Notes under the pieces: model-generated | What the model was told of the DNA's origin: nothing | Database searches by the model: none | What the model saw: only the letters and a program-made list of their open reading frames with translations | DNA from: Chitinophagales bacterium | Lineage (GTDB): Bacteria > Bacteroidota > Bacteroidia > Chitinophagales > JADJOU01 | Length of the DNA stretch: 64,000 nt | Direction: 5' to 3' | Assembly (NCBI GenBank): GCA_016787225.1 | Contig: JAEUUY010000005.1 | Location: forward strand, 62,001-126,000 | Made by a program: the position numbers and the translations under genes | In this document: positions 1 through 64,000 of the stretch, in pieces | How positions within the stretch are numbered: position 1 is the first letter of the stretch | Layout of the letters: every line of letters begins with the position of its first letter

Positions 1-1105
1 TGGCTGCACCAATAAACTTAACACTAATATTTATATTTTTTCGACCGACTTCTGTAGTTAATGTTGACGAAGAGGTAAACACTGCATTTCTAGTAGAATC
101 TGGAATTGCTCCAAGAATACTAATCGGTGGGCATGTGTTTCTAATAGCAAACTGGACTTCACGGCAAACATATCCTACCAATACTCTTGTGTATCCATTA
201 CCATTAGGGATAGCTCGCCACTCCTGCACAGCCATAGCCATGATAGCATCCTGCTCCATAGAAGGTATACAAGAGACACTTCCCGTTTGAGGATCAAAAT
301 TGACACCACTGGTGGTAAATACAAAATTATTCTGATTCAGAGAACCTACAAATGTCACGGAAGGATTGCCTAGGTTTACAGCAGAATTGGCATTCGCTGC
401 TTCCCCAGTAAATGGTGCATACAATCTATAGCTCATAGAATCACGCATAGTACTAACCCCATTAGCTAGGGTAATAAATTTTGGATCAAAACTATCTACA
501 GCTCCATGATTATAGTTATTCACCATCAGTTTACACCACTGCGGAATGGGAGGTGCTACAAATACTGGTGAGTTATTTCTGTAATTCGTATTAATAACAG
601 CCTGTATCCAAAGGCCTGAAGAGCTAGGAGATAATATAGTACTGATAAGGGTATTTCTACAGCAAGCCCCGTAGCCGACATACGCCCAGCCTACGTTTTT
701 CCCCAGGGTGTAATCAGCAGTATATACCCAGCGTTCAACACCTCTATACGAACCTACTGGACCACTAGGGCAATTTGTAACTGGTTTCGAAGCCACATCA
801 GGAGGCAGACAAATAGGAGTCACCTCTGATACTGCAGCTATCGTGCTCAAAGGAATGCTAGTATTTACTGTAGCAGTTCTCACTTTTAATGTCTCACCAC
901 CAAACTGTATCCCTGAGCAATCTCTATATAAGGTTAGGGTAAATCTATATCTGCCTATACTGGTATCTATTTCTCTATATGTTAAATCACCTCCCATGAG
1001 ATGGGATGCGTTTGCCCCAGTAATTTGAATTAAAGAAACAAATAGAATGGATAAGACTCGTATCATTCCATAGTAATTTGAGTAAGTTAATTTTGAATTC
1101 TTCAT
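1..1105 (-). CDS. Large secreted protein, SHxMGG-type N-terminus (3' end outside window)
   Basis: This reading frame is open from an ATG at 1105 to the window edge (368 codons visible, no stop); an in-frame TAG lies just upstream of the ATG. The N-terminus is a signal peptide ending near ITGANA (a second Met at residue 14 may be the true start), followed by SHLMGGDLTY. That start of the mature chain is very common in large Bacteroidota surface proteins that end in a gliding-motility/T9SS C-terminal domain. The visible part holds paired cysteines (YRDCSG, GACCRN) and looks like a beta-rich extracellular domain. The C-terminus, where a sorting domain would be, lies outside the window. It lies downstream of fusA on the same strand but behind a terminator, so it is probably a separate unit. 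Function unknown beyond secretion. Confidence 0.75.
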   Translation of the reverse strand, partial: MKNSKLTYSNYYGMIRVLSILFVSLIQITGANASHLMGGDLTYREIDTSIGRYRFTLTLYRDCSGIQFGGETLKVRTATVNTSIPLSTIAAVSEVTPICLPPDVASKPVTNCPSGPVGSYRGVERWVYTADYTLGKNVGWAYVGYGACCRNTLISTILSPSSSGLWIQAVINTNYRNNSPVFVAPPIPQWCKLMVNNYNHGAVDSFDPKFITLANGVSTMRDSMSYRLYAPFTGEAANANSAVNLGNPSVTFVGSLNQNNFVFTTSGVNFDPQTGSVSCIPSMEQDAIMAMAVQEWRAIPNGNGYTRVLVGYVCREVQFAIRNTCPPISILGAIPDSTRNAVFTSSSTLTTEVGRKNINISVKFIGAA

Positions 1106-1257
1106 AATTGGCTAATTTTAAATTTCCTTACAAAAATAGGTATAAAATTATTAAAAAAAATATCAAATAATACCACTTGTTAATGACAATTTAATACTCT
1201 TTTCAGTGTAAAGGCTATGAATTCTTGATTTAATAGCTTAATTTGTATTCGACTAAG

Positions 1258-1290
1258 AAAAAATGCCTCCCATAAAAATGAGAGGCATAG
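1258..1290 (-). terminator. Rho-independent terminator after fusA
   Basis: On the minus strand, 32 bases after the fusA stop, ATGCCTC pairs with GAGGCAT (arms 1282-1288 and 1263-1269) around a 12-base loop, followed by a run of T (1263-1258). It closes the rpsL-rpsG-fusA unit and separates it from the secreted-protein gene downstream. Confidence 0.8.
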
Positions 1291-1321
1291 AAATCAAATT
1301 AAAAATTGTATTGCTCTTATT

Positions 1322-3484
1322 CTAAGAGTTTCCTTTTTTACCCTTGGCAGTCTCCATAATTTCTTTGGCTACGTTATTAGGTACTTGAGAATAATGCGAG
1401 AACTCCATAGTGGAACTTGCTCTACCAGAAGTAATGGTACGAAGCTGCGTCACATAACCGAACATTTCAGAAAGTGGCACTTCCGCCTTGATTACGGTAC
1501 CTGTCAATTTCGTTTCTTGACCTTTAGGCAATCCTCTTCTTCTATTCAAGTCACCGATAACACCACCTACATATTCTTCAGGAGTAATAACTTCTAGCTT
1601 CATGATAGGCTCTAGAATCACAGGATTACATTTAGGAGCCGCTTCTCTAAAACCATCTTTTGCACAAAGTTCAAACGCGATAGGTTTGGAGTCAACTGCG
1701 TGCATAGAACCGTCATATACTCTTACCTTCATAGAATCGATAGAGTAGCCTGCTAAAACCCCATTGCCCATCATTTGATTAAATCCTTCGATGATAGGTT
1801 TTTGGTAGTTTCTATCGATAGCACCTCCTACTATATCCCATTTGAATTGAAGTTTCGTTTTTCCTGATTTGAAATCATCGCTATTCAAGAAATCCTCATC
1901 TGCTGGACCCAATTCAAACTCCATATCGGCGAATAAACCCGAACCACCCGTTTGCTTCTTCAATTTCTCTCTATGAGATACTGTTGTATTCAACGCCTCT
2001 TTATAGTTCACTTGTGGAGCACCTTGGTTCAATTCTACTTTAAACTCACGTCTCATTCTATCAATGATAATTTCTAAGTGAAGTTCACCCATACCAGAGA
2101 TAACCGTTTGACCTGTTTCATCGTCATAACGAGCTCTAAAAGTCGGATCTTCTTCAGATAATTTAGCTAAAGCCATGCCCATTTTCTCTAGGTCTTTTTG
2201 TGACTTAGGTTCAATAGCCAAACCGATTACCGGCTCAGGGAAAACCATAGACTCAAGGATGATTGGATTTTTCTCATCGCAAAGGGTATCACCAGTTTTG
2301 ATATCCTTAAATCCTACAGCTGCTCCAATATCTCCTGCCTCAATAAACTCGATAGCGTTTTGCTTATTAGCGTGCATTTGATAAATACGAGAAATACGCT
2401 CTTTGCTATCACTTCTTGTGTTTAATACATAAGAACCTGCATCTAGTCTTCCGGAATATGCTCTAAAGAATGCCAATCTTCCTACGAAAGGATCGGTAGC
2501 AATTTTAAATGCTAAAGCAGCAAATGGTTCAGACACAGAAGGTTTTCTTATGATTTCCTCATCAGTTTTAGGATTGGTGCCTTTGATTCCTTCCTTGTCT
2601 ACTGGAGAAGGCATATATCTACAAACAGCATCTAGCATGAATTGTACACCCTTGTTCTTGAATGAAGAACCACAAAGCATAGGGATAATAGCAATATCAA
2701 TAGCCGCTCTGCGCAAAGCATTATGTATTTCATCTTCAGTAATCGTGTCAGGATTATCAAAGAATTTTTCCATCAAATTCTCATCATACTCTGAAACAGC
2801 TTCGATAAGAAATGCCCTATACTCAGCTACCTGCTCCTTCATATCATCTGGAATCGGAACGATATCAAAAGTAGCACCTTGAGTATCATCATGCCATACA
2901 ATAGCTTGATTTTTAATCAAATCAACCACACCTTTAAAGTGATCTTCTGCACCGATAGGCAATACCAATGGAACAGCTTTCGACCCCAACATTTCTTTAA
3001 CTTGCTTACACACGTTTAAGAAATCTGCTCCTTGTCTATCCATTTTATTTACGAAGCCCATTCTAGGTACTTTGTAATTATCAGCTAGTCGCCAGTTAGT
3101 CTCAGACTGAGGTTCTACACCATCAACAGCTGAGAAAAGGAATACTAGACCATCTAATACTCTCAATGAACGATTTACCTCAACAGTGAAGTCCACGTGA
3201 CCTGGAGTATCGATAATATTGAAATGATAAGGCTGTGAAGCATCAGTCAAAGCTCCTTGGTTGGTAGGAAAATTCCAAGTACAAGTAGTGGCAGCCGATG
3301 TAATGGTGATACCTCTTTCTTGTTCTTGCTCCATCCAGTCCATAGTAGCAGCACCTTCGTGTACTTCCCCTATTTTATGTGTTTTTCCAGTATAGAATAA
3401 GATACGCTCAGTAGTCGTAGTCTTTCCAGCATCGATGTGGGCAGCTATACCAATATTTCTTGTGAATTTTAAGTCTCTAGACAT
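1322..3484 (-). CDS. fusA: Translation elongation factor G
   Basis: EF-G, the GTPase that drives ribosomal translocation and, with RRF, ribosome recycling. At 720 residues it is close to the usual 690-710. The G1 loop [10 protein letters not shown] is at residues 15-24, followed by switch-region motifs ([13 protein letters not shown]) and the guanine-specificity motif NKMD. Domain IV/V sequence such as [12 protein letters not shown] follows near the C-terminus. It is last in the str cluster behind rpsL and rpsG, on the same strand, with a terminator right after it. In many bacteria tuf or rpsJ follows; here neither does. Confidence 0.98.
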
Positions 3485-3582
3485 TTTTTCTAAATTATGA
3501 GTTTTAAATTTTAAATTTTGAATAGTTTTACAGTGCGTAACCCTCTATTCAGAATTAAAAATTTAGAATTAAAAATTAATTA

Positions 3583-4053
3583 TTAACGGAAGTGAGCAAA
3601 TGCTTTGTTAGCCTCTGCCATTCTGTGTACATCTTCTCTTTTCTTATATGCAGCACCTTCACCCTTGGCTGCAGCTATGGTTTCCTGGGCTAGTTTATCA
3701 GCCATTGATTTTCCATTTCTCTTTCTAGAGAATAAAATCAACCACTTCATGCCTAAAGAAATTTTTCTTGCTGGTCTGACCTCCATTGGTATTTGGAAGT
3801 TTGAACCACCAATTCTCTTAGACTTTACCTCTACACTTGGGCTTACATTTGATAAAGCTTTTTTCCAAGTTTCGTAGCCATTCGTACCTTCTTCTGATTT
3901 CGCATCGATTTGAGCAATGGCGTCATAAAAGATTTTGTAAGCGATGGACTTTTTACCATCATACATCAAATTATTTACAAATAGCGATACCATTTCGTCG
4001 TTAAAGACAGGGTCAGGTTGCAAATACCTTTTTTTTGGTTTACTTTTTCTCAT
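3583..4053 (-). CDS. rpsG: 30S ribosomal protein S7
   Basis: Primary 16S rRNA-binding protein of the 30S head, which nucleates 3'-domain assembly and contacts the E site. The 156 residues match the usual length. The N-terminus [15 protein letters not shown], the segment [11 protein letters not shown] and [16 protein letters not shown] with PMEVRP are family hallmarks. It sits between rpsL (117 bp upstream) and fusA (98 bp downstream) in the conserved str order. The A/T-rich spacers are longer than usual for this operon. Confidence 0.98.
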
Positions 4054-4170
4054 TTCTTGAGTTTTTTTTCAGTTATACCGTGAACTGGTTCGCCACGACT
4101 TACTTTGGTTAAAAATATGAGACAAGGAATGCCTTGTCTTTACTAACCACTGACTACTGTCAGCTAGTTA

Positions 4171-4542
4171 TCACTTAGGTCTTTTTGTACCGTACTTTGA
4201 GCGAGATTGCTTTCTGTTATTGACTCCAGCTGTATCCAACGCTCCTCTTACGATATGGTATCTCACACCAGGTAAATCCTTTACCCTGCCGCCTCTAATT
4301 AGTACAATGGAGTGCTCCTGAAGATTATGTCCTTCTCCCGGGATATAGGCAATCACCTCAATACTATTTGTTAACCTTACCTTAGCTACTTTTCTAAGTG
4401 CTGAATTCGGTTTTTTAGGTGTTGTCGTATATACTTTCGTACATACGCCACGCTTCTGTGGGCAGGAATCAAGGGCTCTAGACTTAGATTTCACCTCTAA
4501 TACTTCTCTTCCTTTTCTTACTAATTGCTGAATAGTAGGCAT
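4171..4542 (-). CDS. rpsL: 30S ribosomal protein S12
   Basis: Decoding-centre protein of the 30S subunit and the classical streptomycin-resistance locus. It has 123 residues with the conserved loops [15 protein letters not shown] and [11 protein letters not shown]. The segment [14 protein letters not shown] carries the Asp that is methylthiolated in many bacteria. The residues corresponding to the resistance-prone lysines look wild type ([16 protein letters not shown]). It is the first gene of the rpsL-rpsG-fusA unit, behind a two-part Bacteroidota promoter. Confidence 0.98.
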
Positions 4543-4580
4543 TTATATGTATTTTATGTTACTTTTTTATTTTGAGGGTG

Positions 4581-4608
4581 CAAATATAGTATAAAAATTG
4601 AAATTCAA
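4581..4608 (-). promoter_or_regulatory. Bacteroidota-type promoter for rpsL-rpsG-fusA
   Basis: On the minus strand a TTG (-33 element, 4608-4606) is followed after 17 bases by TATATTTG (-7 element TAnnTTTG, 4588-4581). Transcription would start about 30 bases before the rpsL ATG. The motif fits the known Bacteroidota sigma-ABfr consensus; its activity is inferred. Confidence 0.6.
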
Positions 4609-4696
4609 GGTATTAATTTTAAACAAAACCGACTATTAGACTGAAAATCTAACTAATATGGTAAAAAACTAGTCTTCAGAATACGAAAGATTGGTA

Positions 4697-5893
4697 TTAT
4701 AAACTATCACTTGTGAAAATGCTGCCTCCCCATACATAATTGTTAAAATTTTTTGGGGCTACACCTTCGCCTACTAGAAGGACATCATTCAATCCTACCT
4801 TGTCTGCACGCACTCGCAGTTGAGAATAATCTTGTGGTACTGGGGTTTGCTTGACCTCGACAGCTATCTTTCTATTCCAGATAAAATCTATTTCTGTGCC
4901 TGTAGTGCGTTCATAATAATTGACATCGCCTTGGCAGGCTAGCTGATTGCAAATTGCATTTTCAAATCGAGCCCCCATACTTACTTGAGCGCAAATATTG
5001 AGAAGACCATTATCCGTAAAATATAGCTTGGGCTGCTTGGTGATTTCTTTGTCTTTACCACTGGTAAATGGCTTAACCATGCGAATAAGGAATGTACCTT
5101 CGAGCAACAGTATATAATCTGTGATTTTCTTTCTATTTTCTCCTAAGATGACTGAGATTTTTGAAATATCAAGTTTAGAACCTACACGCTGCGAGAGTAG
5201 TAGTATAAGCTTGTATAATGTATCGGAAGCACTAATATCTCCTAATAGTCGGATATCTAACTCGATATGTGAGTTTAAAATATCGCGTAGATAATCTTTC
5301 TTGTCTGCCTCTTTCTTGGCTAAAACTACTTCTGGAAATCCACCGTAGGTCAAATATTCTTGATAATAACTTTGATAAAGATCATAAAAAGTCTTGTTAA
5401 ATGTAGCCAATCTAAATTTTTTGAAATTTGGCTTTTTAACCTCTTTAAATTCAAGAAATTCTTCAAAATCTAAAGGATACATATTGAAAATTTTCTTTCT
5501 GCCCGCAAGACTCTCATCGAAATGATTGCGTAGGTAGAAGGCGCTCGATCCAGTTACCACAAATTTAGTTCCATAGGTATCGTATATACTCTTGACTATA
5601 CTCGGCATATTTCTAACTGTCTGAATTTCATCCAAAGCCATTAATCCAGGTTTCTTGAAATCAAACCCCATCGCCTCCAGTGCATTTTCGATATGACTAT
5701 AATTATCCAATTGAAATATAGCTCTATTTTCCAAGCGCTCTAAATCAAGATAGATTTTATTGTTTGACTTATATGACTTATATAAATGCTTCAGAGCTGT
5801 AGATTTGCCAACACGTCGCAGCCCAGTTATAACTGTAATAAGCTTATTATCTAGGTGTTCCTCTAGTTGTTCAAATGCTTTTCTTCCATACAT
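4697..5893 (-). CDS. AAA-family ATPase with DUF4143 C-terminal domain
   Basis: A 398-residue ATP-binding protein of the AAA_14/DUF4143 family. The P-loop GLRRVGKST is at residues 24-32 and the Walker B LMALDE at 84-89. A sensor-like strand, FVVTGSSAFYLRNH, follows, then the family block LAGRKKIFNMYPLDFEEF. The C-terminal half has the DUF4143 signature, TEIDFIWNRKIAVEVKQ, resembling a PD-(D/E)xK fold (E-I-D ... E-V-K). Such genes are scattered as single accessory genes in Bacteroidota and archaea and their cellular role is not established; a nucleic-acid-linked role is only inferred. It stands alone with its own upstream AT-rich region. No truncation is apparent. Confidence 0.85.
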   Translation of the reverse strand: MYGRKAFEQLEEHLDNKLITVITGLRRVGKSTALKHLYKSYKSNNKIYLDLERLENRAIFQLDNYSHIENALEAMGFDFKKPGLMALDEIQTVRNMPSIVKSIYDTYGTKFVVTGSSAFYLRNHFDESLAGRKKIFNMYPLDFEEFLEFKEVKKPNFKKFRLATFNKTFYDLYQSYYQEYLTYGGFPEVVLAKKEADKKDYLRDILNSHIELDIRLLGDISASDTLYKLILLLSQRVGSKLDISKISVILGENRKKITDYILLLEGTFLIRMVKPFTSGKDKEITKQPKLYFTDNGLLNICAQVSMGARFENAICNQLACQGDVNYYERTTGTEIDFIWNRKIAVEVKQTPVPQDYSQLRVRADKVGLNDVLLVGEGVAPKNFNNYVWGGSIFTSDSL

Positions 5894-6202
5894 AACTCAA
5901 AATTAGATTACAAAGATACACTATTTTTGTCAATGTAAATACTTACTATCTTCTTTTTTATTCATTATAATATCTTATTTACCGTTTTTTTGATTATTTT
6001 TGGTACATATTATCCGTTTATTTATTCTTTTTATCTGAAAAATAGCACATTAGATAGCAAAAATAGTCTCAATCTCAGCATTTAAAATTCTTATAGAGTT
6101 CATTGCGCATTATCCTATATTCCTATCTCCACCAGAGCGTTTTTGAATAGTCATTTGAAAAATAGCCCAATACCTAAAAATACTAGTCCCTATTTTTGTA
6201 AT

Positions 6203-6946
6203 ATGTTTTTCAAAAAAAAACAAATTACTCCCCAAATCAACTTCAAAGACATTGGTCTGGATTTCCATGCACACTGGCTTCCTGGAGTCGATGATGGCTG
6301 TAAGACCATAGTAGAATCCGTGGAAATTCTAACAAAAATGAAAAATTTGGGATACTCCAAGTTTATAGCGAGTCCACACATTATGGGTGAACGATATACG
6401 AATACAAAAGAGGACTTGCTATTGAAATTTGGAGAATTTATCTCAAAACACGAAATTACGAATTTAAACTTAGACCTTGGATTGGCAGCAGAATATCTAT
6501 TAGATGAAAAGTTTGAAGAAAAACTCGTAGCGAACGATTTCTTAACGATAGGCAACAATTATATACTTGTAGAAACTTCTATGAACTATGACTTCCCGTT
6601 TGTAAGAGACTATATCTATCAGCTATTAAAGTTGGGCTACAGACCAATACTAGCACACCCTGAGCGCTATAGATATATAACAGCTGAAAAAAATTATATT
6701 GATATTTATGAGTCTATGCTAAACTGGGGTGTAGAATTTCAGTTAAACTTATTCTCTCTAGCTGGATTATTTGGCACTGAGGCTGAAAAAGCCGCAACAA
6801 AGCTGATAGACCTTGGCTACTATTCCTACGTGTGCTCTGACATACATCTTCCTCATCAAATAAAATTATTCGATACTGTACAGAAATCAATATTTTTGGA
6901 CAAGTTAATTCAATCTAAGCAGCTAAAAAATAACCAATTTTTATAA
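6203..6946 (+). CDS. CpsB/YwqE-like tyrosine-protein phosphatase (PHP domain)
   Basis: A PHP-superfamily metal-dependent phosphatase of the CpsB/CapC/YwqE type, which dephosphorylates the bacterial tyrosine kinases that control capsule and exopolysaccharide export. The metal-binding start motif DFHAHWLPGVDDG is near the N-terminus, SPHIMGERY follows, and later metal-site segments are LAHPERYRY and CSDIHLP. An in-frame ATG at 6143 would add 20 residues, but the start at 6203 (MFFKKKQ) looks like the usual start of this family. Its stop codon overlaps the rfbC start (TAATG), so the two are translationally coupled in an envelope-polysaccharide operon. No partner tyrosine kinase gene is in the window. 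Confidence 0.85.
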   Translation: MFFKKKQITPQINFKDIGLDFHAHWLPGVDDGCKTIVESVEILTKMKNLGYSKFIASPHIMGERYTNTKEDLLLKFGEFISKHEITNLNLDLGLAAEYLLDEKFEEKLVANDFLTIGNNYILVETSMNYDFPFVRDYIYQLLKLGYRPILAHPERYRYITAEKNYIDIYESMLNWGVEFQLNLFSLAGLFGTEAEKAATKLIDLGYYSYVCSDIHLPHQIKLFDTVQKSIFLDKLIQSKQLKNNQFL

Positions 6947-7503
6947 TGGAAGTTTTCCCGACAAGTATTGGAGATGTTATTCTATTTCGACCAAATGTAT
7001 TCAGTGATGCTCGAGGCTCTTTTTTTGAGTCATACAATCAAAATACGATAAAACAAGTCGGTATTCATACAACCTTTGTACAAGATAATCAGTCGCAGTC
7101 CTCTAAAGGAGTTTTGCGTGGGTTGCATTATCAAATGGGGGAGCATGCTCAGGCTAAACTAGTGCGTGTCATCAGAGGCTCTGTATACGATGTGGCGGTT
7201 GATATTAGAAAAGGGTCTCCTACTTATGGAAAATATTTTGGAGCTATACTTAGTGAGGAAAATGGTAAACAGATGTTTGTCCCTCGAGGATTTGCGCATG
7301 GATTTTTAGTTTTAGAAGACAATACTATTTTTACATATAAATGTGATAATTTCTACCATAAACCTTCCGAAGGCGGCATTATCTGGAATGATCCGGGAAT
7401 AGGAATAGATTGGCAAATGGACGCTAAAGACATACTACTATCAGAAAAAGATGAAAAACTTCCTAATTTGACAAACTGCTTAAACGACTTTATATATGTC
7501 TAG
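6946..7503 (+). CDS. rfbC: dTDP-4-dehydrorhamnose 3,5-epimerase
   Basis: RmlC, the cupin-fold epimerase of dTDP-L-rhamnose synthesis, acting on dTDP-4-keto-6-deoxyglucose. It has 185 residues, the normal length. Family motifs seen are DARGSFFESY, VLRGLHYQ (active-site His), KLVRVIRGSVYDVAVD, VPRGFAHGF and YKCDNFYHK (catalytic Tyr region). The start overlaps the previous stop by one base and its 3' end overlaps rfbD by 8 bases. rfbA and rfbB, which make its substrate, are not in the window. Confidence 0.96.
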   Translation: MEVFPTSIGDVILFRPNVFSDARGSFFESYNQNTIKQVGIHTTFVQDNQSQSSKGVLRGLHYQMGEHAQAKLVRVIRGSVYDVAVDIRKGSPTYGKYFGAILSEENGKQMFVPRGFAHGFLVLEDNTIFTYKCDNFYHKPSEGGIIWNDPGIGIDWQMDAKDILLSEKDEKLPNLTNCLNDFIYV

Positions 7504-8356
7504 GATTTTGGTAATTGGAAGTAATGGACAATTAGCAAGTGTGTTAAAACAAATTCAAAGTAAATATTCCAACCATCAATTTCTATTTACTTCACAAAAT
7601 GACCTCGATATTTCAGACAATAAATCCATCGAGTCTGTTTTTAAAAATTTTGAACCAAATTATACCATCAACTGTGCAGCTTATACTGCAGTAGATAAAG
7701 CGGAAAGTGACCAAGAAAGCGCATTTAAAATCAATGAAAAAGGAGTAGAAAATTTAGCGAATCATTGTCGCAACGAAAACTCTTATTTCATTCATATTTC
7801 TACAGACTTTGTTTTTGATGGTAAAAAATCTAATCCCTACACGGAAGATGATAAAACCAATCCACTATCCATTTATGGACTAAGCAAATTGAAAGGTGAG
7901 CTAGCTATTCAAAATTCTGGATGCGACTACACTATTATTCGAACTGCCTGGCTATATAGTAGTTTCGGGAATAATTTCGTTAAAACCATGATACGATTAG
8001 GCTCAGAAAGAGAATCACTCAATGTAGTTGCAGACCAGATTGGCAGTCCGACTTATAGTGCTGATTTAGCCATGATCATTTTAAGTCAATTGGAAAATTT
8101 CCCAAATCATAAGAACAATATCTACCACTATTCTAATGAAGGGGTAGCGAGCTGGTATGATTTTGCCTATGAAATTATGCAAATGAGCAGCTTAAAATGT
8201 CAAGTAAATCCTATTCCGACCACTGATTATCCCACACCCGCAGTAAGACCGAGTTTCAGCGTGATGGATAAATCTAAAATCAAGCGTCATTTTAATATTA
8301 CAATACCACATTGGAAAGAAAGTCTAGCATCATGTATTCATCTATTACGCCCATAG
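7496..8356 (+). CDS. rfbD: dTDP-4-dehydrorhamnose reductase
   Basis: RmlD, the short-chain-dehydrogenase-like reductase that completes dTDP-L-rhamnose. The 286 residues begin with a Rossmann nucleotide-binding motif (VIGSNGQLAS). NCAAYTAVDKAE, STDFVFDG and the catalytic YGLSKLKGE (Y-x3-K) follow, then RTAWLYSSFGNNFV and the substrate-side segment DQIGSPTY. It overlaps rfbC by 8 bases and its tail overlaps the next gene, indicating one tightly coupled message. The product is used for rhamnose in surface polysaccharide. Confidence 0.96.
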   Translation: MSRILVIGSNGQLASVLKQIQSKYSNHQFLFTSQNDLDISDNKSIESVFKNFEPNYTINCAAYTAVDKAESDQESAFKINEKGVENLANHCRNENSYFIHISTDFVFDGKKSNPYTEDDKTNPLSIYGLSKLKGELAIQNSGCDYTIIRTAWLYSSFGNNFVKTMIRLGSERESLNVVADQIGSPTYSADLAMIILSQLENFPNHKNNIYHYSNEGVASWYDFAYEIMQMSSLKCQVNPIPTTDYPTPAVRPSFSVMDKSKIKRHFNITIPHWKESLASCIHLLRP

Positions 8357-9141
8357 AAAGCATTGATATAGATAGGTTGATAGACATAGCTATCCAAGCT
8401 GGACAGGCTATTATGGATATCTATAATCAGCCTTTTGACATCATAACGAAAGGAGATGGTTCCCCACTAACTCTTGCAGACAAGAATGCAAATAAAATTA
8501 TCACCGATTATCTGTTTTCAAAATATACCATTCCTATATTAAGTGAGGAGAATGATGATATCTCTTATGAAATAAGAAAAAACTGGAAACAATTATGGAT
8601 TATTGATCCTCTGGATGGCACAAAAGAATTTATTCATAAGCGCAGAGAATTTACGGTCAATATAGCATTAGTAGAAGAAGGTAAACCTATATTAGGCTTA
8701 ATATATGCGCCTGTCTTCAAGGAACTCTATTTCGCTATAAAAAATCAAGGCAGCTATTTTGTTTATCGAAACGAAAAGGTAAGAATTCAGTCTAAATCTG
8801 CACTGAAATTTGATAATAAATCTTTTCATAATATTAATAAACCTCATCTTAAAGTTATACTATCGCGCTCACACAACGATGGTTTTGTATTAGAAGACTA
8901 TATACAACAACAGGATTATACTATTCAAGCCCTAGCTATGGGGAGTTCGTTAAAGTTTTGCCGTATAGCTCATGGTATCGTCGATATGAATATCCGTATG
9001 AAACCAACCTCAGAATGGGACACAGCTGCTGCGCAAATAATACTAGAAGAGGCAGGTAGGCATCTGGTAAAGTATGAAGACGGAACACCCTTAGATTATA
9101 ACAAAGAAAATGTTTTAAATCCTTATTTTGTGGCTTATTAG
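8332..9141 (+). CDS. cysQ: 3'(2'),5'-bisphosphate nucleotidase, CysQ-like
   Basis: An inositol-monophosphatase-superfamily enzyme of CysQ type, expected to hydrolyse 3'-phosphoadenosine-5'-phosphate to AMP. The metal-binding motifs are present: SEEND, then WIIDPLDGTKEF, and EWDTAAAQIILEEAG near the C-terminus. An in-frame ATG at 8311 would give 276 residues and a 46-base overlap with rfbD. The ATG at 8332 (269 residues, 25-base overlap) starts closer to where the family alignment begins and is preferred. In the context of a polysaccharide operon it may recycle PAP from sulfation, or act on another phosphorylated sugar or nucleotide; no sulfotransferase is in the window. Confidence 0.85.
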   Translation: MYSSITPIESIDIDRLIDIAIQAGQAIMDIYNQPFDIITKGDGSPLTLADKNANKIITDYLFSKYTIPILSEENDDISYEIRKNWKQLWIIDPLDGTKEFIHKRREFTVNIALVEEGKPILGLIYAPVFKELYFAIKNQGSYFVYRNEKVRIQSKSALKFDNKSFHNINKPHLKVILSRSHNDGFVLEDYIQQQDYTIQALAMGSSLKFCRIAHGIVDMNIRMKPTSEWDTAAAQIILEEAGRHLVKYEDGTPLDYNKENVLNPYFVAY

Positions 9142-9152
9142 TTTTCGACTTT

Positions 9153-10856
9153 ATGAAACAGTCAAGTTTTAAGATTTTAATTTTCATCGTTTCTTGTATT
9201 CTTGGAAACATTGCGCACGCTCAAGATGGTTTTACCACCAATAATAATGAGCTAGAAGAATTATATGATCGCTACTCCATTATATACCCTCAAGAAAATT
9301 TGTTCACGAATGCCAGGCCTTATAATAGAAGAGATATAGCTTCTTTGGTATATTCTCAGTTTGAGAAGGATTCTAACTTTAAAGACCCATTTTTAATTCC
9401 TTACTTAAATAATGAATTGTACGATAAGTGTATTTTTATAAAGAACACAATTGAGGCTAAAAAAAAGTTAGAAGGCTTTTTTTATCCCAATGATGCTGCA
9501 TTTGCTGCAGTATATGATAATATGTTAAAATTGAGAATCAATCCTGTCTTAGAACTTAAAGCTGGTAAGGAAAAAGATAATGATCAAATTATTTATCAGG
9601 CATTTAGAGGTGCTGAGCTACAAGGGAGCATAGCTGGTCGACTAAACTTTTATGCCCAAATCACCGAAAATCAAATGCGTCCATTTCAATACATAAATCA
9701 ATATGGTACGGGATTTAATGGGCAAAATAGTTATAATTTCAATCCCTATTATACCTATTGGAAAGACATCAATAATTTTCAAGGGTATGATTTCACAAAT
9801 GCTCTGGGATATGTCGAATACAATCCGGGTAGATATTTTTCTGCCATGTTAGGCCATGATCGAAATCATTATGGATATGGTTTTAGATCTTTATTCCTAG
9901 GGGACAATGGAGCACCCTATTTCCAGCTAAAATTAAATGCTTATGTATGGAAGTTTCATTACCATATGATGTTTGCAGAATTTACAGGTCAATATGTGCG
10001 TGGCGCTGATGGATTGCTTCCTAAAAAATATGGCGCATTTCATATGCTGACTTTCAAACCATCTACCAAACTAGAATTAGGTCTCTATGAAGGTATCATT
10101 TTTAATAGAAGTAATGGCTTTGAATTAAATTATCTCAATCCCCTTATGTTTTATCATGCCATTGAGCATACCTTAGGTAGTGCTGATAATGTATTTATAG
10201 GTATTCAAGGTAAATTTAACCTGAATAATCATACACAGTTTTACACTCAGTTTTTATTGGATGATTTACAAGTAGGGCAACTAGTCAAAGGAACTGGTTG
10301 GTGGGGTAATAAATACGGTATTCAACTTGGGTCTCGATTTGTGAATATCTTCAAAATTCAAAATTTAGATGGTCAAATCGAATTTAATATGGTAAGACCC
10401 TATACCTACTCGCATTATGATGGCGCGACTACTGATACCTTAGATAATTTTACGCATTATAATCAACCATTGGCCCATCCCTTTGGAGCTAACTTTTTTG
10501 AGCTATACGGAAGACTGAGTTATAAACCGATTCCTAAACTGAAAATAGAAGCTAAAGTTAACTTTAATAAAAGAGGGTATGATGTAGCAGGCTCATTATA
10601 TGGAAATAATATATTTGCTAACACGAATGGACCTAATATTCCAAATGAGTTCAACAATGAATTGCTTCAAGGCGAGCGAATAGCGCAGCAAATCTGGACA
10701 CTCAGTGGTCAATACAGTCTCTTTCACAATGTATTCTGGGACCTCGATATCTTCTATAGAAACACTCTAGCAGAGGTCAAGGGAATTTCAAATAATTCTG
10801 TAGGATTTATTACGGGTATCAGAATGAATCTGAGAAAGAGAGATTATTTATTCTAA
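9153..10856 (+). CDS. Outer-membrane beta-barrel, capsule-assembly Wzi/RemB-like
   Basis: A 567-residue protein with a cleavable signal peptide (ends NIAHA, mature chain QDGF) and alternating, aromatic-rich strands typical of a beta-barrel. The block LGHDRNHYGYGFRSLFL, followed by YFQLKLNAYVWKFHYHMM, resembles the conserved core of the Caps_assemb_Wzi family. That family includes Bacteroidota gliding protein RemB and the enterobacterial capsule-anchoring lectin Wzi. It starts 11 bases after the cysQ-like gene, so it is co-transcribed with the rhamnose genes. A role in holding or displaying surface polysaccharide is inferred from family and context. The C-terminal residue pattern (LRKRDYLF) fits a barrel's last strand. 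Confidence 0.7.
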   Translation: MKQSSFKILIFIVSCILGNIAHAQDGFTTNNNELEELYDRYSIIYPQENLFTNARPYNRRDIASLVYSQFEKDSNFKDPFLIPYLNNELYDKCIFIKNTIEAKKKLEGFFYPNDAAFAAVYDNMLKLRINPVLELKAGKEKDNDQIIYQAFRGAELQGSIAGRLNFYAQITENQMRPFQYINQYGTGFNGQNSYNFNPYYTYWKDINNFQGYDFTNALGYVEYNPGRYFSAMLGHDRNHYGYGFRSLFLGDNGAPYFQLKLNAYVWKFHYHMMFAEFTGQYVRGADGLLPKKYGAFHMLTFKPSTKLELGLYEGIIFNRSNGFELNYLNPLMFYHAIEHTLGSADNVFIGIQGKFNLNNHTQFYTQFLLDDLQVGQLVKGTGWWGNKYGIQLGSRFVNIFKIQNLDGQIEFNMVRPYTYSHYDGATTDTLDNFTHYNQPLAHPFGANFFELYGRLSYKPIPKLKIEAKVNFNKRGYDVAGSLYGNNIFANTNGPNIPNEFNNELLQGERIAQQIWTLSGQYSLFHNVFWDLDIFYRNTLAEVKGISNNSVGFITGIRMNLRKRDYLF

Positions 10857-10922
10857 CTTTATTATTTCTAAGCGCCATTTTTTGTCGCTATAATTTTTCA
10901 TATTTGCTATAAAATTAGCGAT

Positions 10923-11099
10923 ATGAAAAAAGAAATTGTTAACGACAATACATTTGAACTAAAAAAAGAAATCAAAAAAACGTTTGACACTATGCTGAAG
11001 GATGTAATCAAAGGTAAGGTAAGCGTGCAAGACTTCACACAAAAAGTCAATCAAAATTATATGATACGGAAGATGGAGTTATCTGGAAGTTTATTCTAA
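10923..11099 (+). CDS. Small charged hypothetical protein (58 residues)
   Basis: ATG at 10923, TAA at 11097-11099. The predicted protein is 58 residues, rich in Lys, Glu and Asp, without hydrophobic segments, and probably helical (MKKEIVNDNTFELKKEIKK ... NYMIRKMELSGSLF). The first codons are clean and the gene sits directly after the Wzi-like gene on the same strand. Its last bases overlap the end of the convergent gene at 11096-11470. No family is recognised. A real small gene is plausible, judged only from open frame, amino-acid composition and position. Confidence 0.45.
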   Translation: MKKEIVNDNTFELKKEIKKTFDTMLKDVIKGKVSVQDFTQKVNQNYMIRKMELSGSLF

Positions 11100-11470
11100 A
11101 GTACCCTCAGAATATTAGAAATTACATTTTTTGAGCCTTGAACCTTGCCTTCAAAACGATATCCATCTGCATAAACGTCAGTAATACGTATATGCAGTTT
11201 TCGATTTCTAAAAAAACTAACCTGGTCATTATTCCCATCGATAACTGTTAATTCATATTCACATTCATTTAACCATTTCACATTAAATCGAATGAATTTA
11301 CCAGTCTTTAAATCTGTTTCTATTTGCTCTGTTGCAGTTCGCTCTATGCGGACATGAATATTTCCTTTTTGTTCGAAAAGAATAAACTTGCCTGTTCTAT
11401 AAGCATTGCAACTCAATGCCATACCTTCAAGACTAAATAACAAAAAACCTATGAATATATATAACTTCAT
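11096..11470 (-). CDS. Small secreted protein of unknown function
   Basis: 124 residues starting with a signal peptide (MKLYIFIGFLLFSLEGMALS). The mature part has the pattern CNAYRTGKFILFEQ, then VRIERTATEQIE, then VKWLNECEYELTVID. I have the impression this recurs in short conserved proteins of many Bacteroidota, without an assigned function. Two cysteines could form a disulfide outside the cytoplasm. It follows murB by 2 bases on the minus strand and is last in a tyrS-murB unit. No catalytic motif is visible. Confidence 0.65.
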   Translation of the reverse strand: MKLYIFIGFLLFSLEGMALSCNAYRTGKFILFEQKGNIHVRIERTATEQIETDLKTGKFIRFNVKWLNECEYELTVIDGNNDQVSFFRNRKLHIRITDVYADGYRFEGKVQGSKNVISNILRVL

Positions 11471-11472
11471 CG

Positions 11473-12483
11473 TTATCCTATCATATTTACCTCTCTTTCA
11501 AGGACAAAGTTAAACCTTTTTTTCACCGCATCGATAACTTTCTCAGAATATTCATAAATCTCTCGCCCACTGGCATTACCATAATTTACTATCACCAAGG
11601 CTTGATCTTTATGACTTCCCGTATTACCTTCTCTATAACCTTTAAAACCACACTGCTCTATCAGCCAACCTGCCGGTATTTTTACCCTATCTCCATCAGG
11701 GAAATGTGGGGCATTAGGAAATTCTTGTAACAATACATTAGCCTGTGATTTTTCAACAACGGGATTTTTAAAGAATGACCCTGCATTACCAAGTTTCGCA
11801 GGGTCTGGAAGTTTCGAACTTCTAATTTCTATAACAGCATTAGATATATCTCGATGATTAGGGTGCTCTATACCCTTAGCTTTCAATACATCTTGAATAT
11901 TACCGTAACTAGCCTTAATAGGTGAATTATGGGAAAGCTTTACATGCACCTGATAAATAAAATATTTATCCTTCAAAGCTCTCTTAAAGACACTCTCTCT
12001 GTATCCAAATTCGCATTCCATCTTATTGAATTTTCTCAATTTACCTGTAGAAAGCTCTAATGCATCAACTTGAATACAGACATCCTTAAATTCCACACCA
12101 TAAGCACCAATATTCTGCATAGGTGCAGCGCCTACTGTGCCGGGTATCAAGGACAAATTCTCTAATCCATTATATCCTTTATCCAGCGTCCATAAGACAA
12201 ACTCGTGCCAGGATTCCCCTGACATGGATGAAACATAGAAATCATTCTCATTAATAGGTTTTGCTTCAAGACCCTTTATCTGATTGACAACGACTAAGCC
12301 GTCAAAATCATCAATAAATAAAACATTGGAACCACCACCGAGAAACATAAATTTTTCAATCTTGAGTCTGGGAAGTAAATTTATGACATCCTCTAAACTC
12401 TTTACTATGATTAGCTCTTTAGCCATAGCTCCAATACCAAAGGTATTGTATGATTTTAAGGAAGCTCTCAAACTCGATGCCAA
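11473..12483 (-). CDS. murB: UDP-N-acetylmuramate dehydrogenase (MurB)
   Basis: FAD enzyme that reduces UDP-GlcNAc-enolpyruvate to UDP-MurNAc in peptidoglycan precursor synthesis, in the cytoplasm. It has 336 residues, the length of the E. coli-like class. Family motifs are NTFGIGAMAKE, the FAD-binding LGGGSNVLF, SLIPGTVGAAPMQNIGAYG, YRESVFK and the catalytic-Ser segment GSFFKNP. PAGWLIEQCGFKG and HKDQALVIVNYGNASG follow. It starts 9 bases after the tyrS stop and is followed by the small secreted protein after 2 bases, indicating one operon. Confidence 0.97.
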   Translation of the reverse strand: MASSLRASLKSYNTFGIGAMAKELIIVKSLEDVINLLPRLKIEKFMFLGGGSNVLFIDDFDGLVVVNQIKGLEAKPINENDFYVSSMSGESWHEFVLWTLDKGYNGLENLSLIPGTVGAAPMQNIGAYGVEFKDVCIQVDALELSTGKLRKFNKMECEFGYRESVFKRALKDKYFIYQVHVKLSHNSPIKASYGNIQDVLKAKGIEHPNHRDISNAVIEIRSSKLPDPAKLGNAGSFFKNPVVEKSQANVLLQEFPNAPHFPDGDRVKIPAGWLIEQCGFKGYREGNTGSHKDQALVIVNYGNASGREIYEYSEKVIDAVKKRFNFVLEREVNMIG

Positions 12484-12492
12484 AACAAATAC

Positions 12493-13770
12493 TTAAACTA
12501 ACTCAACAAAATAATAATTCTTTTTACCTTGTTGAACTAAAATCAACCTTTCGTGTAGAACATCATTTGCACTCACTTTGTAATCTAGGGTTACTTTTGA
12601 TTTATTAATACTGATTGCATTTTCACCTAGCTTTTGACGCGCTTGTCCATTGGATGGAAAAATATTTGTTCCTGAAACTAGAAACTCTGTAATATCCATT
12701 CCCTGAGATAATTTATCTCGAGATATCTGGTATTGATTCAATCCCCCGAATACTTCTTTTAATCCTTCGTATGAAGCAGATTTTAATTCATTCAATCCGC
12801 CAGAAAACAGCAAACTACTCAAAGAAACCGCTTGTTCATAATCTACATCACTATGAATCATAGTGGTTAATTCCTGACCAAGAGACTTATGAATACTTCT
12901 CAAATGAGGGGCTGTCTTAAACTCCGCCTCCATCGCCTCTATCTCTTCTTTACCCTTAAATGAAAATCTTCTATTTAAGTTGAGAATTTCATCATCTGTT
13001 CTATTCAAAATAAATTGATATAGTTTGTAAGGGGTTGTCAAAGTTGGGTCTAGCCACACATTTTCGCCTGCTTCGGATTTACCCATTTTTGTACCATCAG
13101 ACTTAGTCACCAAAGAACTAGTAATAGCATAAACTTTTTCACCCATAATTCTTCTCACTAACTCAACACCTGTCGTGATATTACCCCATTGATCGCTTCC
13201 ACCTAATTGTAACTTGCAATTGTAGTTTTTATACAAATGAAGAAAATCATAGCCTTGAATCAATTGATAAGTAAATTCTGTAAAAGATATGCCCGATTCT
13301 AAACGATTTTGAACACTATCTTTACTCATCATGTAACTCACTGTAATATGTTTTCCCACATCACGAATAAAATCTAAAAAACTAAAATCTTTGAACCAAT
13401 CATAATTGTTAACGAGAATCGCATCATTCTTACCATTTCCAAATTCGATAAACTTCTCAAGTTGTTTTTTCTGACTTGCAATAAATGAATCGATCTCATC
13501 GATAGATAATAATGTCCTCTCCCCTGTCATCTTAGGGTCACCTACACGACCAGTAGCACCTCCCATCAGTGCTATAGGTTTATGTCCAGCCAATTGCAAT
13601 CGCTTGAGGAGAACGATTTGTTGAAAATTTCCTAAGTGAAGAGAACTAGCAGTAGGGTCAAAACCGATATATCCAGTTGTTGATTCTTTCTGTAATTGGT
13701 TCTCTGTCTCAGCGACACAATCCTGAAATTTTCCTCTCCACTTTAACTCTTCTATAAAATTAGTATTCAC
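12493..13770 (-). CDS. tyrS: Tyrosyl-tRNA synthetase
   Basis: Class I aminoacyl-tRNA synthetase charging tRNA-Tyr. It has 425 residues, like the bacterial TyrRS. The HIGH-type signature is HLGN at residues 45-48, preceded by GFDPTASSL. YDFLHLYK and the tyrosine/ATP pocket LGGSDQWGNITTG follow. The KMSKS loop reads KMGKS. The C-terminal S4-like tRNA-binding domain is intact (SGGLNELKSA ... INKSKVTLDYKV). It is the first gene of the tyrS-murB unit. Confidence 0.97.
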   Translation of the reverse strand: MNTNFIEELKWRGKFQDCVAETENQLQKESTTGYIGFDPTASSLHLGNFQQIVLLKRLQLAGHKPIALMGGATGRVGDPKMTGERTLLSIDEIDSFIASQKKQLEKFIEFGNGKNDAILVNNYDWFKDFSFLDFIRDVGKHITVSYMMSKDSVQNRLESGISFTEFTYQLIQGYDFLHLYKNYNCKLQLGGSDQWGNITTGVELVRRIMGEKVYAITSSLVTKSDGTKMGKSEAGENVWLDPTLTTPYKLYQFILNRTDDEILNLNRRFSFKGKEEIEAMEAEFKTAPHLRSIHKSLGQELTTMIHSDVDYEQAVSLSSLLFSGGLNELKSASYEGLKEVFGGLNQYQISRDKLSQGMDITEFLVSGTNIFPSNGQARQKLGENAISINKSKVTLDYKVSANDVLHERLILVQQGKKNYYFVELV

Positions 13771-13979
13771 TTAAAATCAATAAAAAAGAAACAAAAATAA
13801 TTGAAAAGAAATAATTAAATCTTTTTTAGATTGAATTCTTATATCCATATCGGTTTTAAATGGGTTGAACCATTTTAAAACATTGCTATGGTAAATTACT
13901 AAGCAGTATTTGTTTTGTGCAATGAGCCATGTGACATTGAACTAATACTACTATGCTAACAGTATTATAAGCCTATTAC

Positions 13980-15008
13980 TTAACCTTTCAAAGTCAGAAG
14001 GTGTTCTGCCCTACCCTTCTTGAAAATCATTTGTTTATTCTTCTTCCCTTTTCTCAATTCTTTCTGAGTTTCTATAGGTAAATGAATAACCTCTTGGCAA
14101 GCTAATGTGCAGCATTTTTCATACTTCTCAGCGCATTTTTCACATTGAATAAAAAGTAAATGACAAGCTTCATTGGCACAGTTGATATGTGTATCAGCTG
14201 GTTCACCACATTGATGACAATGTGCTATGACATCTTCCGTAATTGTCTCGTGCAGTCGCTCATCAAAGACGAAGTTTTTGCCGATAAATTTAGGCTCGAT
14301 TCCTTTTTCCTTGCAGTCTCTAGCGTATTTGATAATACCCCCTTCAAGCTGATACACTTCATTAAAACCATGATGTTTCATGTAGGCGCTCGCCTTTTCA
14401 CATCGAATACCACCTGTGCAGTACATTAAAACTGGCTTATCTTTTTTATCTCGCAATTCTTCAGCTACCTTCGGCAATTGTTCACGAAAGGTATCCACGT
14501 CGGGTAGTATTGCATTTTTGAAATGCCCAACCTCAGATTCGTAATGATTTCTAAAATCTACAACAGTCACCTCAGGGTGTTCCATCAATTCATTCCATCG
14601 CTTAGCATCGAGGTGCACGCCACAATTTCCAGCATCAAAGCTGGGGTCTTCGATACCATCCGCCACAATTTTATCTCGTACCTGAATTTTCAATTTGAAA
14701 AATGACTTTCCATCTTCCACAGCATAATTTCTCCGCATACCTTTAAACATAGAGAAGGTATCGAGATAAGTATTGAATACCTCTAAATTCCTAGAAGGCA
14801 GGGCCAACTGAGCATTGATGCCTTCATGAGCTATATAGATACGACCCAAGACACCCATAGCATACCATGCACGGTATAGCTCATCTCGGAATTGTTCTGG
14901 TTGATGGATTTTGTGGTATTTGTAAAAGGAAATCGTCGTGAACTCTTCGTCCATCTGCGCCAATCGCTCCTTCAATACCTTTCTATCTACTCGATTGTAT
15001 AGTTGCAT
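13980..15008 (-). CDS. trhO: tRNA uridine(34) hydroxylase, rhodanese family
   Basis: TrhO (YceA family), which hydroxylates wobble uridine to ho5U34 without needing prephenate. It has 342 residues: an N-terminal acylphosphatase-like domain (GRIYIAHEGINAQLA), then a rhodanese domain with catalytic loop YCTGGIRCEKA (Cys at residue 197, second Cys at 203). A Cys-rich C-terminal segment follows with paired cysteines suggesting zinc (HCHQCGEPAD, CANEACHLLFIQCEKC). Its 5' end and leader exist as a second, truncated copy about 620 bp upstream (15581-15674). Confidence 0.93.
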   Translation of the reverse strand: MQLYNRVDRKVLKERLAQMDEEFTTISFYKYHKIHQPEQFRDELYRAWYAMGVLGRIYIAHEGINAQLALPSRNLEVFNTYLDTFSMFKGMRRNYAVEDGKSFFKLKIQVRDKIVADGIEDPSFDAGNCGVHLDAKRWNELMEHPEVTVVDFRNHYESEVGHFKNAILPDVDTFREQLPKVAEELRDKKDKPVLMYCTGGIRCEKASAYMKHHGFNEVYQLEGGIIKYARDCKEKGIEPKFIGKNFVFDERLHETITEDVIAHCHQCGEPADTHINCANEACHLLFIQCEKCAEKYEKCCTLACQEVIHLPIETQKELRKGKKNKQMIFKKGRAEHLLTLKG

Positions 15009-15053
15009 GCTATATGAGTTTAAAAAGTGAAATAAAGAGACAAAGGTAGGAAA
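14962..15053 (-). repeat. Direct repeat copy A: 5' end and leader of trhO
   Basis: About 92 bp covering the first 15 or so codons of trhO and its leader. The sequence recurs at about 85-90% identity at 15581-15674 in the same orientation (shared stretches include TATATGAGTTT and AAATAAAGAGACAAA). Between the copies lie the decayed HicB/HicA genes, so the duplication marks the ends of an inserted or rearranged segment. Confidence 0.85.
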
Positions 15054-15115
15054 TTTAGAGAATCTAATTCCCGATAAATTACTATTTTTATAAGAATAAA
15101 GTTAGGCCATAACTT

Positions 15116-15319
15116 ATGGAAGAAATTATTTTTATAGCAAAAGAAAGCGAAGAGGGTGGCTAAGAGGCCCAATCTTTAATTTATTCTATATACACTGATG
15201 CGTAAAGCATTGTAGAACAAAAAGAAAATATTAAAGAAGCGATTCATTGTCATTTTGATAGCAGTCAGAGACATATTGTTCGATTGCATTATGTAAGAGA
15301 TGAGGTCTTTACTATATAG
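15116..15319 (+). pseudogene. Decayed HicB-family antitoxin
   Basis: Reading from ATG 15116 in one frame gives MEEIIFIAKESEEGG, stop (15161-15163), EAQSLIYSIYTDA, stop (15203-15205), then KENIKEAIHCHFD and IVRLHYVRDEVF before a final TAG. This matches the short HicB-like antitoxin family (often misnamed 2-oxoisovalerate dehydrogenase), whose usual form is MxEIIFxVEESxEGGY ... HCHFD ... IIRLHxVxDE. Two in-frame stops replace expected residues, so it cannot make the full protein. It lies directly before a broken HicA gene on the same strand. Confidence 0.75.
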
Positions 15320-15322
15320 ATT

Positions 15323-15563
15323 ATGCATATTCCCAGAGATATAGATGCTAGCAATTTGATAAAAAAGCTTTAAACCTGAATTACACCGCTACAAGACAAA
15401 AAGCAAGTCATATTAGATTGTCTAATAATCGAAAACCACAACATCATATTGCTATACCCAATCATCGACCAATTAAATTGGCACTTTGAATGCTATACTA
15501 ACTGATATCGCTATTCAAAATGATATGTCTAAAGTAGATTTAATTAAACTGCTTTTTGAATAG
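15323..15563 (+). pseudogene. Decayed HicA-family toxin (mRNA interferase)
   Basis: Starts four bases after the HicB remnant. Frame 1 gives MHIPRDIDASNLIKKL and then a stop. A frame change gives LNYTATRQKASHIRLSNN and HHIAIPNHRPIKL, and a second change gives GTLNAILTDIAI and a C-terminus VDLIKLLFE ending at TAG 15561-15563. The pieces, including the catalytic-His region (ASHIRL), line up in order with HicA toxins, which bind and cut RNA through a double-stranded-RNA-binding fold. At least two frameshifts make it non-functional. With the HicB remnant it is a dead toxin-antitoxin module. Confidence 0.75.
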
Positions 15564-15674
15564 TTAGGGCTTACTGAAAAAATCTCTTTCAATACCTTTT
15601 TATCGACTCGATTGTATAGTTGTTGCATACTATATGAGTTTTTAAAAGTGAAATAAAGAGACAAAAGTAGGGAA
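15564..15674 (-). repeat. Direct repeat copy B with truncated trhO start and an IS-end-like junction
   Basis: From 15581 this copies the trhO start and leader; on the minus strand it reads MQQLYNRVDKKVLKE from a CAT at 15626-15628 and then departs from trhO. Just before the homology begins is AGGGCTTACTGAAAAAA (15566-15582). It resembles the terminal repeats of the MITE-like element at 19409-19738. A non-functional 5' gene fragment. Confidence 0.7.
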
Positions 15675-15697
15675 TATACTTCAATAAATTAAATAAT

Positions 15698-17071
15698 CTA
15701 CAACGCCACATTCACAATAGAAAACGAAGTAACATCAAATGCTTTTTCAAATGTGGCATGAATGGTAATTGATTTTTGAGAGCGGTATATAATTTTATAT
15801 TTGCCTGGTTGTAGAGAAATGGACTCAATATTTTTATGAGTGCTTAGGCTCATGCATTTTTCCAAAATCCCGTTTTTATAGTTATAAAGATCACCATAAA
15901 TATCGGAGGAATAAGTAATATTCAATAATCCAGGTGCAGGTAAAATAATTTCATGAGTCTTAGTTTTCTTTATATTCAAATTAGCATAAGACTTAGCTGG
16001 TACCGTATTGAGTGCCAATTTATAATCTCCTTCTAGTATATCGATATTAGATGGCAAGTAAAACTTATCTAGTAAATTCGTATCCTGATATATCAAACCT
16101 AAAGGATTGTCATAAATTTTTCCTGAACTATTGTCCCATTTGACATCCAAGTTGCCTTTTGGATAATCAACAGTTATAAAATTGTGAACGTATTTTTTGA
16201 GTTTGACATTACGCACCCAAAGAGGTGGAACACAGTGAATTTTTATATCAACCGAATCATAGTTGCCAGTATTAATCGTATCAGGCATTTGGCTGACTCC
16301 TAAGTGATGATAATACGCAGCAATAAACTCCTTATTCTTAGCATTATAAATAGTGAAAGGGATATTGGATTCACTTATTTTTTTATCACCATTTTTTAAA
16401 AACAAAGAGAAGCTTCGTCTGTTTGCTATATTAATAAAGGAATTGTATAACTCCTTTTTGAAGTCTTCTTTATTCCTAGCATTTTTAAAATCACCAATAC
16501 AATGCAAATGTTGGATTTCCTTGGGGTCAATGTTCAAACCTACGATCAATGGTTTAATGGAAATACGAAAATCAAGCAATTTCTCTGCCATTGCACATGG
16601 ATTGCGATTGCAGGTTTCATACCCATCTGTAATGAGAATAATGACATTCTTTTTGCTATTACATCCTAAATCCTCCGCTGCTTGTTCTAGCGAATAGGTA
16701 AGCGGCGTAGTTCCCTTATACTGAATAGTTTTAAGTTTGGCTATTATTTTTCTAGCTGAATTTTCCTCAATAGGTACTTCTAGTTTAGAGTCAAAGCAAT
16801 CATTGGCTGATACAGGAGAATTGTGACCATAGACTCGGAGTCCCATTTCTACATTATAATTTTTTTGCAAGAAATAGGCAAATTCTTCTATCGTTTTTTT
16901 AGCTATCTCCCATAATGGTTTATTATCCCACCGCTGTCCCATACTATGAGAGGCATCAAGAAGAAATAGAACTCGAAATCTATCTTCGGGTTTATTCTGA
17001 CAGGTATCAGACTGACCTAAACATGCAGGTGCAGACAGTAACAATACACAAAAAATAATTACAACTCTCAC
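15698..17071 (-). CDS. Secreted von Willebrand factor A domain protein (second of a pair)
   Basis: 457 residues, GTG start overlapping the stop of the upstream paralogue by one base (TAGTG). A signal peptide (ending near ACLGQS) precedes a VWA domain with metal-ion-dependent adhesion site DASHSMGQ, the Thr segment GTTPLTYSLEQAAEDLG and the Asp strand ILITDGYETCNRNPC. The C-terminal half is beta-rich and of unknown fold, without a T9SS sorting domain. It is a divergent tandem duplicate of the next gene, sharing order and motifs. Location is periplasm or cell surface; the ligand is unknown. The gene follows tktN-VWA in a tight minus-strand row. Confidence 0.8.
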   Translation of the reverse strand: MRVVIIFCVLLLSAPACLGQSDTCQNKPEDRFRVLFLLDASHSMGQRWDNKPLWEIAKKTIEEFAYFLQKNYNVEMGLRVYGHNSPVSANDCFDSKLEVPIEENSARKIIAKLKTIQYKGTTPLTYSLEQAAEDLGCNSKKNVIILITDGYETCNRNPCAMAEKLLDFRISIKPLIVGLNIDPKEIQHLHCIGDFKNARNKEDFKKELYNSFINIANRRSFSLFLKNGDKKISESNIPFTIYNAKNKEFIAAYYHHLGVSQMPDTINTGNYDSVDIKIHCVPPLWVRNVKLKKYVHNFITVDYPKGNLDVKWDNSSGKIYDNPLGLIYQDTNLLDKFYLPSNIDILEGDYKLALNTVPAKSYANLNIKKTKTHEIILPAPGLLNITYSSDIYGDLYNYKNGILEKCMSLSTHKNIESISLQPGKYKIIYRSQKSITIHATFEKAFDVTSFSIVNVAL

Positions 17072-18468
17072 TAGGGTTCTATAAGAATATTGGTTGTTTG
17101 ATTCTCGATAATTTTTAAAGCTCTATACTTGGTATTCTCACTATGTGCGATTCTATTTTTAAACAATAAATAATAGTCTCCAATAGCCAAATCTAAGGTA
17201 GTAACCACATCATTATTAAACGTCAAAACCTTTTCCCAGCTTTTATTATACAGTGTCATCAGCTCCTTATTTTCACGTTTGACTATAAGGGTTCCGCGCG
17301 CACCTGTGGCCATTTCATAAACAGAACCTTCTTTCAAATTGACTGGAGAATAGCGCACCATTGGGTGCATATTGTAGTCAATTATCATTTGACTATCTAC
17401 CCAATGCATATTGGAGACTAAGCCAGTGTGCCATTGGTTGAAGTTCCACTCTTTTGGTCTTAGCAAATACTGATTGCGTCTATTTTTATATGGATTGTTA
17501 TATTTTATCTCACCAGTTATAACCGGTATAGTATAGTGTTGGTGTTTGCCTTTCGTAATAGAGAAGTTTGGCACATAGAAGGATGGGTTAGAATGCACGA
17601 GTAGAGCATATTGATACTGGGGATTGATATTAATTGTATCTTTAGTACGCCGGGTATTGGAAGTGAAAATCAAATTATGCAAATCGATTCGAGAACGCGT
17701 ATCAATGATAGAAAAGGGAACATAGTATGGATAGCTAGTACTATCACTTTTTATAAAATGTATTGTCAAGGTTGTCTTTACAGCTACTTCAGTTAGAATC
17801 GTTTGAACCACTTGCTTGAAAACTTCCTTATTCTTAGCATCGATATATTTCCCGATACACTCTAGATTTTGACTTTCCAAGGAATCTATTCCTAGGCCTA
17901 TGATATAGGGATTGATAAAAATATTTTTTTCGCGGAGCCTTGTTGCCACTTCGCAGGGATTCCCATTGCAGTTTTCGAGACCATCTGTTATAAGAATGAT
18001 AATATTTTGCGTTTTCACATCATCTCCAAAGTCTTTTTCACTCTCAGCTATGGAGTATGCCAAGGGGGTATAACCCTTGGGGGAAAACGCTTTGAGTTGA
18101 CTGTTTACTTTTTCAAAGGTCAATTCTTTAGAGAAAGGTATTTCCAGTTTAGTATCATCACATCGCTGTTGAGTTTTATGGTATTGGTGACCGAGCACCC
18201 GAATCCCAATTTCGAAATCCTTATTTACTTTTTCAAAACTATCGATAAGACTAGAAAGCGTGGTAATAGCCATTTCCCATTTGGTCTCTGACTGCCATCG
18301 CTCATTCATACTACCAGAGCCGTCAAGTATGAATAAGACACGTTTATTGAAAATCTGAGACTCTTCCTGACTCGTCAAATTAATACTAAAAAAAAGAAAA
18401 ATGAGCACCCAAACTTTGCAATAATTTGACAAGTTAAGTATGGAATAGAATGACGAAAAATAATTCAA
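17071..18468 (-). CDS. Secreted von Willebrand factor A domain protein (first of a pair)
   Basis: 465 residues with a hydrophobic N-terminal export segment (VWVLIFLFFSINLTS). A VWA domain follows with MIDAS DGSGSMNERW, Thr segment KGYTPLAYSIAESE and LITDGLENCNGNPCEVA. It is homologous along the VWA part to the downstream gene. The C-terminal region, about 220 residues of beta-rich sequence, is not recognised. It starts 11 bases after the stop of the transketolase N-half gene and is coupled to the next gene by a TAGTG overlap. These are not MoxR-linked VWA proteins; no such ATPase is adjacent. Confidence 0.8.
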   Translation of the reverse strand: MNYFSSFYSILNLSNYCKVWVLIFLFFSINLTSQEESQIFNKRVLFILDGSGSMNERWQSETKWEMAITTLSSLIDSFEKVNKDFEIGIRVLGHQYHKTQQRCDDTKLEIPFSKELTFEKVNSQLKAFSPKGYTPLAYSIAESEKDFGDDVKTQNIIILITDGLENCNGNPCEVATRLREKNIFINPYIIGLGIDSLESQNLECIGKYIDAKNKEVFKQVVQTILTEVAVKTTLTIHFIKSDSTSYPYYVPFSIIDTRSRIDLHNLIFTSNTRRTKDTININPQYQYALLVHSNPSFYVPNFSITKGKHQHYTIPVITGEIKYNNPYKNRRNQYLLRPKEWNFNQWHTGLVSNMHWVDSQMIIDYNMHPMVRYSPVNLKEGSVYEMATGARGTLIVKRENKELMTLYNKSWEKVLTFNNDVVTTLDLAIGDYYLLFKNRIAHSENTKYRALKIIENQTTNILIEP

Positions 18469-18479
18469 AAACCTAAAAT

Positions 18480-19316
18480 TTAAAAATCAGCTAGCGAACT
18501 GGGCAGTTGTGCCATTGCCGCTTCAAATTGCTCTTTATTGGGTGGCGAACCATGCCATTTGTGATTATTTTCCATAAAGTCCACTCCTTTGCCCATTATA
18601 GTTTTCATCAAAATACAGAGCGGCTTTTCCCTATAGGAAAAGTTTTTTGCATTTAAAAGAGTCGTTCTCAATTGGTCATAATCATGACCATCGACCTCTA
18701 TCACCTCCCAGCCGAAGCTCAACCATTTCGCATTGAGATCACCCAAACTCACGACACTATCAACTGTGCCATCAATCTGCTGACCATTCCAATCTATGAT
18801 TCCGACAAGATTATTGACCTTATTACTAGCTGCAAACATGGCTGCTTCCCATACTTGACCTTCCTGCAATTCACCATCACCCATCAAAACAAATACAGTC
18901 TTGTCTTCCCCGTTCATTTTCTTTGCCAAAGCATGACCACAGGCAGCGCTAAGCCCTTGACCCAGAGAGCCTGAAGCAATGCGTACATGATCTAAATGCT
19001 CTGCAGTGGTGGGATGACCTTGAAGTCTGGTATCTATTTTTCGAAATGTGTTTAATTCTTCTAAAGGTATCAAACCTCTTCGTGCCATGGTACTATACCA
19101 GACTGGAGAAATATGTCCATTGGATAGATAAAAAACATCTTGGTTCTTACCCGTCATATCAAATTTTTCTGAATAGTCCATTACATCAAAATACATTGCA
19201 GTAAAAAACTCTACACAACCCAAAGAGCCGCCTGGGTGACCACTTTTGACATTATAAACCATGTGAAGGATATCCCTGCGTATTTGTGTTCGAATTTCTT
19301 GATGGGAATTAGACAT
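18480..19316 (-). CDS. Transketolase, N-terminal (thiamine-binding) subunit
   Basis: 278 residues equal to the N-terminal half of transketolase, as in split two-subunit transketolases. Motifs seen are KSGHPGGSLGCVEFF, RIASGSLGQGLSAACGHAL and the thiamine-diphosphate site MGDGELQEGQVWEA ... IIDWNGQQIDG (GDG followed about 26 residues later by N). It ends naturally (LPSSLADF), so it is not an accidental truncation. The matching C-terminal subunit, usually the next gene, is missing; two VWA genes take its place. Catalysis of C2-ketol transfer in the pentose phosphate pathway would need the other half from elsewhere in the genome. Confidence 0.9.
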   Translation of the reverse strand: MSNSHQEIRTQIRRDILHMVYNVKSGHPGGSLGCVEFFTAMYFDVMDYSEKFDMTGKNQDVFYLSNGHISPVWYSTMARRGLIPLEELNTFRKIDTRLQGHPTTAEHLDHVRIASGSLGQGLSAACGHALAKKMNGEDKTVFVLMGDGELQEGQVWEAAMFAASNKVNNLVGIIDWNGQQIDGTVDSVVSLGDLNAKWLSFGWEVIEVDGHDYDQLRTTLLNAKNFSYREKPLCILMKTIMGKGVDFMENNHKWHGSPPNKEQFEAAMAQLPSSLADF

Positions 19317-19408
19317 AAAATTGATTTTGAGGCAAAATTAAGTCTTTGAATTCATTATGAAAAATAACTTATCCACGCTTTTGGTAGTTTAAGGTTAAAA
19401 GTCTATAT

Positions 19409-19738
19409 AAGGTCTGCTGAAAAACTAGTCAATTCAATGAGACTTGGAGTCGAAGCCTAATTTCTAATAAAACAAGTGCAAGATAGAATAGAAGTAATTT
19501 CAATGTTTTCGTCGAAAAACCTTGCAGCAAATTTCTTAAACCACATAGGCACATAGCATTTTTAGTTAAGGTGCTGTTTTTATAAGGAAACATTTATGAT
19601 AAAGAAAAAAGTATAGATCGCTAAAGCGCTACCACAATAGAATGAGGTCTATGTTCAAGCGGTTTATCGCCTATGTCTTACTTATTTTCCTATGTTCCTA
19701 TGTGGTTAAAAAAATGTTGTGAGTTTAACAGTAAGCCC
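19409..19738. mobile_element. MITE-like or decayed IS element with imperfect terminal inverted repeats
   Basis: Left end GGTCTGCTGAAAAAC (from 19411) and the reverse complement of the right end GGGCTTACTGTTAAAC (to 19738) are similar, and both sides are flanked by TATATA-type sequence (CTATATAA left, TATATATAG right). No intact frame lies inside, but a strong internal inverted repeat does (19539-19556 with 19690-19707). About 330 bp, so a non-autonomous element or IS remnant is likely. It occupies most of the 660-bp gap between the divergent tktN and 19977 genes. Confidence 0.5.
19539..19707. repeat. 18-bp inverted repeat inside the MITE-like element
   Basis: AACCACATAGGCACATAG at 19539-19556 is the reverse complement, with one mismatch, of CTATGTTCCTATGTGGTT at 19690-19707. 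The 133-bp interior is A/T-rich with short stops in all frames. The arms could form a long hairpin in RNA or single-stranded DNA. Confidence 0.75.
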
Positions 19739-19976
19739 TATATATAGATTCGAATGTATCATATTGATATCTATTACTTGGTTTGGAGTAATTGTCCACC
19801 TTAATTCTTTTAAGTAAGACATGTAAAAATGAACATATGGTTTATGATAAATAAGTTAAAATTCGATTTGTTTAGTTTAAGAATGAATTCGCTGAACAAA
19901 TCAATTTGCAAATGCTTGATTTCGTGATTTTTACTATTTATTTTATATTTCTATATTTTCTATAGAATGTTTAAAT
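19739..19976. other. Non-coding leader region before the giant-protein operon
   Basis: AT-rich sequence with no convincing open frame, hairpin terminator or full two-part promoter. An out-of-frame ATG at 19967 gives only six codons before a stop. Confidence 0.4.
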
Positions 19977-20663
19977 TTGTGGGTTAAACAAAAGGTAAAA
20001 TTTGAACGGTTGACTTTAAGAGCAAGCATTATAATAGTATGTATTTTAACATCCATAGCCTTATGGGGTCAAGATAGTTTTGGTATTAGTTATGGCCAAA
20101 CTTTTTCACTAGGACGATTGGCTGATAAATATCAGTTTGAAATTTCGCATCAAGGCAGAAAATTTATTTTAGAAGGCAACAACTTCAATTCGTTTCGATT
20201 TGACACGCCAGGAATATATACTATTCAGAGTAGAGAAATTATCAACTCAAAATATTTTGGTAAAAAAATATTGCAGGATGAACATGACAATCTGCCTAGC
20301 AATTTTGTTATTTATGTGGATTCTATTCAATTCGAATTTGATTCAGAGAGCATTGCAGCATCTGATATTCTTAGTAAAGGTAAAAATATAGGAGGGACAG
20401 AATTGTATATCGAAGTGGAAATTAAGAATTTCTATTCTACTCCAATTTCCTTTCCATCAAAGGTATTAAAGGTCAAGGCAGCAGGGATAGGTGCAGCAGT
20501 GGATGGGGTACTCGTAAAAACCATCCTATTGAATAAGCCTCATCGATTCCGATTCGTATATTCGCTCCAAGGTCAATTTAATGAGCGTGGATATATTCAG
20601 TTCGATTTTGAAAAATTTAATGGTCAACTATCTCCAATAGGCTGGCGTGAAGAAATTAAGTAA
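19977..20663 (+). CDS. Secreted hypothetical protein, partner of the giant repeat protein
   Basis: The frame is open for 228 codons but contains no ATG near its start. A TTG at 19977 or a TTG at 20010 must serve, the second placing a good signal peptide (TLRASIIIVCILTSIALWG, mature chain QDSF) right at the N-terminus. An ATG ten bases upstream (19967) is out of frame, so a small indel in the 5' end is another possibility. The mature protein is beta-rich (for example YVDSIQFEFDSES and TELYIEVEIKNF), and no family is recognised. Its end overlaps the GTG start of the 2436-residue protein by 17 bases, so the two are translated together. Confidence 0.65.
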   Translation: MWVKQKVKFERLTLRASIIIVCILTSIALWGQDSFGISYGQTFSLGRLADKYQFEISHQGRKFILEGNNFNSFRFDTPGIYTIQSREIINSKYFGKKILQDEHDNLPSNFVIYVDSIQFEFDSESIAASDILSKGKNIGGTELYIEVEIKNFYSTPISFPSKVLKVKAAGIGAAVDGVLVKTILLNKPHRFRFVYSLQGQFNERGYIQFDFEKFNGQLSPIGWREEIK

Positions 20664-23600
20664 TTTACTTAACTTTTGGAGATGGATTGTTTTATGCATC
20701 TTCTCCATTTCCTACTCTACAGCCAAGAGTCAATGTCGTATTGAGTGTAATACGAATGCAGGAATTTATTCGGACAACAATGCTCGTACCATTGCTTATG
20801 ACAATATGGGCTCGGGTTTTCATTCGACCTTTGTTTCAGAGAAAAATGGATTTAGAGTATGGGGTGAAAACATGCAGAATAATGGTACAGGTCATCACTT
20901 ATCACCTGTAACAATCAATAGTACTAACTACCCAGCCTTGACTGGAACTGTTTATTTCGTTGGAATTGGTTCTGAATGGGCGGGAAATGTTCAACTCATC
21001 GTTTTAACATCAACTGGTTTATTTGCAAGTGGAACACCTGGCGCAGTTCTTAGTACTGGAATAAAATCTACCAATACTTTTTCAAAATTGACTATAAATG
21101 GGAAAACTGATGGATTACCATCTGGAATTATACCTGATAGTGTAAAAATGATGTTTGTTTGTGCTGAAACTATCATCATTACTACCTGTGGAGGAAGAGT
21201 ATTTGTCCTAGCACAAAGCGCTCGTGTAAGAGGAGACCTCAGTGTAAGCAGCAGTTCAGCTAATACGTGGAGTCAAGTGATGCGAGCTGCTGGGCAACCT
21301 TTAACCAATATCATTGCGACACGAGGAACGGATAGAGCTGCCTTTGCGTTAGCTGCAGATTCCACTATTTGGACATGGGGAGATAATGTTTTACTAGGCA
21401 ATAGCACTGCAAGAGTCAACAGAGATTATGCTAGCCAAATGACTAAACCAAGCGGCCTGGGTGGCATTAAGATGATTCAAATGACAAATTTCAATTTCAA
21501 TTATACCTTTAACCAAACTTCATACTATGTTCTAGGGACGAATAATAGAATCTATTCATTAGGTGAAAATAACAATGGGCAATTAGGCGACAATACTACT
21601 ACAAATAGACTAGCCTGGGTCAATGTACTCAATCCCAATGGAACCACTGTAACAGATGCTACATGGATTACAGCCAATGAACACGACCCCAATTTGCCTA
21701 ACTTAGGCTTTATACGTTCGAATGCCCAAATGGTGACTTGTGGAAACAATTCGATAGCCATGATAGGTAGAGTCAATGGCACAGCGACTTTAATTGGAGC
21801 TACAAATCACCCAGATATTCCGAGTGGTATAAATTCGAATGACACTATTTTATTCTGTGAAATTGGCGGGCATACCTCATCTTACATAAAATATAATACT
21901 CTTCGATATGGTTATGTTGGACATAGAGTGAATGGTTCAGTAGGAGATAATAGCGCAGTGAACAGTACATTAACTAGTGTCAATTTTGTGATACCACCTA
22001 TTATCAATGTGTGTGGTACCCGCTGTGATACTCCCCAAATATATGGCAAACCATTTAACTGCAATGATAGTGTTATGTATTTTGTCATTAAAAGTAAATC
22101 GGGAAATAAGGTAAAATATGAAATCAATAATAATCCAGCAGATAGTGTGATTATTGGTATTTCCGACTCTGTAATTCTAACCTTAACGAATATAGGCGCT
22201 AGTCAAACCTTGAAGATTTTAAAAGTAGAAAATATTGCATGCAACCTTTCTGTTGCGGTTAATGACACCTTGAAATTTACTACCCGAAAAGATAGCTTTA
22301 GAACCATTTGTAGTAATCAATCGGTAGTATTTAATGGAAATATTCTCAATACTACAGGCGTCTATCGTGATACTTTTATAAACTCAAAAGGCTGTGATAG
22401 CTTCTTAGTGCTGCATTTAACCGTCAATGATACCACCAAAAAAGATTCCTTCCTCGCTATCTGTCGCTACAACCCGATTGTATTCAATGGACAAACTGTA
22501 AGTACTAGTGGGGTTTATCGAGATACGTTCATCAATGCCCGTGGTTGCGATAGTTTCCTCTATCTGCATTTAACTGTGAATGATACTTCGCGCAAAGATA
22601 GCTTCCGAACAATTTGCAAAAATCAACCGATTATTTTCAATGGAAATAGTTTGAATGTTTCTGGAATTTATCGAGATACGTTCGTAAATTCAAAAGGATG
22701 TGATAGCTTTTTAGTTTTGAACTTGACTGTGAATGATACGACCAAAAAAGATAGTTTTAGAACGATTTGTAAAAATCAATCGGTGGTGTTTAATGGACAA
22801 ACTTTGAATAATAGTGGCGTCTATCGTGATACTTTCGTGAACTCAAAAGGCTGTGATAGCTTCTTGTATCTCCATTTAACAGTCAATGATACTACCCGAA
22901 AAGATAGCTTTAGAACGATTTGCAAAAATCAGTCAGTGGTATTTAATGGACAAACCTTGAATACCACAGGAGTCTATCGTGATACTTTTGTGAACTCAAA
23001 AGGCTGCGATAGCTTTTTGGTTTTGAACTTGACAGTCAATGATACCACCAAAAAAGATTCCTTCCTCGCTATCTGTCGCTACAATCCGATTGTATTTAAT
23101 GGACAGACTTTAAGTACTAGTGGGGTTTATCGAGATACGTTCGTCAATGCCCGAGGTTGCGATAGTTTCCTCTATCTTCATTTAACTGTTAATGATACTT
23201 CGCGCAAAGATAGTTTCCGAACGATTTGTAAAAATCAACCGATTATTTTCAATGGAAATAGTTTGAATGTTTCTGGAATTTATCGAGATACGTTCGTAAA
23301 TTCAAAAGGCTGCGATAGCTTTTTGGTTTTGAACTTGACAGTCAATGACACGACCAAAAAAGATAGCTTTAGAACGATTTGCAAAAATCAGTCAGTGGTA
23401 TTTAATGGACAAACCTTGAATACCACAGGCGTCTATCGTGATACCTTCATGAACTCTAAAGGCTGCGATAGCTTCTTGTATCTGCATTTGACCGTCAACG
23501 ATACTACCCGAAAAGACAGCTTTAGAACCATTTGTAAAAATCAATCGGTAGTATTTAATGGAAATATTCTCAATACAACAGGCGTCTATCGTGATACTTT

Positions 23601-26600
23601 TGTTAATGCCAAAGGCTGCGATAGTTTCTTGGTGCTGCATTTAACCGTCAATGATACCACCAAAAAAGATTCCTTCCTCGCTATCTGTCGTTACAACCCG
23701 ATTGTATTTAATGGACAGACTTTGAGTACCAGTGGGGTTTATCGAGATACGTTCGTCAATGCCCGAGGGTGCGATAGTTTCCTCTATCTGTATTTAACTG
23801 TGAATGACACTTCGCGCAAAGATAGCTTCCGAACGATTTGTAAAAATCAACCGATTATTTTCAATGGAAATAGTTTGAATATTTCTGGAATGTATCGAGA
23901 CACCTTTGTCAATGCCAAAGGCTGCGATAGCTTCTTGGTTCTTAACTTGACAGTCAATGATACGACCAAAAAGGATAGCTTTAGAACTATTTGTAAAAAT
24001 CAATCGGTGGTATTTAATGGAAATATTCTCAATACAACGGGTGTTTATCGGGATACCTTCGTTAACTCAAAAGGCTGCGATAGCTTCTTGTATCTCCATT
24101 TAACAGTCAATGATACTACCCGTAAAGATAGTTTTAGAACCATTTGCAAAAATCAACCCATTACGTTTAATGGAAATATTCTCAATACTACAGGTATATA
24201 TAAAGATACTTTTGTTAATGCGAAAGGTTGCGATAGTTTCTTGTATCTGCATTTGACAGTCAATGACACCACTAAAAAAGATTCCTTCCTCGCTATCTGT
24301 CGCTACAACCCGATCGTATTCAATGGACAGACTTTGAGTATCAGTGGAGTTTATCGAGATACGTTCGTCAATGTCCGAGGGTGCGATAGTTTCCTCTATC
24401 TGCATTTGACCGTGAATGATACTTCGCGCAAAGATAGCTTCCGAACGATTTGCAAAAATCAACCGATTATTTTCAATGGAAATAGTTTGAATATTTCTGG
24501 AATTTATCGTGACACTTTCGTCAATTCAAAAGGTTGTGATAGCTTTTTGGTTCTGAACTTGACAGTCAATGACACGACCAAAAAAGATAGCTTTAGAACG
24601 ATTTGCAAAAATCAGTCAATGGTATTTAATGGACAAACGTTGAGTACCACAGGCGTCTATCGTGATACCTTCATGAACTCTAAGGGCTGCGATAGCTTCT
24701 TGTACTTGCATTTGACCGTCAACGATACTACCCGAAAGGATAGCTTTAGAACTATTTGTAAAAATCAGTCAGTGGTATTTAATGGACAAACCTTGAATAC
24801 CACAGGCGTCTATCGTGATACCTTCATGAACTCAAAAGGCTGCGATAGCTTTTTGGTTTTGAACTTGACAGTCAATGATACCACGAAAAAAGATTCCTTC
24901 CTCGCTATCTGTCGTTACAACCCAATCGTATTCAATGGACAGACTTTAAATACCAATGGTGTTTATCGAGATACGTTCGTCAATGCCCGAGGTTGCGATA
25001 GTTTCCTCTATCTGCATTTAACTGTGAATGATACTTCGCGCAAAGATAGCTTCCGAACAATTTGCAAAAATCAACCGATTATTTTCAATGGAAATAGTTT
25101 GAATATTTCTGGAGTGTATCGAGATACTTTTGTTAATGCTAAAAGCTGCGATAGCTTTTTGGTTTTGAACTTGACAGTCAATGATACGACCAAAAAAGAT
25201 AGTTTTAGAACTATTTGTAAAAATCAATCGGTGGTGTTTAATGGACAAACTTTGAATAATAGTGGCGTCTATCGTGATACTTTCGTTAACTCAAAAGGCT
25301 GTGATAGCTTCTTGTACTTGCATTTGACCGTCAACGATACTACTCGCAAAGATAGTTTCAAAACCATTTGTAGAAATCAATCGGTAGTATTTAATGGAAA
25401 TATTCTCAATACAACAGGTGTCTATCGAGATACTTTTGTGAACTCAAAAGGCTGCGATAGCTTTTTGGTTTTGAACTTGACAGTCAATGATACCACCAAA
25501 AAAGATTCCTTCCTCGCTATCTGTCGCTACAATCCGATTGTATTTAATGGACAGACTTTGAGTACTAGTGGGGTTTATCGAGATACGTTCGTCAATGCCC
25601 GAGGTTGCGATAGTTTCCTCTATCTGCATTTAACTGTGAATGACACTTCGCGCAAAGATAGCTTCCGAACAATTTGCAAAAATCAACCGATTATTTTCAA
25701 TGGAAATAGTTTGAATGTTTCTGGAATGTATCGTGACACTTTCGTAAATTCAAAAGGCTGCGATAGCTTTTTAGTTTTGAACTTGACCGTCAATGATACG
25801 ACCCGAAAAGATAGCTTTAGAACGATTTGTAAAAATCAAATGGTGACTTTCAATGGACAGAATCTCAACACTACAGGTATTTACAAAGATACATTTACAA
25901 ACTCTAAAGGTTGTGATAGCTTCTTTTATCTGCATTTGACCGTCAACGATACTACCCGAAAAGATAGTTTCAAAACCATTTGTAAAAATCAATCGGTGGT
26001 GTTTAATGGAAATATTCTCAATACTACAGGTATATATAAAGATACTTTTGTTAATGCGAAAGGCTGTGATAGTTTTTTGGTGCTGCATTTAACCGTCAAT
26101 GATACCACAAATTATTTCTTTACGAAAAGTATATGCCAAGGTGATAGTTTTTATTTCAATAGTAACTTCCGTTTAAATAGTGGAAATTTCAAGGATACAC
26201 TAATAAATATAGCTGGTTGTGATAGCTTTGTTTATCTTCAACTTACTGTAAATCCATTGCCCATAGCCAATGCAGGAAGAGATACTATAAGAATAAATTG
26301 TTCAGGAGATAGTGTTCAGCTCGGATCTGCCTCTATACCAAATCATAGCTATCGGTGGTTCCCCGACCTTAATTTAAGTAATGGTAGAATTGCTCAGCCC
26401 TATTCAAAGGTCGCAAACACAACGACTTATTATATGACTATTATGAATGACATAACTAATTGTGAAAATACAGATACTATCAAAATTACAGTTCGTGAAA
26501 GCCAAATGGTAGTCGAGTCTATAACATATAATCTCAAATGTAAAAACAGCCGAGACGGTATGATAAACTTACAAGCGAAAAAAGGGTTTGCTCCTTATCA

Positions 26601-27957
26601 ATATAAGCTTTCCCAAATGGTCTATCAAGATTCAGGCTTGTTCAAAAATTTACCTGCGGGCTTTAACCAATATACTGTGAGGGATATGAAGAGTTGTTTG
26701 TTTTCTGATACATTTAGCCTTGCAGAACCCACCGCTATCGAGACAGTAAGTAAAATTCGGAAACATTTGACTTGCTATCAAAGTAATGATGGTGAGATAG
26801 AAATAATAATTTCTGGAGGAACTCCTCCTTATAGTTATCTATGGACTCCGAGCGGAGATAAAGACAGTGTTCTTAAAAATCTATCTGCTACCACTTACAG
26901 TTTAGTTTTACTTGACTCAAACAAATGCTATTACACGGATACGGTAGTATTGAGCGAACCACCGCCCATTGTGATTCAAGATACTATTCAAAAAAGAAAT
27001 CCATGCTTTGGTGATTCCTTAGGAAGTATCGAAGTGAAATTAGCAGGTGGAACTCAACCCTATCGTTATTTATGGTCCAACGGTAAACGGGAACCTAAAA
27101 TTCAAAATTTGAAACAGGACACTTTTTATTTAAAGGTTACGGATACAAACAATTGTATAGAAAACTTTAAAATTCCTTTAATAAAAGATCCGATGCCTCT
27201 TTTATTTGATAGTTTAGGCAGTGAAATGCTCAATTGTCAAGATTTCACTAATATCAACCTGAGTGGTATAGGTGGAACCAAACCTTATGTCTATAGTATA
27301 GATTCTGGTATATCATTTAGATCACAAAAAATATTTAGAGTATCCGAGGCTAGATTGTATCATGTTCAAATAATGGATGCGAATAAATGTCTCACTAGAG
27401 ATACACATCGTGTAAAGGGAACAGAAAAAATAGAAATAGAAGTATATCCAAAAGATACCGTAGTGGGAATGGGAGAGCCTGTCGAGTTAGGTTATAGATA
27501 TATCAAAGGTGATTCAACCAAGGTGCAATCTTTTATTTGGAAACCTGGAGATGGTTTGAGTTGCACAGATTGTCGAAACCCTATTGCTACTCCTTATGTA
27601 CCAATGATATATACTATAGAAGTAATCTATAATGACAATTGTTATCACTCAGATAATGCTCGCATTCGACATACCCTAGATGAATTATTTATTCCAAATG
27701 CCTTTTCTCCAGATGGACCAAATATTGAAAATCAAACTTTACGAATTTACTCCAACAATATATACAAAGCTAAGTTGAGTATATTTAATCGGTGGGGAGA
27801 GAAAATCTTTGAATCACTTGAAGCACACAGAATTGGCTGGGATGGCACATATAAAGGTAAGAAATTAAACTATGATGTCTTTGTATATTCTGCTGAAATC
27901 ATTTATTTAAGTGGAAGAAAAGTGGTTAAATCTGGTGAGGTTACCTTAATTAGATAA
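20647..27957 (+). CDS. Giant T9SS-type surface protein: RCC1-like head, 26 repeat units, SprB repeats, CHU_C tail
   Basis: 2436 residues from a GTG start overlapping the preceding gene. Order: signal peptide (ends about STAKSQ); RCC1-like propeller region, about residues 40-450 (IWTWGDN, YSLGENNNGQLGDNTTT); linker; 25 almost identical 51-residue units (residues 548-1822) plus a divergent 26th; an Ig/PKD-like segment (IANAGRDTI); about four SprB-type repeats (SGGTPPYSYLW, AGGTQPYRYLW). The tail is a gliding-motility/CHU_C sorting domain (FIPNAFSPDGPN, IFNRWGEKIF, GWDGTYKGK, SGEVTLIR). Each repeat unit carries a Cys near its start (TICKNQ) and one in GCDSF, so disulfide-stapled modules are likely. 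It should be exported by T9SS and displayed on the surface, where an adhesin role is inferred. Confidence 0.9.
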   Translation: MKKLSNLLNFWRWIVLCIFSISYSTAKSQCRIECNTNAGIYSDNNARTIAYDNMGSGFHSTFVSEKNGFRVWGENMQNNGTGHHLSPVTINSTNYPALTGTVYFVGIGSEWAGNVQLIVLTSTGLFASGTPGAVLSTGIKSTNTFSKLTINGKTDGLPSGIIPDSVKMMFVCAETIIITTCGGRVFVLAQSARVRGDLSVSSSSANTWSQVMRAAGQPLTNIIATRGTDRAAFALAADSTIWTWGDNVLLGNSTARVNRDYASQMTKPSGLGGIKMIQMTNFNFNYTFNQTSYYVLGTNNRIYSLGENNNGQLGDNTTTNRLAWVNVLNPNGTTVTDATWITANEHDPNLPNLGFIRSNAQMVTCGNNSIAMIGRVNGTATLIGATNHPDIPSGINSNDTILFCEIGGHTSSYIKYNTLRYGYVGHRVNGSVGDNSAVNSTLTSVNFVIPPIINVCGTRCDTPQIYGKPFNCNDSVMYFVIKSKSGNKVKYEINNNPADSVIIGISDSVILTLTNIGASQTLKILKVENIACNLSVAVNDTLKFTTRKDSFRTICSNQSVVFNGNILNTTGVYRDTFINSKGCDSFLVLHLTVNDTTKKDSFLAICRYNPIVFNGQTVSTSGVYRDTFINARGCDSFLYLHLTVNDTSRKDSFRTICKNQPIIFNGNSLNVSGIYRDTFVNSKGCDSFLVLNLTVNDTTKKDSFRTICKNQSVVFNGQTLNNSGVYRDTFVNSKGCDSFLYLHLTVNDTTRKDSFRTICKNQSVVFNGQTLNTTGVYRDTFVNSKGCDSFLVLNLTVNDTTKKDSFLAICRYNPIVFNGQTLSTSGVYRDTFVNARGCDSFLYLHLTVNDTSRKDSFRTICKNQPIIFNGNSLNVSGIYRDTFVNSKGCDSFLVLNLTVNDTTKKDSFRTICKNQSVVFNGQTLNTTGVYRDTFMNSKGCDSFLYLHLTVNDTTRKDSFRTICKNQSVVFNGNILNTTGVYRDTFVNAKGCDSFLVLHLTVNDTTKKDSFLAICRYNPIVFNGQTLSTSGVYRDTFVNARGCDSFLYLYLTVNDTSRKDSFRTICKNQPIIFNGNSLNISGMYRDTFVNAKGCDSFLVLNLTVNDTTKKDSFRTICKNQSVVFNGNILNTTGVYRDTFVNSKGCDSFLYLHLTVNDTTRKDSFRTICKNQPITFNGNILNTTGIYKDTFVNAKGCDSFLYLHLTVNDTTKKDSFLAICRYNPIVFNGQTLSISGVYRDTFVNVRGCDSFLYLHLTVNDTSRKDSFRTICKNQPIIFNGNSLNISGIYRDTFVNSKGCDSFLVLNLTVNDTTKKDSFRTICKNQSMVFNGQTLSTTGVYRDTFMNSKGCDSFLYLHLTVNDTTRKDSFRTICKNQSVVFNGQTLNTTGVYRDTFMNSKGCDSFLVLNLTVNDTTKKDSFLAICRYNPIVFNGQTLNTNGVYRDTFVNARGCDSFLYLHLTVNDTSRKDSFRTICKNQPIIFNGNSLNISGVYRDTFVNAKSCDSFLVLNLTVNDTTKKDSFRTICKNQSVVFNGQTLNNSGVYRDTFVNSKGCDSFLYLHLTVNDTTRKDSFKTICRNQSVVFNGNILNTTGVYRDTFVNSKGCDSFLVLNLTVNDTTKKDSFLAICRYNPIVFNGQTLSTSGVYRDTFVNARGCDSFLYLHLTVNDTSRKDSFRTICKNQPIIFNGNSLNVSGMYRDTFVNSKGCDSFLVLNLTVNDTTRKDSFRTICKNQMVTFNGQNLNTTGIYKDTFTNSKGCDSFFYLHLTVNDTTRKDSFKTICKNQSVVFNGNILNTTGIYKDTFVNAKGCDSFLVLHLTVNDTTNYFFTKSICQGDSFYFNSNFRLNSGNFKDTLINIAGCDSFVYLQLTVNPLPIANAGRDTIRINCSGDSVQLGSASIPNHSYRWFPDLNLSNGRIAQPYSKVANTTTYYMTIMNDITNCENTDTIKITVRESQMVVESITYNLKCKNSRDGMINLQAKKGFAPYQYKLSQMVYQDSGLFKNLPAGFNQYTVRDMKSCLFSDTFSLAEPTAIETVSKIRKHLTCYQSNDGEIEIIISGGTPPYSYLWTPSGDKDSVLKNLSATTYSLVLLDSNKCYYTDTVVLSEPPPIVIQDTIQKRNPCFGDSLGSIEVKLAGGTQPYRYLWSNGKREPKIQNLKQDTFYLKVTDTNNCIENFKIPLIKDPMPLLFDSLGSEMLNCQDFTNINLSGIGGTKPYVYSIDSGISFRSQKIFRVSEARLYHVQIMDANKCLTRDTHRVKGTEKIEIEVYPKDTVVGMGEPVELGYRYIKGDSTKVQSFIWKPGDGLSCTDCRNPIATPYVPMIYTIEVIYNDNCYHSDNARIRHTLDELFIPNAFSPDGPNIENQTLRIYSNNIYKAKLSIFNRWGEKIFESLEAHRIGWDGTYKGKKLNYDVFVYSAEIIYLSGRKVVKSGEVTLIR
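22288..26112 (+). repeat. 25 tandem 153-bp coding repeats with a 612-bp higher-order period
   Basis: Twenty-five in-frame 51-codon units run without gaps. The variant unit beginning DSFLAICRYNP recurs exactly every fourth unit (units 2, 6, 10, 14, 18, 22; DNA positions near 22449, 23061, 23673, 24285, 24897, 25509). It is always followed by the PIIFNGNSLN variant. The array therefore grew by copying blocks of four units (612 bp). Confidence 0.95.
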
Positions 27958-28011
27958 CACTCATACTTAAATTTTATAAGTGATTAATTGATATTTAAAT
28001 AAGTTTGCGTA

Positions 28012-28911
28012 ATGAGTCAGTTCAAGTCTATTCTCCACGCCTCACGATTGCGAACCTTACCCTTAGCCTTATCATGTGTCATTACCGGAAATGCTATGGC
28101 ATTTTATTTGGGAGCTTTTCAGTGGCGTATTTTTATCTTGACTATCCTTACCACTTTGCTATTGCAGATTATATCCAATTTTTCAAATGATATTGGTGAC
28201 AGTGAAAAAGGTACAGATAATGCTGAACGTATAGGTCCACAAAGGACTATACAGAGTGGGATACTAACTCCTGACGAACTAAAAAAGATACTAAAAATTA
28301 CAATAGCTCTGGCATTGCTTTCTGGTATTACCCTCATTCTCAATTCAAATATTTTATGGTGGGAAAAGCTTATATTATTTCTCCTTGGACTAATTTCTTT
28401 GTGGGCTGCAGATAATTATACCAAAGGAAATATTGCATATGGTTATCGTGCATATGGTGATATTTTTGTGTTTCTATTTTTCGGAATACTTGGTGTTGTT
28501 GGCTCCATGTTTCTCAATGTACATCAACTAAATAATGCCGCCGTTCTTCCAGCAATAGGCATAGGTTGCTTGACCACAAGTATTTTGCACCTCAATAACC
28601 TTCGAGATATGATCAATGATGCTAAATATGGTAAAATAACTATGGCAATTCAGTTTGGTTATGAAAATTCAAGAATTTATTTTATTATTTTGATTCTCAT
28701 CGGAATCTTTAGTTGGGCTGGATATGTGTTTACACAAAATATTACCAATTGGTTTAGCTATGCCTATTGGATTGGATTTATTCCTTTTATTTTTATTCTC
28801 TTAAAATTTTTAAAGATAAAAGAACTCAAAGACTTTGATTTATTACTCAAACCTACTGCATTGGCTACTTTCTTTTTGTCTATATTATTTTTCATTTCAC
28901 AAGTTTTATAA
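28012..28911 (+). CDS. menA: 1,4-dihydroxy-2-naphthoate polyprenyltransferase
   Basis: UbiA-family membrane prenyltransferase attaching the isoprenoid tail to 1,4-dihydroxy-2-naphthoate in menaquinone synthesis. It has 299 residues and eight or so hydrophobic segments. The first Asp-rich motif reads NDIGDSEKGTD; the second is around NNLRDMINDAKYGK. RTLPLALSCVITGNAMAF at the N-terminus is typical of MenA. The next gene, menC, starts 21 bases later, so two steps of the same pathway are paired. Confidence 0.93.
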   Translation: MSQFKSILHASRLRTLPLALSCVITGNAMAFYLGAFQWRIFILTILTTLLLQIISNFSNDIGDSEKGTDNAERIGPQRTIQSGILTPDELKKILKITIALALLSGITLILNSNILWWEKLILFLLGLISLWAADNYTKGNIAYGYRAYGDIFVFLFFGILGVVGSMFLNVHQLNNAAVLPAIGIGCLTTSILHLNNLRDMINDAKYGKITMAIQFGYENSRIYFIILILIGIFSWAGYVFTQNITNWFSYAYWIGFIPFIFILLKFLKIKELKDFDLLLKPTALATFFLSILFFISQVL

Positions 28912-28932
28912 CTACGCTTCAATCCAAGTAGA

Positions 28933-29958
28933 ATGGCTAAAAAATACTCTTGTGAAATCATTCCTTATGAACTTCAGTTTCATAAACCAGCGACTACCTC
29001 TCGCAGTACTATGTCTTATAGGAAAATTTGGACATTGAAAATTATGGATAACTTCGGAAGAGATGGTTTTGGTGAAATAGCCCCATTAGAAGGATTAAGT
29101 GCGGAATTAAGTTTAAATTTTGAAGAAAAACTCATAGAAGTCGCCAATAATATTGAATACTTTTTAAATCATAAACCTGAATTATTGGATTATCCTTCGA
29201 TACTTTTCGGGATAGAATCTGCATGGCTCAGCTACAAACACAGAGACTTTATTTTTTATAAAACACCATTTACTCAAGGCAGCAAATCTATTCCCATCAA
29301 TGCTCTCGTATGGATGGGTGACTACGATGAAATGAAATCACAAATAGATTCCATTTTAGAAAAGGATGTCCATTGTATCAAATTAAAAATAGGTGGAATA
29401 GATTTTGAAAAAGAGATTGAGTTATTAAAACATGTTAGAAAATATAGAAATGAGAGAACACTAAGTATAAGGCTAGACGCCAATGGAGCTTTTCAACCAA
29501 AAGAAGCCTTAGAAAAATTAAAACGACTTAGCGACTATCAAATACACTCTATAGAGCAACCTATCAAGCCTAATCAATTGGATGAAATGCAACATCTCAT
29601 TCAAACATCACCTATTCCTATCGCTTTAGATGAAGAGCTCATAGGAAAAAATACCTATAAGGAAAAATGGTCGTTACTTGAACGATTGCAGCCGCATTAC
29701 GTAGTCCTGAAACCTTCTCTGCATGGTGGATTAATGGGTAGTGAAGAATGGATTTTCATAGCGAATCAGCTCAAAATAGATTGGTGGATAACCTCCGCCC
29801 TTGAGAGCAATCTTGGGTTAAATACTATCGCGCAATGGTGTAGTAAATATGAAAAGTGTTATACTATGCCTCAAGGATTGGGAACAGGGCAATTATTTAC
29901 CAATAATTTCCCCACCAATCTCGTGACAGAAAATTATAAGCTTTCAATTCTAAAATAA
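28933..29958 (+). CDS. menC: o-Succinylbenzoate synthase
   Basis: Enolase-superfamily enzyme that dehydrates SHCHC to o-succinylbenzoate in menaquinone synthesis. It has 341 residues. Seen are the general-base segment CIKLKIGG, metal ligands in LDANGAF and IEQPI, ALDEEL, and the late lysine segment HYVVLKPSLHGG. ITSALESNLG is in the C-terminal barrel. It is directly behind menA. Some related enzymes are N-acylamino-acid racemases, but the menA neighbour supports MenC. Confidence 0.9.
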   Translation: MAKKYSCEIIPYELQFHKPATTSRSTMSYRKIWTLKIMDNFGRDGFGEIAPLEGLSAELSLNFEEKLIEVANNIEYFLNHKPELLDYPSILFGIESAWLSYKHRDFIFYKTPFTQGSKSIPINALVWMGDYDEMKSQIDSILEKDVHCIKLKIGGIDFEKEIELLKHVRKYRNERTLSIRLDANGAFQPKEALEKLKRLSDYQIHSIEQPIKPNQLDEMQHLIQTSPIPIALDEELIGKNTYKEKWSLLERLQPHYVVLKPSLHGGLMGSEEWIFIANQLKIDWWITSALESNLGLNTIAQWCSKYEKCYTMPQGLGTGQLFTNNFPTNLVTENYKLSILK

Positions 29959-29959
29959 A

Positions 29960-30580
29960 ATGAATCAAATGGTATTTTTAAAGGGATTTTTTGTTGGTCT
30001 TCTCGTCATGGGAGTCTTATTCTTTATGTATAAAAAGTTTATGTCGAAAAATACCGATGTAGAGATTGAGGCAACGACGATTATGAAATCCGTTGAATCC
30101 ATTTCCAAATTGATGGTACTCGAAGGGAATTTTACGGAGACCTATACCTATCAAGAAAGGTCCAAAGTTTTTTTCGATCTCATACCTCAGGAGAAAAAAG
30201 CGATTGTGATATTAGATGCCAAAGTGATTGTTGGTTATGATTTAAAGAAAATGGTCATTTTTGTCGATAAAGAAAATAAGAGAGTAGTCATAGAAAAACT
30301 TCCTGATGAAGAAGTCAATATTATCCCAGATTTAAAGTTCTATGACATTCAAGCCTCCACATTTACTAGTTTCACTAAGGATGATATCAATAAAGTACAA
30401 GCGGATGCAAAACAGAAAATAGAACAGCAAATAGAAAACAGTTCGCTCAAAATACAAGCCAGGCAGCGCTTGATAGAGAATCTAGGTTCATTGGTCAATG
30501 TTTCCAAAGCTATAGGCTGGACTGTAGAAGATAAGACAAATTCAATTCTTGACGAGATTCCTAATATTAGTTCGCATTAA
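29960..30580 (+). CDS. DUF4230 membrane-anchored protein
   Basis: 206 residues with one N-terminal transmembrane helix (FFVGLLVMGVLFFMY) and a soluble domain containing AIVILDAKVIVGYDLKKM and VVIEKLPDEEV. The C-terminal region is helical (AKQKIEQQIENSSLKIQA). This is the layout of the DUF4230 family; function unknown. It starts one base after the menC stop, so it belongs to the menA-menC transcript, which gives no direct hint of function. Confidence 0.8.
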   Translation: MNQMVFLKGFFVGLLVMGVLFFMYKKFMSKNTDVEIEATTIMKSVESISKLMVLEGNFTETYTYQERSKVFFDLIPQEKKAIVILDAKVIVGYDLKKMVIFVDKENKRVVIEKLPDEEVNIIPDLKFYDIQASTFTSFTKDDINKVQADAKQKIEQQIENSSLKIQARQRLIENLGSLVNVSKAIGWTVEDKTNSILDEIPNISSH

Positions 30581-30618
30581 TATTTAAACACTTCGATTCA
30601 TTAATTTCTAACATCAAT

Positions 30619-31209
30619 ATGATTCGTTTCATCGCTTTTATTTTCATTTTACTTCTCTCGTTATCTTGTCAAGAGAAGCGTGCACTAGACTTAGTTTCTA
30701 ACAATAAAGAAGCTGAAGAAAAACTAATCAATTATGATAAGAAACTCAGTCAGCTTGCTCAAAATATGAAGATTACCACCATTCAGATCTCTAAATCAAG
30801 ATATAGACTATATGCTTATCATAAAAATTTGGTAGTAAAAAGCTATCCCGTCGTATTTGGATTTAATCCTATAGATGACAAATTAATGGAAGGGGATGGA
30901 TGCACTCCAGAGGGTGAGTTTAAAATCAAAACGAAATATCCGCATAAAAAGTGGTCGAAATTTATTTGGCTAGATTATCCCAATGCGCAATCTCAAAAAA
31001 AACATGAAGAGGCTAAAAAAGCAAAGTTAATTCCTGCCAAAGCGATGATAGGAGGCAATGTAGGGATTCACGGAGTGCCTTATATGACAGATATTTCCAT
31101 AAGTCAGCGTGTCAATTGGACACTGGGTTGTATCTCGCTAAAAAATAAAGATATCGATGAACTGTATTCATACGTGGATAATAATACGGAGGTCAAAATT
31201 TATAAATAA
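30619..31209 (+). CDS. L,D-transpeptidase (YkuD) lipoprotein
   Basis: 196 residues. The signal peptide ends in a lipobox (LSLSC, Cys17), so this is a predicted lipoprotein. A YkuD catalytic domain follows: PEGEFKIKTKYPHKKW, NVGIHGVPYM (conserved His) and VNWTLGCISLKNKDIDELY (catalytic Cys in the HxxxxxxxxxxC(I/V)S layout). It should make 3-3 cross-links or attach proteins to peptidoglycan in the periplasm. It starts 38 bases after the DUF4230 gene on the same strand. Confidence 0.9.
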   Translation: MIRFIAFIFILLLSLSCQEKRALDLVSNNKEAEEKLINYDKKLSQLAQNMKITTIQISKSRYRLYAYHKNLVVKSYPVVFGFNPIDDKLMEGDGCTPEGEFKIKTKYPHKKWSKFIWLDYPNAQSQKKHEEAKKAKLIPAKAMIGGNVGIHGVPYMTDISISQRVNWTLGCISLKNKDIDELYSYVDNNTEVKIYK

Positions 31210-31226
31210 TTCTAAATTCAACTATA

Positions 31227-32525
31227 ATGAAACTGTTTTTAAAACTATGTTTAGCTGCTTTTGGTATCATTTCCACAACCTCTGCCCAATCTCTAAAAAA
31301 TGGCCCTATGCTAACCTATCTAGCTATGCGTGAGACTGCCATCTGGGTGCAAACGGATAAAGAGGCAGAAGTCCAAATGAGATACTGGAAAATAAACAAT
31401 CCACAGGAAAAGTTTCTGAGTAAAAAGGTTGATACCAAGCATGAATCAGCCTATACAGCTACACTGACGACTTCTTTACTAGACCTAGATACTGAATATG
31501 GATATGAAATTCTCATAAATCAAAAGGTGATGAAATCATATCCAAACCAAAAATTTAAGACCAACAAAATCTGGAGATGGCGCACGGATGCTCCTGATTT
31601 CAGTTTCTTGACAGGAAGTTGCAATTATGTCAATGATACAGCCTATGATCGTCCTGGAAAGAGTTATGGCGGAGATCACCATATATTCACCAATATGGCC
31701 AAAGAGTCTTCTAATTTTATGCTATGGCTAGGAGATAACGTCTATTTGAGAGAAGCAGACTATGATAGTAAAAGTGGAATACAGTATCGATATACCCATA
31801 CACGAGCACTACCTGAGCTGCAAGAACTATTGAGAGCGACCCACCACTATGCTATCTGGGATGATCATGACTATGGACCGAATGATGCCATAGGTACTTA
31901 CCAATTGAAAGATGTTACTTTACAAACTTTTAAAGATTTTTTTCCTTCAAACCATTATGGAGTTGCCAATGGACAAGGAATCACAAGCTATTTCGAATGG
32001 TCGGATTGTGCGTTTTATCTTTTGGATGATCGTTGGTTTAGGACAACTAAAGGCAAAGATGGTGCAATGCTAGGACAAGAACAATTATCTTGGCTTATCG
32101 AATCACTCAAAAGCAGTGAAGCACGATTTAAGTTTATAGCAGTTGGTAGTCAAATTCTCAATTCAGCTAAGGTTAAGGAAAATCATAGCAATTATGAAAA
32201 TGAGCACGCTTCTCTATTGAGGCAACTCGATGAAAATAATATCAAAGGCGTTATTTTTTTAACAGGCGATAGACATAATTCTGAAATCAGTAAATTTACC
32301 ACCAGTGATGGCGACATTTTTCATGACCTCACAATATCGCCTCTCACCTCAGGCTCAACTGCAAATCCCAATGAGCCTAACACCCTCCGAGTAGAAGGAA
32401 GCTATATCGGTGGAAAAAGAAACTATGCCCTCATACAAGTAGTCGGAAATAAAGCCGAAAGACGAGTAGAAGTCATCTATAAAGATAAGGATGGAAAGGA
32501 ATTGTATAGGTATGTGATTAGGTAG
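31227..32525 (+). CDS. PhoD-like alkaline phosphatase / metallophosphoesterase
   Basis: 432 residues with a signal peptide (ends TTSAQS). An N-terminal fibronectin-like region is followed by a calcineurin-type phosphoesterase domain. Metal-site motifs are LTGSCNY, LWLGDNVYLRE, WDDHDYGPNDA and FLTGDRHNSEIS. The order fits the PhoD-like family (phosphodiesterase/monoesterase using Ca2+/Fe3+). It is probably periplasmic or secreted and scavenges phosphate; some relatives act on nucleotides or phospholipids. It follows the YkuD gene by 17 bases. Confidence 0.88.
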   Translation: MKLFLKLCLAAFGIISTTSAQSLKNGPMLTYLAMRETAIWVQTDKEAEVQMRYWKINNPQEKFLSKKVDTKHESAYTATLTTSLLDLDTEYGYEILINQKVMKSYPNQKFKTNKIWRWRTDAPDFSFLTGSCNYVNDTAYDRPGKSYGGDHHIFTNMAKESSNFMLWLGDNVYLREADYDSKSGIQYRYTHTRALPELQELLRATHHYAIWDDHDYGPNDAIGTYQLKDVTLQTFKDFFPSNHYGVANGQGITSYFEWSDCAFYLLDDRWFRTTKGKDGAMLGQEQLSWLIESLKSSEARFKFIAVGSQILNSAKVKENHSNYENEHASLLRQLDENNIKGVIFLTGDRHNSEISKFTTSDGDIFHDLTISPLTSGSTANPNEPNTLRVEGSYIGGKRNYALIQVVGNKAERRVEVIYKDKDGKELYRYVIR

Positions 32526-32555
32526 GGATTATTACATTTCTAAATTGAGTTATCA

Positions 32556-32755
32556 TCACACCATCAAATAATGCACCGAATGTTCGTCTTTTTGTGTGAG
32601 GAAAACAGCTTTAATTTGTATTAGTTTAGCTAAAATATCCTCAGTATAATGACGAATAGTTAGCAGTTTTAGATTAGCCTTGACTTTTATTTCAAAATCT
32701 TCTTTCAAATCTTCCAGTATAAGTTCATTTTTACCAAGCTTATTGCATCGTAATA
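32556..32755 (-). pseudogene. Displaced 3' fragment of lysC (aspartokinase)
   Basis: On the minus strand this encodes KLGKNELILEDLKEDFE, IKVKANLKLLTIRHYTEDIL, then VFLTQKDEH and HYLMV with a TGA stop. It is nearly the same as the last 62 residues of the full lysC at 41460-42719, in the same orientation. About 85-90% of bases match and the fragment has no stops. Upstream, weak similarity may continue for about 25 codons (PTEFLLRCNK against SIEFIVLTDE) but with an in-frame TGA. Without the kinase domain it cannot be an aspartokinase. Confidence 0.85.
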
Positions 32756-32996
32756 AAAATTCGGTAGGGATTCAATTCGCCATTTCATCCACAGGCTTTA
32801 CTGACAGAGTGCAAGTTAGCTCTTTATTGTCAAAAAATAAAATTTTTATTGAAATTTGGATTTAATACTATATCTTTTCTATGCAATAAAACGGCATAGT
32901 TAAAAAAATAAATTAGTTTTGCGTATATAAACATTTGAGGTTATGTTAGTTTAGGCTTAAACCTTTTATTTTAGAAGTATCAAAAATGTTTACTTT
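32756..32996. other. Decayed or non-coding stretch before the kinase-cyclase gene
   Basis: The part next to the lysC fragment reads on the minus strand as FFDNKELTCTLSVKPVDEM followed by a stop, perhaps the rest of a decayed gene of unknown kind. From about 32870 to 32996 I see only AT-rich leader sequence. A TAGTTTTG at about 32912 could be a -7 element for the kinase-cyclase gene, but no -33 partner is visible. Confidence 0.35.
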
Positions 32997-33383
32997 ATGA
33001 TAGAAAAACTTATATACGAAAGTAAAAAATCCAAGATTTATTTTCAGAGTGAAAGTGAATGGGGAATCCCCGTTTTAGTGAAAATTTGTAATTATGAGTT
33101 TCCAACACCCAAAGAAATTGCTCAGTTTTATAACGAGTTTGATTTATTAGAAGGACTCCATCTCAAGCATACCAGAAATGTACTAAAAAAATCAAAAGAA
33201 AAGAACAGACACGCCATATATCTCGAATGGATAGAAGGCAATACTATCACTGAAATATTTAAAAATAAACAAGGCGATATTCTTGATTTTTTACATATAG
33301 CTATTGCATCCTCGAGTGCCTTAGCAGAAATACACCATAATGATATCATTCATAAAGATATAAGCCATTTAATTTATTGGTAA
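32997..33383 (+). CDS. N-terminal protein-kinase lobe fragment
   Basis: 128 residues covering the small lobe and start of the large lobe of a eukaryotic-type Ser/Thr kinase. VLVKICNYEFPTP carries the probable ATP-anchoring lysine in subdomain II, and AIYLEWIEGNTITEIF is the hinge. LAEIHHNDIIHKDIS is the catalytic-loop start with the usual HRD as HKD. The frame then ends HLIYW and a stop because of the frameshift. On its own it lacks the catalytic-loop Asn and DFG and would be inactive. Read it as the 5' part of 32997-38101. Confidence 0.7.
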   Translation: MIEKLIYESKKSKIYFQSESEWGIPVLVKICNYEFPTPKEIAQFYNEFDLLEGLHLKHTRNVLKKSKEKNRHAIYLEWIEGNTITEIFKNKQGDILDFLHIAIASSSALAEIHHNDIIHKDISHLIYW

Positions 33384-36300
33384 ATTTACAAGAGAGGACG
33401 GTTAAAATCATCGACTTTGGGATTTCATCACGAATAGATTTAAAACAGCACTCCATAAGTAATCCAGAGACATTAGAGGGCACTATCACTTATAACTCCC
33501 CTGAACAAACGGGTAGAATGAATCGTAAAGTAGATTATAGAACTGATCTCTATTCACTTGGGGTTACTTTCTATGAAATGTTATATGGACAGCCTCCATT
33601 TGTCTCTCAAGATGTCATGGAACTTGTTCATAGTCATATTGCGATAACCCCTAAGGAGCTAAATCAATTGAATCCAAGCATTCCTAAACCAATTTCAGAT
33701 ATCATCACTACACTTCTATCCAAGAATTCAGAAGATAGATATCAATCTGCAGAAGGATTAAAGCACGATTTGGAGATTTGCTTGCGTGAATATGAAAAAA
33801 CTAAACAAATACCTAATTTTGAGTTAAGACAAAATGATTATTCAGGCAAATTTGAAATTCCTCAAAAATTATATGGAAGGGAGAGTGAAATTAAATCTTT
33901 ATTAAACTCATTTCATAATTGTACACTTGGAACACAAGAAATAGTATGGGTCGCTGGATACTCAGGAACTGGGAAGTCTGCGCTCGTGAGAGAAGTTCAC
34001 AAGCCAATAACGCAAAAAAAAGGTTATTTTATCGAAGGTAAATATGATCAGTTTCAAAGAGCCATGCCCTATTATGCCATCCTTCATGCTCTAGGTGAAT
34101 TCATCAATATTATTCTAACAGAAAAGGAAGAGAAACTAGCACTATTTAAGGCGAAAATTCAAGATGCTGTAGGGAGCGAAGGGAAAGTCCTTACAGATGT
34201 TTTGCCACGGCTGGAGCTTATCATAGGAGAACAAGTATCTGTTCCAGAATTAGGAGGCGCAGAGGCGCAGAATAGATTTAACTATATCTGTAAAAAATTT
34301 GTTTCGGCAATTTCTTCAAAGGACCACCCTTTGGTTTTGTTTATTGATGATTTGCAATGGGCAGATTCTGCTTCTATAAATTTATTGGATGTATTGCTCT
34401 CAGACAAATCGAATGGGTACATTTTATTTATTGGAGCCTATCGGGATAACGAAGTGAATGCAAGCCACCCTTTTGTTCTACTCCAAAATGAATTGGGTGA
34501 GAAGGGTATAAATATGTCAAGCATTCATGTCGAGAATTTAAATCTAGAAAATTTAAATGATTTGATTTCGGAATCTGTAAATGAGTCCAAATCTATAACA
34601 CGACCACTTGCAGAGCTGGTTTTTTCAAAGACTCAGGGAAATGCATTTTTCTCAACACAATTTTTAAAAACTTTATTTTCAGAAAAACTATTACAATTCA
34701 ATTTTGCAAATAATAAGTGGCAATGGGATATTGAAAAAGTTAAACTACAAAACATTTCAGACAATGTAGTAGACCTCATGGCCAATAAGACTAAACAATT
34801 TACAGATGAAACCCAGGTATTGCTCAAAATAGCTGCTTGTATAGGGAATCAATTTTCATCCAGTGCCTTAGCGATTATCAGGAAAAAAGAAATCTCTGTA
34901 ATTCACCTAGATTTATTTGAGGCTTTGAAAGAAGGGTTTATAATACCTGCAGGTGAAAACTTTCGTTTCTCGCATGATAGAATTCAACAAGCCGTTTATT
35001 CAACAATTCCCGATAATGAAAAAAATAGTTTACATCTAAGTATCGGAAAACTTTTATTAGAGAATATCTCCGAAGAAGAAAAAGAAGAAAAACTATTTAG
35101 TATTACAAATCAATGGAATTGTGGAAAGGAATTAATCACATCCGAAGAGGAGAAGGAACAGTTAGCATTGTTAAATTTGGAAGCTGGAGTTAAAGCGAAA
35201 CAAAGTTCGGCTTTTAAGCCAGCACTGGATTATTTCGATACAGGAATTAGTTTGCTGAAACATGAACCATGGAAGAATCAGTATAAGCTCACGATTGACT
35301 TATATACCTATGCTATGGAAGCAGCCTATCTCAACGGAGACTTCAATGCCATGGATCAAAAGTATAAAGAAGTATTGGCTAATTCAAAAAATCTGTTAGA
35401 AAAGGTAAAACCATATGAAATTAGAATTCTAGCATATAAAGCAGAAAACAAATTAATTGATGCTATTAATACAGGAAGGGAGCTTCTGGCTCAATTAGGA
35501 GAGACATTCCCTACTAAAGCAAGGCTAGTTCATGTCATGTATAATTTATTGAAGATAAAATTAATGCTCTTTAGGAAGGATAATTATAAACTGGAAAATC
35601 TTCCTACAATGACCAATGAACATAAAATAGCTTCCATGCGCATTCTAGCCGACATAGCTTCTTCTAGCTATTGGGCAGTGCCTACATTTTTTCCATTGGT
35701 CATTTTTCGAATGGTGGAACTTTCATTAAGATATGGCAACACAGCAGTATCATCGTTTGCATTTGCTACCTATGGTGTTATCATGTGCGGTGTATTAGAA
35801 GATATGAAATCAGGCTATTCTTTCGGAAAGTTAGGCCTTGTTTTATTAGATAAATTCAAAGCTAAAGAATGGAAAACTCAGGTATTTACTCCTATTTATG
35901 CTTTGATCAATATATGGAATGAACATGTGCACAATACATTAAGACCACTGCAAGAATCCTATCATATTGGATTGGAAACAGGAGCCATCGAATTTGCTTG
36001 TATCAATACAAACATTTATTGTATCAATGCATATCTCAGTGGGAAACCATTGCCTAGACTTGAAATAGAAACCAAAGCTTACAGTGATAGTTTCAAGTCA
36101 TTTAAGCAGGAGACGAATTACAATTACAATGAGGTTTATCGCCAGGCAATGTTAAACTTTATGGGGAGATCTGCATCCCCTATAGTTTTGACAGGTGAAG
36201 CCTATGATGAGGAAAAGATGATGAATCAGAATACGGAAAGAAACGACAAAACCGGAACTTTCTTTATTCATTTCAACAAAATGATATTGTGTTATTATTT

Positions 36301-36595
36301 CGAAGATTATGAAAACGCTTTGCATCATTCCGCTCAGTCTAGATTGCTTTTGGAAGCAGTTTTAGCTAAGTTTGAAATACCAAATCATCATTTGTATGAA
36401 TCGCTCATTATGTTAGCCCTTTATCCAAAAGCTAATAGAACTAATCAGAAACGTTATATGAGTTCCATTAAGAGCAATATGAAGAAGATGAAAAAATGGG
36501 CAAAGGATGCTCCAATGAATTATCTTCACAAATACGACCTGTTGGATGCTGAGGTTCACAAGGCTCTGGGTGAAACGAATAAGGCTCGATTATAG
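33377..36595 (+). CDS. Kinase C-lobe plus AAA ATPase and helical repeat fragment
   Basis: 1072 residues. They begin in mid-kinase with VKIIDFGISSR (DFG), TITYNSPEQTGRMNR (activation segment) and YRTDLYSLGVTFYEML. An AAA_16/MalT-like ATPase follows: P-loop AGYSGTGKSALV with Lys at residue 200, and Walker B LVLFIDDLQWAD. Long helical, TPR-like sequence fills the rest. The apparent start Met is an artefact of the frameshift; codons upstream of it already encode kinase sequence. The frame ends at an in-frame TAG with the same protein continuing beyond. In the family the ATPase and helical region act as a regulatory platform between kinase and output domain. Confidence 0.75.
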   Translation: MVNLQERTVKIIDFGISSRIDLKQHSISNPETLEGTITYNSPEQTGRMNRKVDYRTDLYSLGVTFYEMLYGQPPFVSQDVMELVHSHIAITPKELNQLNPSIPKPISDIITTLLSKNSEDRYQSAEGLKHDLEICLREYEKTKQIPNFELRQNDYSGKFEIPQKLYGRESEIKSLLNSFHNCTLGTQEIVWVAGYSGTGKSALVREVHKPITQKKGYFIEGKYDQFQRAMPYYAILHALGEFINIILTEKEEKLALFKAKIQDAVGSEGKVLTDVLPRLELIIGEQVSVPELGGAEAQNRFNYICKKFVSAISSKDHPLVLFIDDLQWADSASINLLDVLLSDKSNGYILFIGAYRDNEVNASHPFVLLQNELGEKGINMSSIHVENLNLENLNDLISESVNESKSITRPLAELVFSKTQGNAFFSTQFLKTLFSEKLLQFNFANNKWQWDIEKVKLQNISDNVVDLMANKTKQFTDETQVLLKIAACIGNQFSSSALAIIRKKEISVIHLDLFEALKEGFIIPAGENFRFSHDRIQQAVYSTIPDNEKNSLHLSIGKLLLENISEEEKEEKLFSITNQWNCGKELITSEEEKEQLALLNLEAGVKAKQSSAFKPALDYFDTGISLLKHEPWKNQYKLTIDLYTYAMEAAYLNGDFNAMDQKYKEVLANSKNLLEKVKPYEIRILAYKAENKLIDAINTGRELLAQLGETFPTKARLVHVMYNLLKIKLMLFRKDNYKLENLPTMTNEHKIASMRILADIASSSYWAVPTFFPLVIFRMVELSLRYGNTAVSSFAFATYGVIMCGVLEDMKSGYSFGKLGLVLLDKFKAKEWKTQVFTPIYALINIWNEHVHNTLRPLQESYHIGLETGAIEFACINTNIYCINAYLSGKPLPRLEIETKAYSDSFKSFKQETNYNYNEVYRQAMLNFMGRSASPIVLTGEAYDEEKMMNQNTERNDKTGTFFIHFNKMILCYYFEDYENALHHSAQSRLLLEAVLAKFEIPNHHLYESLIMLALYPKANRTNQKRYMSSIKSNMKKMKKWAKDAPMNYLHKYDLLDAEVHKALGETNKARL

Positions 36596-36661
36596 TATGA
36601 CAAGGTCATATCTGGAGCAGCTAGTTCAAGCTATACTCACGAGGTAGCCCTTTCGTATGAA

Positions 36662-38101
36662 TTGGCAGGAAAACTCTATCTGAGCTTAAACTCAGAAGAT
36701 TTAGCAGAGTTTTATTTTAAAGCAGCATATAATGCATATCGAGAATGGGGAGCCGATGCTAAACTCAACCATTTAGAGCAATCATATCCAAAATATGTTT
36801 CTGGCGTGCAAAGACAAGAGTCTACTTTAAGTCAAAAGTCAGTGGTGAAGTCTACCACTTCTATGGTACAAAGTACAGTGCTAGATATCACATCAGTTCT
36901 CAAGGCAGCTACTGCTATCTCAGGGGAAATTATTCTTTCTAAACTATTGAATAATTTGATGAATGTCGTTATTGAAAATGCAGGCGCACATTATGGTTTT
37001 CTAATTTTAGATAGAGATGGTGAATTGATGATAGAAGCGATGATCAATAAGGAAAACCACGACACGAATATCTTAGATCATATTTCAATAAAAAACACAG
37101 AACTCCTATCAGAGGCTATCGTAAACTATGTCAAGCGAACAGGTGAAAGTATCGTCATCAATGATGCTGCGAATGACAATCGGTATCACAGTGATCCTTT
37201 TATATTAAAAAATAAGTCAAAATCAATTCTGGCACTTCCAATATTCAACCAAGGTAAATTTATTGGAATTCTTTATCTCGGTAACAATCTAAGTATTGGA
37301 GCATTTACCCAAGATCGTATAGATTTATTATCTCTTCTCTCAGGTCAAATAGCCGTCTCTATAGACAATGCTATCCTTTATGATCAAATGGAACAAAAAG
37401 TAAAAATTCGCACATCAGAACTAGCGGAAGAAAAAAGGAAATCAGATGATTTATTGTACAATATTTTACCTATAGAAACGGCAGAAGAGTTGAAACGAGA
37501 TGGAAGAACTAAGCCAAGAGGTTATGACAATGTAACGGTTCTATTCACAGACTTCAAAGGATTTACTATGATATCTGAAAAATTAACAGCCGAGGAGATT
37601 GTAAATGAGATAGATTTATGTTTTGGAACCTTTGATAAAATAATGGAAAAATATAATTTAGAAAAAATAAAAACAATAGGAGATGCTTATATGTGTGTCG
37701 GTGGACTGCCTGTTCCTAATTCTACGCATGCCTTAGATGCCGTGAAAGCGGCTATCGAGATAAAAGAATGGGTGCAGCAACATGGAGATTATTGCAGACA
37801 AAGAAATCTTCCTGTATTTGAGATTAGAATAGGACTCCATACTGGACCAGTAGTTGCAGGAGTTGTAGGTTCCAAAAAATTTGCTTATGATATTTGGGGC
37901 GATACAGTAAATATTGCAAGTAGGATGGAATCCAGCGGTGAACCGGGTCAAATCAATATTTCCGGAGCTACCTACAATCTGATTAAGAATTATTTTCAAT
38001 GCAAGCACAGAGGAAAGGTTCAAGCAAAGAACAAAGGAGAAATTGATATGTATTTTGTAGAAAGAGAATTAATGAATGGGGAAAGACAAAAAGCCAGCTA
38101 A
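36662..38101 (+). CDS. GAF domain and class III adenylate cyclase fragment
   Basis: 479 residues. A helical end piece is followed by a GAF domain, roughly residues 90-250 (SILALPIFNQGKFIGILYL), a short coiled segment and a class III nucleotide cyclase domain. Metal-binding Asp residues are D297 (LFTDFKGF) and D341 (TIGDAYM). Purine-selecting K337 and D410 (FAYDIWGDTVN) are of the adenylate type, and transition-state N417 and R421 are kept (NIASRM). All cyclase residues are intact, so this part could still make cAMP if translated. The nominal start is a TTG chosen only because of the upstream stop; the frame is continuous with the preceding sequence from 36596. Confidence 0.8.
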   Translation: MAGKLYLSLNSEDLAEFYFKAAYNAYREWGADAKLNHLEQSYPKYVSGVQRQESTLSQKSVVKSTTSMVQSTVLDITSVLKAATAISGEIILSKLLNNLMNVVIENAGAHYGFLILDRDGELMIEAMINKENHDTNILDHISIKNTELLSEAIVNYVKRTGESIVINDAANDNRYHSDPFILKNKSKSILALPIFNQGKFIGILYLGNNLSIGAFTQDRIDLLSLLSGQIAVSIDNAILYDQMEQKVKIRTSELAEEKRKSDDLLYNILPIETAEELKRDGRTKPRGYDNVTVLFTDFKGFTMISEKLTAEEIVNEIDLCFGTFDKIMEKYNLEKIKTIGDAYMCVGGLPVPNSTHALDAVKAAIEIKEWVQQHGDYCRQRNLPVFEIRIGLHTGPVVAGVVGSKKFAYDIWGDTVNIASRMESSGEPGQINISGATYNLIKNYFQCKHRGKVQAKNKGEIDMYFVERELMNGERQKAS

Positions 38102-38118
38102 ATCAAACACAAATTTTT

Positions 38119-40284
38119 ATGACTAAGGAAGAAATCAAAAAAATTGTCGAAGAATGTTATAATAAGACTAAAATTATATATACCGATAAAGGAAAATTTT
38201 TCGATCCGAAACTAAAAAGTATTAATCATTTAGAAGTTGGCAATTCAAAAATCATCAATAGTTGGCTTACTATACTAATTGAATTTTTTATTGCATTTTT
38301 AACAAGAATTTCAAAACGAATAAAGCAATGGTGGCATAGAATGACACCACGCAAGGATATCATCTATGGAACTGATTTTAATAGCACAGTAGTAGGAAGA
38401 ATCACATTCGGCAAAAGGAATGATTTGGCGATTCCTATTCATAATAAGCGAGTGGAATTATGGGTGAGGACTCGTTTGTTTCAATGGAGAAAATTAAGCG
38501 CTGGACGAACAGATCGAAATGGATATTTTGAACTACCATTTGATTTTATAGCGGCACGCAATTGGTGGAATCGCGCCAATCTGCGATTTGAAATATATGA
38601 AATGACGGGGCTAGTAACAATAGGTGGGAAACTACAACCAAATAAGAAACTCTTTAAGACTTTATTGATTCCCAAATCTGATTTGATAGGAATGAGCTAT
38701 AGCCTGGGAGTTATACAACTCTTTTTTTGGGAATATAGAGACGACACTAGAATACCTAGGGTATTCATAAAGAACCATGATGAAGACGCACCTGAGGAGT
38801 ATACCGAAGGTAGGACGGTGTCTATGAGTGAACAATTTATCCCTATAGAATTGACCAAACAAAAACATCTCTTGCAAATTCGGCGAGAGCCAGAATCTAT
38901 CAATTTGCAAACAATACAGGATGATTATCCAGAGAACTTGACCGTAGCCATCGAAAAAAGACTTCCTGGATATACTCGTGGAGATGACTGGTTCGGAGAA
39001 CGGTTTATGAATGGAATGAGTATGGCTACATTTATTCCTGACACAGAGAATCCAGCTCACTATTGGATCAAGTTTTTTGGAGCTGGATTATATGAAGTCA
39101 ATGAAGAATATGCATTTCCTACTGCTAAAATAAAATTTAAATTAAAAGAAGATGGATTGCCTACTCCTATTGAAATAAGACTCATAGGGCCTTTAAATGC
39201 TATAAACAAAGACCCATATGAGGAGCATGTCTATACACCTCAAGATGGTGAAAAATGGCTACAGGCAAAACGAGCAGCCAGAGTCACAAGCGCATTATGC
39301 GGTGAAATAGATCAGCATTTGGCTGGCACTCATCTCAATACGGAACAATATTCTATCGCAGTTCATAGGAATTTAAGACTCAATCCTATTGCTCGACTTT
39401 TATTGCCACATGTAAAAGAAGTAGCTTTGATAGATCATTCGGCAGATAAACTCTTAATAAAAGATTATCTACCAAACGCTACGGCATTGACGACTAACTC
39501 ACTTTTACAGCGCGCAGAAGATCTTTTAGGTTTTCAAGATTGGAAAAATTGGCAACCTATGAATCCAATATCAGAGGCACATACCTATGCAAAGGCTGAA
39601 ACACTTTTTTGGAATGTATTGAGAGAATGGGTGGATCTTTTTGTTGAAGAAAATGATGAAGAGATTAAAAAGTATTGGTACGAAATTTACTTATTTAGTA
39701 AGGATCTAGTTTCTCACTCCGTTCCTCTATATGGTTCAAACCTAGATTGGGAGACATTATCTGATCTGGACAAAAATTATCTCAAAGAACGAATCGAATA
39801 CCTCAGTCAAGAGTATCGAATAAATTTCAATAGTCCGCGAGAGAAAGTTGATAATATAACAAAAGTAATTTCCCCCGTAACGCTTTCTGAAGAGTATAAT
39901 CCCAATTCTAACGATTGGCAAAATTTGAAAGATATGTGTTGCTATGTAATAATGACGGCTACCTTCCTGCATACTTGGATCAATGAACATCAATATGAGG
40001 ATATAGGTGAAGTATTATATAGTTGTTTAGGACTGCGATTTGGAGAGAAAGAACAGGGTATTATGTCCCCAGAATCAGACTACAGTATAGCACCAGACCT
40101 CACAAGAAGTACACAGATGATGTGGTTTAGCAATTTTCTATCAAGAACGGAATATGGATTTATCGTGAAGAATGAAGATGGCGATATGGATCCTCGATTG
40201 ATAGAAATGTTTTTAGCTAAGAAAGAAGAATTTAAGAAATACAATGTAGCAATAGACCAAATTGAATCACGCACTAATATTTAA
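38119..40284 (+). CDS. Lipoxygenase-family non-heme iron dioxygenase
   Basis: 721 residues. The C-terminal catalytic domain shows the lipoxygenase pattern: GDDWFGERFMNGMS at its start, then QHLAGTHLNTEQYSIAVHR with iron ligands H400 and H405 (H-x4-H), then LNPIARLLLPHVKEVALID. FLHTWINEHQY carries H618 and N622 (H-x3-N), and the chain ends in isoleucine 721, the C-terminal ligand. All five iron ligands are therefore present with family-like spacing. The N-terminal region has a hydrophobic stretch (WLTILIEFFIAFLTRI, about residues 50-65), suggesting membrane association. Beyond it, a beta-rich domain (VELWVRTRLFQWRKL) could correspond to a transthyretin-like or PLAT-like module. It should insert O2 into polyunsaturated fatty acids; substrate and regiospecificity are unknown. 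The 3' end overlaps the catalase-like gene. Confidence 0.88.
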   Translation: MTKEEIKKIVEECYNKTKIIYTDKGKFFDPKLKSINHLEVGNSKIINSWLTILIEFFIAFLTRISKRIKQWWHRMTPRKDIIYGTDFNSTVVGRITFGKRNDLAIPIHNKRVELWVRTRLFQWRKLSAGRTDRNGYFELPFDFIAARNWWNRANLRFEIYEMTGLVTIGGKLQPNKKLFKTLLIPKSDLIGMSYSLGVIQLFFWEYRDDTRIPRVFIKNHDEDAPEEYTEGRTVSMSEQFIPIELTKQKHLLQIRREPESINLQTIQDDYPENLTVAIEKRLPGYTRGDDWFGERFMNGMSMATFIPDTENPAHYWIKFFGAGLYEVNEEYAFPTAKIKFKLKEDGLPTPIEIRLIGPLNAINKDPYEEHVYTPQDGEKWLQAKRAARVTSALCGEIDQHLAGTHLNTEQYSIAVHRNLRLNPIARLLLPHVKEVALIDHSADKLLIKDYLPNATALTTNSLLQRAEDLLGFQDWKNWQPMNPISEAHTYAKAETLFWNVLREWVDLFVEENDEEIKKYWYEIYLFSKDLVSHSVPLYGSNLDWETLSDLDKNYLKERIEYLSQEYRINFNSPREKVDNITKVISPVTLSEEYNPNSNDWQNLKDMCCYVIMTATFLHTWINEHQYEDIGEVLYSCLGLRFGEKEQGIMSPESDYSIAPDLTRSTQMMWFSNFLSRTEYGFIVKNEDGDMDPRLIEMFLAKKEEFKKYNVAIDQIESRTNI

Positions 40285-41413
40285 CACTATGGATTTAAAA
40301 AAGAAACCATCAAAACGATTCTCACTTATCAATATATTTATAGATTGGCTGAAAGCTAAATATGATTTTTTTATACTTTGGCTAACTGCACGATTTTTTG
40401 CACTAGGACTTGTTTTCATGCTCGTGCTCCCAAAGCGCTATCGTATGTCACATAACAACGGCATAGCTGGTGAAGGATCTGCTCGTATAGTAGATGACCC
40501 TAAATTTCCAGCCCATGATTTTTTTAGACCTGGCAAAGTTTTCCCAGCTCGCATAAGACATGCAAGTGCGACATTTTTAGATGATGCAATGAATTGTATT
40601 CGGAGTTGTTCTGTTAAATTTTCGGATGAACATTGGAACAGCCCATTTGACTTAGAATGCAATACAGGGATCATTAATTTATTTTGGTCTGCTTCTAGTT
40701 TTTTACAATTTGCCAAAATGAGAGCACAAAAGTGGGGAGTAGAATACCATGATTACTATCGAAAGTATCCTGAGGGTTTGAAAGGAGCACAGTTATCTCT
40801 TCGAAGAAATCCCACATCATTCACCAATTTACATTACTATGGTTTAACACCTTTTTTGTTTATAGGAATGGATGAAATCAAGCGATACGCAAAATATAGG
40901 GTGTTACCTCTTAAAGATGAACCAGAAACTGGAATCACCCCAGATATGTGTGATTATGACACATGTAATCAGAGAGTGCTCCCTCATGAAAAAAATGGAA
41001 GAAACTATTTAAAAGACGAATTTGTAAATAGAGTAGCTTCTGAAGGAGCCCACTATCGATTGCAAATTCAAACAAGAATAGCCAATGATGACGATAGCCC
41101 TGAAATATTTAACAATCAAAAACCATGGGATGAGAAGGTTTTCCCTTGGCATGACCTAGCTATTATTAATATCAATAGAAACTTGAGTTGGGAAGAAAGC
41201 ACACTGACTAGCTTTTCTTTAAATAATATGCCGAAATCATTAGGAATTATACCCGCCAAGTCAATTCACGATTATAATTCACTAAATTATATGCGCGCTA
41301 ATTCTGAAATAGCTAGAAAAGCAAGAATATTTTCGTACAAGATAAAAGGAATGCCACCTCAGATTCCAGACGATGATAATCGCAATGTTTCGGACTGGTC
41401 TGGAAAAGAATAG
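40262..41413 (+). CDS. Catalase-like heme protein, allene oxide synthase/hydroperoxide-metabolising type
   Basis: 383 residues from ATG 40262 (overlapping the lipoxygenase by 23 bases), or 374 from ATG 40289. An N-terminal hydrophobic segment (FFILWLTARFFALGLVFML) suggests membrane association. The core shows a minimal catalase fold: PARIRHASATFLDDA with candidate distal His100, CSVKFSDEHWNSPFDL, ECNTGIINLFW, RRNPTSFTNLHYY. Near the C-terminus ARIFSYKIKG gives R355-x3-Y359, the proximal heme-ligand motif of catalases (RLFSY). Its length and the position of R-x3-Y close to the C-terminus resemble coral allene oxide synthase (374 residues, Tyr353), not the 480-700 residue true catalases. With the lipoxygenase next door, it probably converts fatty-acid hydroperoxides. 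The exact product (allene oxide, aldehydes, epoxy alcohol) cannot be read from sequence. Confidence 0.75.
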   Translation: MNHALIFNTMDLKKKPSKRFSLINIFIDWLKAKYDFFILWLTARFFALGLVFMLVLPKRYRMSHNNGIAGEGSARIVDDPKFPAHDFFRPGKVFPARIRHASATFLDDAMNCIRSCSVKFSDEHWNSPFDLECNTGIINLFWSASSFLQFAKMRAQKWGVEYHDYYRKYPEGLKGAQLSLRRNPTSFTNLHYYGLTPFLFIGMDEIKRYAKYRVLPLKDEPETGITPDMCDYDTCNQRVLPHEKNGRNYLKDEFVNRVASEGAHYRLQIQTRIANDDDSPEIFNNQKPWDEKVFPWHDLAIININRNLSWEESTLTSFSLNNMPKSLGIIPAKSIHDYNSLNYMRANSEIARKARIFSYKIKGMPPQIPDDDNRNVSDWSGKE

Positions 41414-41459
41414 GATGCTATAATACCAATGTAATTTATAACTTATACCAATAGCGGTA

Positions 41460-42719
41460 TTACACCATCAAATAATGAACAGTATGTTCGCCTTTTTGTG
41501 TGAGGAAAACAGCATTATTTTGTCTTTGTTTGGCTAAAATATCCTCAGTATAATGACGAATAGTTAGCAGTTTTAGATTAGTCTTGACTTTTATTTCAAA
41601 ATCTTCTTTCAAATCTTCCAGTATAAGTTCATTTTTGCCAAGCTTTTCATCAGTGAGAACGATAAATTCTATCGATGAATTTTGCATGAGATTAATACGA
41701 AGACTGTATTTCCCAAAAGTGGCAATAATTTTACCTAAATTGGTCTCATTGAGAAATGAAAAATCACGAACCGAAAAGGAGTATAATACTTGATTTTCCT
41801 TGAGAACAGTGACAGGTTGGTATGAAATATTTTCAAAATTTCCAATTTCTGTCCCTTTAGCATCTTTATTTATAAATGATTTTACTTTGAGAATACAATT
41901 GGAGTTTTGTATCGGCTTTATAGTCTTGGGATGGATAATTTGTGCTCCATAGAAAGTCATTTCTATCGCTTCTTTGTAGCTCAGTTTGTCTATAATGGTG
42001 GCCTCAGGAAATTTTTTAGGATCACCCGTGTAAACACCATCGACATCTTTCCAAATAGTCATTTCTTTTGTGTTTGTACATTTCGCCAGTATCGCTGCGG
42101 TATAATCTGATCCTTCGCGCCCTAGGGTTGTATAAAGCATTTCCGAATTAGCACCTAAGAATCCTTGAGTGATGAGTACATGACTATTATAATTTTTCAA
42201 TTCATGCTCAACGGCTTCTTGGGTTTCATTCCAGAGTATATTAGCATCCGTATAATTATTGTCAGTCTTGATTAAATATCGAGCATTGATAAAATCGATA
42301 GATACCTTTTGCGATTTTATAAAATGATATACAACCGTCGTAGAGAGCAATTCTCCTTTACTTACTATTTGGTCATAGATATAATTGAAATTATTGGATT
42401 CGTTAGCTACAATAAATCCTAAGGTTTTGGTTTCTATATCAGAGAGTTCTTTAAACACGAGATTATCTTGGCTCATCTTGAGTTCTTGGCAGATGAGTCT
42501 ATGTTCTTCTATGAGTTCCTTTAACAAGGATTTCGCTTCTTCGGATTGTTCAAAGACCTTCTTCGCTATGATTTCTAGCTTATTGGTAGTCTTGCCAATA
42601 GCGGATACCACCATGAAGATAGGATTTTTCTCTTCCACATAAGATTGAATGATGGAAGTTACATTTTGAATAGATGCAGCATCTTTGACTGAGGCTCCTC
42701 CAAATTTGAATACACGCAT
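41460..42719 (-). CDS. lysC: Aspartate kinase, monofunctional
   Basis: Phosphorylates aspartate in the first step to lysine, threonine, methionine and diaminopimelate. It has 419 residues, starting MRVFKFGGASVKDAASI (amino-acid kinase nucleotide loop KFGG). TLGREGSDYTAAILA and WKDVDGVYTGDP are kinase signatures, and YKEAIEMTFYGAQIIHPKT follows. The C-terminal ACT region is divergent and short. No homoserine dehydrogenase is fused. A second copy of its last 62 codons lies at 32556-32755. It converges with the catalase-like gene 46 bp away; no clear terminator separates them. Confidence 0.95.
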   Translation of the reverse strand: MRVFKFGGASVKDAASIQNVTSIIQSYVEEKNPIFMVVSAIGKTTNKLEIIAKKVFEQSEEAKSLLKELIEEHRLICQELKMSQDNLVFKELSDIETKTLGFIVANESNNFNYIYDQIVSKGELLSTTVVYHFIKSQKVSIDFINARYLIKTDNNYTDANILWNETQEAVEHELKNYNSHVLITQGFLGANSEMLYTTLGREGSDYTAAILAKCTNTKEMTIWKDVDGVYTGDPKKFPEATIIDKLSYKEAIEMTFYGAQIIHPKTIKPIQNSNCILKVKSFINKDAKGTEIGNFENISYQPVTVLKENQVLYSFSVRDFSFLNETNLGKIIATFGKYSLRINLMQNSSIEFIVLTDEKLGKNELILEDLKEDFEIKVKTNLKLLTIRHYTEDILAKQRQNNAVFLTQKGEHTVHYLMV

Positions 42720-42745
42720 ATACTTATTTTTAGTTGTCAGTTTTT

Positions 42746-42829
42746 AGTCGCAGTAGTCAGTCATAGTGGTCGGTCAAAAGTGGAAAGTTATGTATTGATA
42801 TAGTTGATCATTTTCAAATTTTCAAATTA
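42746..42829. repeat. Intergenic repeats between aroC and lysC
   Basis: Two short repeats found elsewhere in the window sit here. Bases 42746-42778 read on the minus strand as GACCGACCACTATGACTGAC and TACTGCGACT, related to 55751-55783 and in part to 4146-4159. Bases 42808-42828 (TCATTTTCAAATTTTCAAAT plus T) match 63119-63139 exactly. Confidence 0.6.
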
Positions 42830-42842
42830 ATTCATCCCCACA

Positions 42843-43904
42843 TCAAATTCTTCTCGTTTTGGATAATAAAAACAAATCCGCAAGTACAAATGCCGTCAAA
42901 GCATCAACTATAGGCACGGCACGAGGCAATACACATGGGTCATGACGCCCTTTACCTTCCAATTCTACAGCTTCATTTTTATCATTAATTGTAGATTGTG
43001 TTTGCATAATGGTCGCTGTAGGCTTGAATGCTAAACAAAATACAATATCCATACCATTGCTAATTCCTCCTTGGATACCTCCACTATGATTTGTTTTTGT
43101 AGTTTTATCTTCCTTCCAGCTGTCATTGTGCTGGCTACCACGCATTTTTGTTCCTGCGAATCCACTGCCAATCTCAAATCCTTTACAAGCATTCAACGTG
43201 AGCATAGCCTTTGCTAACTCAGCCTCTAGTTTGTGAAATATCGGTTCTCCGAGACCTATAGGCATGTTTTTTATAACACAGGTAATCGTTCCTCCTACAG
43301 AATCACCTTCCGCTTTTGCCTTTTCTATTGCCCTTATCATTTCCTCTGCTTGAGCAGCATCTGGACAACGAACTATATTCGAATCGATTAGAGTTAAATC
43401 TGTTTGGATTTCATCATAGAGGTAATTTATATGTTCTACGGATGAAACGAAACTATTAATTTGAATATCTGGAATAAGCTGTTTTGCTAGAGTGCCAGCT
43501 ACAACCCAATTGGTGGTTTCGCGTGCCGAAGCCCTGCCACCACCTCTTGGGTCTCGAATGCCATATTTTTCTTGATAAGTAAAATCCGCATGGGATGGCC
43601 GAAATACATTTTCCAAGTGAGTATAATCGCTTGAATTTTGATTTTGATTTTGAATAAGAAAACCTATGGAATGACCAGTAGTTCTTCCATTGTAGATACC
43701 AGAGAGAAACTCAACATCATCGGCTTCTATTCGAGCGGTGGTTAAGTTACTTTGACCTGGTTTTCGTCTAGCGAGTTGTTTCTTGATGGCCTCAAAATCG
43801 AGTTCTACCCCCGCTGGAAATCCATCCAAAATTCCACCTATCGCTACGCCATGACTTTCGCCAAAGGAGGTGAGTCGGAGTATATGACCTATAGAGTTGA
43901 ACAT
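42843..43904 (-). CDS. aroC: Chorismate synthase
   Basis: FMN-dependent last enzyme of the shikimate pathway, forming chorismate from EPSP. It has 353 residues, the normal length. Signatures are [15 protein letters not shown] near the start, [48 protein letters not shown] (phosphate and FMN contacts) and [15 protein letters not shown] near the end. It lies on the same strand as lysC but 123 bp upstream, separated by intergenic repeats. Confidence 0.98.
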
Positions 43905-44017
43905 TAGGCAAAGGTAAGAGAAAAAAAGTATTTAAAAATTTTTCGTAGTACCATATTCAATAATGTATTATAATATCTTCTAAAGTCGATTGTGCTATTT
44001 ATAAATTCTAAAAATAA

Positions 44018-44051
44018 TTTGATTAAATGTCAAAATTTTAGTTTATTTTTG
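44018..44051 (+). promoter_or_regulatory. Bacteroidota-type promoter for the WG-repeat/giant-protein pair
   Basis: TTTG at 44018-44021 and TATTTTTG at 44044-44051 (TAnnTTTG) with 22 bases between them, 19 bases before the ATG at 44071. It is in the divergent region from aroC. Function is inferred from the consensus. Confidence 0.5.
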
Positions 44052-44070
44052 TGATACTAAAAACTAAAAC

Positions 44071-44793
44071 ATGAGAAAACTTTGCTATGTCATCTTTTAT
44101 TTACTAATAACAAATTATGGTTTTGCTCAGCAGTCCATTGTTGCCCAACCTAAATTATTGAAATATACCCAAGATTATAAAGTTGGATATAAGAATCAAA
44201 ACGGGGAAGTCGTGATACTGAATAAATATACAGCAGGTAGCGAGTTTGAGAATGGCTATGCAATTATTCTCATAGGTTCTAAACGGGGTTATTTAGACCA
44301 ATATGGCAATGAGAGCATTCCTCCTCAATATCAAGATGCTTCACCATTTTACTATGGACTGGCCTGTGTTAAGAAAGATGGTTATTATGGTTATATCAAT
44401 CCACAAAACCAATGGGTCATCAAAAATACCTTCCAAAATGCATTTAGCTTCTATGAAGGAGTAGCACGTGTACAGGTCAATGATAAGTGGGGATTGATTA
44501 ATCTGAGAGGAGAATTTATCCTGCCTCCAGACTACCTAGATATCAAAGACTGCGCTTTTGGCTTGATTCTTGCTAAAAAAGATAAACTTTACGGTTACCT
44601 TAGACCAGACGGACGTTGGAAAATTTCTCCTCAGTATGAGCAAGCTATGTCTTTTATCTATGATGGCACCGCAGAGGTGATAATGAATGGTAAAACCTAC
44701 CTTATCAATCAGCAAAATGAAATCATAAGAGAGGTCAATCATGAAGAAGAACATGAAGAAACGGAGAGAAAATATAAAGCAGGATTAAAATGA
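44071..44793 (+). CDS. Secreted WG-repeat protein
   Basis: 240 residues with a signal peptide (ends NYGFAQ). Consecutive WG (KWG-type) beta repeats follow: KRGYLDQYGNESIPPQYQDA, then YYGYINPQNQWVIKNTFQNA, KWGLINLRGEFILPPDYLDI and LYGYLRPDGRWKISPQYEQA. WG repeats are beta hairpins thought to bind protein or ligand; the partner is unknown. The stop overlaps the start of the next gene by four bases (ATGA), so it is made together with the 1494-residue T9SS-type protein. Confidence 0.85.
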   Translation: MRKLCYVIFYLLITNYGFAQQSIVAQPKLLKYTQDYKVGYKNQNGEVVILNKYTAGSEFENGYAIILIGSKRGYLDQYGNESIPPQYQDASPFYYGLACVKKDGYYGYINPQNQWVIKNTFQNAFSFYEGVARVQVNDKWGLINLRGEFILPPDYLDIKDCAFGLILAKKDKLYGYLRPDGRWKISPQYEQAMSFIYDGTAEVIMNGKTYLINQQNEIIREVNHEEEHEETERKYKAGLK

Positions 44794-47700
44794 AATGGCT
44801 ACAAGTCCTTATTCTCAGTGCATTTTTTAATAGCCTCAGCTATGGACAAAATGGTGGTGTGTGGACTTGGATTCATGGTGATACAATTCTAGGAGTGAAA
44901 AACTATGGGGTTAAAGGAGTGCCATCTCCAAGTAACTTACCCCCTGGTAGATATCATCCTGCATTTTGGCAAGATAAAAATGGTAAGTTCTGGATCTTTA
45001 GTGGTTCGCCAGCCCCTTCTGATATGTGGATGTATGACCCTTTAACGAATGTATGGACATGGATGAGTGGCGATTCTACCCAAACAAATGGTGTTTACGG
45101 TACTAAAGGAGTACCATCCACTAGCAACTATCCAAAATGGAGAGGGTGGGGTGCAAGCTGCTGGACAGATAGTATAGGTGATTTGTGGATGTTTGGTGGT
45201 TCAGGCTGTAATGACTTATGGCGATATCATATTCCTACCAATGAATGGACATGGATGAGCGGAGACAATCCAAATACAGGGCTTACTACTGGTAGAAATT
45301 ATGGAACTAAAGGTGTATCATCTACCTCAAATTTTCCTGGTACACGAGCAGAATGTAAGTCAAACTGGGTATATCATAATGAGCTTATTTTTTTTGGAGG
45401 TAGTAGTTTCAATGATGTGTGGTCATATTCTATATCAGGGAATGTATGGACGTGGATTGGTGGCAATAATGCTAGTTCTACTCCTAATTATGGTACTATG
45501 GGGGTCTCAAGTCCTTCTAACAATCCACCTGGAGCAAATCATACCTATACACGTTGGAAATCTGGAAGTAAATTGTTTGTTTTTTCTTTTGGTTCTAAAA
45601 ATGATGTTTGGAGTTTTGATATGAACAATAAACAGTTTACATGGGAATTGGGACAAAACCCATCTTCCAATACTGGTATTCCACCACCAGCAAATTGCGT
45701 TGTAGGAGGATATTTCCCTAAAGCCAGGGGTGAAAATCATACAGTTCAAACTACAGATTGCAATAGAGCTTTCTGGACATACGGTGGAGGTGATTGTGAT
45801 TTATGGCTATATAGGCTAACTACTAATGATTGGATGAGGGTTAGTAAAAATTCTAATTCAAATTGTCGACCAATATACGGCTCGAAAGGTATTACGAATC
45901 CTTTAAATCATCCTGGAAATAAATATGGTTTCCCGATGTGGACAGACGACAATAATAATTTATATATTTTTAGTGGTCATATAGGGTCTAATGATTTATG
46001 GAGGTTTGAGCCCGATATTGCTTGTATAGGAACAGTGCTCAATGCTAGATCAATTTATAAACCTAACAAAACCTCAATTTGCACTTCTAATGATTCTGTA
46101 GTATTAACTCTAGACACCATTCTATATAATGTTACCTGGAATCCCACAAGCAATGTGACAGTTAATGCAGACACTTCACGTTTAGTGTTTAAATCTAGTA
46201 TTAAGACTGACTATATGGTCACTGCCTTCGGCGGCAAGTGTACAGCCATTGATACTTTGCGATTTACTGTGAATATGGGTAGTCATACCTTTGATACCTT
46301 AATAGATACAACCTGCCTTATCGGCAAATACCCATTTAGTCAAAGTGGAATTTATGACTATGTTATTCGGAACGCTAGCGGTTGTGATAGCAATATCCGT
46401 CTTCAGCTTACTATGAGAAATAATATTGATACCACCAAGGCGGAGATATGCAAAGGAAGTACTTATTTATTTCAAGGTAGCAATTATTCTACAACGGGGA
46501 TATATCAAAAAAACTATAAAAATCAGTATAACTGCGATAGCACCAAAGTGCTTGTATTGAAGGTAAATAATCCGGATACAGTCTATGTCAAACAAACTAT
46601 ATGCATGGGTGATACGTTTACCTATCGTGGAAATAAATACACTGCTTCTGGAAACTACAATTTTGCAAGTGGTTGTGGAATGGATGTATTGTCTTTATGG
46701 GTAAGACCTAAAGATTCATTTGTGATCTTCGATACCTTCTGTACTGGAGATACGTTTAAATATCAAGCGCATCGCTATAATAGCGCAGGAACATACTCGC
46801 ACAAATATACCAACTCTGATGGCTGTGATAGCTTTATGGTATTTAATCTACATGTAAAAACCAAGACCAGTGATACCATACGCATAGACTCCATTATATT
46901 CGAAAATCTCTGTTCTATTAATAATAAACGTATTTATATTTTCCCATTAAATACAGATTTCAAAAATAAATATTCTCGTGATTTCGGATATAATTATCAG
47001 CCAGCTAGTATTTTCTATAATCTGATTGCTGGTACTTATCCTATTCGTATTAAGCGAGGTTGTGCCTTCCTTGACACTCCTGTTACACTGCCTTATAGGG
47101 AAAGAGACACCTCTGTCATCAATGATGAAACTTGTGAACTTTTTCCATATTATTTTAATGGAAAATACATCACGAAAACAGGAGTCTATTGGGATACTTT
47201 TACCAATGTTTATCAATGTGATAGTTTTATTAAGTTAAATTTAATTGTTCACAAGACGGATTCATCAACTATTCGTGATACGATATGTAGAGGAGATACG
47301 GTAATATTTGATGGAATACCAAGAGCAGTGGCTGGGGTATATTACCAGCGTATCAAACTCTTCGAAGGCTGCGATAGCACAGTTAAATTTATACTCTCTG
47401 TCAAGCGCCGTGATACCATGATTCATAATCGAAGCATCTGCCAGGGCGATACCTTAAATTTTGCTGGCAACAGATATACTGAAGCTGGTAGCTACAAATT
47501 AAGCTATATAAATAAACATGGCTGCGATAGCTTTGTTCACCTAAATCTTACAATCAAGCGTCGTGATACTTTTTCTTTTAATGACACCATTTGCCGAGGT
47601 AGTAGTAAATTGTTTGAAGGAATTGCCCATAAGATTAGCGGAAATTTTGTATATAAACTGACGAATCGTGAAGGATGTGATAGCTTTAGAATATTAAATT

Positions 47701-49274
47701 TAGTGGTGCAGCGCCAAGATACCCATACGTTGAAGTATGCTAAATGTATCGATGACTCTGTTATTCATGGAGGTGTCACCTATAAAACAACAGGAATTCA
47801 CAACAAGCTTTATAAAAATATCTTCAACTGTGACAGTTTAGTCATTCTCGATTTGAAGTTTTCTAATTTTGAAATTGAAACTATAACTAAAAGTATATGT
47901 CCTGGGGATAGTTATGAAGGATATAAATTAGTGGGAACCCATCACGATACTATCAAACGCAAGGGTAAATGTGATTCTATCAGAGAATTGATTTTATCAC
48001 ACACACCTATCCCTATTACCAAGCTGTCGCCGAGTATATGTAAGACGAAAGTATATACCTATAGGAGTAAGTCTTATTCTCAAGCTGGAGTTTACTATGA
48101 TACGATTTTGACTTCACGAAACTGTGATAGTATTATTGAAATAGGTTTAACCGTATTCGATACGAGTTTTTCTACTTTACATTATTCCATTTGCAAAAAT
48201 GAAACCTATTTATTCAACAATCAATATCTCAGCCAGCCTGGGATATATAAAGATACCTCAGTAAATCATCTTGGCTGCGATAGCTTTATTTATCTAACTT
48301 TAGGATATAGACCGCCAATATATGATTCAGTGAGAGTGGAGAAATGTTTTGGAGAAAGCTACAGAGGATATACTAAGACAGGAACTTATAGAGATACTAT
48401 TCAAACAGCAATCGGCTGCGATAGTATTTTGAAAATAAATTTGAAGATACTGGCAGGACCATATCCATTTGAACAAAAGCTGGAGGATTGTAAATCGATA
48501 CTGTTTAAAAACAAACTGTACACCAATTCAATTTTGATACATGATACACTCTATAATAAACTGAGTTGCGACTCCGTTTATCGTAAAACGAACATTCTAA
48601 TAAGACCTAAACCACAGAAAGGACCATTGGAATACCTCACTTTCTGTGACTCTATTCGTATGTCGGATGGCAAGGTCTATCGATTCAATTTTAGCTATCA
48701 GGATACGATAAAAACTAAAGATGCTCTGGCTTGTGATAGTTTATATCTGCCCAAACAATTAGAAAAAAAGACTAGAGTCAATCTCACTATTTCGGTTATT
48801 CCTAAGTTTGATGAGTATTTCAAAGGTGAGAAAGTGGAACTTACTACCTATCCAGCTAAAAAGCTTTTCTGGACAACGGGCGATACCATAGCTAAAATTA
48901 AATTAGTATTAAATGAAGATCAAATGATAGAAGTGATAGGTTGGGATAGTGAAGAGTGTAAGGATACCGCAGCTATTTCGCTTCGTGTGATAGAACCAGG
49001 TCTTCTCGACATCCCCAATGCTTTCGCACCAAGTGGTATGCCAGAAAATAGAATATTCAAACCTAATTTTAAAGGTATGGTAGAAATCACGCGTTTTGAA
49101 ATCTACAATCGATGGGGTGAGAAAATTTATAGCACCAATACCAAAGATAATATTGGCTGGGATGGCACCTACAAAGGCGAAGATGTCCCAAGTGGACTAT
49201 TCTCTTACTTACTAGAGTACAAAGTCAATCGTCATACCTTTTTCAAATCTGGGGAAGTGCTGTTGGTGAGGTAG
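44790..49274 (+). CDS. Large T9SS-type surface protein: kelch-like head, divergent CDSF repeats, CHU_C tail
   Basis: 1494 residues. A signal peptide (ends LSYGQ) is followed by a kelch/galactose-oxidase-like propeller, about residues 20-410, with repeated VWTWMSGDS ... GTKGVPSTSNYP ... DLWMFGGSG blocks. About fifteen divergent repeats of the same family as in 20647-27957 follow (GCDSFVHLNLTI, NCDSIIEIGLTV, GCDSILKINLKI; upstream half TICRGDT or SICQGDT). A gliding-motility/CHU_C domain closes the protein (IPNAFAPSGMPENR, IYNRWGEKIYS, GWDGTYKGEDVP, SGEVLLVR). Its stop is only 3 bp from the end of the convergent TonB receptor gene, with no terminator between. A secreted surface protein or adhesin is inferred. 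Confidence 0.88.
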   Translation: MKWLQVLILSAFFNSLSYGQNGGVWTWIHGDTILGVKNYGVKGVPSPSNLPPGRYHPAFWQDKNGKFWIFSGSPAPSDMWMYDPLTNVWTWMSGDSTQTNGVYGTKGVPSTSNYPKWRGWGASCWTDSIGDLWMFGGSGCNDLWRYHIPTNEWTWMSGDNPNTGLTTGRNYGTKGVSSTSNFPGTRAECKSNWVYHNELIFFGGSSFNDVWSYSISGNVWTWIGGNNASSTPNYGTMGVSSPSNNPPGANHTYTRWKSGSKLFVFSFGSKNDVWSFDMNNKQFTWELGQNPSSNTGIPPPANCVVGGYFPKARGENHTVQTTDCNRAFWTYGGGDCDLWLYRLTTNDWMRVSKNSNSNCRPIYGSKGITNPLNHPGNKYGFPMWTDDNNNLYIFSGHIGSNDLWRFEPDIACIGTVLNARSIYKPNKTSICTSNDSVVLTLDTILYNVTWNPTSNVTVNADTSRLVFKSSIKTDYMVTAFGGKCTAIDTLRFTVNMGSHTFDTLIDTTCLIGKYPFSQSGIYDYVIRNASGCDSNIRLQLTMRNNIDTTKAEICKGSTYLFQGSNYSTTGIYQKNYKNQYNCDSTKVLVLKVNNPDTVYVKQTICMGDTFTYRGNKYTASGNYNFASGCGMDVLSLWVRPKDSFVIFDTFCTGDTFKYQAHRYNSAGTYSHKYTNSDGCDSFMVFNLHVKTKTSDTIRIDSIIFENLCSINNKRIYIFPLNTDFKNKYSRDFGYNYQPASIFYNLIAGTYPIRIKRGCAFLDTPVTLPYRERDTSVINDETCELFPYYFNGKYITKTGVYWDTFTNVYQCDSFIKLNLIVHKTDSSTIRDTICRGDTVIFDGIPRAVAGVYYQRIKLFEGCDSTVKFILSVKRRDTMIHNRSICQGDTLNFAGNRYTEAGSYKLSYINKHGCDSFVHLNLTIKRRDTFSFNDTICRGSSKLFEGIAHKISGNFVYKLTNREGCDSFRILNLVVQRQDTHTLKYAKCIDDSVIHGGVTYKTTGIHNKLYKNIFNCDSLVILDLKFSNFEIETITKSICPGDSYEGYKLVGTHHDTIKRKGKCDSIRELILSHTPIPITKLSPSICKTKVYTYRSKSYSQAGVYYDTILTSRNCDSIIEIGLTVFDTSFSTLHYSICKNETYLFNNQYLSQPGIYKDTSVNHLGCDSFIYLTLGYRPPIYDSVRVEKCFGESYRGYTKTGTYRDTIQTAIGCDSILKINLKILAGPYPFEQKLEDCKSILFKNKLYTNSILIHDTLYNKLSCDSVYRKTNILIRPKPQKGPLEYLTFCDSIRMSDGKVYRFNFSYQDTIKTKDALACDSLYLPKQLEKKTRVNLTISVIPKFDEYFKGEKVELTTYPAKKLFWTTGDTIAKIKLVLNEDQMIEVIGWDSEECKDTAAISLRVIEPGLLDIPNAFAPSGMPENRIFKPNFKGMVEITRFEIYNRWGEKIYSTNTKDNIGWDGTYKGEDVPSGLFSYLLEYKVNRHTFFKSGEVLLVR

Positions 49275-49277
49275 ATT

Positions 49278-51500
49278 CTACATTTTCACCCCAAAACTCA
49301 CATACCATGTTCTACCTTCCCCAGGAATCAAGCCTGGACCTGGATAGCCTCCTGCACGACGAGTAGCATAGTTTTTATCATTGAGATTATTGATGCCGAA
49401 TCCTAGGTTATATTTTCCATTGACTTTATATTGTGCCGAAAGATCTAGAACGGTATATCCTTCAATTTTTCCTGCTGTGGCAGCAGCATTTGCCGCTTCG
49501 GTATTAGATGCATCCGTGAAGAAATCACTCGTAGTGCGACTCTGAACTTGAATTCCAAATCGTTTGTAACTGTAGTTGATACCTGTACTTACTATCCAGC
49601 GAGGTGCATACTCTACCTCATTTCCTTTGAGGTTGGTCTCTGTAATTTTTACATTGGGAGCAGTACCTGTAACAGAATAGGTTTTGAAATCTGTGTAGTA
49701 CGCATCGATATAGGCTGCACTATTATATACACTCATGCGACCAAATCCTTGATCTTGTTTCAAAAATTTAGTTACATCGATTTCAATAAAACTTTCAATA
49801 CCTCTATGAATAGCTTGACCGAGGTTGGTTCGATACTGATAGCTAGCCAGCGCAGGGTTGTCATTTATGAATTTTCTAACCGTACCTATTTTATTATTGT
49901 ACAACAAGTAAAAACCACTTACGTCATATTTGAATACACCATCGATATTGCCTCTAAAACCTAAGTCAATATTCCATCCACTATTGTCTTTGAGATCGGG
50001 GTCTATGACGTCAGTGGTCGCAGGTGGCACCAATTCGCTAAATAGTACAGGGCGAAATGCCTGCGTCGCAGAGCCATATATGCTCCATTTTTCACAGTTT
50101 TTGTACTGAAAACTCAGGCCACCTAACAATACATTTCTAGTAATCTCCGTATTCGGAGCCATAGTCTCAGCTGTCGCCGTTTTATTCAAGCGGCCAGTCA
50201 TGGTGCTTTCTATAAATTCATAACGCACCCCCGGTGTCACTGAAAATTTATCTGATATATGAAAAGTATTTTCTGCAAAAGCTGCCATATTCTTGGTATT
50301 AAAGTCGAGAGCTAAGGGAAAATAACCGTTGAGTTCTGTGAGGTCAAAATCTGCTCCTGTAGTGCCTCGTCCTCTTTGGTTTCTATCGGTATGGGCTGTA
50401 TATGCACGAATTCCCAATGATAAATCTTGAGTTCGATGGTTAATTTTATACGTAATTCTATTTCTCCACTCTATACCGAAATTTCTATAAAAATCTCTAT
50501 CAATTTGTCTATTCGCTTGTAACCCTGTTAAAGGATTGACGGCATCTACTACATTTGCTGCTGCCAAGAAACCTACACTATTTCGCTCGCCCCATAATCC
50601 GAATGCTGAAATTTGCATATTATAGTTATCACTAAACTTACTATTATACTGAATATTCGCTATCGTCCACGGTGTACCAAACCAGTTTCTCGCTCTATTA
50701 GATTGTCTCCAGTTTTCTTTAAACGCAGCATCTGTCAATCCTCCACCTATTTGATTCTGATAGTTCATATTCGTAAGCTCAAAAGAAATATTCGATTTTT
50801 CATTAAACTTGTATTGTAAAAATCCATGTGAATTGCGGATATCATAATAACCATTATCGCGCCAGCCATCACCTTTGCGCATATGATTGTAGAAATAGTA
50901 ATTCCATTTTTTAGTGTTGCCACTTAGTGCAGTATAGAGACTAACCATACCATAACTACCAGCTGTGATTGTACCCTCAAATGCAAGAGGTTTATTGTTG
51001 ATATTTCGCTTCAGAATATAATTTACCATCCCTCCAAACTGTGGACCATACTGGAGCGAGCCACTACCACGTATGATTTCTATTCTATCTACTGCCTCTA
51101 GTGGAGGATTGTAGTATGCTTCTGGATACCCAAAAACATCAGATGATATATCATAGCCATTTTGTCGGGTATTAAATTCCCAGCTTCTATTGGGGTTGAG
51201 ACCTCTGGTAGAAATACCTATTTGTATTCCCGAACCATCCGTTTCCCAATAATTCAATCCAGGAACCTTGGCCATGGCTTGTCGGATATTATTTGTAGCC
51301 TTATTGGATATCACATTATCTAATAAAATAGTTTCATTTTTCTTGCCTTCGAGAATGAGAAAATCTTGATTACTCGACTGAATAATCACAGAATTTTTAT
51401 TGCCTTGAACATGAACTTCTGGAAGCTTCTTACTTCCTTGTGGGATTAATTGGATAAAAACTAAAGAGAAGGATATGACCGCAATTAGTTTTTTTGACAT
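49278..51500 (-). CDS. TonB-dependent outer-membrane receptor, FecA-like
   Basis: 740 residues with a signal peptide. The plug domain contains NNIRQAMAKVPGLNYWET, ISTRGLNPNRSWEFNTRQNG, VDRIEIIRGSGSLQYGPQFG and GGMVNYILKR, then a 22-strand-type barrel ends in VSFGVKM. The RGLNPNRSWEFNTRQ/YPEAYYNPP block is typical of the ferric-dicitrate-like (FecA) receptors of Bacteroidota. No N-terminal signalling or carboxypeptidase domain is present, so it is a transporter without an obvious anti-sigma partner. The leader carries two copies of a palindrome that looks like a metal-repressor operator, supporting an iron-related substrate. Confidence 0.88.
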   Translation of the reverse strand: MSKKLIAVISFSLVFIQLIPQGSKKLPEVHVQGNKNSVIIQSSNQDFLILEGKKNETILLDNVISNKATNNIRQAMAKVPGLNYWETDGSGIQIGISTRGLNPNRSWEFNTRQNGYDISSDVFGYPEAYYNPPLEAVDRIEIIRGSGSLQYGPQFGGMVNYILKRNINNKPLAFEGTITAGSYGMVSLYTALSGNTKKWNYYFYNHMRKGDGWRDNGYYDIRNSHGFLQYKFNEKSNISFELTNMNYQNQIGGGLTDAAFKENWRQSNRARNWFGTPWTIANIQYNSKFSDNYNMQISAFGLWGERNSVGFLAAANVVDAVNPLTGLQANRQIDRDFYRNFGIEWRNRITYKINHRTQDLSLGIRAYTAHTDRNQRGRGTTGADFDLTELNGYFPLALDFNTKNMAAFAENTFHISDKFSVTPGVRYEFIESTMTGRLNKTATAETMAPNTEITRNVLLGGLSFQYKNCEKWSIYGSATQAFRPVLFSELVPPATTDVIDPDLKDNSGWNIDLGFRGNIDGVFKYDVSGFYLLYNNKIGTVRKFINDNPALASYQYRTNLGQAIHRGIESFIEIDVTKFLKQDQGFGRMSVYNSAAYIDAYYTDFKTYSVTGTAPNVKITETNLKGNEVEYAPRWIVSTGINYSYKRFGIQVQSRTTSDFFTDASNTEAANAAATAGKIEGYTVLDLSAQYKVNGKYNLGFGINNLNDKNYATRRAGGYPGPGLIPGEGRTWYVSFGVKM

Positions 51501-51506
51501 ACTGGT

Positions 51507-51571
51507 TTTATTTAGAATGATTATAATTAATTAGATCTGCAAATATATATTTATTTAGAATTATTCTAATT
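51507..51571 (-). promoter_or_regulatory. Two Fur/DtxR-like operator palindromes upstream of the FecA-like receptor
   Basis: TTAGAATTATTCTAA at 51555-51569 is a perfect 7-1-7 palindrome within TTATTTAGAAT-TATTCTAATTAA. A second copy with one-sided changes, TTAGAATGATTATAA, lies at 51512-51526 in the same context (TTTATTTAGAAT...ATTAA). Both lie between the receptor start and the divergent lipoprotein gene. Control by an iron-responsive repressor is inferred from the receptor type. Confidence 0.55.
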
Positions 51572-51694
51572 AAAAAATAATACTATTTGGTATTTTAATT
51601 GGCAAACCTAGCACTAAGTGCAACAAAATTAAACAGTTAAAAGGTGCATAAACTTTGTTTTTTTTAAACTACATTTGTCCAAAATCAGAATTTA

Positions 51695-53425
51695 ATGTTG
51701 CGATTATCACTCTATCTATTGCTTTTAAGCACCTTATTGCAAAGCTGCAAAGGCAGCAAATCTTCTAAAAATGAAATTGTTGCTCACGAATTGGCTGACC
51801 CTGATAAGTTGCTTCCTTATGCTTCTACTTCAGCAAATTCAACGGCCATAGAGCGATTTATTTTTCAGAAGCTCATCGATTGGGATTATGACAAGCAAGA
51901 ATTCGTAGGTATGTTGGCGGTGGATAGACCTACTATATCAGAATACGGCAATGGATTAAAACTCGACTACGAAATCCGCCCTGAAGCTATCTGGGACAAT
52001 GGTAGCCCTATCACAGGACATGATGTTGCCTTTTCATTTAAAGCAGCACTCAATCCCAAAACCAACTGTGAAGCGATACGACCTTATCTCGATTTCATAG
52101 CCGATGTAATCATCGATAGCATGAATCCTAAGAAGTTTTCTGTCATCTCTAATCAAAAATATATTCTAGTGGAGGAATATAGCGGCTATTGGGTATTGCC
52201 AGAGTATATTTATGATAAGGATAAAATAATGAGGAAATTTACCATTGCAGATTTTCGTGACAAGAAAAAACAGGAAACTCTTAAGGGAGATAAAGATATC
52301 TTGCGCTTTGCCGATGAGTTTAATTCTCAGAAGTTTTCGCGTGAAAAAGGCTTTGTCGTGGGCAGTGGCCCTTATGAATTTGAAGAATGGGTGACAGGCT
52401 CCAAACTCACCCTAAAGAAGAAAAAAGACTGGTGGGGTAGAAAAACGAATGATTCATTCCTTAAAAATTATGGTCTAGCAGATGTCATCAAGTATAAAAT
52501 TATTAATGACTGGAAAACAGCCACTACAGCTATTAAAGGCAAAGAATTGACGGTAGCTAAAAGCGTTGAGTTTAAGATATTCAACGACCTTAAGCAAGAT
52601 GAAAAATTCAAGGAAAATTTCTATTCATACCAGCCCACAGCTCCTCAGTATTATTACATAGGTATCAATCAATCCAATCCTAAATTATCGGATAGAGCGG
52701 TTCGCTTAGCTCTAGCACATGCAGTAGATAAAAATCAAATAATTTCTACTTTATTATATGGACTGGGAACACCTGTAGAGTCTATGGTACAGCCCGATAA
52801 GAAATACTATAATAAAAATCTAAAACCTTATGAATACAACCTAGAACTAGCAGCGAAAATTCTTGATGACGCAGGCTGGAAAGATAGTGATGGCGATGGC
52901 ATTCGAGATAAGGTTATCAATGGTAAAAAATTAAATCTAGAAATTCAATACAAGTACAATTCTGGCAATGATACACGAAAGAATATCGGATTGATTTACA
53001 AAGAAAATTTGAAAAAAATAGGCATCGAACTCAATATTGTAGCTAAGGAATGGACGGTATTTCTAGAGGATACCAAAAAGCATGACTTCGAGATATACTG
53101 TGGGGCTTGGGTGGGTGACCCTAATGTAGAAGATCCGAAGCAGATATGGCATACCGAATCAGCTACAGGAGGTTCAAACTATGTATCATACGGAGATGCT
53201 ATTTCTGATAAAATGATAGATGATATCCGCAGTGAACTCAACGAAGCCAAGCGCGATGCCCTTTACCTTCAATTTCAAGAAAAAGTGCACAAGGATATTC
53301 CTTATATCTTCCTTTTTGCACCTTTAGAGCGAATTGCTATTTCGAAAAAGTACGACCAAAACACCGCTAAACCATATACTGTGAGACCAGGTTTTGATCT
53401 CGGTTTATGGAAAATGAAGGAATAG
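51695..53425 (+). CDS. Peptide/nickel-type ABC transporter substrate-binding lipoprotein
   Basis: 576 residues of the SBP family 5 (DppA/OppA-like). The lipobox is LLQSC (Cys18). Family features include IWDNGSPITGHDVAFSFKAA, GSGPYEFEEWVTGSKLTL, RAVRLALAHAVDKNQII and IFLFAPLERIAISKKY. It binds oligopeptides or a related ligand in the periplasm. No permease or ATPase genes are adjacent, which is common for these lipoproteins in Bacteroidota. It is transcribed divergently from the FecA-like receptor across the operator region, so shared regulation is possible. Confidence 0.88.
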   Translation: MLRLSLYLLLLSTLLQSCKGSKSSKNEIVAHELADPDKLLPYASTSANSTAIERFIFQKLIDWDYDKQEFVGMLAVDRPTISEYGNGLKLDYEIRPEAIWDNGSPITGHDVAFSFKAALNPKTNCEAIRPYLDFIADVIIDSMNPKKFSVISNQKYILVEEYSGYWVLPEYIYDKDKIMRKFTIADFRDKKKQETLKGDKDILRFADEFNSQKFSREKGFVVGSGPYEFEEWVTGSKLTLKKKKDWWGRKTNDSFLKNYGLADVIKYKIINDWKTATTAIKGKELTVAKSVEFKIFNDLKQDEKFKENFYSYQPTAPQYYYIGINQSNPKLSDRAVRLALAHAVDKNQIISTLLYGLGTPVESMVQPDKKYYNKNLKPYEYNLELAAKILDDAGWKDSDGDGIRDKVINGKKLNLEIQYKYNSGNDTRKNIGLIYKENLKKIGIELNIVAKEWTVFLEDTKKHDFEIYCGAWVGDPNVEDPKQIWHTESATGGSNYVSYGDAISDKMIDDIRSELNEAKRDALYLQFQEKVHKDIPYIFLFAPLERIAISKKYDQNTAKPYTVRPGFDLGLWKMKE

Positions 53426-53470
53426 TATTTGAATGATGATAAACTTTGTCTCTTTACGATGAACTAGTTT

Positions 53471-54478
53471 ATGGAAATTAAAAAAGATTTATTAATACAA
53501 ATTAAAGATATTGTCCTAAACGCACAGTCAAAGGCGATTCGAGCTGTTGATTTTGAGCGTGTACTAATGTATTGGCAAATAGGACAAGTTATATTTGTAG
53601 AAGAGCAACAGGGCAATGATAGAGCAGATTATGGCAAATACTTAATAAAATCTATTTCTGACACCTTCCAACCTCAATTTGGTTCAGGTTTTTCAGTGCG
53701 TCAACTTGAGATGAATAGGCAGTTTTATCGTATGTTTCCAAATACGAACGCACTGCGTTCGCAATTTACATGGACACATTTTCGGAATCTTATACGTATT
53801 GAAAATCAAAATAAAAGAGACTTCTACATAGCCGAAGCAGAGAAAAATAACTGGACGGCTAGACAATTGGAGCGACAAATAAATAGCCAATTATTTGAAC
53901 GTCTATTAATAAGCAACGATGTAGAATCCGTATTAGCGGTAGCAAGAGAAGAAAAATTGCCTACGGATGCAAAAGAAATAATTAAAGACCCTATGGTTCT
54001 TGAGTTTCTAGGTCTCAAAAGAGAAGCAACCTATTATGAAAAAGATCTAGAATCTGCTATCATAAGTCACTTGAACGACTTTTTGCTTGAAATTGGTAAT
54101 GGATTTTCTTTTGTAGCTAGGCAAAAAAGAATTCATATAGACGGAGATGAGTTTTTTATTGACTTGGTTTTCTATAACAGATTACTACAATGTTTTGTAA
54201 TTATAGAAATTAAAACTAATAAACTAAAACATGAAGATATAGGTCAGCTGCAAATGTATGTCAATTATTATGACCGCAATGAAAAGCAAGATTTTGAAAA
54301 TCCAACGATAGGTATATTACTATGTGCGGACAAAAATAATGCTATGGTAAAATATACCCTACCTACAGATAATAAAACGATTATAACTAGTAAATACCAG
54401 TTATACTTGCCATCAGAGCAGCAATTAATCGCTGAGCTGAAAAAGGAAATTGAAAAAATTGACAATCAGATACTTTAA
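53471..54478 (+). CDS. YhcG-type PDDEXK nuclease-domain protein (DUF1016)
   Basis: 335 residues. The N-terminal DUF1016 helical domain (ERVLMYWQIGQVIFVEEQ, YGKYLIKSISDTFQPQFG, MNRQFYRMFPN) is followed by the C-terminal PD-(D/E)xK nuclease. There F-I-D-L-V-F-Y (Asp) and C-F-V-I-I-E-I-K (ExK) make the catalytic site, then GQLQMYVNYYDR. Such proteins occur as single accessory genes, often beside restriction-modification or transposable loci. In this window it stands alone, 45 bp after the lipoprotein gene and before ruvB. Its function is not settled. Confidence 0.9.
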   Translation: MEIKKDLLIQIKDIVLNAQSKAIRAVDFERVLMYWQIGQVIFVEEQQGNDRADYGKYLIKSISDTFQPQFGSGFSVRQLEMNRQFYRMFPNTNALRSQFTWTHFRNLIRIENQNKRDFYIAEAEKNNWTARQLERQINSQLFERLLISNDVESVLAVAREEKLPTDAKEIIKDPMVLEFLGLKREATYYEKDLESAIISHLNDFLLEIGNGFSFVARQKRIHIDGDEFFIDLVFYNRLLQCFVIIEIKTNKLKHEDIGQLQMYVNYYDRNEKQDFENPTIGILLCADKNNAMVKYTLPTDNKTIITSKYQLYLPSEQQLIAELKKEIEKIDNQIL

Positions 54479-54594
54479 TATATTAAAACAAAAGAGCGAG
54501 CGTAAGATTCAAAACAATAGATAACTTTCAGATAAAGTCTGTCTCTTTGTGCACAGAAACTAACTGAGTTATTTTTATGAAGTAAAATAAAATT

Positions 54595-55620
54595 ATGGAC
54601 ATTAATCCTCGAAAAGACATCGAACTCAATATTGATGATAAAGAAATCGACAAAGCTCTCCGCCCTAAACGCTTGCGTGATTTCTCTGGGCAAGATACAT
54701 CTATTCAAAATTTAGAAATTTTCATTGAAGCTGCCAAGCGTCGAGGTGATGCCCTCGATCATGTCCTGCTACATGGCCCTCCGGGACTAGGCAAGACTAC
54801 CTTGAGTAATATAATTGCATTAGAATTAGGAGTCAATATCAAAATTACTTCTGGACCCGTTTTGGAAAAACCAGGTGATTTGGCAGGTTTACTGACCAAT
54901 CTCGAAGAAGGCGATGTCTTATTTATCGATGAAATTCATCGTTTAAGTCCTGTAGTCGAAGAATATTTGTATTCCGCTATGGAAGATTATAAAATAGATA
55001 TTATGATCGATACGGGACCTAATGCGCGCAGTGTGCAGATTGCCTTAAATCCATTTACACTCATAGGAGCTACCACTCGTTCAGGTTTATTGACTTCGCC
55101 TTTGCGAGCTAGATTTGGTATTACCCTGCGTATGGAGTACTATACTTTAGATGTGCTAGCTGGCATAGTAAGACGGTCATCGCAGCTCTTACAAACGGAA
55201 ATAGAAAAAAAAGCCTCTATCGAGGTAGCTCGCCGCAGTCGTGGGACACCAAGAATTGCAAATCTTTTGCTCAAACGTGTTCGAGATTTTGCTCAGATAA
55301 AAGGTAACGGTACGATAGATTATGAAATCTCCAAGTTCGCCTTAGATGCGCTCAAAGTAGATGAATATGGCTTGGACGAAATGGACAATCGAATTCTTAC
55401 GACATTAATAGATAAATTCAATGGAGGCCCTGTAGGTCTAAATACCATATCCACTGCTGTAGGAGAGGAACCCGGAACAATTGAAGAAGTGTATGAACCT
55501 TTTCTCATTCAAGAAGGATTTCTCAATAGAACGGCACGAGGACGAGAAGCCACAGAGAGGGCCTATACCCATTTAGGTAAAATGCCACCGAATAAAGTGA
55601 ATACCTTGTTTGATAGCTAA
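54595..55620 (+). CDS. ruvB: Holliday junction branch-migration ATPase RuvB
   Basis: Hexameric AAA+ motor that, with RuvA, drives branch migration in recombination repair. It has 341 residues. Walker [10 protein letters not shown] is at 61-69, Walker B LFIDEIHR at 109-116, sensor 1 in LIGATTRSG, and the arginine segment is SPLRARFGI. The C-terminal winged helix ends with [17 protein letters not shown]. The N-terminal [11 protein letters not shown] matches RPxxLxxFxGQ. ruvA and ruvC are not in the window, normal for Bacteroidota. Confidence 0.98.
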
Positions 55621-55750
55621 ATTCGATGTGTTGATGTGATGATACGAGGATGTGATGATAAGATAATTATTTGTCAAGATAACTATCGGGATTGAAAAAT
55701 GGATTATTCATGTGATGTGTGAATAGTTTTTATTCCTTAAGTATGCCCTT

Positions 55751-55783
55751 TCGACCGACCACTGACTACTGACCACTGCGACT
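55751..55783. repeat. Intergenic repeat related to 42746-42778 and 4146-4159
   Basis: Bases read TCGACCGACCACTGACTACT and GACCACTGCGACT in the 198-bp gap after ruvB. The CGACCGACCACT and ACTGCGACT parts recur in reverse orientation in the lysC-aroC gap, and ACCACTGACTACTG recurs between rpsG and rpsL. No coding capacity. Confidence 0.6.
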
Positions 55784-55818
55784 TTCAACTCTTTGCTTTC
55801 AACTTTAAACTTTTTCCC

Positions 55819-56679
55819 ATGCTCCCACACTCCGAACTTATTCTTAACCCCGATGGCAGTATTTACCACCTCCATCTTTTACCTGAAGATATTGCTCACA
55901 AAATCATCCTTGTCGGTGATCCTGATCGTGTAACGTCTGTTTCTAAACATTTTGATTCTATTCGAGTTAAAAAACAAAAACGTGAATTTGTTACCCACAC
56001 GGGAAACTATAAGGATAAAGAAATAACGGTTATCTCGACAGGCATAGGTACTGATAATATTGATATTGTTCTCAACGAACTCGATGCGCTGGTCAATATT
56101 AATTTGACGAATAGAGTGATAAAAGAAAAGTTAACGAGTCTAGAAATTGTTCGAGTAGGCACTTCAGGAAGTATTCAATCCAGTATAGATGTGGATAGCT
56201 TTTTGGCTTCAGAGTTTGCTATCGGTATGGATGGCATGATGAATGCATATGAATATGAGAATAGAGCCGACGAGCAAGAAATTAATCTGGATTTTTCAGA
56301 CTATCTTTTCGAACAGGAAATTGATTTATGTTTGCCATATTGCTTTGGAGCGCATACCAATATGTTGAAAAAATTTTCAGAATTGAAGAAAGGAATTACC
56401 CTAACTCATAATGGTTTTTATGCTCCACAAGGTCGGCAACTTCGAGCTGAAAGAGCCTATCCAAACTATATTGATATGATGGCTGATTTTAAATCCAAGT
56501 ATGGAAAAATTACCAACTTTGAAATGGAAACTGCTAGTAACTATGGTTTGGCTTCGGTATTGGGGCATAAAGCAATTTCGCTTAATCTCATTCTAGCCAA
56601 TAGACCCAAAGGCCTGTTTAGTAGTCAATATAAAGAGAAAATGGATGAGTTGATTCAATTGGCATTAGAAAAAATATGA
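55819..56679 (+). CDS. Nucleoside phosphorylase, uridine phosphorylase-like
   Basis: 286 residues of the PNP/UDP phosphorylase superfamily. Phosphate-binding VGDPDRV lies near the N-terminus, VISTGIGTDNIDIVLNEL follows, EIVRVGTSGSIQ is next, and the nucleoside-site segment KITNFEMETASNYGLASVLG is near the end. It cleaves nucleosides to base and sugar-1-phosphate in salvage. Uridine is the most likely substrate, but specificity is not certain. The stop overlaps the next gene by four bases (ATGA). Confidence 0.88.
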   Translation: MLPHSELILNPDGSIYHLHLLPEDIAHKIILVGDPDRVTSVSKHFDSIRVKKQKREFVTHTGNYKDKEITVISTGIGTDNIDIVLNELDALVNINLTNRVIKEKLTSLEIVRVGTSGSIQSSIDVDSFLASEFAIGMDGMMNAYEYENRADEQEINLDFSDYLFEQEIDLCLPYCFGAHTNMLKKFSELKKGITLTHNGFYAPQGRQLRAERAYPNYIDMMADFKSKYGKITNFEMETASNYGLASVLGHKAISLNLILANRPKGLFSSQYKEKMDELIQLALEKI

Positions 56680-57557
56680 ACCGAATATCATTTCTTAAAT
56701 CGATAGCCTTAACACCTTTAGCTATGAATCTTACTTCGCTAAACTCATTGGAGTCTTGGTCCTATTCTCTTCCTAATACTGAAAAAATGCCTGTTTTATT
56801 TCTCGGTCATGGCAGTCCTATGAATGCCATTGAGGATAATCAATTCGTAAGAGGATTTCGAGATATAGCCAAGACCTTACCTAAGCCCAAAGCCATTCTA
56901 TGTATATCAGCACATTGGTATATCCATGGTACTAAAATATTGTCGGCAGCTATGCCCAAAACAATCCATGATTTTGGAGGTTTTCCCGAAAAGTTGTTTC
57001 AAGTACAATACCCTGCCAAAGGCAGTCCCGAGCTAGCCAAAGAGGTAAACAATTTGCTAGGAGCTAAAGCTAGTTTGTCAGACGATTGGGGGCTGGATCA
57101 TGGTGCTTGGTCAGTATTGGTTCACTTGTACCCCAAGGCAGATATTCCTGTCATACAAATGAGTATAGATTATACCAAGTCTGCGAGTTATCATTTTGAA
57201 TTGGCAAAACTATTGCGCAAGTTAAGAGACAAGGGCATTCTCATCATTGGGAGTGGAAATATCATTCATAATCTAGGTATGATCGATTGGCCGAATATTG
57301 ATAAAGAAAATCATGGCTATGATTGGGCGCGAGAAATGCGAGACAAGATAAATCAGTTTATTTTAGATAGAAATTTCCAATCCTTAATCGATTATCAAAA
57401 ACTTGGCAAAGCCTTCCAAAATGGAATCCCCACTCCTGACCACTATTTACCTTTGATATATACCCTTGGTTTATCTAAAATTAAAGATGAGTTTCAACTT
57501 TTTAACGATAAAATGGTTGCAGGTTCCTTGAGTATGACCTCATTGAAAATTGGATAA
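56676..57557 (+). CDS. 4,5-DOPA dioxygenase extradiol-like protein (YgiD family)
   Basis: 293 residues of the class III extradiol ring-cleavage dioxygenase LigB-like/DODA family. Metal-ligand histidines are in FLGHGSPMNAI (His45) and ISAHWYIHG, with a catalytic-type His in GLDHGAWSVLVHLYP; IIGSGNIIHNLGMIDW follows. The first about 35 residues are an extension (MNRISFLKSIALTPLAMNL) that looks like a Tat-less export signal or membrane anchor, unusual for YgiD. It is coupled by ATGA to the nucleoside phosphorylase. The physiological substrate is unknown. Confidence 0.87.
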   Translation: MNRISFLKSIALTPLAMNLTSLNSLESWSYSLPNTEKMPVLFLGHGSPMNAIEDNQFVRGFRDIAKTLPKPKAILCISAHWYIHGTKILSAAMPKTIHDFGGFPEKLFQVQYPAKGSPELAKEVNNLLGAKASLSDDWGLDHGAWSVLVHLYPKADIPVIQMSIDYTKSASYHFELAKLLRKLRDKGILIIGSGNIIHNLGMIDWPNIDKENHGYDWAREMRDKINQFILDRNFQSLIDYQKLGKAFQNGIPTPDHYLPLIYTLGLSKIKDEFQLFNDKMVAGSLSMTSLKIG

Positions 57558-57702
57558 TTAACATATTATCAATAAAATACGATTTCTCTTTAATGAAATC
57601 ATTATCTTTCTAAATACTGTTAACTTTTTGTTAATTAAATGTTAAAGACGTTTAATGTCAATAACCTTATATTTGCCTTAATAAATCTAAAATTATAAAT
57701 AA

Positions 57703-60700
57703 ATGAAAAAACAATTATTGCTCATTTTGGGTATGCTATTGGTGTCAGGTTATATGCTAGGGCAGGTAACTACTGGAGCCATTGCAGGAAAAGTAATGGA
57801 TAGTAAAAAGCAGCCAGTAGAAGGCGCTAAAATTAAAGTAACCCATGTACCTTCTGGTTCGGTCTATGGTTCTACTTCACGCGCGAATGGCGCTTATGAA
57901 GTACGAGGTCTTCGAGTAGGCGGTCCATACACAGTAGAGGTTAGCTATCTAGGCAAAGGAAAAGATAGAGTGGACAATGTATTCGTTACATTAGGAGAAC
58001 CTATTTTTGTCGATTTGAATCTTGAAGAATCTGCTACCTTGATAAAGGAGGTTCTAGTGACGAGTGCTAGAAATAGTATTATTAACGAAAATAGAACAGG
58101 TGCAGCAACTAATATCAATTCGACAATGATTAATTCTATGCCTACTGGTAATAGAACTTTAAGCGATATGACAAGATTGTCTCCACAAAGTGGGGCTAGT
58201 TTTTCTTCTTCTCGATTAAATAATCAAAATACCTTTGGTGGTAGAGACGGAAGATATAACAATCTCCAGGTAAATGGAGCTAATTTAAATAATGGTTTTG
58301 GTCTTTCTTCAAATCTGGCACCAGGTGGTTCAGGACAGCCAATATCGCTGGACGCCATTGAAGAGATTCAGGTGGGAGTTTCTCCGTTTGATATTCGTCA
58401 GGCAGGTTTCACTGGAGCCAACATCAATGCTGTAACGAGAAGTGGTACGAATGAGTGGCATGGTTCAGCCTACACCTTTCATAAGACGAATGGCTTAGTA
58501 GGTGATAAGGTGGATACTGTAAATCTTGATGTCAAAAAAAATACGAATGCTATTTATGGAGCCAGATTAGGTGGACCAATAATTAAAAACAAGTTGTTTA
58601 TCTTTGGTAGTTTCGAAACGGAAAGAAACGCTTTTCCAGGCAATACATGGGTTACTAGAACAGGAGGTTTCACCGGTAACCCTAGTAACGTAAGCAGAGA
58701 TAGTTTAAACAAGTTTAGTAATTTTTTAAGAAATACCTATAAGTACGAAACTGGTGCTTCAGAAGGGTATGGAGACGAATTTGTCAATCAGAATTTGAAA
58801 TTCTTAGGAAGAGTTGATTGGAACATCAATGACAACCATAAATTTTATATCAGCTACAGCCAAATGAATGCTTCAGAGGATAATATAGTAAATGCTACCT
58901 CAGCTCCAAATGGACTTTCTAGAGTATCGAATACTAGAGTTGGAGAGAGTGCACTCTCTTTTCAAAATTCAAACTACACTCTAGACCATATCGTAAGAAC
59001 TATTTCTGCTGAATTGAACTCTACCTTAAATCCAATTATGCATAATCAGCTATTAGCTACCTATTCATATAATAACACGATCCGAAATACTCCAGGAAGT
59101 ATATTTCCTTTTATTGATATTACGAGTGGAGGTACAAATAATTACATGTCAGCTGGTTCAGAGCTTTTCTCCTACAAAAATGACCTTATTAATAAAAACT
59201 TTATTGTTACCGATAATTTAAACATTGATTTGAAAAACAACCAGTTGACAATTGGAGCTTCATTTGAAAATCAATTGTTTGAAAATAGTTTCTTAGGTGG
59301 AGGCAATTTATATTATAGATATAATAGTTTAAATGACTTTATAACTAATGCCAGACCTTCTGCATTCTCGGTTGCATATCCTTTAAATTCACAAAATGGT
59401 AACACATATGTGAAGGCATCTTATTCACAATTAAGTGCTTATATCCAAGATAAGTTCACCATTTCTAAAAGATTAACTTTGACAGGAGGTATCAGATTTG
59501 AACTACCATTCTATGACAATTCATTTTTGACAGCAAATCCTGCAGTGGATGCCTTAAAGTTAAATGGACCAAATGGACAACCAATAAATTTTACATCTGG
59601 TCAGTTCCCTGCTCAACAATTGATGGTTTCTCCGAGATTTGCATTTAACTGGGATGCCTTAGGCAATAGAAATCTACAAGTAAGAGGTGGTATCGGAGTT
59701 TTCACAGGTCGAATACCTTTCGTTTGGTTAACTAATCAGGCTGGCGGCATTGGTACCTTGGTTACAAACGTTGCCTACACATCGACAACACAATTAAACC
59801 CAATTCGTTTCTATACCTCATTGGAAGATATGAAAGCAAAAAATCCTGCTGAGTATGCTAAATTACCACAAAGCAATACCTCGTTGCCATCATCTGTGGT
59901 GGTGGTAGATCAGGAGTTTAAAATGCCGCAGATTTTAAGAGGAGATATCGGTATTGACTACAAATTACCATGGTATGGTTTGATAGCCACAGGAGAAATA
60001 ATGGTATCGAGAGATATTGATAATGTCTTCCAATACAATGCAAATCTACCTAATGCGCAGTCAACATTAAGCAGTGCAAGCGGAGATAATAGACCAAGAT
60101 GGACAAATAATAGAGCCAACCCAGCTTTAGGTCAAGCCTTTGTCTTATCAAATACCAATCAAGGATATTCCACAGTTATTTCATTGGGTATTGCTCGTCA
60201 GGCTAGAAAAGGACTATACGGTTCCTTCTTCTATACTAGAACGATTTCAGAGGATGTATCGTCAAATCCGGGTTCTCAGGCTTCTTCAGCATGGAATTCA
60301 TTGCCGAATAATTCATCGCCTAATACACAAATGTTAGCAACCTCACAGTACAACACACCTCATAGATTGGTAGGTTCATTATCCTATAAATTTGAATATG
60401 GAAATAAAAAACAATTAGGAACTACCGTTTCTATTTTCTTTGAAGGTGCTAATCCGGGAAGAATTAGCTATATGTATGCGAATGATGTCAATGGAGATGG
60501 CTCTGCTTCAGACTTGATCTTCATACCAAACAAAGGTAGCGATATGAACTGGCAAGCCTTTACAGCTAACTACAGAGATGCAAATGGTGTAACTCAAACT
60601 AGAACCATATCTGTAGCGGATCAAATAGCTGCTTGGGATGCATTTGTGGCACAAGATGAGTATTTAAGTGCAAATAAAGGCAAATATGCTCAACGCTATG

Positions 60701-61047
60701 AAGCTTTATATCCATGGTATACCAGAATGGATATGAGAATACTCCAAGATTTCAATTTTAAAATCAAGGATAGAAAGCATACGATTCAGTTCAGTTTAGA
60801 TATCATGAATTTACCGAATTTAATTAATAGTGCATGGGGTGTTCAGAAACAGCTTTCAATTGGCGGTTTGTCTAATAATGCAAATTATATTAATTCTGTA
60901 GCTAATGCTGGAAATCCTGCTAACCCATTCTATCGATTGATTCCTGATGCTAATGCTACCTTAGACAACTATAAGTCTACTTTTGTAAATGATAACTCTG
61001 TATTTAGTACATGGTCTATGCAGTTAGGCGCTAGATATACATTCTAG
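57703..61047 (+). CDS. TonB-dependent receptor with carboxypeptidase regulatory-like domain
   Basis: 1114 residues. A signal peptide (ends GYMLGQ) is followed by a CarboxypepD_reg-like domain (GAIAGKVMDSKKQPVEGAKI ... ANGAYEVRGLRVGGPYTVEV). The plug region has TGNRTLSDMTRLSPQSG, VNGANLNNGFGL, AIEEIQVGVSPFDIRQAGF and INAVTRSGTNEWHGSAY. A long barrel ends in WSMQLGARYTF. This is the OmpA-related/Oar-like TonB receptor type of Bacteroidota and Myxococcota. The substrate is unknown, and no SusD partner follows. It is closed by a strong terminator at 61071. Confidence 0.9.
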   Translation: MKKQLLLILGMLLVSGYMLGQVTTGAIAGKVMDSKKQPVEGAKIKVTHVPSGSVYGSTSRANGAYEVRGLRVGGPYTVEVSYLGKGKDRVDNVFVTLGEPIFVDLNLEESATLIKEVLVTSARNSIINENRTGAATNINSTMINSMPTGNRTLSDMTRLSPQSGASFSSSRLNNQNTFGGRDGRYNNLQVNGANLNNGFGLSSNLAPGGSGQPISLDAIEEIQVGVSPFDIRQAGFTGANINAVTRSGTNEWHGSAYTFHKTNGLVGDKVDTVNLDVKKNTNAIYGARLGGPIIKNKLFIFGSFETERNAFPGNTWVTRTGGFTGNPSNVSRDSLNKFSNFLRNTYKYETGASEGYGDEFVNQNLKFLGRVDWNINDNHKFYISYSQMNASEDNIVNATSAPNGLSRVSNTRVGESALSFQNSNYTLDHIVRTISAELNSTLNPIMHNQLLATYSYNNTIRNTPGSIFPFIDITSGGTNNYMSAGSELFSYKNDLINKNFIVTDNLNIDLKNNQLTIGASFENQLFENSFLGGGNLYYRYNSLNDFITNARPSAFSVAYPLNSQNGNTYVKASYSQLSAYIQDKFTISKRLTLTGGIRFELPFYDNSFLTANPAVDALKLNGPNGQPINFTSGQFPAQQLMVSPRFAFNWDALGNRNLQVRGGIGVFTGRIPFVWLTNQAGGIGTLVTNVAYTSTTQLNPIRFYTSLEDMKAKNPAEYAKLPQSNTSLPSSVVVVDQEFKMPQILRGDIGIDYKLPWYGLIATGEIMVSRDIDNVFQYNANLPNAQSTLSSASGDNRPRWTNNRANPALGQAFVLSNTNQGYSTVISLGIARQARKGLYGSFFYTRTISEDVSSNPGSQASSAWNSLPNNSSPNTQMLATSQYNTPHRLVGSLSYKFEYGNKKQLGTTVSIFFEGANPGRISYMYANDVNGDGSASDLIFIPNKGSDMNWQAFTANYRDANGVTQTRTISVADQIAAWDAFVAQDEYLSANKGKYAQRYEALYPWYTRMDMRILQDFNFKIKDRKHTIQFSLDIMNLPNLINSAWGVQKQLSIGGLSNNANYINSVANAGNPANPFYRLIPDANATLDNYKSTFVNDNSVFSTWSMQLGARYTF

Positions 61048-61070
61048 TCTTTAAGACATTGTTTATTTTA

Positions 61071-61095
61071 AAACCGCCTTCGGGCGGTTTTTTTT
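61071..61095 (+). terminator. Rho-independent terminator after the TonB receptor
   Basis: AAACCGCC (61071-61078), TTCG loop, GGCGGTTT (61083-61090) and a continuing T-run to 61095. A classic UUCG tetraloop hairpin, 24 bases after the stop. Confidence 0.95.
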
Positions 61096-61123
61096 GCTTA
61101 TAATGTATAGTTTGAGTGATAAT

Positions 61124-61163
61124 AAAAAGGCTCCAACAATCGTTGAAGCCTTTCGTGATCCCG
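61124..61163. repeat. Direct repeat copy 1: duplicated tRNA-Lys 3' end and terminator
   Basis: A perfect 40-bp copy of 61479-61518 (AAAAAGGCTCCAACAATCG ... TGATCCCG), holding the tRNA terminator and only the last 8 bases of the tRNA-Lys gene. Together the two copies bracket the GIY-YIG gene as att-like sites. Confidence 0.9.
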
Positions 61164-61251
61164 TGATGACGCTATTGGTCAGCATGCTGACAACCTTAGG
61201 TTCGTCAGCACTGGAACTTCATTTAAGACTTATATTTTTTTATAAACTGCA

Positions 61252-61470
61252 CTATTTTTCTTTACCAAGATTATTAAGTTTTCTTTCTAGTTCCATAGAC
61301 TCACGTCGAGAATCTTTTTCAATGCTTAATTCTAAAATCCAAGGAAGGTAAGGTTTGGTAGACTTCACCGACCCTGCATTATGTCTTGTTAATCTATCAG
61401 ACAAATTGTTTGTTTGACCAATATAATACTTGTCAAACTTACTTGAGTAAAGGATATAAACGAAATACAT
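61252..61470 (-). CDS. GIY-YIG nuclease-domain protein, UPF0213/YhbQ-like
   Basis: 72 residues starting MYFVYILYSSKFDKYYIGQT. This has the GIY-YIG core as VYIL-x9-YYIG, then LSDRLTRHNAG (catalytic Arg) and Glu in SMELERKL. It ends KLNNLGKEK; related proteins usually run 80-100 residues, so the end is short. It lies between two 40-bp direct repeats that contain the 3' end of tRNA-Lys. Related single-domain proteins are small nucleases of uncertain role; here the position suggests mobility or hitch-hiking on an integrated segment. Confidence 0.8.
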   Translation of the reverse strand: MYFVYILYSSKFDKYYIGQTNNLSDRLTRHNAGSVKSTKPYLPWILELSIEKDSRRESMELERKLNNLGKEK

Positions 61471-61478
61471 TTTTTACA

Positions 61479-61508
61479 AAAAAGGCTCCAACAATCGTTG
61501 AAGCCTTT
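61479..61508 (-). terminator. Terminator of tRNA-Lys (inside direct repeat copy 2)
   Basis: On the minus strand, right after the tRNA, AAGGCTTCAAC pairs with GTTGGAGCCTT around GATT and runs into T residues. The whole hairpin plus the last 8 tRNA bases forms the 40-bp repeat 61479-61518. Confidence 0.85.
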
Positions 61509-61510
61509 CG

Positions 61511-61583
61511 TGATCCCGCTGGGACTCGAACCCAGGACCACTACATTAAAAGTGTAATGCTCTACCAACTGAGCTACGAGATC
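61511..61583 (-). tRNA. tRNA-Lys (anticodon TTT)
   Basis: 73 bases on the minus strand fold as a cloverleaf. Acceptor GATCTCG pairs with CGGGATC (one G-T), the D arm is GCTCAGTTGGTAGAGC, anticodon stem TTACA/TGTAG encloses loop CTTTTAA (anticodon TTT), and the T arm is CTGGGTTCGAGTCCCAG with discriminator A. CCA is not encoded. A terminator follows at once. A 40-bp copy of its 3' end plus terminator lies 355 bp further along at 61124-61163. Confidence 0.97.
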
Positions 61584-61703
61584 GTCTGCCTTTTTTCAAA
61601 AGCGAGTGCAAATGTAATCAAATAATATTAAGCTGCAAGTATATTTTATCGAAAATCTGTAACCTTTTTGTATTTTCACATCTCATAGATAAAATTATTT
61701 CAA

Positions 61704-62057
61704 ATGAACCCAGATAACACCATAATGCTACTGCCATACAGTACACCCGAGGAGAGAATTATGCTAACGAATCTCCTTCTAGAAAAGACGGTTGAAGAAA
61801 AATCAAATTTCATGAAGACTTATATCCTTCAGAGAAAAGACCCACAGCAAATTTTGCTTTTTACTCTAATCGGATTTTTAGGTTTTGCTGGTATTCAACG
61901 TTTTGTAATTGATGAAATAGGAATGGGTATAATATATTTTCTAACTGGGGGTTTTTGCCTCATCGGGACAATTATTGACGCTATTCGTTATAAAGAAATA
62001 GCGTTTGAATACAATAAGAAAATGGCAAGTCTTGTTTATAATACCGTTTTTTCTTAA
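61704..62057 (+). CDS. TM2-domain membrane protein
   Basis: 117 residues with two hydrophobic helices joined by a short turn: ILLFTLIGFLGFAGIQRFVI and GMGIIYFLTGGFCLIGTIID, ending in DAIRY. This is the TM2 domain pattern (GxxGxxRFYxG ... G....tlGg.giw.l.D). The N-terminal 45 residues are soluble and include PYSTPEERIML. Family function unknown. Confidence 0.85.
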   Translation: MNPDNTIMLLPYSTPEERIMLTNLLLEKTVEEKSNFMKTYILQRKDPQQILLFTLIGFLGFAGIQRFVIDEIGMGIIYFLTGGFCLIGTIIDAIRYKEIAFEYNKKMASLVYNTVFS

Positions 62058-62138
62058 GTTCTAGGGCTAAAAAATATAGGAGTTTATTTGCTTTTCCTTA
62101 AATTTGCCTTAGTCATTTATAAAACTAAATAAAAACAA

Positions 62139-62459
62139 GTGGAAAATAAGGATACAAATAATGGTGTATACTCACATAAAGTGAGAGCGGGAAAGAGAAG
62201 AACCTATTTTTTCGATGTAAGAGCGACCAAGTTTGATGATTATTATATAATCATAACTGAGAGCAAGAAAAGATTTGATCAAGAAGGTTACGAACGCCAC
62301 AAAATTTTCTTATACAAGGAAGATTTTAATAAGTTCGTGGATGGTCTAAATAAGGTCGTTAATTATGTCAAGCAAGATTTGATGCCTAATTTTGACTTTG
62401 ATGCCTTTAATTCCGACTCTGATGATTCCTCAGATGGAGCTGATGAAGCAGAAGGATAG
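62139..62459 (+). CDS. DUF3276/PUR-family nucleic-acid-binding protein
   Basis: 106 residues from a GTG start. The central SHKVRAGKRRTYFFDVRAT, then DYYIIITESKKRFDQEGYER and HKIFLYKEDFNKFVDGL, is the Bacteroidota/spirochaete DUF3276 family. It has the PUR-alpha fold that binds single-stranded DNA and RNA. The acidic tail (DAFNSDSDDSSDGADEAEG) is typical. It is probably a small cytoplasmic RNA/DNA-binding protein; targets unknown. A bidirectional terminator separates it from msrA. Confidence 0.9.
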   Translation: MENKDTNNGVYSHKVRAGKRRTYFFDVRATKFDDYYIIITESKKRFDQEGYERHKIFLYKEDFNKFVDGLNKVVNYVKQDLMPNFDFDAFNSDSDDSSDGADEAEG

Positions 62460-62484
62460 AAAAGAGACTGAATAACCTATAACA

Positions 62485-62519
62485 AAATGCCCAAACATTT
62501 CAGTTTGGGCATTTTTTAT
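62485..62519. terminator. Bidirectional terminator between the DUF3276 gene and msrA
   Basis: AAAATGCCCAAAC (62485-62497), loop ATTTCA, GTTTGGGCATTTT (62504-62516) with extra T on the plus side and A-run on the other. A perfect 13-bp stem placed between convergent genes, two bases before the msrA stop. Confidence 0.9.
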
Positions 62520-62520
62520 G

Positions 62521-63054
62521 TTATTTCTTGAGTTTTGAAGAATATTTCTTCATCATTTTATATAGTTTTTCGCTTACTACTTGACAATATGGATTCTTAT
62601 CTTTATTCAGTGCATAATAGTTTTGATGATAGTCTTCCGCAATGTAAAATACAGTCATTTTTTCAAGGGTAGTCACTATTGGTTTGGGGAAATCTTTTTG
62701 TGCTAACTTCAGCCTTTCAGCTAAATGCTTCTTTTCATTTTCGGTCTTATAAAAAATAACTGATCGGTATTGTGTACCTATGTCTCCACCTTGTCTATTG
62801 AGTGTGGTAGGATCATGCGAGTGGAGGTGGATATCTATTAAATCATCGTAGCTGATTTTTGTAGGGTCATAGGTGATTCGCACACATTCTGCATGTCCCG
62901 TTTCTCCTGTACAGACTTCTTTATAACTCGGGTTCTTGACCGTGCCGCCACTATAACCGCTTTCGACCTTAGTGACTCCGTCTAGGCTCAAAAACATAGC
63001 CTCTGTGCACCAAAAGCATCCTCCTCCTATTATTAATTCAGCTAACATATTCAT
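62521..63054 (-). CDS. msrA: Peptide methionine-S-sulfoxide reductase
   Basis: Repairs S-epimer methionine sulfoxide in proteins. It has 177 residues; the catalytic motif GCFWCTE has nucleophile Cys13, close to the N-terminus. YSGGTVKNPSYKEVCTGETG and DIHLHSHDPTTLNRQGGDIG are family blocks, and AEDYHQNYYALNK is near the end. No signal peptide, so cytoplasmic. msrB is 107 bp upstream on the same strand, so the pair acts on both epimers. Confidence 0.97.
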   Translation of the reverse strand: MNMLAELIIGGGCFWCTEAMFLSLDGVTKVESGYSGGTVKNPSYKEVCTGETGHAECVRITYDPTKISYDDLIDIHLHSHDPTTLNRQGGDIGTQYRSVIFYKTENEKKHLAERLKLAQKDFPKPIVTTLEKMTVFYIAEDYHQNYYALNKDKNPYCQVVSEKLYKMMKKYSSKLKK

Positions 63055-63118
63055 TAAAGTTTAATTAGTTAATAGTGGTAAGTTATATGTTTGAAATGTT
63101 TTAGAATGCGCTCTGTAG

Positions 63119-63156
63119 TCATTTTCAAATTTTCAAATTGTTGCATTTTCAAATTT
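63119..63156. repeat. TTTTCAAATT-rich intergenic repeat between msrB and msrA
   Basis: Bases 63119-63139 match 42808-42828 over 21 bp; the unit CATTTTCAAATTTT repeats again at 63144-63156. Low-complexity AT repeat of unknown role. Confidence 0.5.
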
Positions 63157-63161
63157 TATTA

Positions 63162-63608
63162 TCATTTCACCTTCTCCAATGCAATCGAATTCATACAATA
63201 ACGCAAACCCGTAGGTTCTGGGCCATCTGGGAATACATGACCTAGATGGGCGTCGCATACATTGCACCTGGTCTCTATGCGTTCTCTTGATAGTGAATTA
63301 TCAACGATATATTTTATGACATTATCAGCTATAGGTTGTGTGAAGCTTGGCCATCCCGTACCAGACTCGAATTTGGTGGTAGCGTCGAACAAGAGCGTTT
63401 TACAACATTTACAAGCGTATATCCCTGGGTCGAATGCCGTGCAAAATGCACCTGAACCTGGGCGCTCAGTACCATGTTTACGAGTCACATAATATTCATC
63501 TTCCGTCAATATTTTTTTCCATTCTTCATCTGTCTTTTCTACTCGCTTTGGCGGCTCAGCATTGCCTTCGGTAGCTAGTTTCAAAATAATGTACCATGTA
63601 ATAATCAT
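63162..63608 (-). CDS. msrB: Peptide methionine-R-sulfoxide reductase
   Basis: Repairs R-epimer methionine sulfoxide. 148 residues. Zinc site: CKCC and CNVC (two CxxC). GTGWPSFTQPI and AHLGHVFPDGPEPTGLRYC are the core motifs, with the catalytic Cys in RYCMNS. The first about 15 residues (MIITWYIILKLAT) are hydrophobic and could be a weak anchor, or the true start may lie further in, as the family core begins at EKTDEEWKKILTEDEYYV. It is upstream of msrA with an AT-rich repeat-containing spacer. Confidence 0.96.
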   Translation of the reverse strand: MIITWYIILKLATEGNAEPPKRVEKTDEEWKKILTEDEYYVTRKHGTERPGSGAFCTAFDPGIYACKCCKTLLFDATTKFESGTGWPSFTQPIADNVIKYIVDNSLSRERIETRCNVCDAHLGHVFPDGPEPTGLRYCMNSIALEKVK

Positions 63609-63652
63609 AAACAGTTATCTTTGAAAGGTAAATGTAATTTCAATTTCACAAT

Positions 63653-64000
63653 ATGACGAAGAAAATAATTGTTTTAGTATCAGTCTTGTATTCTTTTAAC
63701 CTTTTTTCTCAGGGCTGCAGCGATGCAGGTTTTTGTTCATTAGGAAACATTACTCCTCATATGGATCACTTCCAAGAGCAGAAAAAAGTGAATATGATGC
63801 GTTTTGGTTTATCTTATGGTCGTGGGCTTCGTTCGCTTAATGTCTATAATCCTTATATAGAATATACACGTATCGTCAATTCTAATATTTCCTTTAATAC
63901 TAGAATTAATTTCATGGCTCACACAGGCAATGATATTCAAACGGGAGAAATTGGAGATGTTTATGTTACTGGTGACTTTAAGTTTGCTCCAAAATTTAAA
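63653..64000 (+). CDS. Outer-membrane-type secreted protein (3' end outside window)
   Basis: ATG at 63653, open to the window edge (116 codons). The signal peptide MTKKIIVLVSVLYSFNLFSQ is followed by GCSDAGFCSLGN with two cysteines. Alternating aromatic strands follow (MMRFGLSYGRGLRSLNVYNP, YIEYTRIVNSNISFNTRINF), suggesting a beta-barrel of the outer membrane. The GCSDAGFC start recalls barrel proteins of Bacteroidota annotated only as hypothetical. It is divergent from msrB. Confidence 0.65.
   Translation, partial: MTKKIIVLVSVLYSFNLFSQGCSDAGFCSLGNITPHMDHFQEQKKVNMMRFGLSYGRGLRSLNVYNPYIEYTRIVNSNISFNTRINFMAHTGNDIQTGEIGDVYVTGDFKFAPKFK

What the first reader, a model, noticed from the sequence alone, without database searches (positions are those of the whole stretch)
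22288..26112. Homogenised array with a four-unit higher-order period inside a surface-protein gene
Twenty-five 51-residue units are nearly identical in protein and DNA. A DSFLAICRYNP unit occurs exactly every 4th position (2, 6, 10, 14, 18, 22), so the 612-bp block, not the single unit, has been the unit of copying. Such arrays change length easily by recombination and may vary adhesin reach between cells.
Basis: seen in the sequence. Interest (0 to 1): 0.65.

Follow-up and report, generated by a model that had tools for sequence, protein, structure and literature searches.

The report
Four-phase bead array in surface protein
A bacterial surface-protein gene carries 25 copies of a small bead-like domain arranged in a repeating cycle of four slightly different versions, a clear bacterial example of block-wise copying inside a gene, though not a freshly copied or proven length-changing one.

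Summary
The array is real: 25 gap-free 153-bp units fill 22288-26112 inside a 2,436-aa gene (20647-27957, +). The four-unit period is strong: in-phase units are 87.8% identical in DNA and out-of-phase units 71.2%, reached by 0 of 10,000 shuffles. It also holds at synonymous sites. "Nearly identical in DNA" is wrong: out-of-phase units are near codon saturation, and no two 612-bp blocks exceed 91.5% identity. Whole-block copying alone does not fit: in-phase synonymous divergence differs fourfold between phases (0.23 to 0.92), and phases 1 and 4 share exact tracts of up to 74 bp. I infer old block amplification followed by exchange between sufficiently similar units. The protein is most likely a T9SS-exported surface stalk: RCC1-like propeller, Ig-like beads, SprB repeats, type B sorting domain. 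The bead has no Pfam model above cut-off but occurs in 313 of 396 genomes of the order. Of 48 such arrays tested, three have strong super-periods, of 2, 3 and 4 units. Copy-number variation could not be tested: orthologous arrays in three relatives run off contig ends. Block-wise domain copying is already described, so this is a new member of a known kind.

The parts
20647..27957 (+). gene for the 2,436-aa surface protein that holds the array (GTG start, signal-peptide-like N-terminus by eye)
   Evidence: open frame; the signal peptide is a judgement by eye, no predictor was run
20857..21894 (+). RCC1-like propeller region (residues 71-416)
   Evidence: PF25390 and PF00415 below their cut-offs; fold match of the N-terminal model (pLDDT 70.4) to RCC1-like propellers, best E 2.8e-14
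22288..26112 (+). array of 25 units of 51 aa / 153 bp with a four-unit (612-bp) higher-order period
22441..22593 (+). first phase-2 unit (DSFLAICRYNP); the others start at 23053, 23665, 24277, 24889 and 25501
26113..26265 (+). 26th, divergent edge unit; its counterpart is recognisable in G001, G002 and G003
   Evidence: found by the unit profile; counterparts printed
26767..26853 (+). best of three SprB repeat matches (residues 2041-2069)
   Evidence: PF13573, E 3.5e-30 for the whole protein, over its cut-off
27688..27951 (+). C-terminal T9SS type B sorting domain (residues 2348-2435)
   Evidence: PF13585 and TIGR04131, both over their cut-offs

Best explanation
The gene encodes a T9SS-exported surface stalk: an RCC1-like propeller carried on about 25 small Ig-like beads, with SprB repeats and a sorting domain at the C-terminus. 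The beads have a higher-order period because a four-unit block, perhaps itself grown from a two-unit one, was amplified by recombination within the gene. Afterwards units exchanged short tracts mainly with units similar enough to recombine, that is the same phase or the close pair of phases 1 and 4, while purifying selection kept the fold. Shown: the period, its presence at synonymous sites, the age of the blocks, the shared cross-phase tracts and the domain make-up. Inferred: the recombination mechanism, the two-unit ancestor, export, the stalk role, the disulphide in each bead and the propeller as the binding tip.
For: Lag-4 peak in DNA and at synonymous codons, 0 of 10,000 shuffles each. 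33 of 41 exact repeats of 40 bp or more at multiples of four units. Fourfold unequal in-phase dS between phases, 0.23-0.92. Cross-phase exact tracts of 71-74 bp where phase consensuses share at most 26. Block dN/dS median 0.09. Extra two-unit period in residues 35-51. SprB, CHU_C and TIGR04131 over cut-off; SprA_N and GldM_1st in the genome. Confident all-beta bead, pLDDT 92.4.
Against: No near-identical block pair exists, so ongoing block copying is not seen. The four phase-distance matrices are uncorrelated, which also weakens a simple history of whole-block duplications. The two-unit period in the ortholog G001 rests on six units and is not significant. The propeller model is only moderately confident. 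No direct evidence of export, adhesion or length change.
Confidence: 0.72

Rival explanations
1. Four consecutive beads form one functional or geometric module (for example a binding face or helical turn every fourth bead, marked by the phase-2 unit), and selection rather than copying keeps the period at four.
For: Phase-2 residues at positions 5, 6, 9, 10 and 11 are the same in 6 of 6 phase-2 units. In the window's family 8 of 12 arrays peak at lag 4, against 10 of 36 outside it.
Against: The period is equally clear at synonymous sites, which selection on protein does not explain. Phase 2 has low dS as well as low dN, 0.231 and 0.017, so no special constraint is seen. None of the six complete N-side units of the G001 ortholog has DSFLAICRYNP. 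Other arrays have clear periods of 2 and 3.
Confidence: 0.12
2. Neighbouring beads are kept unlike by selection, so that identical neighbours do not misfold by swapping strands; the four-phase order is a side effect. (The idea is recalled from work on titin-like proteins, not from a call.)
For: Three of four junction types join units of only 67-77% mean protein identity.
Against: The fourth junction, phase 4 to 1, joins units of 80-90% identity, mean 0.86, in all six blocks, so likeness is not avoided. Arrays with near-uniform units also exist, for example L200 with 47 units and 0.88 at lag 1.
Confidence: 0.07
3. Assembly artefact: the array length or order was produced by collapsed or wrongly joined repeats.
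For: Orthologous arrays in three relatives lie at contig ends, so such arrays are hard to assemble.
Against: The longest exact repeat in the array is 131 bp, every block is distinct and the frame is open throughout. Reads were not available.
Confidence: 0.07

Closest known systems
Block-wise expansion of protein domain repeats (e.g. nebulin by seven domains; Bjorklund et al. 2006, PMC1553488)
   Same: Similarity peaks at a multi-domain lag, read as duplication of several domains at a time (abstract and section 8 read)
   Different: Bacterial, intron-less, DNA-level evidence at synonymous sites, and visible tract exchange between phases
Higher-order repeats of centromeric alpha satellite (recalled)
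   Same: Monomers of several types in fixed order, like with like across blocks
   Different: Here it is a protein-coding bacterial gene under purifying selection (block dN/dS 0.09)
SprB-type T9SS surface adhesins of Bacteroidota
   Same: Large, repetitive, SprB repeats and a type B sorting domain
   Different: RCC1-like N-terminus and a 25-bead array; no link to gliding was tested
Grappling hook protein GhpA of Aureispira sp. CCB-QB1
   Same: Closest solved structures of the bead model: the eight best rows are GhpA fragments, Z 5.2-6.4; a review passage calls such hooks T9SS-secreted (PMC11205867)
   Different: No sequence match in the PDB search; Z is below a secure shared fold; rmsd 7-8 A over 200-204 residues

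Membership tests
Higher-order tandem repeat (block-wise copied) | In-phase units more alike than neighbours, at DNA and synonymous level | tested here: met
   0.878 against 0.712 and 0.764 against 0.538; 0 of 10,000 shuffles each
Higher-order tandem repeat (block-wise copied) | Copy number changes by whole blocks between strains | not testable with these tools
   One genome per species is held; relatives' arrays lie at contig ends
Recently homogenised array | Near-identical copies | tested here: not met
   Block identity 85.6-91.5%, dS 0.40-0.67, longest exact repeat 131 bp
T9SS type B cargo | C-terminal sorting domain over curated cut-off | tested here: met
   TIGR04131 37.6 bits against 35; PF13585 39.5 against 27
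T9SS type B cargo | Secretion machinery in the genome | tested here: met
   SprA_N E 7.2e-138, GldM_1st E 1.7e-41; other components not searched
RCC1-like propeller | RCC1-type repeats and propeller fold | tested here: inconclusive
   Pfam matches below cut-off; fold match E 2.8e-14 from a pLDDT 70.4 model
Pfam Ig-like families (Ig_7 and others) for the bead | Match over the curated cut-off | tested here: not met
   Window block: no family over cut-off; Ig_7 matches 7 of 36 alignment members, best E 0.0022
GhpA-like grappling hook | Shared bead fold | tested here: inconclusive
   Top rows but Z 5.2-6.4; no sequence match
GhpA-like grappling hook | Heptameric hook | not testable with these tools
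   Assembly state not predictable here

The most novel reading that the evidence does not exclude
Sequence divergence itself sorts the beads into recombination classes: phases too unlike to recombine (phase 2 against the rest) are homogenised only among themselves, while the close phases 1 and 4 leak into each other. The gene thus keeps a self-maintaining four-phase order, as in centromeric satellites but inside a bacterial protein gene, and the recurring period of four in this family reflects that dynamic.
Probability: 0.25. Interest if true: 0.6.

Novelty: new member of a known kind. Interest (0 to 1): 0.38.

Why it matters
It is a compact bacterial case in which block copying, exchange between units and purifying selection can all be read from one gene. 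It also points to a very common bead domain of this bacterial order that has no Pfam model above cut-off. If exchange is limited by unit similarity, such arrays would show how a fixed order arises in repeated proteins without selection for that order.

Tried and rejected
Fresh homogenisation: rejected, as block dS is 0.40-0.67. Period 4 as a fixed property of the bead fold: rejected, since clear arrays have periods 2 (L171) and 3 (L191). One ancestral four-unit block for all family arrays: unsupported. The rotation test against the window gave 8 of 2,000 shuffles for L092 and for L106, 24 for L096, 35 for one L102 array, and 201 or more for the other six of ten arrays. Copy-number comparison among orthologs: not possible, because N- and C-terminal parts lie on separate contigs in G001, G002 and G003; the two contigs share an exact 103 bp in G003, 75 bp in G002 and only 20 bp in G001. 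Pfam hits inside the array (Mre11_C, SoxD and others) are judged chance: on the 204-aa block they fall below cut-off, though Mre11_C passed its cut-off on the whole protein by summing weak pieces, with no stretch significant on its own.

Literature: a search for higher-order repeats in bacterial adhesins listed two unrelated papers, one for 'super-repeat' found none, one search found none, and the ten listed included no bacterial surface protein. These searches cover open-licence PMC papers only, so they do not show that such arrays are unpublished.

Survey limits: arrays came from best matches to a profile built partly from this family, and I chose regions by hand from the listed rows, not from all rows. 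Of the 103 sources scanned, 69 arrays had six or more units; 48 distinct ones with eight or more were tested. Arrays of eight units can only show lags 2-4. L092 and L096 look like orthologs and are not independent.

Full report
Observation. The 2,436-aa open frame 20647-27957 holds 25 units of 153 bp with no indel from 22288 to 26112. Tandem Repeats Finder sees the array with periods 153 and 306, its longest period being 500. DSFLAICRYNP occurs at units 2, 6, 10, 14, 18 and 22. Mean DNA identity is 0.706, 0.728, 0.713 and 0.875 at lags 1 to 4, and the peak recurs at lags 8, 12, 16, 20 and 24. In-phase pairs average 0.878 in DNA and 0.918 in protein, out-of-phase pairs 0.712 and 0.754; 0 of 10,000 shuffles of unit order reach the DNA difference. 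Among codons for the same amino acid the identical fraction is 0.764 in phase and 0.538 out of phase, again 0 of 10,000; random pairing of the array's codons would give 0.49. So the period is a property of the DNA, as copying predicts.

Units are not nearly identical in DNA. The six complete blocks are 85.6-91.5% identical, with dS 0.40-0.67 and median dN/dS 0.09. Out-of-phase pairs were saturated or undefined for dS in 108 of 234 cases. For scale, the N-terminal domain against the closest relative, G001, is 82% identical in protein, with same-codon fraction 0.493 and dS about 2.6. Phases are therefore about as far apart as these two species, and block copies are closer. That fits amplification after the split, or continued in-phase exchange; the two were not separated.

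More than block copying. If only whole blocks had been copied, the four phases should be about equally old. Median in-phase dS is 0.77, 0.23, 0.36 and 0.92 for phases 1-4, and block distances do not correlate between phases. Units 8 and 17 (phases 4 and 1) share 74 exact bases and units 5 and 8 share 71, where the two phase consensuses share at most 26; phase 1 and 3 units share up to 47, against 27. Identical 30-bp windows occur between phases 1-4 (2.2%) and 1-3 (1.7%) and in none of the other four phase pairs. Variants absent from all four consensuses are shared 1.24 times per phase 1-4 pair, against 0.14-0.40 for the other cross-phase pairs. Phase 2, the least like the others (consensus 64-69%), has the lowest in-phase divergence. 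I read this as tract exchange that depends on similarity. Residues 35-51 carry an extra two-unit period (DNA 0.815 at lag 2 against 0.701 at lag 1), so a two-unit ancestor is plausible but not shown.

The protein. SprB repeats and the CHU_C/TIGR04131 domain pass their cut-offs, and SprA_N and GldM_1st are in the genome. AlphaFold2 models four beads as all-beta with mean pLDDT 92.4 but pTM 0.55, so the bead is confident and the angle between beads is not. Two cysteines per unit are invariant or nearly so in a 36-row alignment; a disulphide is inferred. The closest solved structures are fragments of GhpA, the Aureispira grappling hook, without a sequence match in the PDB search and below the Z at which a shared fold is secure. 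A review passage says such hooks are T9SS-secreted and heptameric (PMC11205867, passages). The N-terminal domain models as an RCC1-like propeller at moderate confidence (pLDDT 70.4; best PDB match E 2.8e-14). At a guessed 3-4 nm per bead the array would span some 75-100 nm; this is inference.

Relatives. The bead profile matches 313 of 396 genomes of the order; no Pfam family passes its cut-off on the window's block. The N-terminal part has its best matches in G001 (82% identity), G003 (68%) and G002 (67%), and the C-terminal part at 60, 54 and 54% in G001, G003 and G002. In all three the N-side contig ends and the C-side contig begins inside the array, so their lengths are unknown. Shared contig lengths tie G001-G003 to MAGs JAJTHM, CANESS and JAURJQ.

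Survey. Of 48 distinct arrays with eight or more units, three have a super-period reached by 0 of 2,000 shuffles after correction for the lags tried: window (4), L171 (2) and L191 (3). Twelve of 48 reach 100 or fewer of 2,000, where chance alone would give two or three. In the window's family 8 of 12 arrays peak at lag 4 and outside it 10 of 36, but arrays of eight units can only show lags 2-4, L092 and L096 look like orthologs, and two arrays lie in the same locus (L102).

Verdict. A real and well-resolved higher-order repeat in a T9SS-type surface protein. Block-wise expansion of domain repeats is in print (PMC1553488: abstract and section 8 read, passages elsewhere).

Noticed in passing
44790-49274 (+): A second large open frame (1,494 aa) in the window carries divergent copies of the same bead (matches at 35-39% identity).
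   Followed up: no
19977-20663 (+): A 228-aa open frame without Pfam match overlaps the start of the array gene by 17 bases; whether it is a gene is unknown.
   Followed up: no
33377-40284 (+): Three neighbouring frames: a kinase-plus-AAA ATPase protein, a GAF-guanylate/adenylate cyclase and a weak lipoxygenase match, an unusual signalling-and-lipid set.
   Followed up: no
L191 (G237:C43:36000-55000): An open frame of 7,770 aa holds a 21-unit bead array with a strict three-unit period, 0.848 in phase against 0.648.
   Followed up: partly
L171 (G152:C6:19000-31000): A 25-unit bead array with a strict two-unit period, 0.648 against 0.484.
   Followed up: partly
L200 (G304:C1:2146000-2165000): An open frame of 7,404 aa with 47 bead units of near-uniform sequence, 0.88 at lag 1, and at least one identical pair.
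   Followed up: no

Follow-up and report, generated by a model that had tools for sequence, protein, structure and literature searches.

The stretch of DNA analysed here (the window, 64,000 nucleotides of a Chitinophagales contig) encodes a lipoxygenase (LOX) and, directly behind it, a close structural homologue of the coral allene oxide synthase (cAOS), both preceded by a large sensor kinase/cyclase. The LOX and cAOS folds and the conserved residues of both proteins are retained, the axial heme tyrosine of cAOS is lost throughout the bacterial clade, and the three genes are linked across genomes. We see about an even chance that the locus constitutes a three-gene module for the synthesis and signalling of lipid hydroperoxides. 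Coordinates of the features discussed are listed in Table 1.

Table 1. Features of the three-gene locus, with positions in the window and the evidence for each.
Feature	Position	Strand	Evidence or equivalence
Kinase 5' piece: N-terminal Ser/Thr kinase lobe	32997..33383	+	tblastn, intact Limnovirga kinase as query
Kinase middle piece: rest of kinase domain, AAA_16 ATPase, TPR-like region	33377..36595	+	Pfam AAA_16, Pkinase
Kinase 3' piece: GAF and class III adenylyl cyclase	36662..38101	+	Pfam Guanylate_cyc 187 bits, GAF 58 bits
Lipoxygenase, 721 aa, CspLOX1-like	38119..40284	+	PF00305, 5ek8 match, AF2 model, ligands
LOX A442, Coffa-Brash position	39442..39444	+	alignments; = CspLOX1 Gly401, coral Gly800
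Coral-AOS homologue, 374 aa, N-terminal hydrophobic helix and catalase-type fold	40289..41413	+	1u5u match, AF2 model
Distal heme side R52-M53-S54-H55	40442..40453	+	= coral R64, A65, T66, H67
Proximal segment R336...R346	41294..41326	+	= coral R349...R360; Tyr353 missing between S339 and E340

Lipoxygenase and coral allene oxide synthase homologue

The identity of the first gene as a real lipoxygenase is well supported. Its product scores 36.3 bits against PF00305 (Pfam cut-off 23.6) and finds its closest solved relative in CspLOX1 of Cyanothece PCC 8801 (5ek8; E = 1.8e-97 over residues 93–720 in a comparison with PDB sequences). The AlphaFold2 (AF2) model (pLDDT 89.1; pTM 0.90), for which, as for the second protein, the input sequences came from the window and the loci only, aligns with 5ek8 at Z = 44.9 over 615 amino acids (31% identity), the remaining LOX structures reaching a Z of 28.4 or less. 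The iron ligands listed in the earlier note (H400, H405, H618, N622 and the C-terminal I721) are all present and invariant in 35 homologues. The protein is built of N-terminal membrane-type helices, which coral LOX does not share, followed by a beta domain and the catalytic domain; the 5ek8 alignment begins at model residue 44 and so takes in part of the N-terminal helical region, where a hydrophobic helix spans residues 49–75. The second protein likewise has a modelled hydrophobic N-terminal helix region (residues 13–49), in agreement with the hydrophobic segments noted earlier in both proteins. By inspection, neither carries a cleavable signal peptide, and NCBIfam profiles gave zero matches for either.

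CspLOX1 is a 9R-LOX with Gly401 at the Coffa-Brash site, whereas the window LOX has Ala442, as do 35 of 35 homologues. Under the Coffa-Brash rule, with CspLOX1 Gly401 and coral Gly800 as reference positions (PMC5437038, Table 1), an alanine here predicts S-type oxygenation and not the R configuration of coral; CspLOX2 is among the known exceptions to this rule. Polyunsaturated fatty acids are the predicted substrate; desaturase-family genes are present, though a part for them in making such acids is conjectural.

The second gene starts at ATG 40289, 4 nt past the LOX stop, and the overlap of the two genes described previously arises only if a TTG at 40262 is taken as the start. Its product matches coral cAOS (1u5u/3dy5) with an E value of 1.5e-54, the next PDB sequence being at 0.22, and its 14.1 bits against the Pfam catalase profile PF00199 (cut-off 25) leave it outside that family. 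The AF2 model (pLDDT 90.1; pTM 0.88) aligns with 1u5u at Z = 43.4 and an rmsd of 1.7 Å over 329 amino acids, compared with a Z of 26.6 or less for full catalases, i.e. the fold is that of cAOS rather than of a full catalase. The protein is a specific homologue of the coral allene oxide synthase and not merely a catalase, and the likeness to coral AOS-LOX drawn in the earlier note holds at the level of both fold and family. Relatives of this AOS-like protein were absent from the viral contigs searched, and the plasmids searched yielded only weak catalase-like matches in Sinorhizobium plasmids.

A predicted heme pocket without the axial tyrosine

The distal residues of coral cAOS (R64, T66, H67, R102 and N137; PMC5617202) correspond to R52, S54, H55, R90 and N125 of the AOS-like protein. 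S54, H55, R90 and N125 are each found in 47 of 47 homologues, Ser54 replacing the coral threonine, while R52 is arginine in 43 and lysine in four. The distal histidine is H55 in the motif RMSHNNG, as coral T66-H67 align with S54-H55, and not that of the RHAS motif to which it had been assigned: the arginine of RIRHA, R90, aligns with the cAOS heme-contact residue R102.

On the proximal side, the flanking heme arginines R336 and R346 are conserved in all 47 homologues, but none of these has a tyrosine anywhere at positions 335–343, and the axial tyrosinate of coral cAOS (Tyr353) is thus missing. A gapless alignment through DYNSxxxxR, in which coral R349 equals R336, leaves the bacterial protein one residue short between S339 and E340; the MAFFT alignment places a gap at coral Tyr353, and a gap or a non-Tyr residue stands there across alignments. 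Judged from the end points of the structural alignments, the corresponding segment would lie at model residues 339–341. RIFSY had been read as the proximal R-x3-Y motif; it does not take that place, coral R360 aligning with R346, and its tyrosine (Y350) is not conserved (35 of 47 homologues). The alignments of the 47 homologues with coral cAOS rule out both RHAS and RIFSY as heme ligands. Y334, a tyrosine in 45 of 47 homologues, is one candidate replacement for Tyr353, and the proximal region around the missing residue holds no other plausible invariant ligand.

Given that Tyr353 is missing in 47 of 47 homologues with the flanking arginines kept, we regard the AOS-like proteins as a distinct clade with putative iron ligation and, as the axial tyrosine was looked for and is absent, do not class them as cAOS. 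The protein is predicted to bind heme, although without the axial tyrosine heme catalysis is not assured. We know of no assayed enzyme from this clade. At coral position 150 all 47 homologues have phenylalanine (Phe138 in the window protein), a residue that is Leu in coral cAOS and Phe in the coral hydroperoxide lyase (cHPL); the exchange F150L moves cHPL towards AOS activity, while L150F leaves the products of cAOS unchanged (PMC5617202). At this position the bacterial sequence resembles a hydroperoxide lyase.

Linkage with a sensor kinase/cyclase

The earlier reading of the locus left out the upstream kinase/cyclase; of all neighbours of the AOS-like gene, this one is conserved best. Members of this kinase family (~1,680–1,830 aa) consist of Ser/Thr kinase, AAA_16, TPR-like and GAF domains followed by either an adenylyl cyclase or a histidine kinase; most linked copies end in adenylyl cyclase, and HKDxxxxN, DFG, the P-loop and the cyclase motifs are found in most of them, the domains standing in this order. 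The window copy (32997–38101) shares 69% identity with an intact Limnovirga protein and is interrupted twice, by a frameshift and a stop. By tblastn, residues 1–123 of the Limnovirga kinase match frame +2 at 72% identity; beyond HKDI(S) in the catalytic loop, at ~33363, the reading frame is lost. The middle piece is closed by an in-frame TAG at 36593–36595, across which the 69% identity continues, and the 3' piece, with the cyclase motifs FTDFKGFT, KTIGDAY and YDIWGDTVNIASR intact, stops 17 nt before the LOX gene. The other long ORFs of the window are open, so real inactivation of the kinase is possible, as is an assembly error; consequently, either the circuit in this genome may be broken or the assembly is wrong.

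A single scan of 84,980 species genomes returned 50 AOS-like loci. The same LOX/AOS-like gene pair, for which the earlier note had proposed a search in other Bacteroidota, was present as adjacent genes in 8 of the 8 Bacteroidota-group genomes first found and in 41 of 43 Bacteroidota-type loci, the two without an adjacent LOX being L034 (LOX elsewhere in the genome) and L065 (where the contig is short and the gene incomplete). The kinase adjoins the pair in 39 of 40 Bacteroidota-type loci whose contigs allow the test (i.e. excluding L030, L046 and L065), Algoriphagus lacus (L050) being the one exception, with the pair but no adjacent kinase. Gene orders are kinase-LOX-AOS, kinase-AOS-LOX (Lewinella group), LOX-AOS-kinase (Balneolales group) and divergent (L038), and the three-gene linkage thus survives rearrangement. 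In Myxococcota and related loci the kinase lies at most 10 kb from every AOS-like copy checked, usually next door, and the LOX is adjacent (L060), near (L061 and L135) or elsewhere; LOX was encoded in 6 of 6 further AOS-bearing genomes, including those in which none was seen beside the AOS-like gene. Two Planctomycetota loci have a differently built Ser/Thr kinase-AAA-TPR protein preceding the AOS-like gene. The records from Rhodobacteraceae, Roseiarcus, Arenicella and Acidiferrobacterales are MAGs, the taxonomy of which may reflect binning errors. A promoter and terminator scan gave the same counts as shuffled sequences.

In a set of 395 genomes from the phylum, 6 have the AOS-like gene, 7 the LOX and 20 the kinase, and all six AOS genomes carry both of the others; an additional LOX match, in genome G198 (L074), was rejected as a PorP/SprF protein. 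Hypergeometric values for co-occurrence with the AOS-like gene, from presence alone, are 1.4e-12 (LOX) and 7.6e-9 (kinase), although these are not exact probabilities because the genomes are related. Most AOS genomes carry just one copy of the full-length kinase, which is present in only 20 of the 395, and an explanation of the linkage by kinase abundance was rejected. Of the linked kinases, 34 form one clade, that of L038 coming from another, and the distances of AOS-like protein, LOX and kinase correlate with one another (r = 0.68–0.86; 0 of 2000 permutations). The AOS-like protein is 57% identical to that of a genome of the same genus (G395) and 66% to that of Limnovirga, a member of another family, a comparison of identities that suggests horizontal transfer.

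Possible roles of the three genes and relation to known systems

In the mechanism that we favour, the N-terminal helices would anchor the LOX at the membrane, where it would introduce oxygen into a polyunsaturated acyl chain; the hydroperoxide so formed is predicted to be S and not R as in coral, given the alanine at the Coffa-Brash site. The membrane-tethered coral-AOS homologue would take this hydroperoxide into its cAOS-like pocket and convert it. As the axial tyrosine is absent, its heme would be expected to have a different protein ligand or none, and the product may be lyase-like or that of another isomerase instead of the allene oxide made in coral. The Ser/Thr kinase-AAA-TPR-GAF protein would then sense either this product or the lipid hydroperoxide as such, its output being cAMP from the cyclase or, in the histidine kinase copies, a phosphorelay signal. 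We infer the substrate, the product, the sensing step and its direction: the kinase may act as a sensor of the product or, conversely, govern the two enzymes. The earlier proposal of a hydroperoxide-making and hydroperoxide-converting pair is still the best reading of the two enzymes, though its converting half is weakened by the missing axial tyrosine and by Phe138 in 47 of 47 homologues.

Other roles for the same genes were considered. The AOS-like protein might be a non-enzymatic, possibly heme-based, co-sensor that binds lipid hydroperoxides on behalf of the kinase, with the LOX making the ligand. The loss of the axial tyrosine in homologues from several phyla around an invariant distal pocket fits such a role, as do the AOS-kinase link kept where the LOX is elsewhere in the genome (Archangium, Gemmata and a Flammeovirgaceae MAG) and the L034 protein, in which the AOS-like part carries a LOX-type N-terminal domain and directly follows the kinase; the retained distal catalytic residues are, however, those of a working enzyme, and we judge this role unlikely, if the most serious competitor. 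That the genes are an ordinary coral-type AOS-LOX pair yielding allene oxide and ketols, whose expression or activity the kinase regulates in a generic way, is rather improbable: coral cAOS is indeed the closest solved homologue by fold and sequence, but the missing Tyr353, the lyase-type phenylalanine in place of coral L150 (PMC5617202) and the alanine in place of coral LOX Gly800 all speak against it.

We assign a similarly low probability to chemical defence or interaction, in which the LOX and the AOS-like protein would make aldehydes or other oxylipins directed at algae, predators or competitors, their production being controlled by the kinase/cyclase in answer to another cue. The AOS-like gene is patchily distributed across phyla, and related kinases also adjoin other enzymes, among them redox or small-molecule enzymes, which is in keeping with this role and could mean that adjacency reflects general regulation rather than oxylipin sensing; against it, no recurrent transporter or secretion gene was seen at the loci read, and the proteins lack the signal peptides mentioned above. 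Finally, that LOX and the catalase-like gene are chance neighbours of unrelated function is refuted by their conserved adjacency, several gene orders and correlated distances; we found nothing in its favour and grant it hardly any probability.

The coral fusions of AOS or HPL with LOX (Plexaura homomalla 1u5u/3dy5; Capnella imbricata cAOS and cHPL) resemble the bacterial locus in combining a catalase-fold cAOS homologue with a LOX, in the conserved distal set and in the 374-residue length. In coral the two are fused, whereas in bacteria they are separate genes, mostly with the LOX first, and have a kinase/cyclase partner; the bacterial AOS-like protein further differs from cAOS by its missing axial tyrosine and its phenylalanine at position 150. 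To our knowledge, no kinase link has been described for the catalase-LOX fusion of the cyanobacterium Acaryochloris marina. That protein (PMC11719350), likened here by description, joins a bacterial catalase-related domain to a LOX, again fused, unlike the window pair.

As regards the kinase, the cyanobacterial HstK is a multidomain Ser/Thr kinase-GAF-histidine kinase. The fungal Mak2, Mak3 and Chk1 are similar by domain description (N-terminal Ser/Thr kinase, GAF and a histidine-kinase output), and Mak2/Mak3 are required for H2O2 signalling in S. pombe (PMC3644883, PMC5383687). Unlike both, most linked copies end in adenylyl cyclase, and their genes cluster with those of the LOX and the AOS-like protein in an operon-like manner; in contrast to the fungal proteins, they are bacterial. 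That bacterial oxylipins can be signals is known from oxylipin quorum sensing in Pseudomonas aeruginosa (ODS, OdsR; PMC6377657), a system described with diol synthases and a LysR-type regulator and without LOX, catalase-fold protein or kinase.

According to a 2024 review, the bacteria with lipoxygenases belong to Cyanobacteria and Proteobacteria, and the biological function of their enzymes is almost untested (PMC11011848). Our search of the non-subscription literature revealed no report of Bacteroidota LOX, of LOX-AOS-kinase clusters or of this kinase architecture. The recurrence of the LOX in Bacteroidota-type loci, in physical linkage with a coral-AOS homologue and a sensor kinase/cyclase, suggests a hitherto uncharacterised bacterial circuit for signalling by fatty-acid derivatives (oxylipins). 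Tentatively, and with more doubt than for the module as such, we propose that this circuit is conserved among bacteria, the LOX making the signal, the Tyr-less catalase-fold protein reading or converting it and the kinase/cyclase relaying it. The module occurs in isolates that can be grown, making the role of bacterial oxylipins directly testable, and for biochemistry the loss of the axial tyrosine across the whole clade, in a catalase-type heme pocket that is otherwise intact, poses a well-defined puzzle. If true, such a circuit would give bacteria an equivalent of the oxylipin signalling of eukaryotes, in which the catalase fold would serve a new purpose.

Genes of the window

In the giant kinase/cyclase gene of the window, a frameshift and a stop codon in frame interrupt the coding sequence, while the adjoining genes are intact. 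By inspection, a 1494-amino-acid protein also encoded in the window begins with a kelch-like region, contains numerous repeats bearing GCDS motifs and carries a gliding/T9SS-like tail at its C-terminus.

Other arrangements of the lipoxygenase and AOS-like genes

The allene oxide synthase (AOS)-like protein of locus L034 is fused to a lipoxygenase-type N-terminal domain, and the lipoxygenase of that genome lies on a separate contig (L123). On a Bdellovibrionaceae contig (L059), a cytochrome P450 gene (PF00067, 127 bits) shares a 4-nt overlap with an AOS-like gene. Genome G076 has a lipoxygenase gene, divergent from an uncharacterized 472-amino-acid gene and a same-family kinase, at a locus (L098) lacking an AOS-like gene. 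The myxobacterium G499 carries a kinase, a lipoxygenase and two AOS-like copies, one of them interrupted, inside approximately 15 kb (L135), with a third copy and its own kinase elsewhere (L136).

Features of the window and of compared loci
Locus	Positions	Feature
Window	32997-38101	Kinase/cyclase gene
Window	44790-49274	Repeat protein
L034	9524-11038	AOS-like fusion
L059	1014-3613	Cytochrome P450 and AOS-like genes
L098	4240-13263	Lipoxygenase locus
L095-L106		Kinase neighbours, as judged from translated sequences: FAD oxidases, carotenoid-oxygenase-like, methyltransferase, KatG-like

Kinases away from the pair

Since same-family kinases that do not adjoin lipoxygenase/AOS-like genes (L095-L106) neighbour other redox or small-molecule enzymes, the kinase family may partner small-molecule pathways in general.
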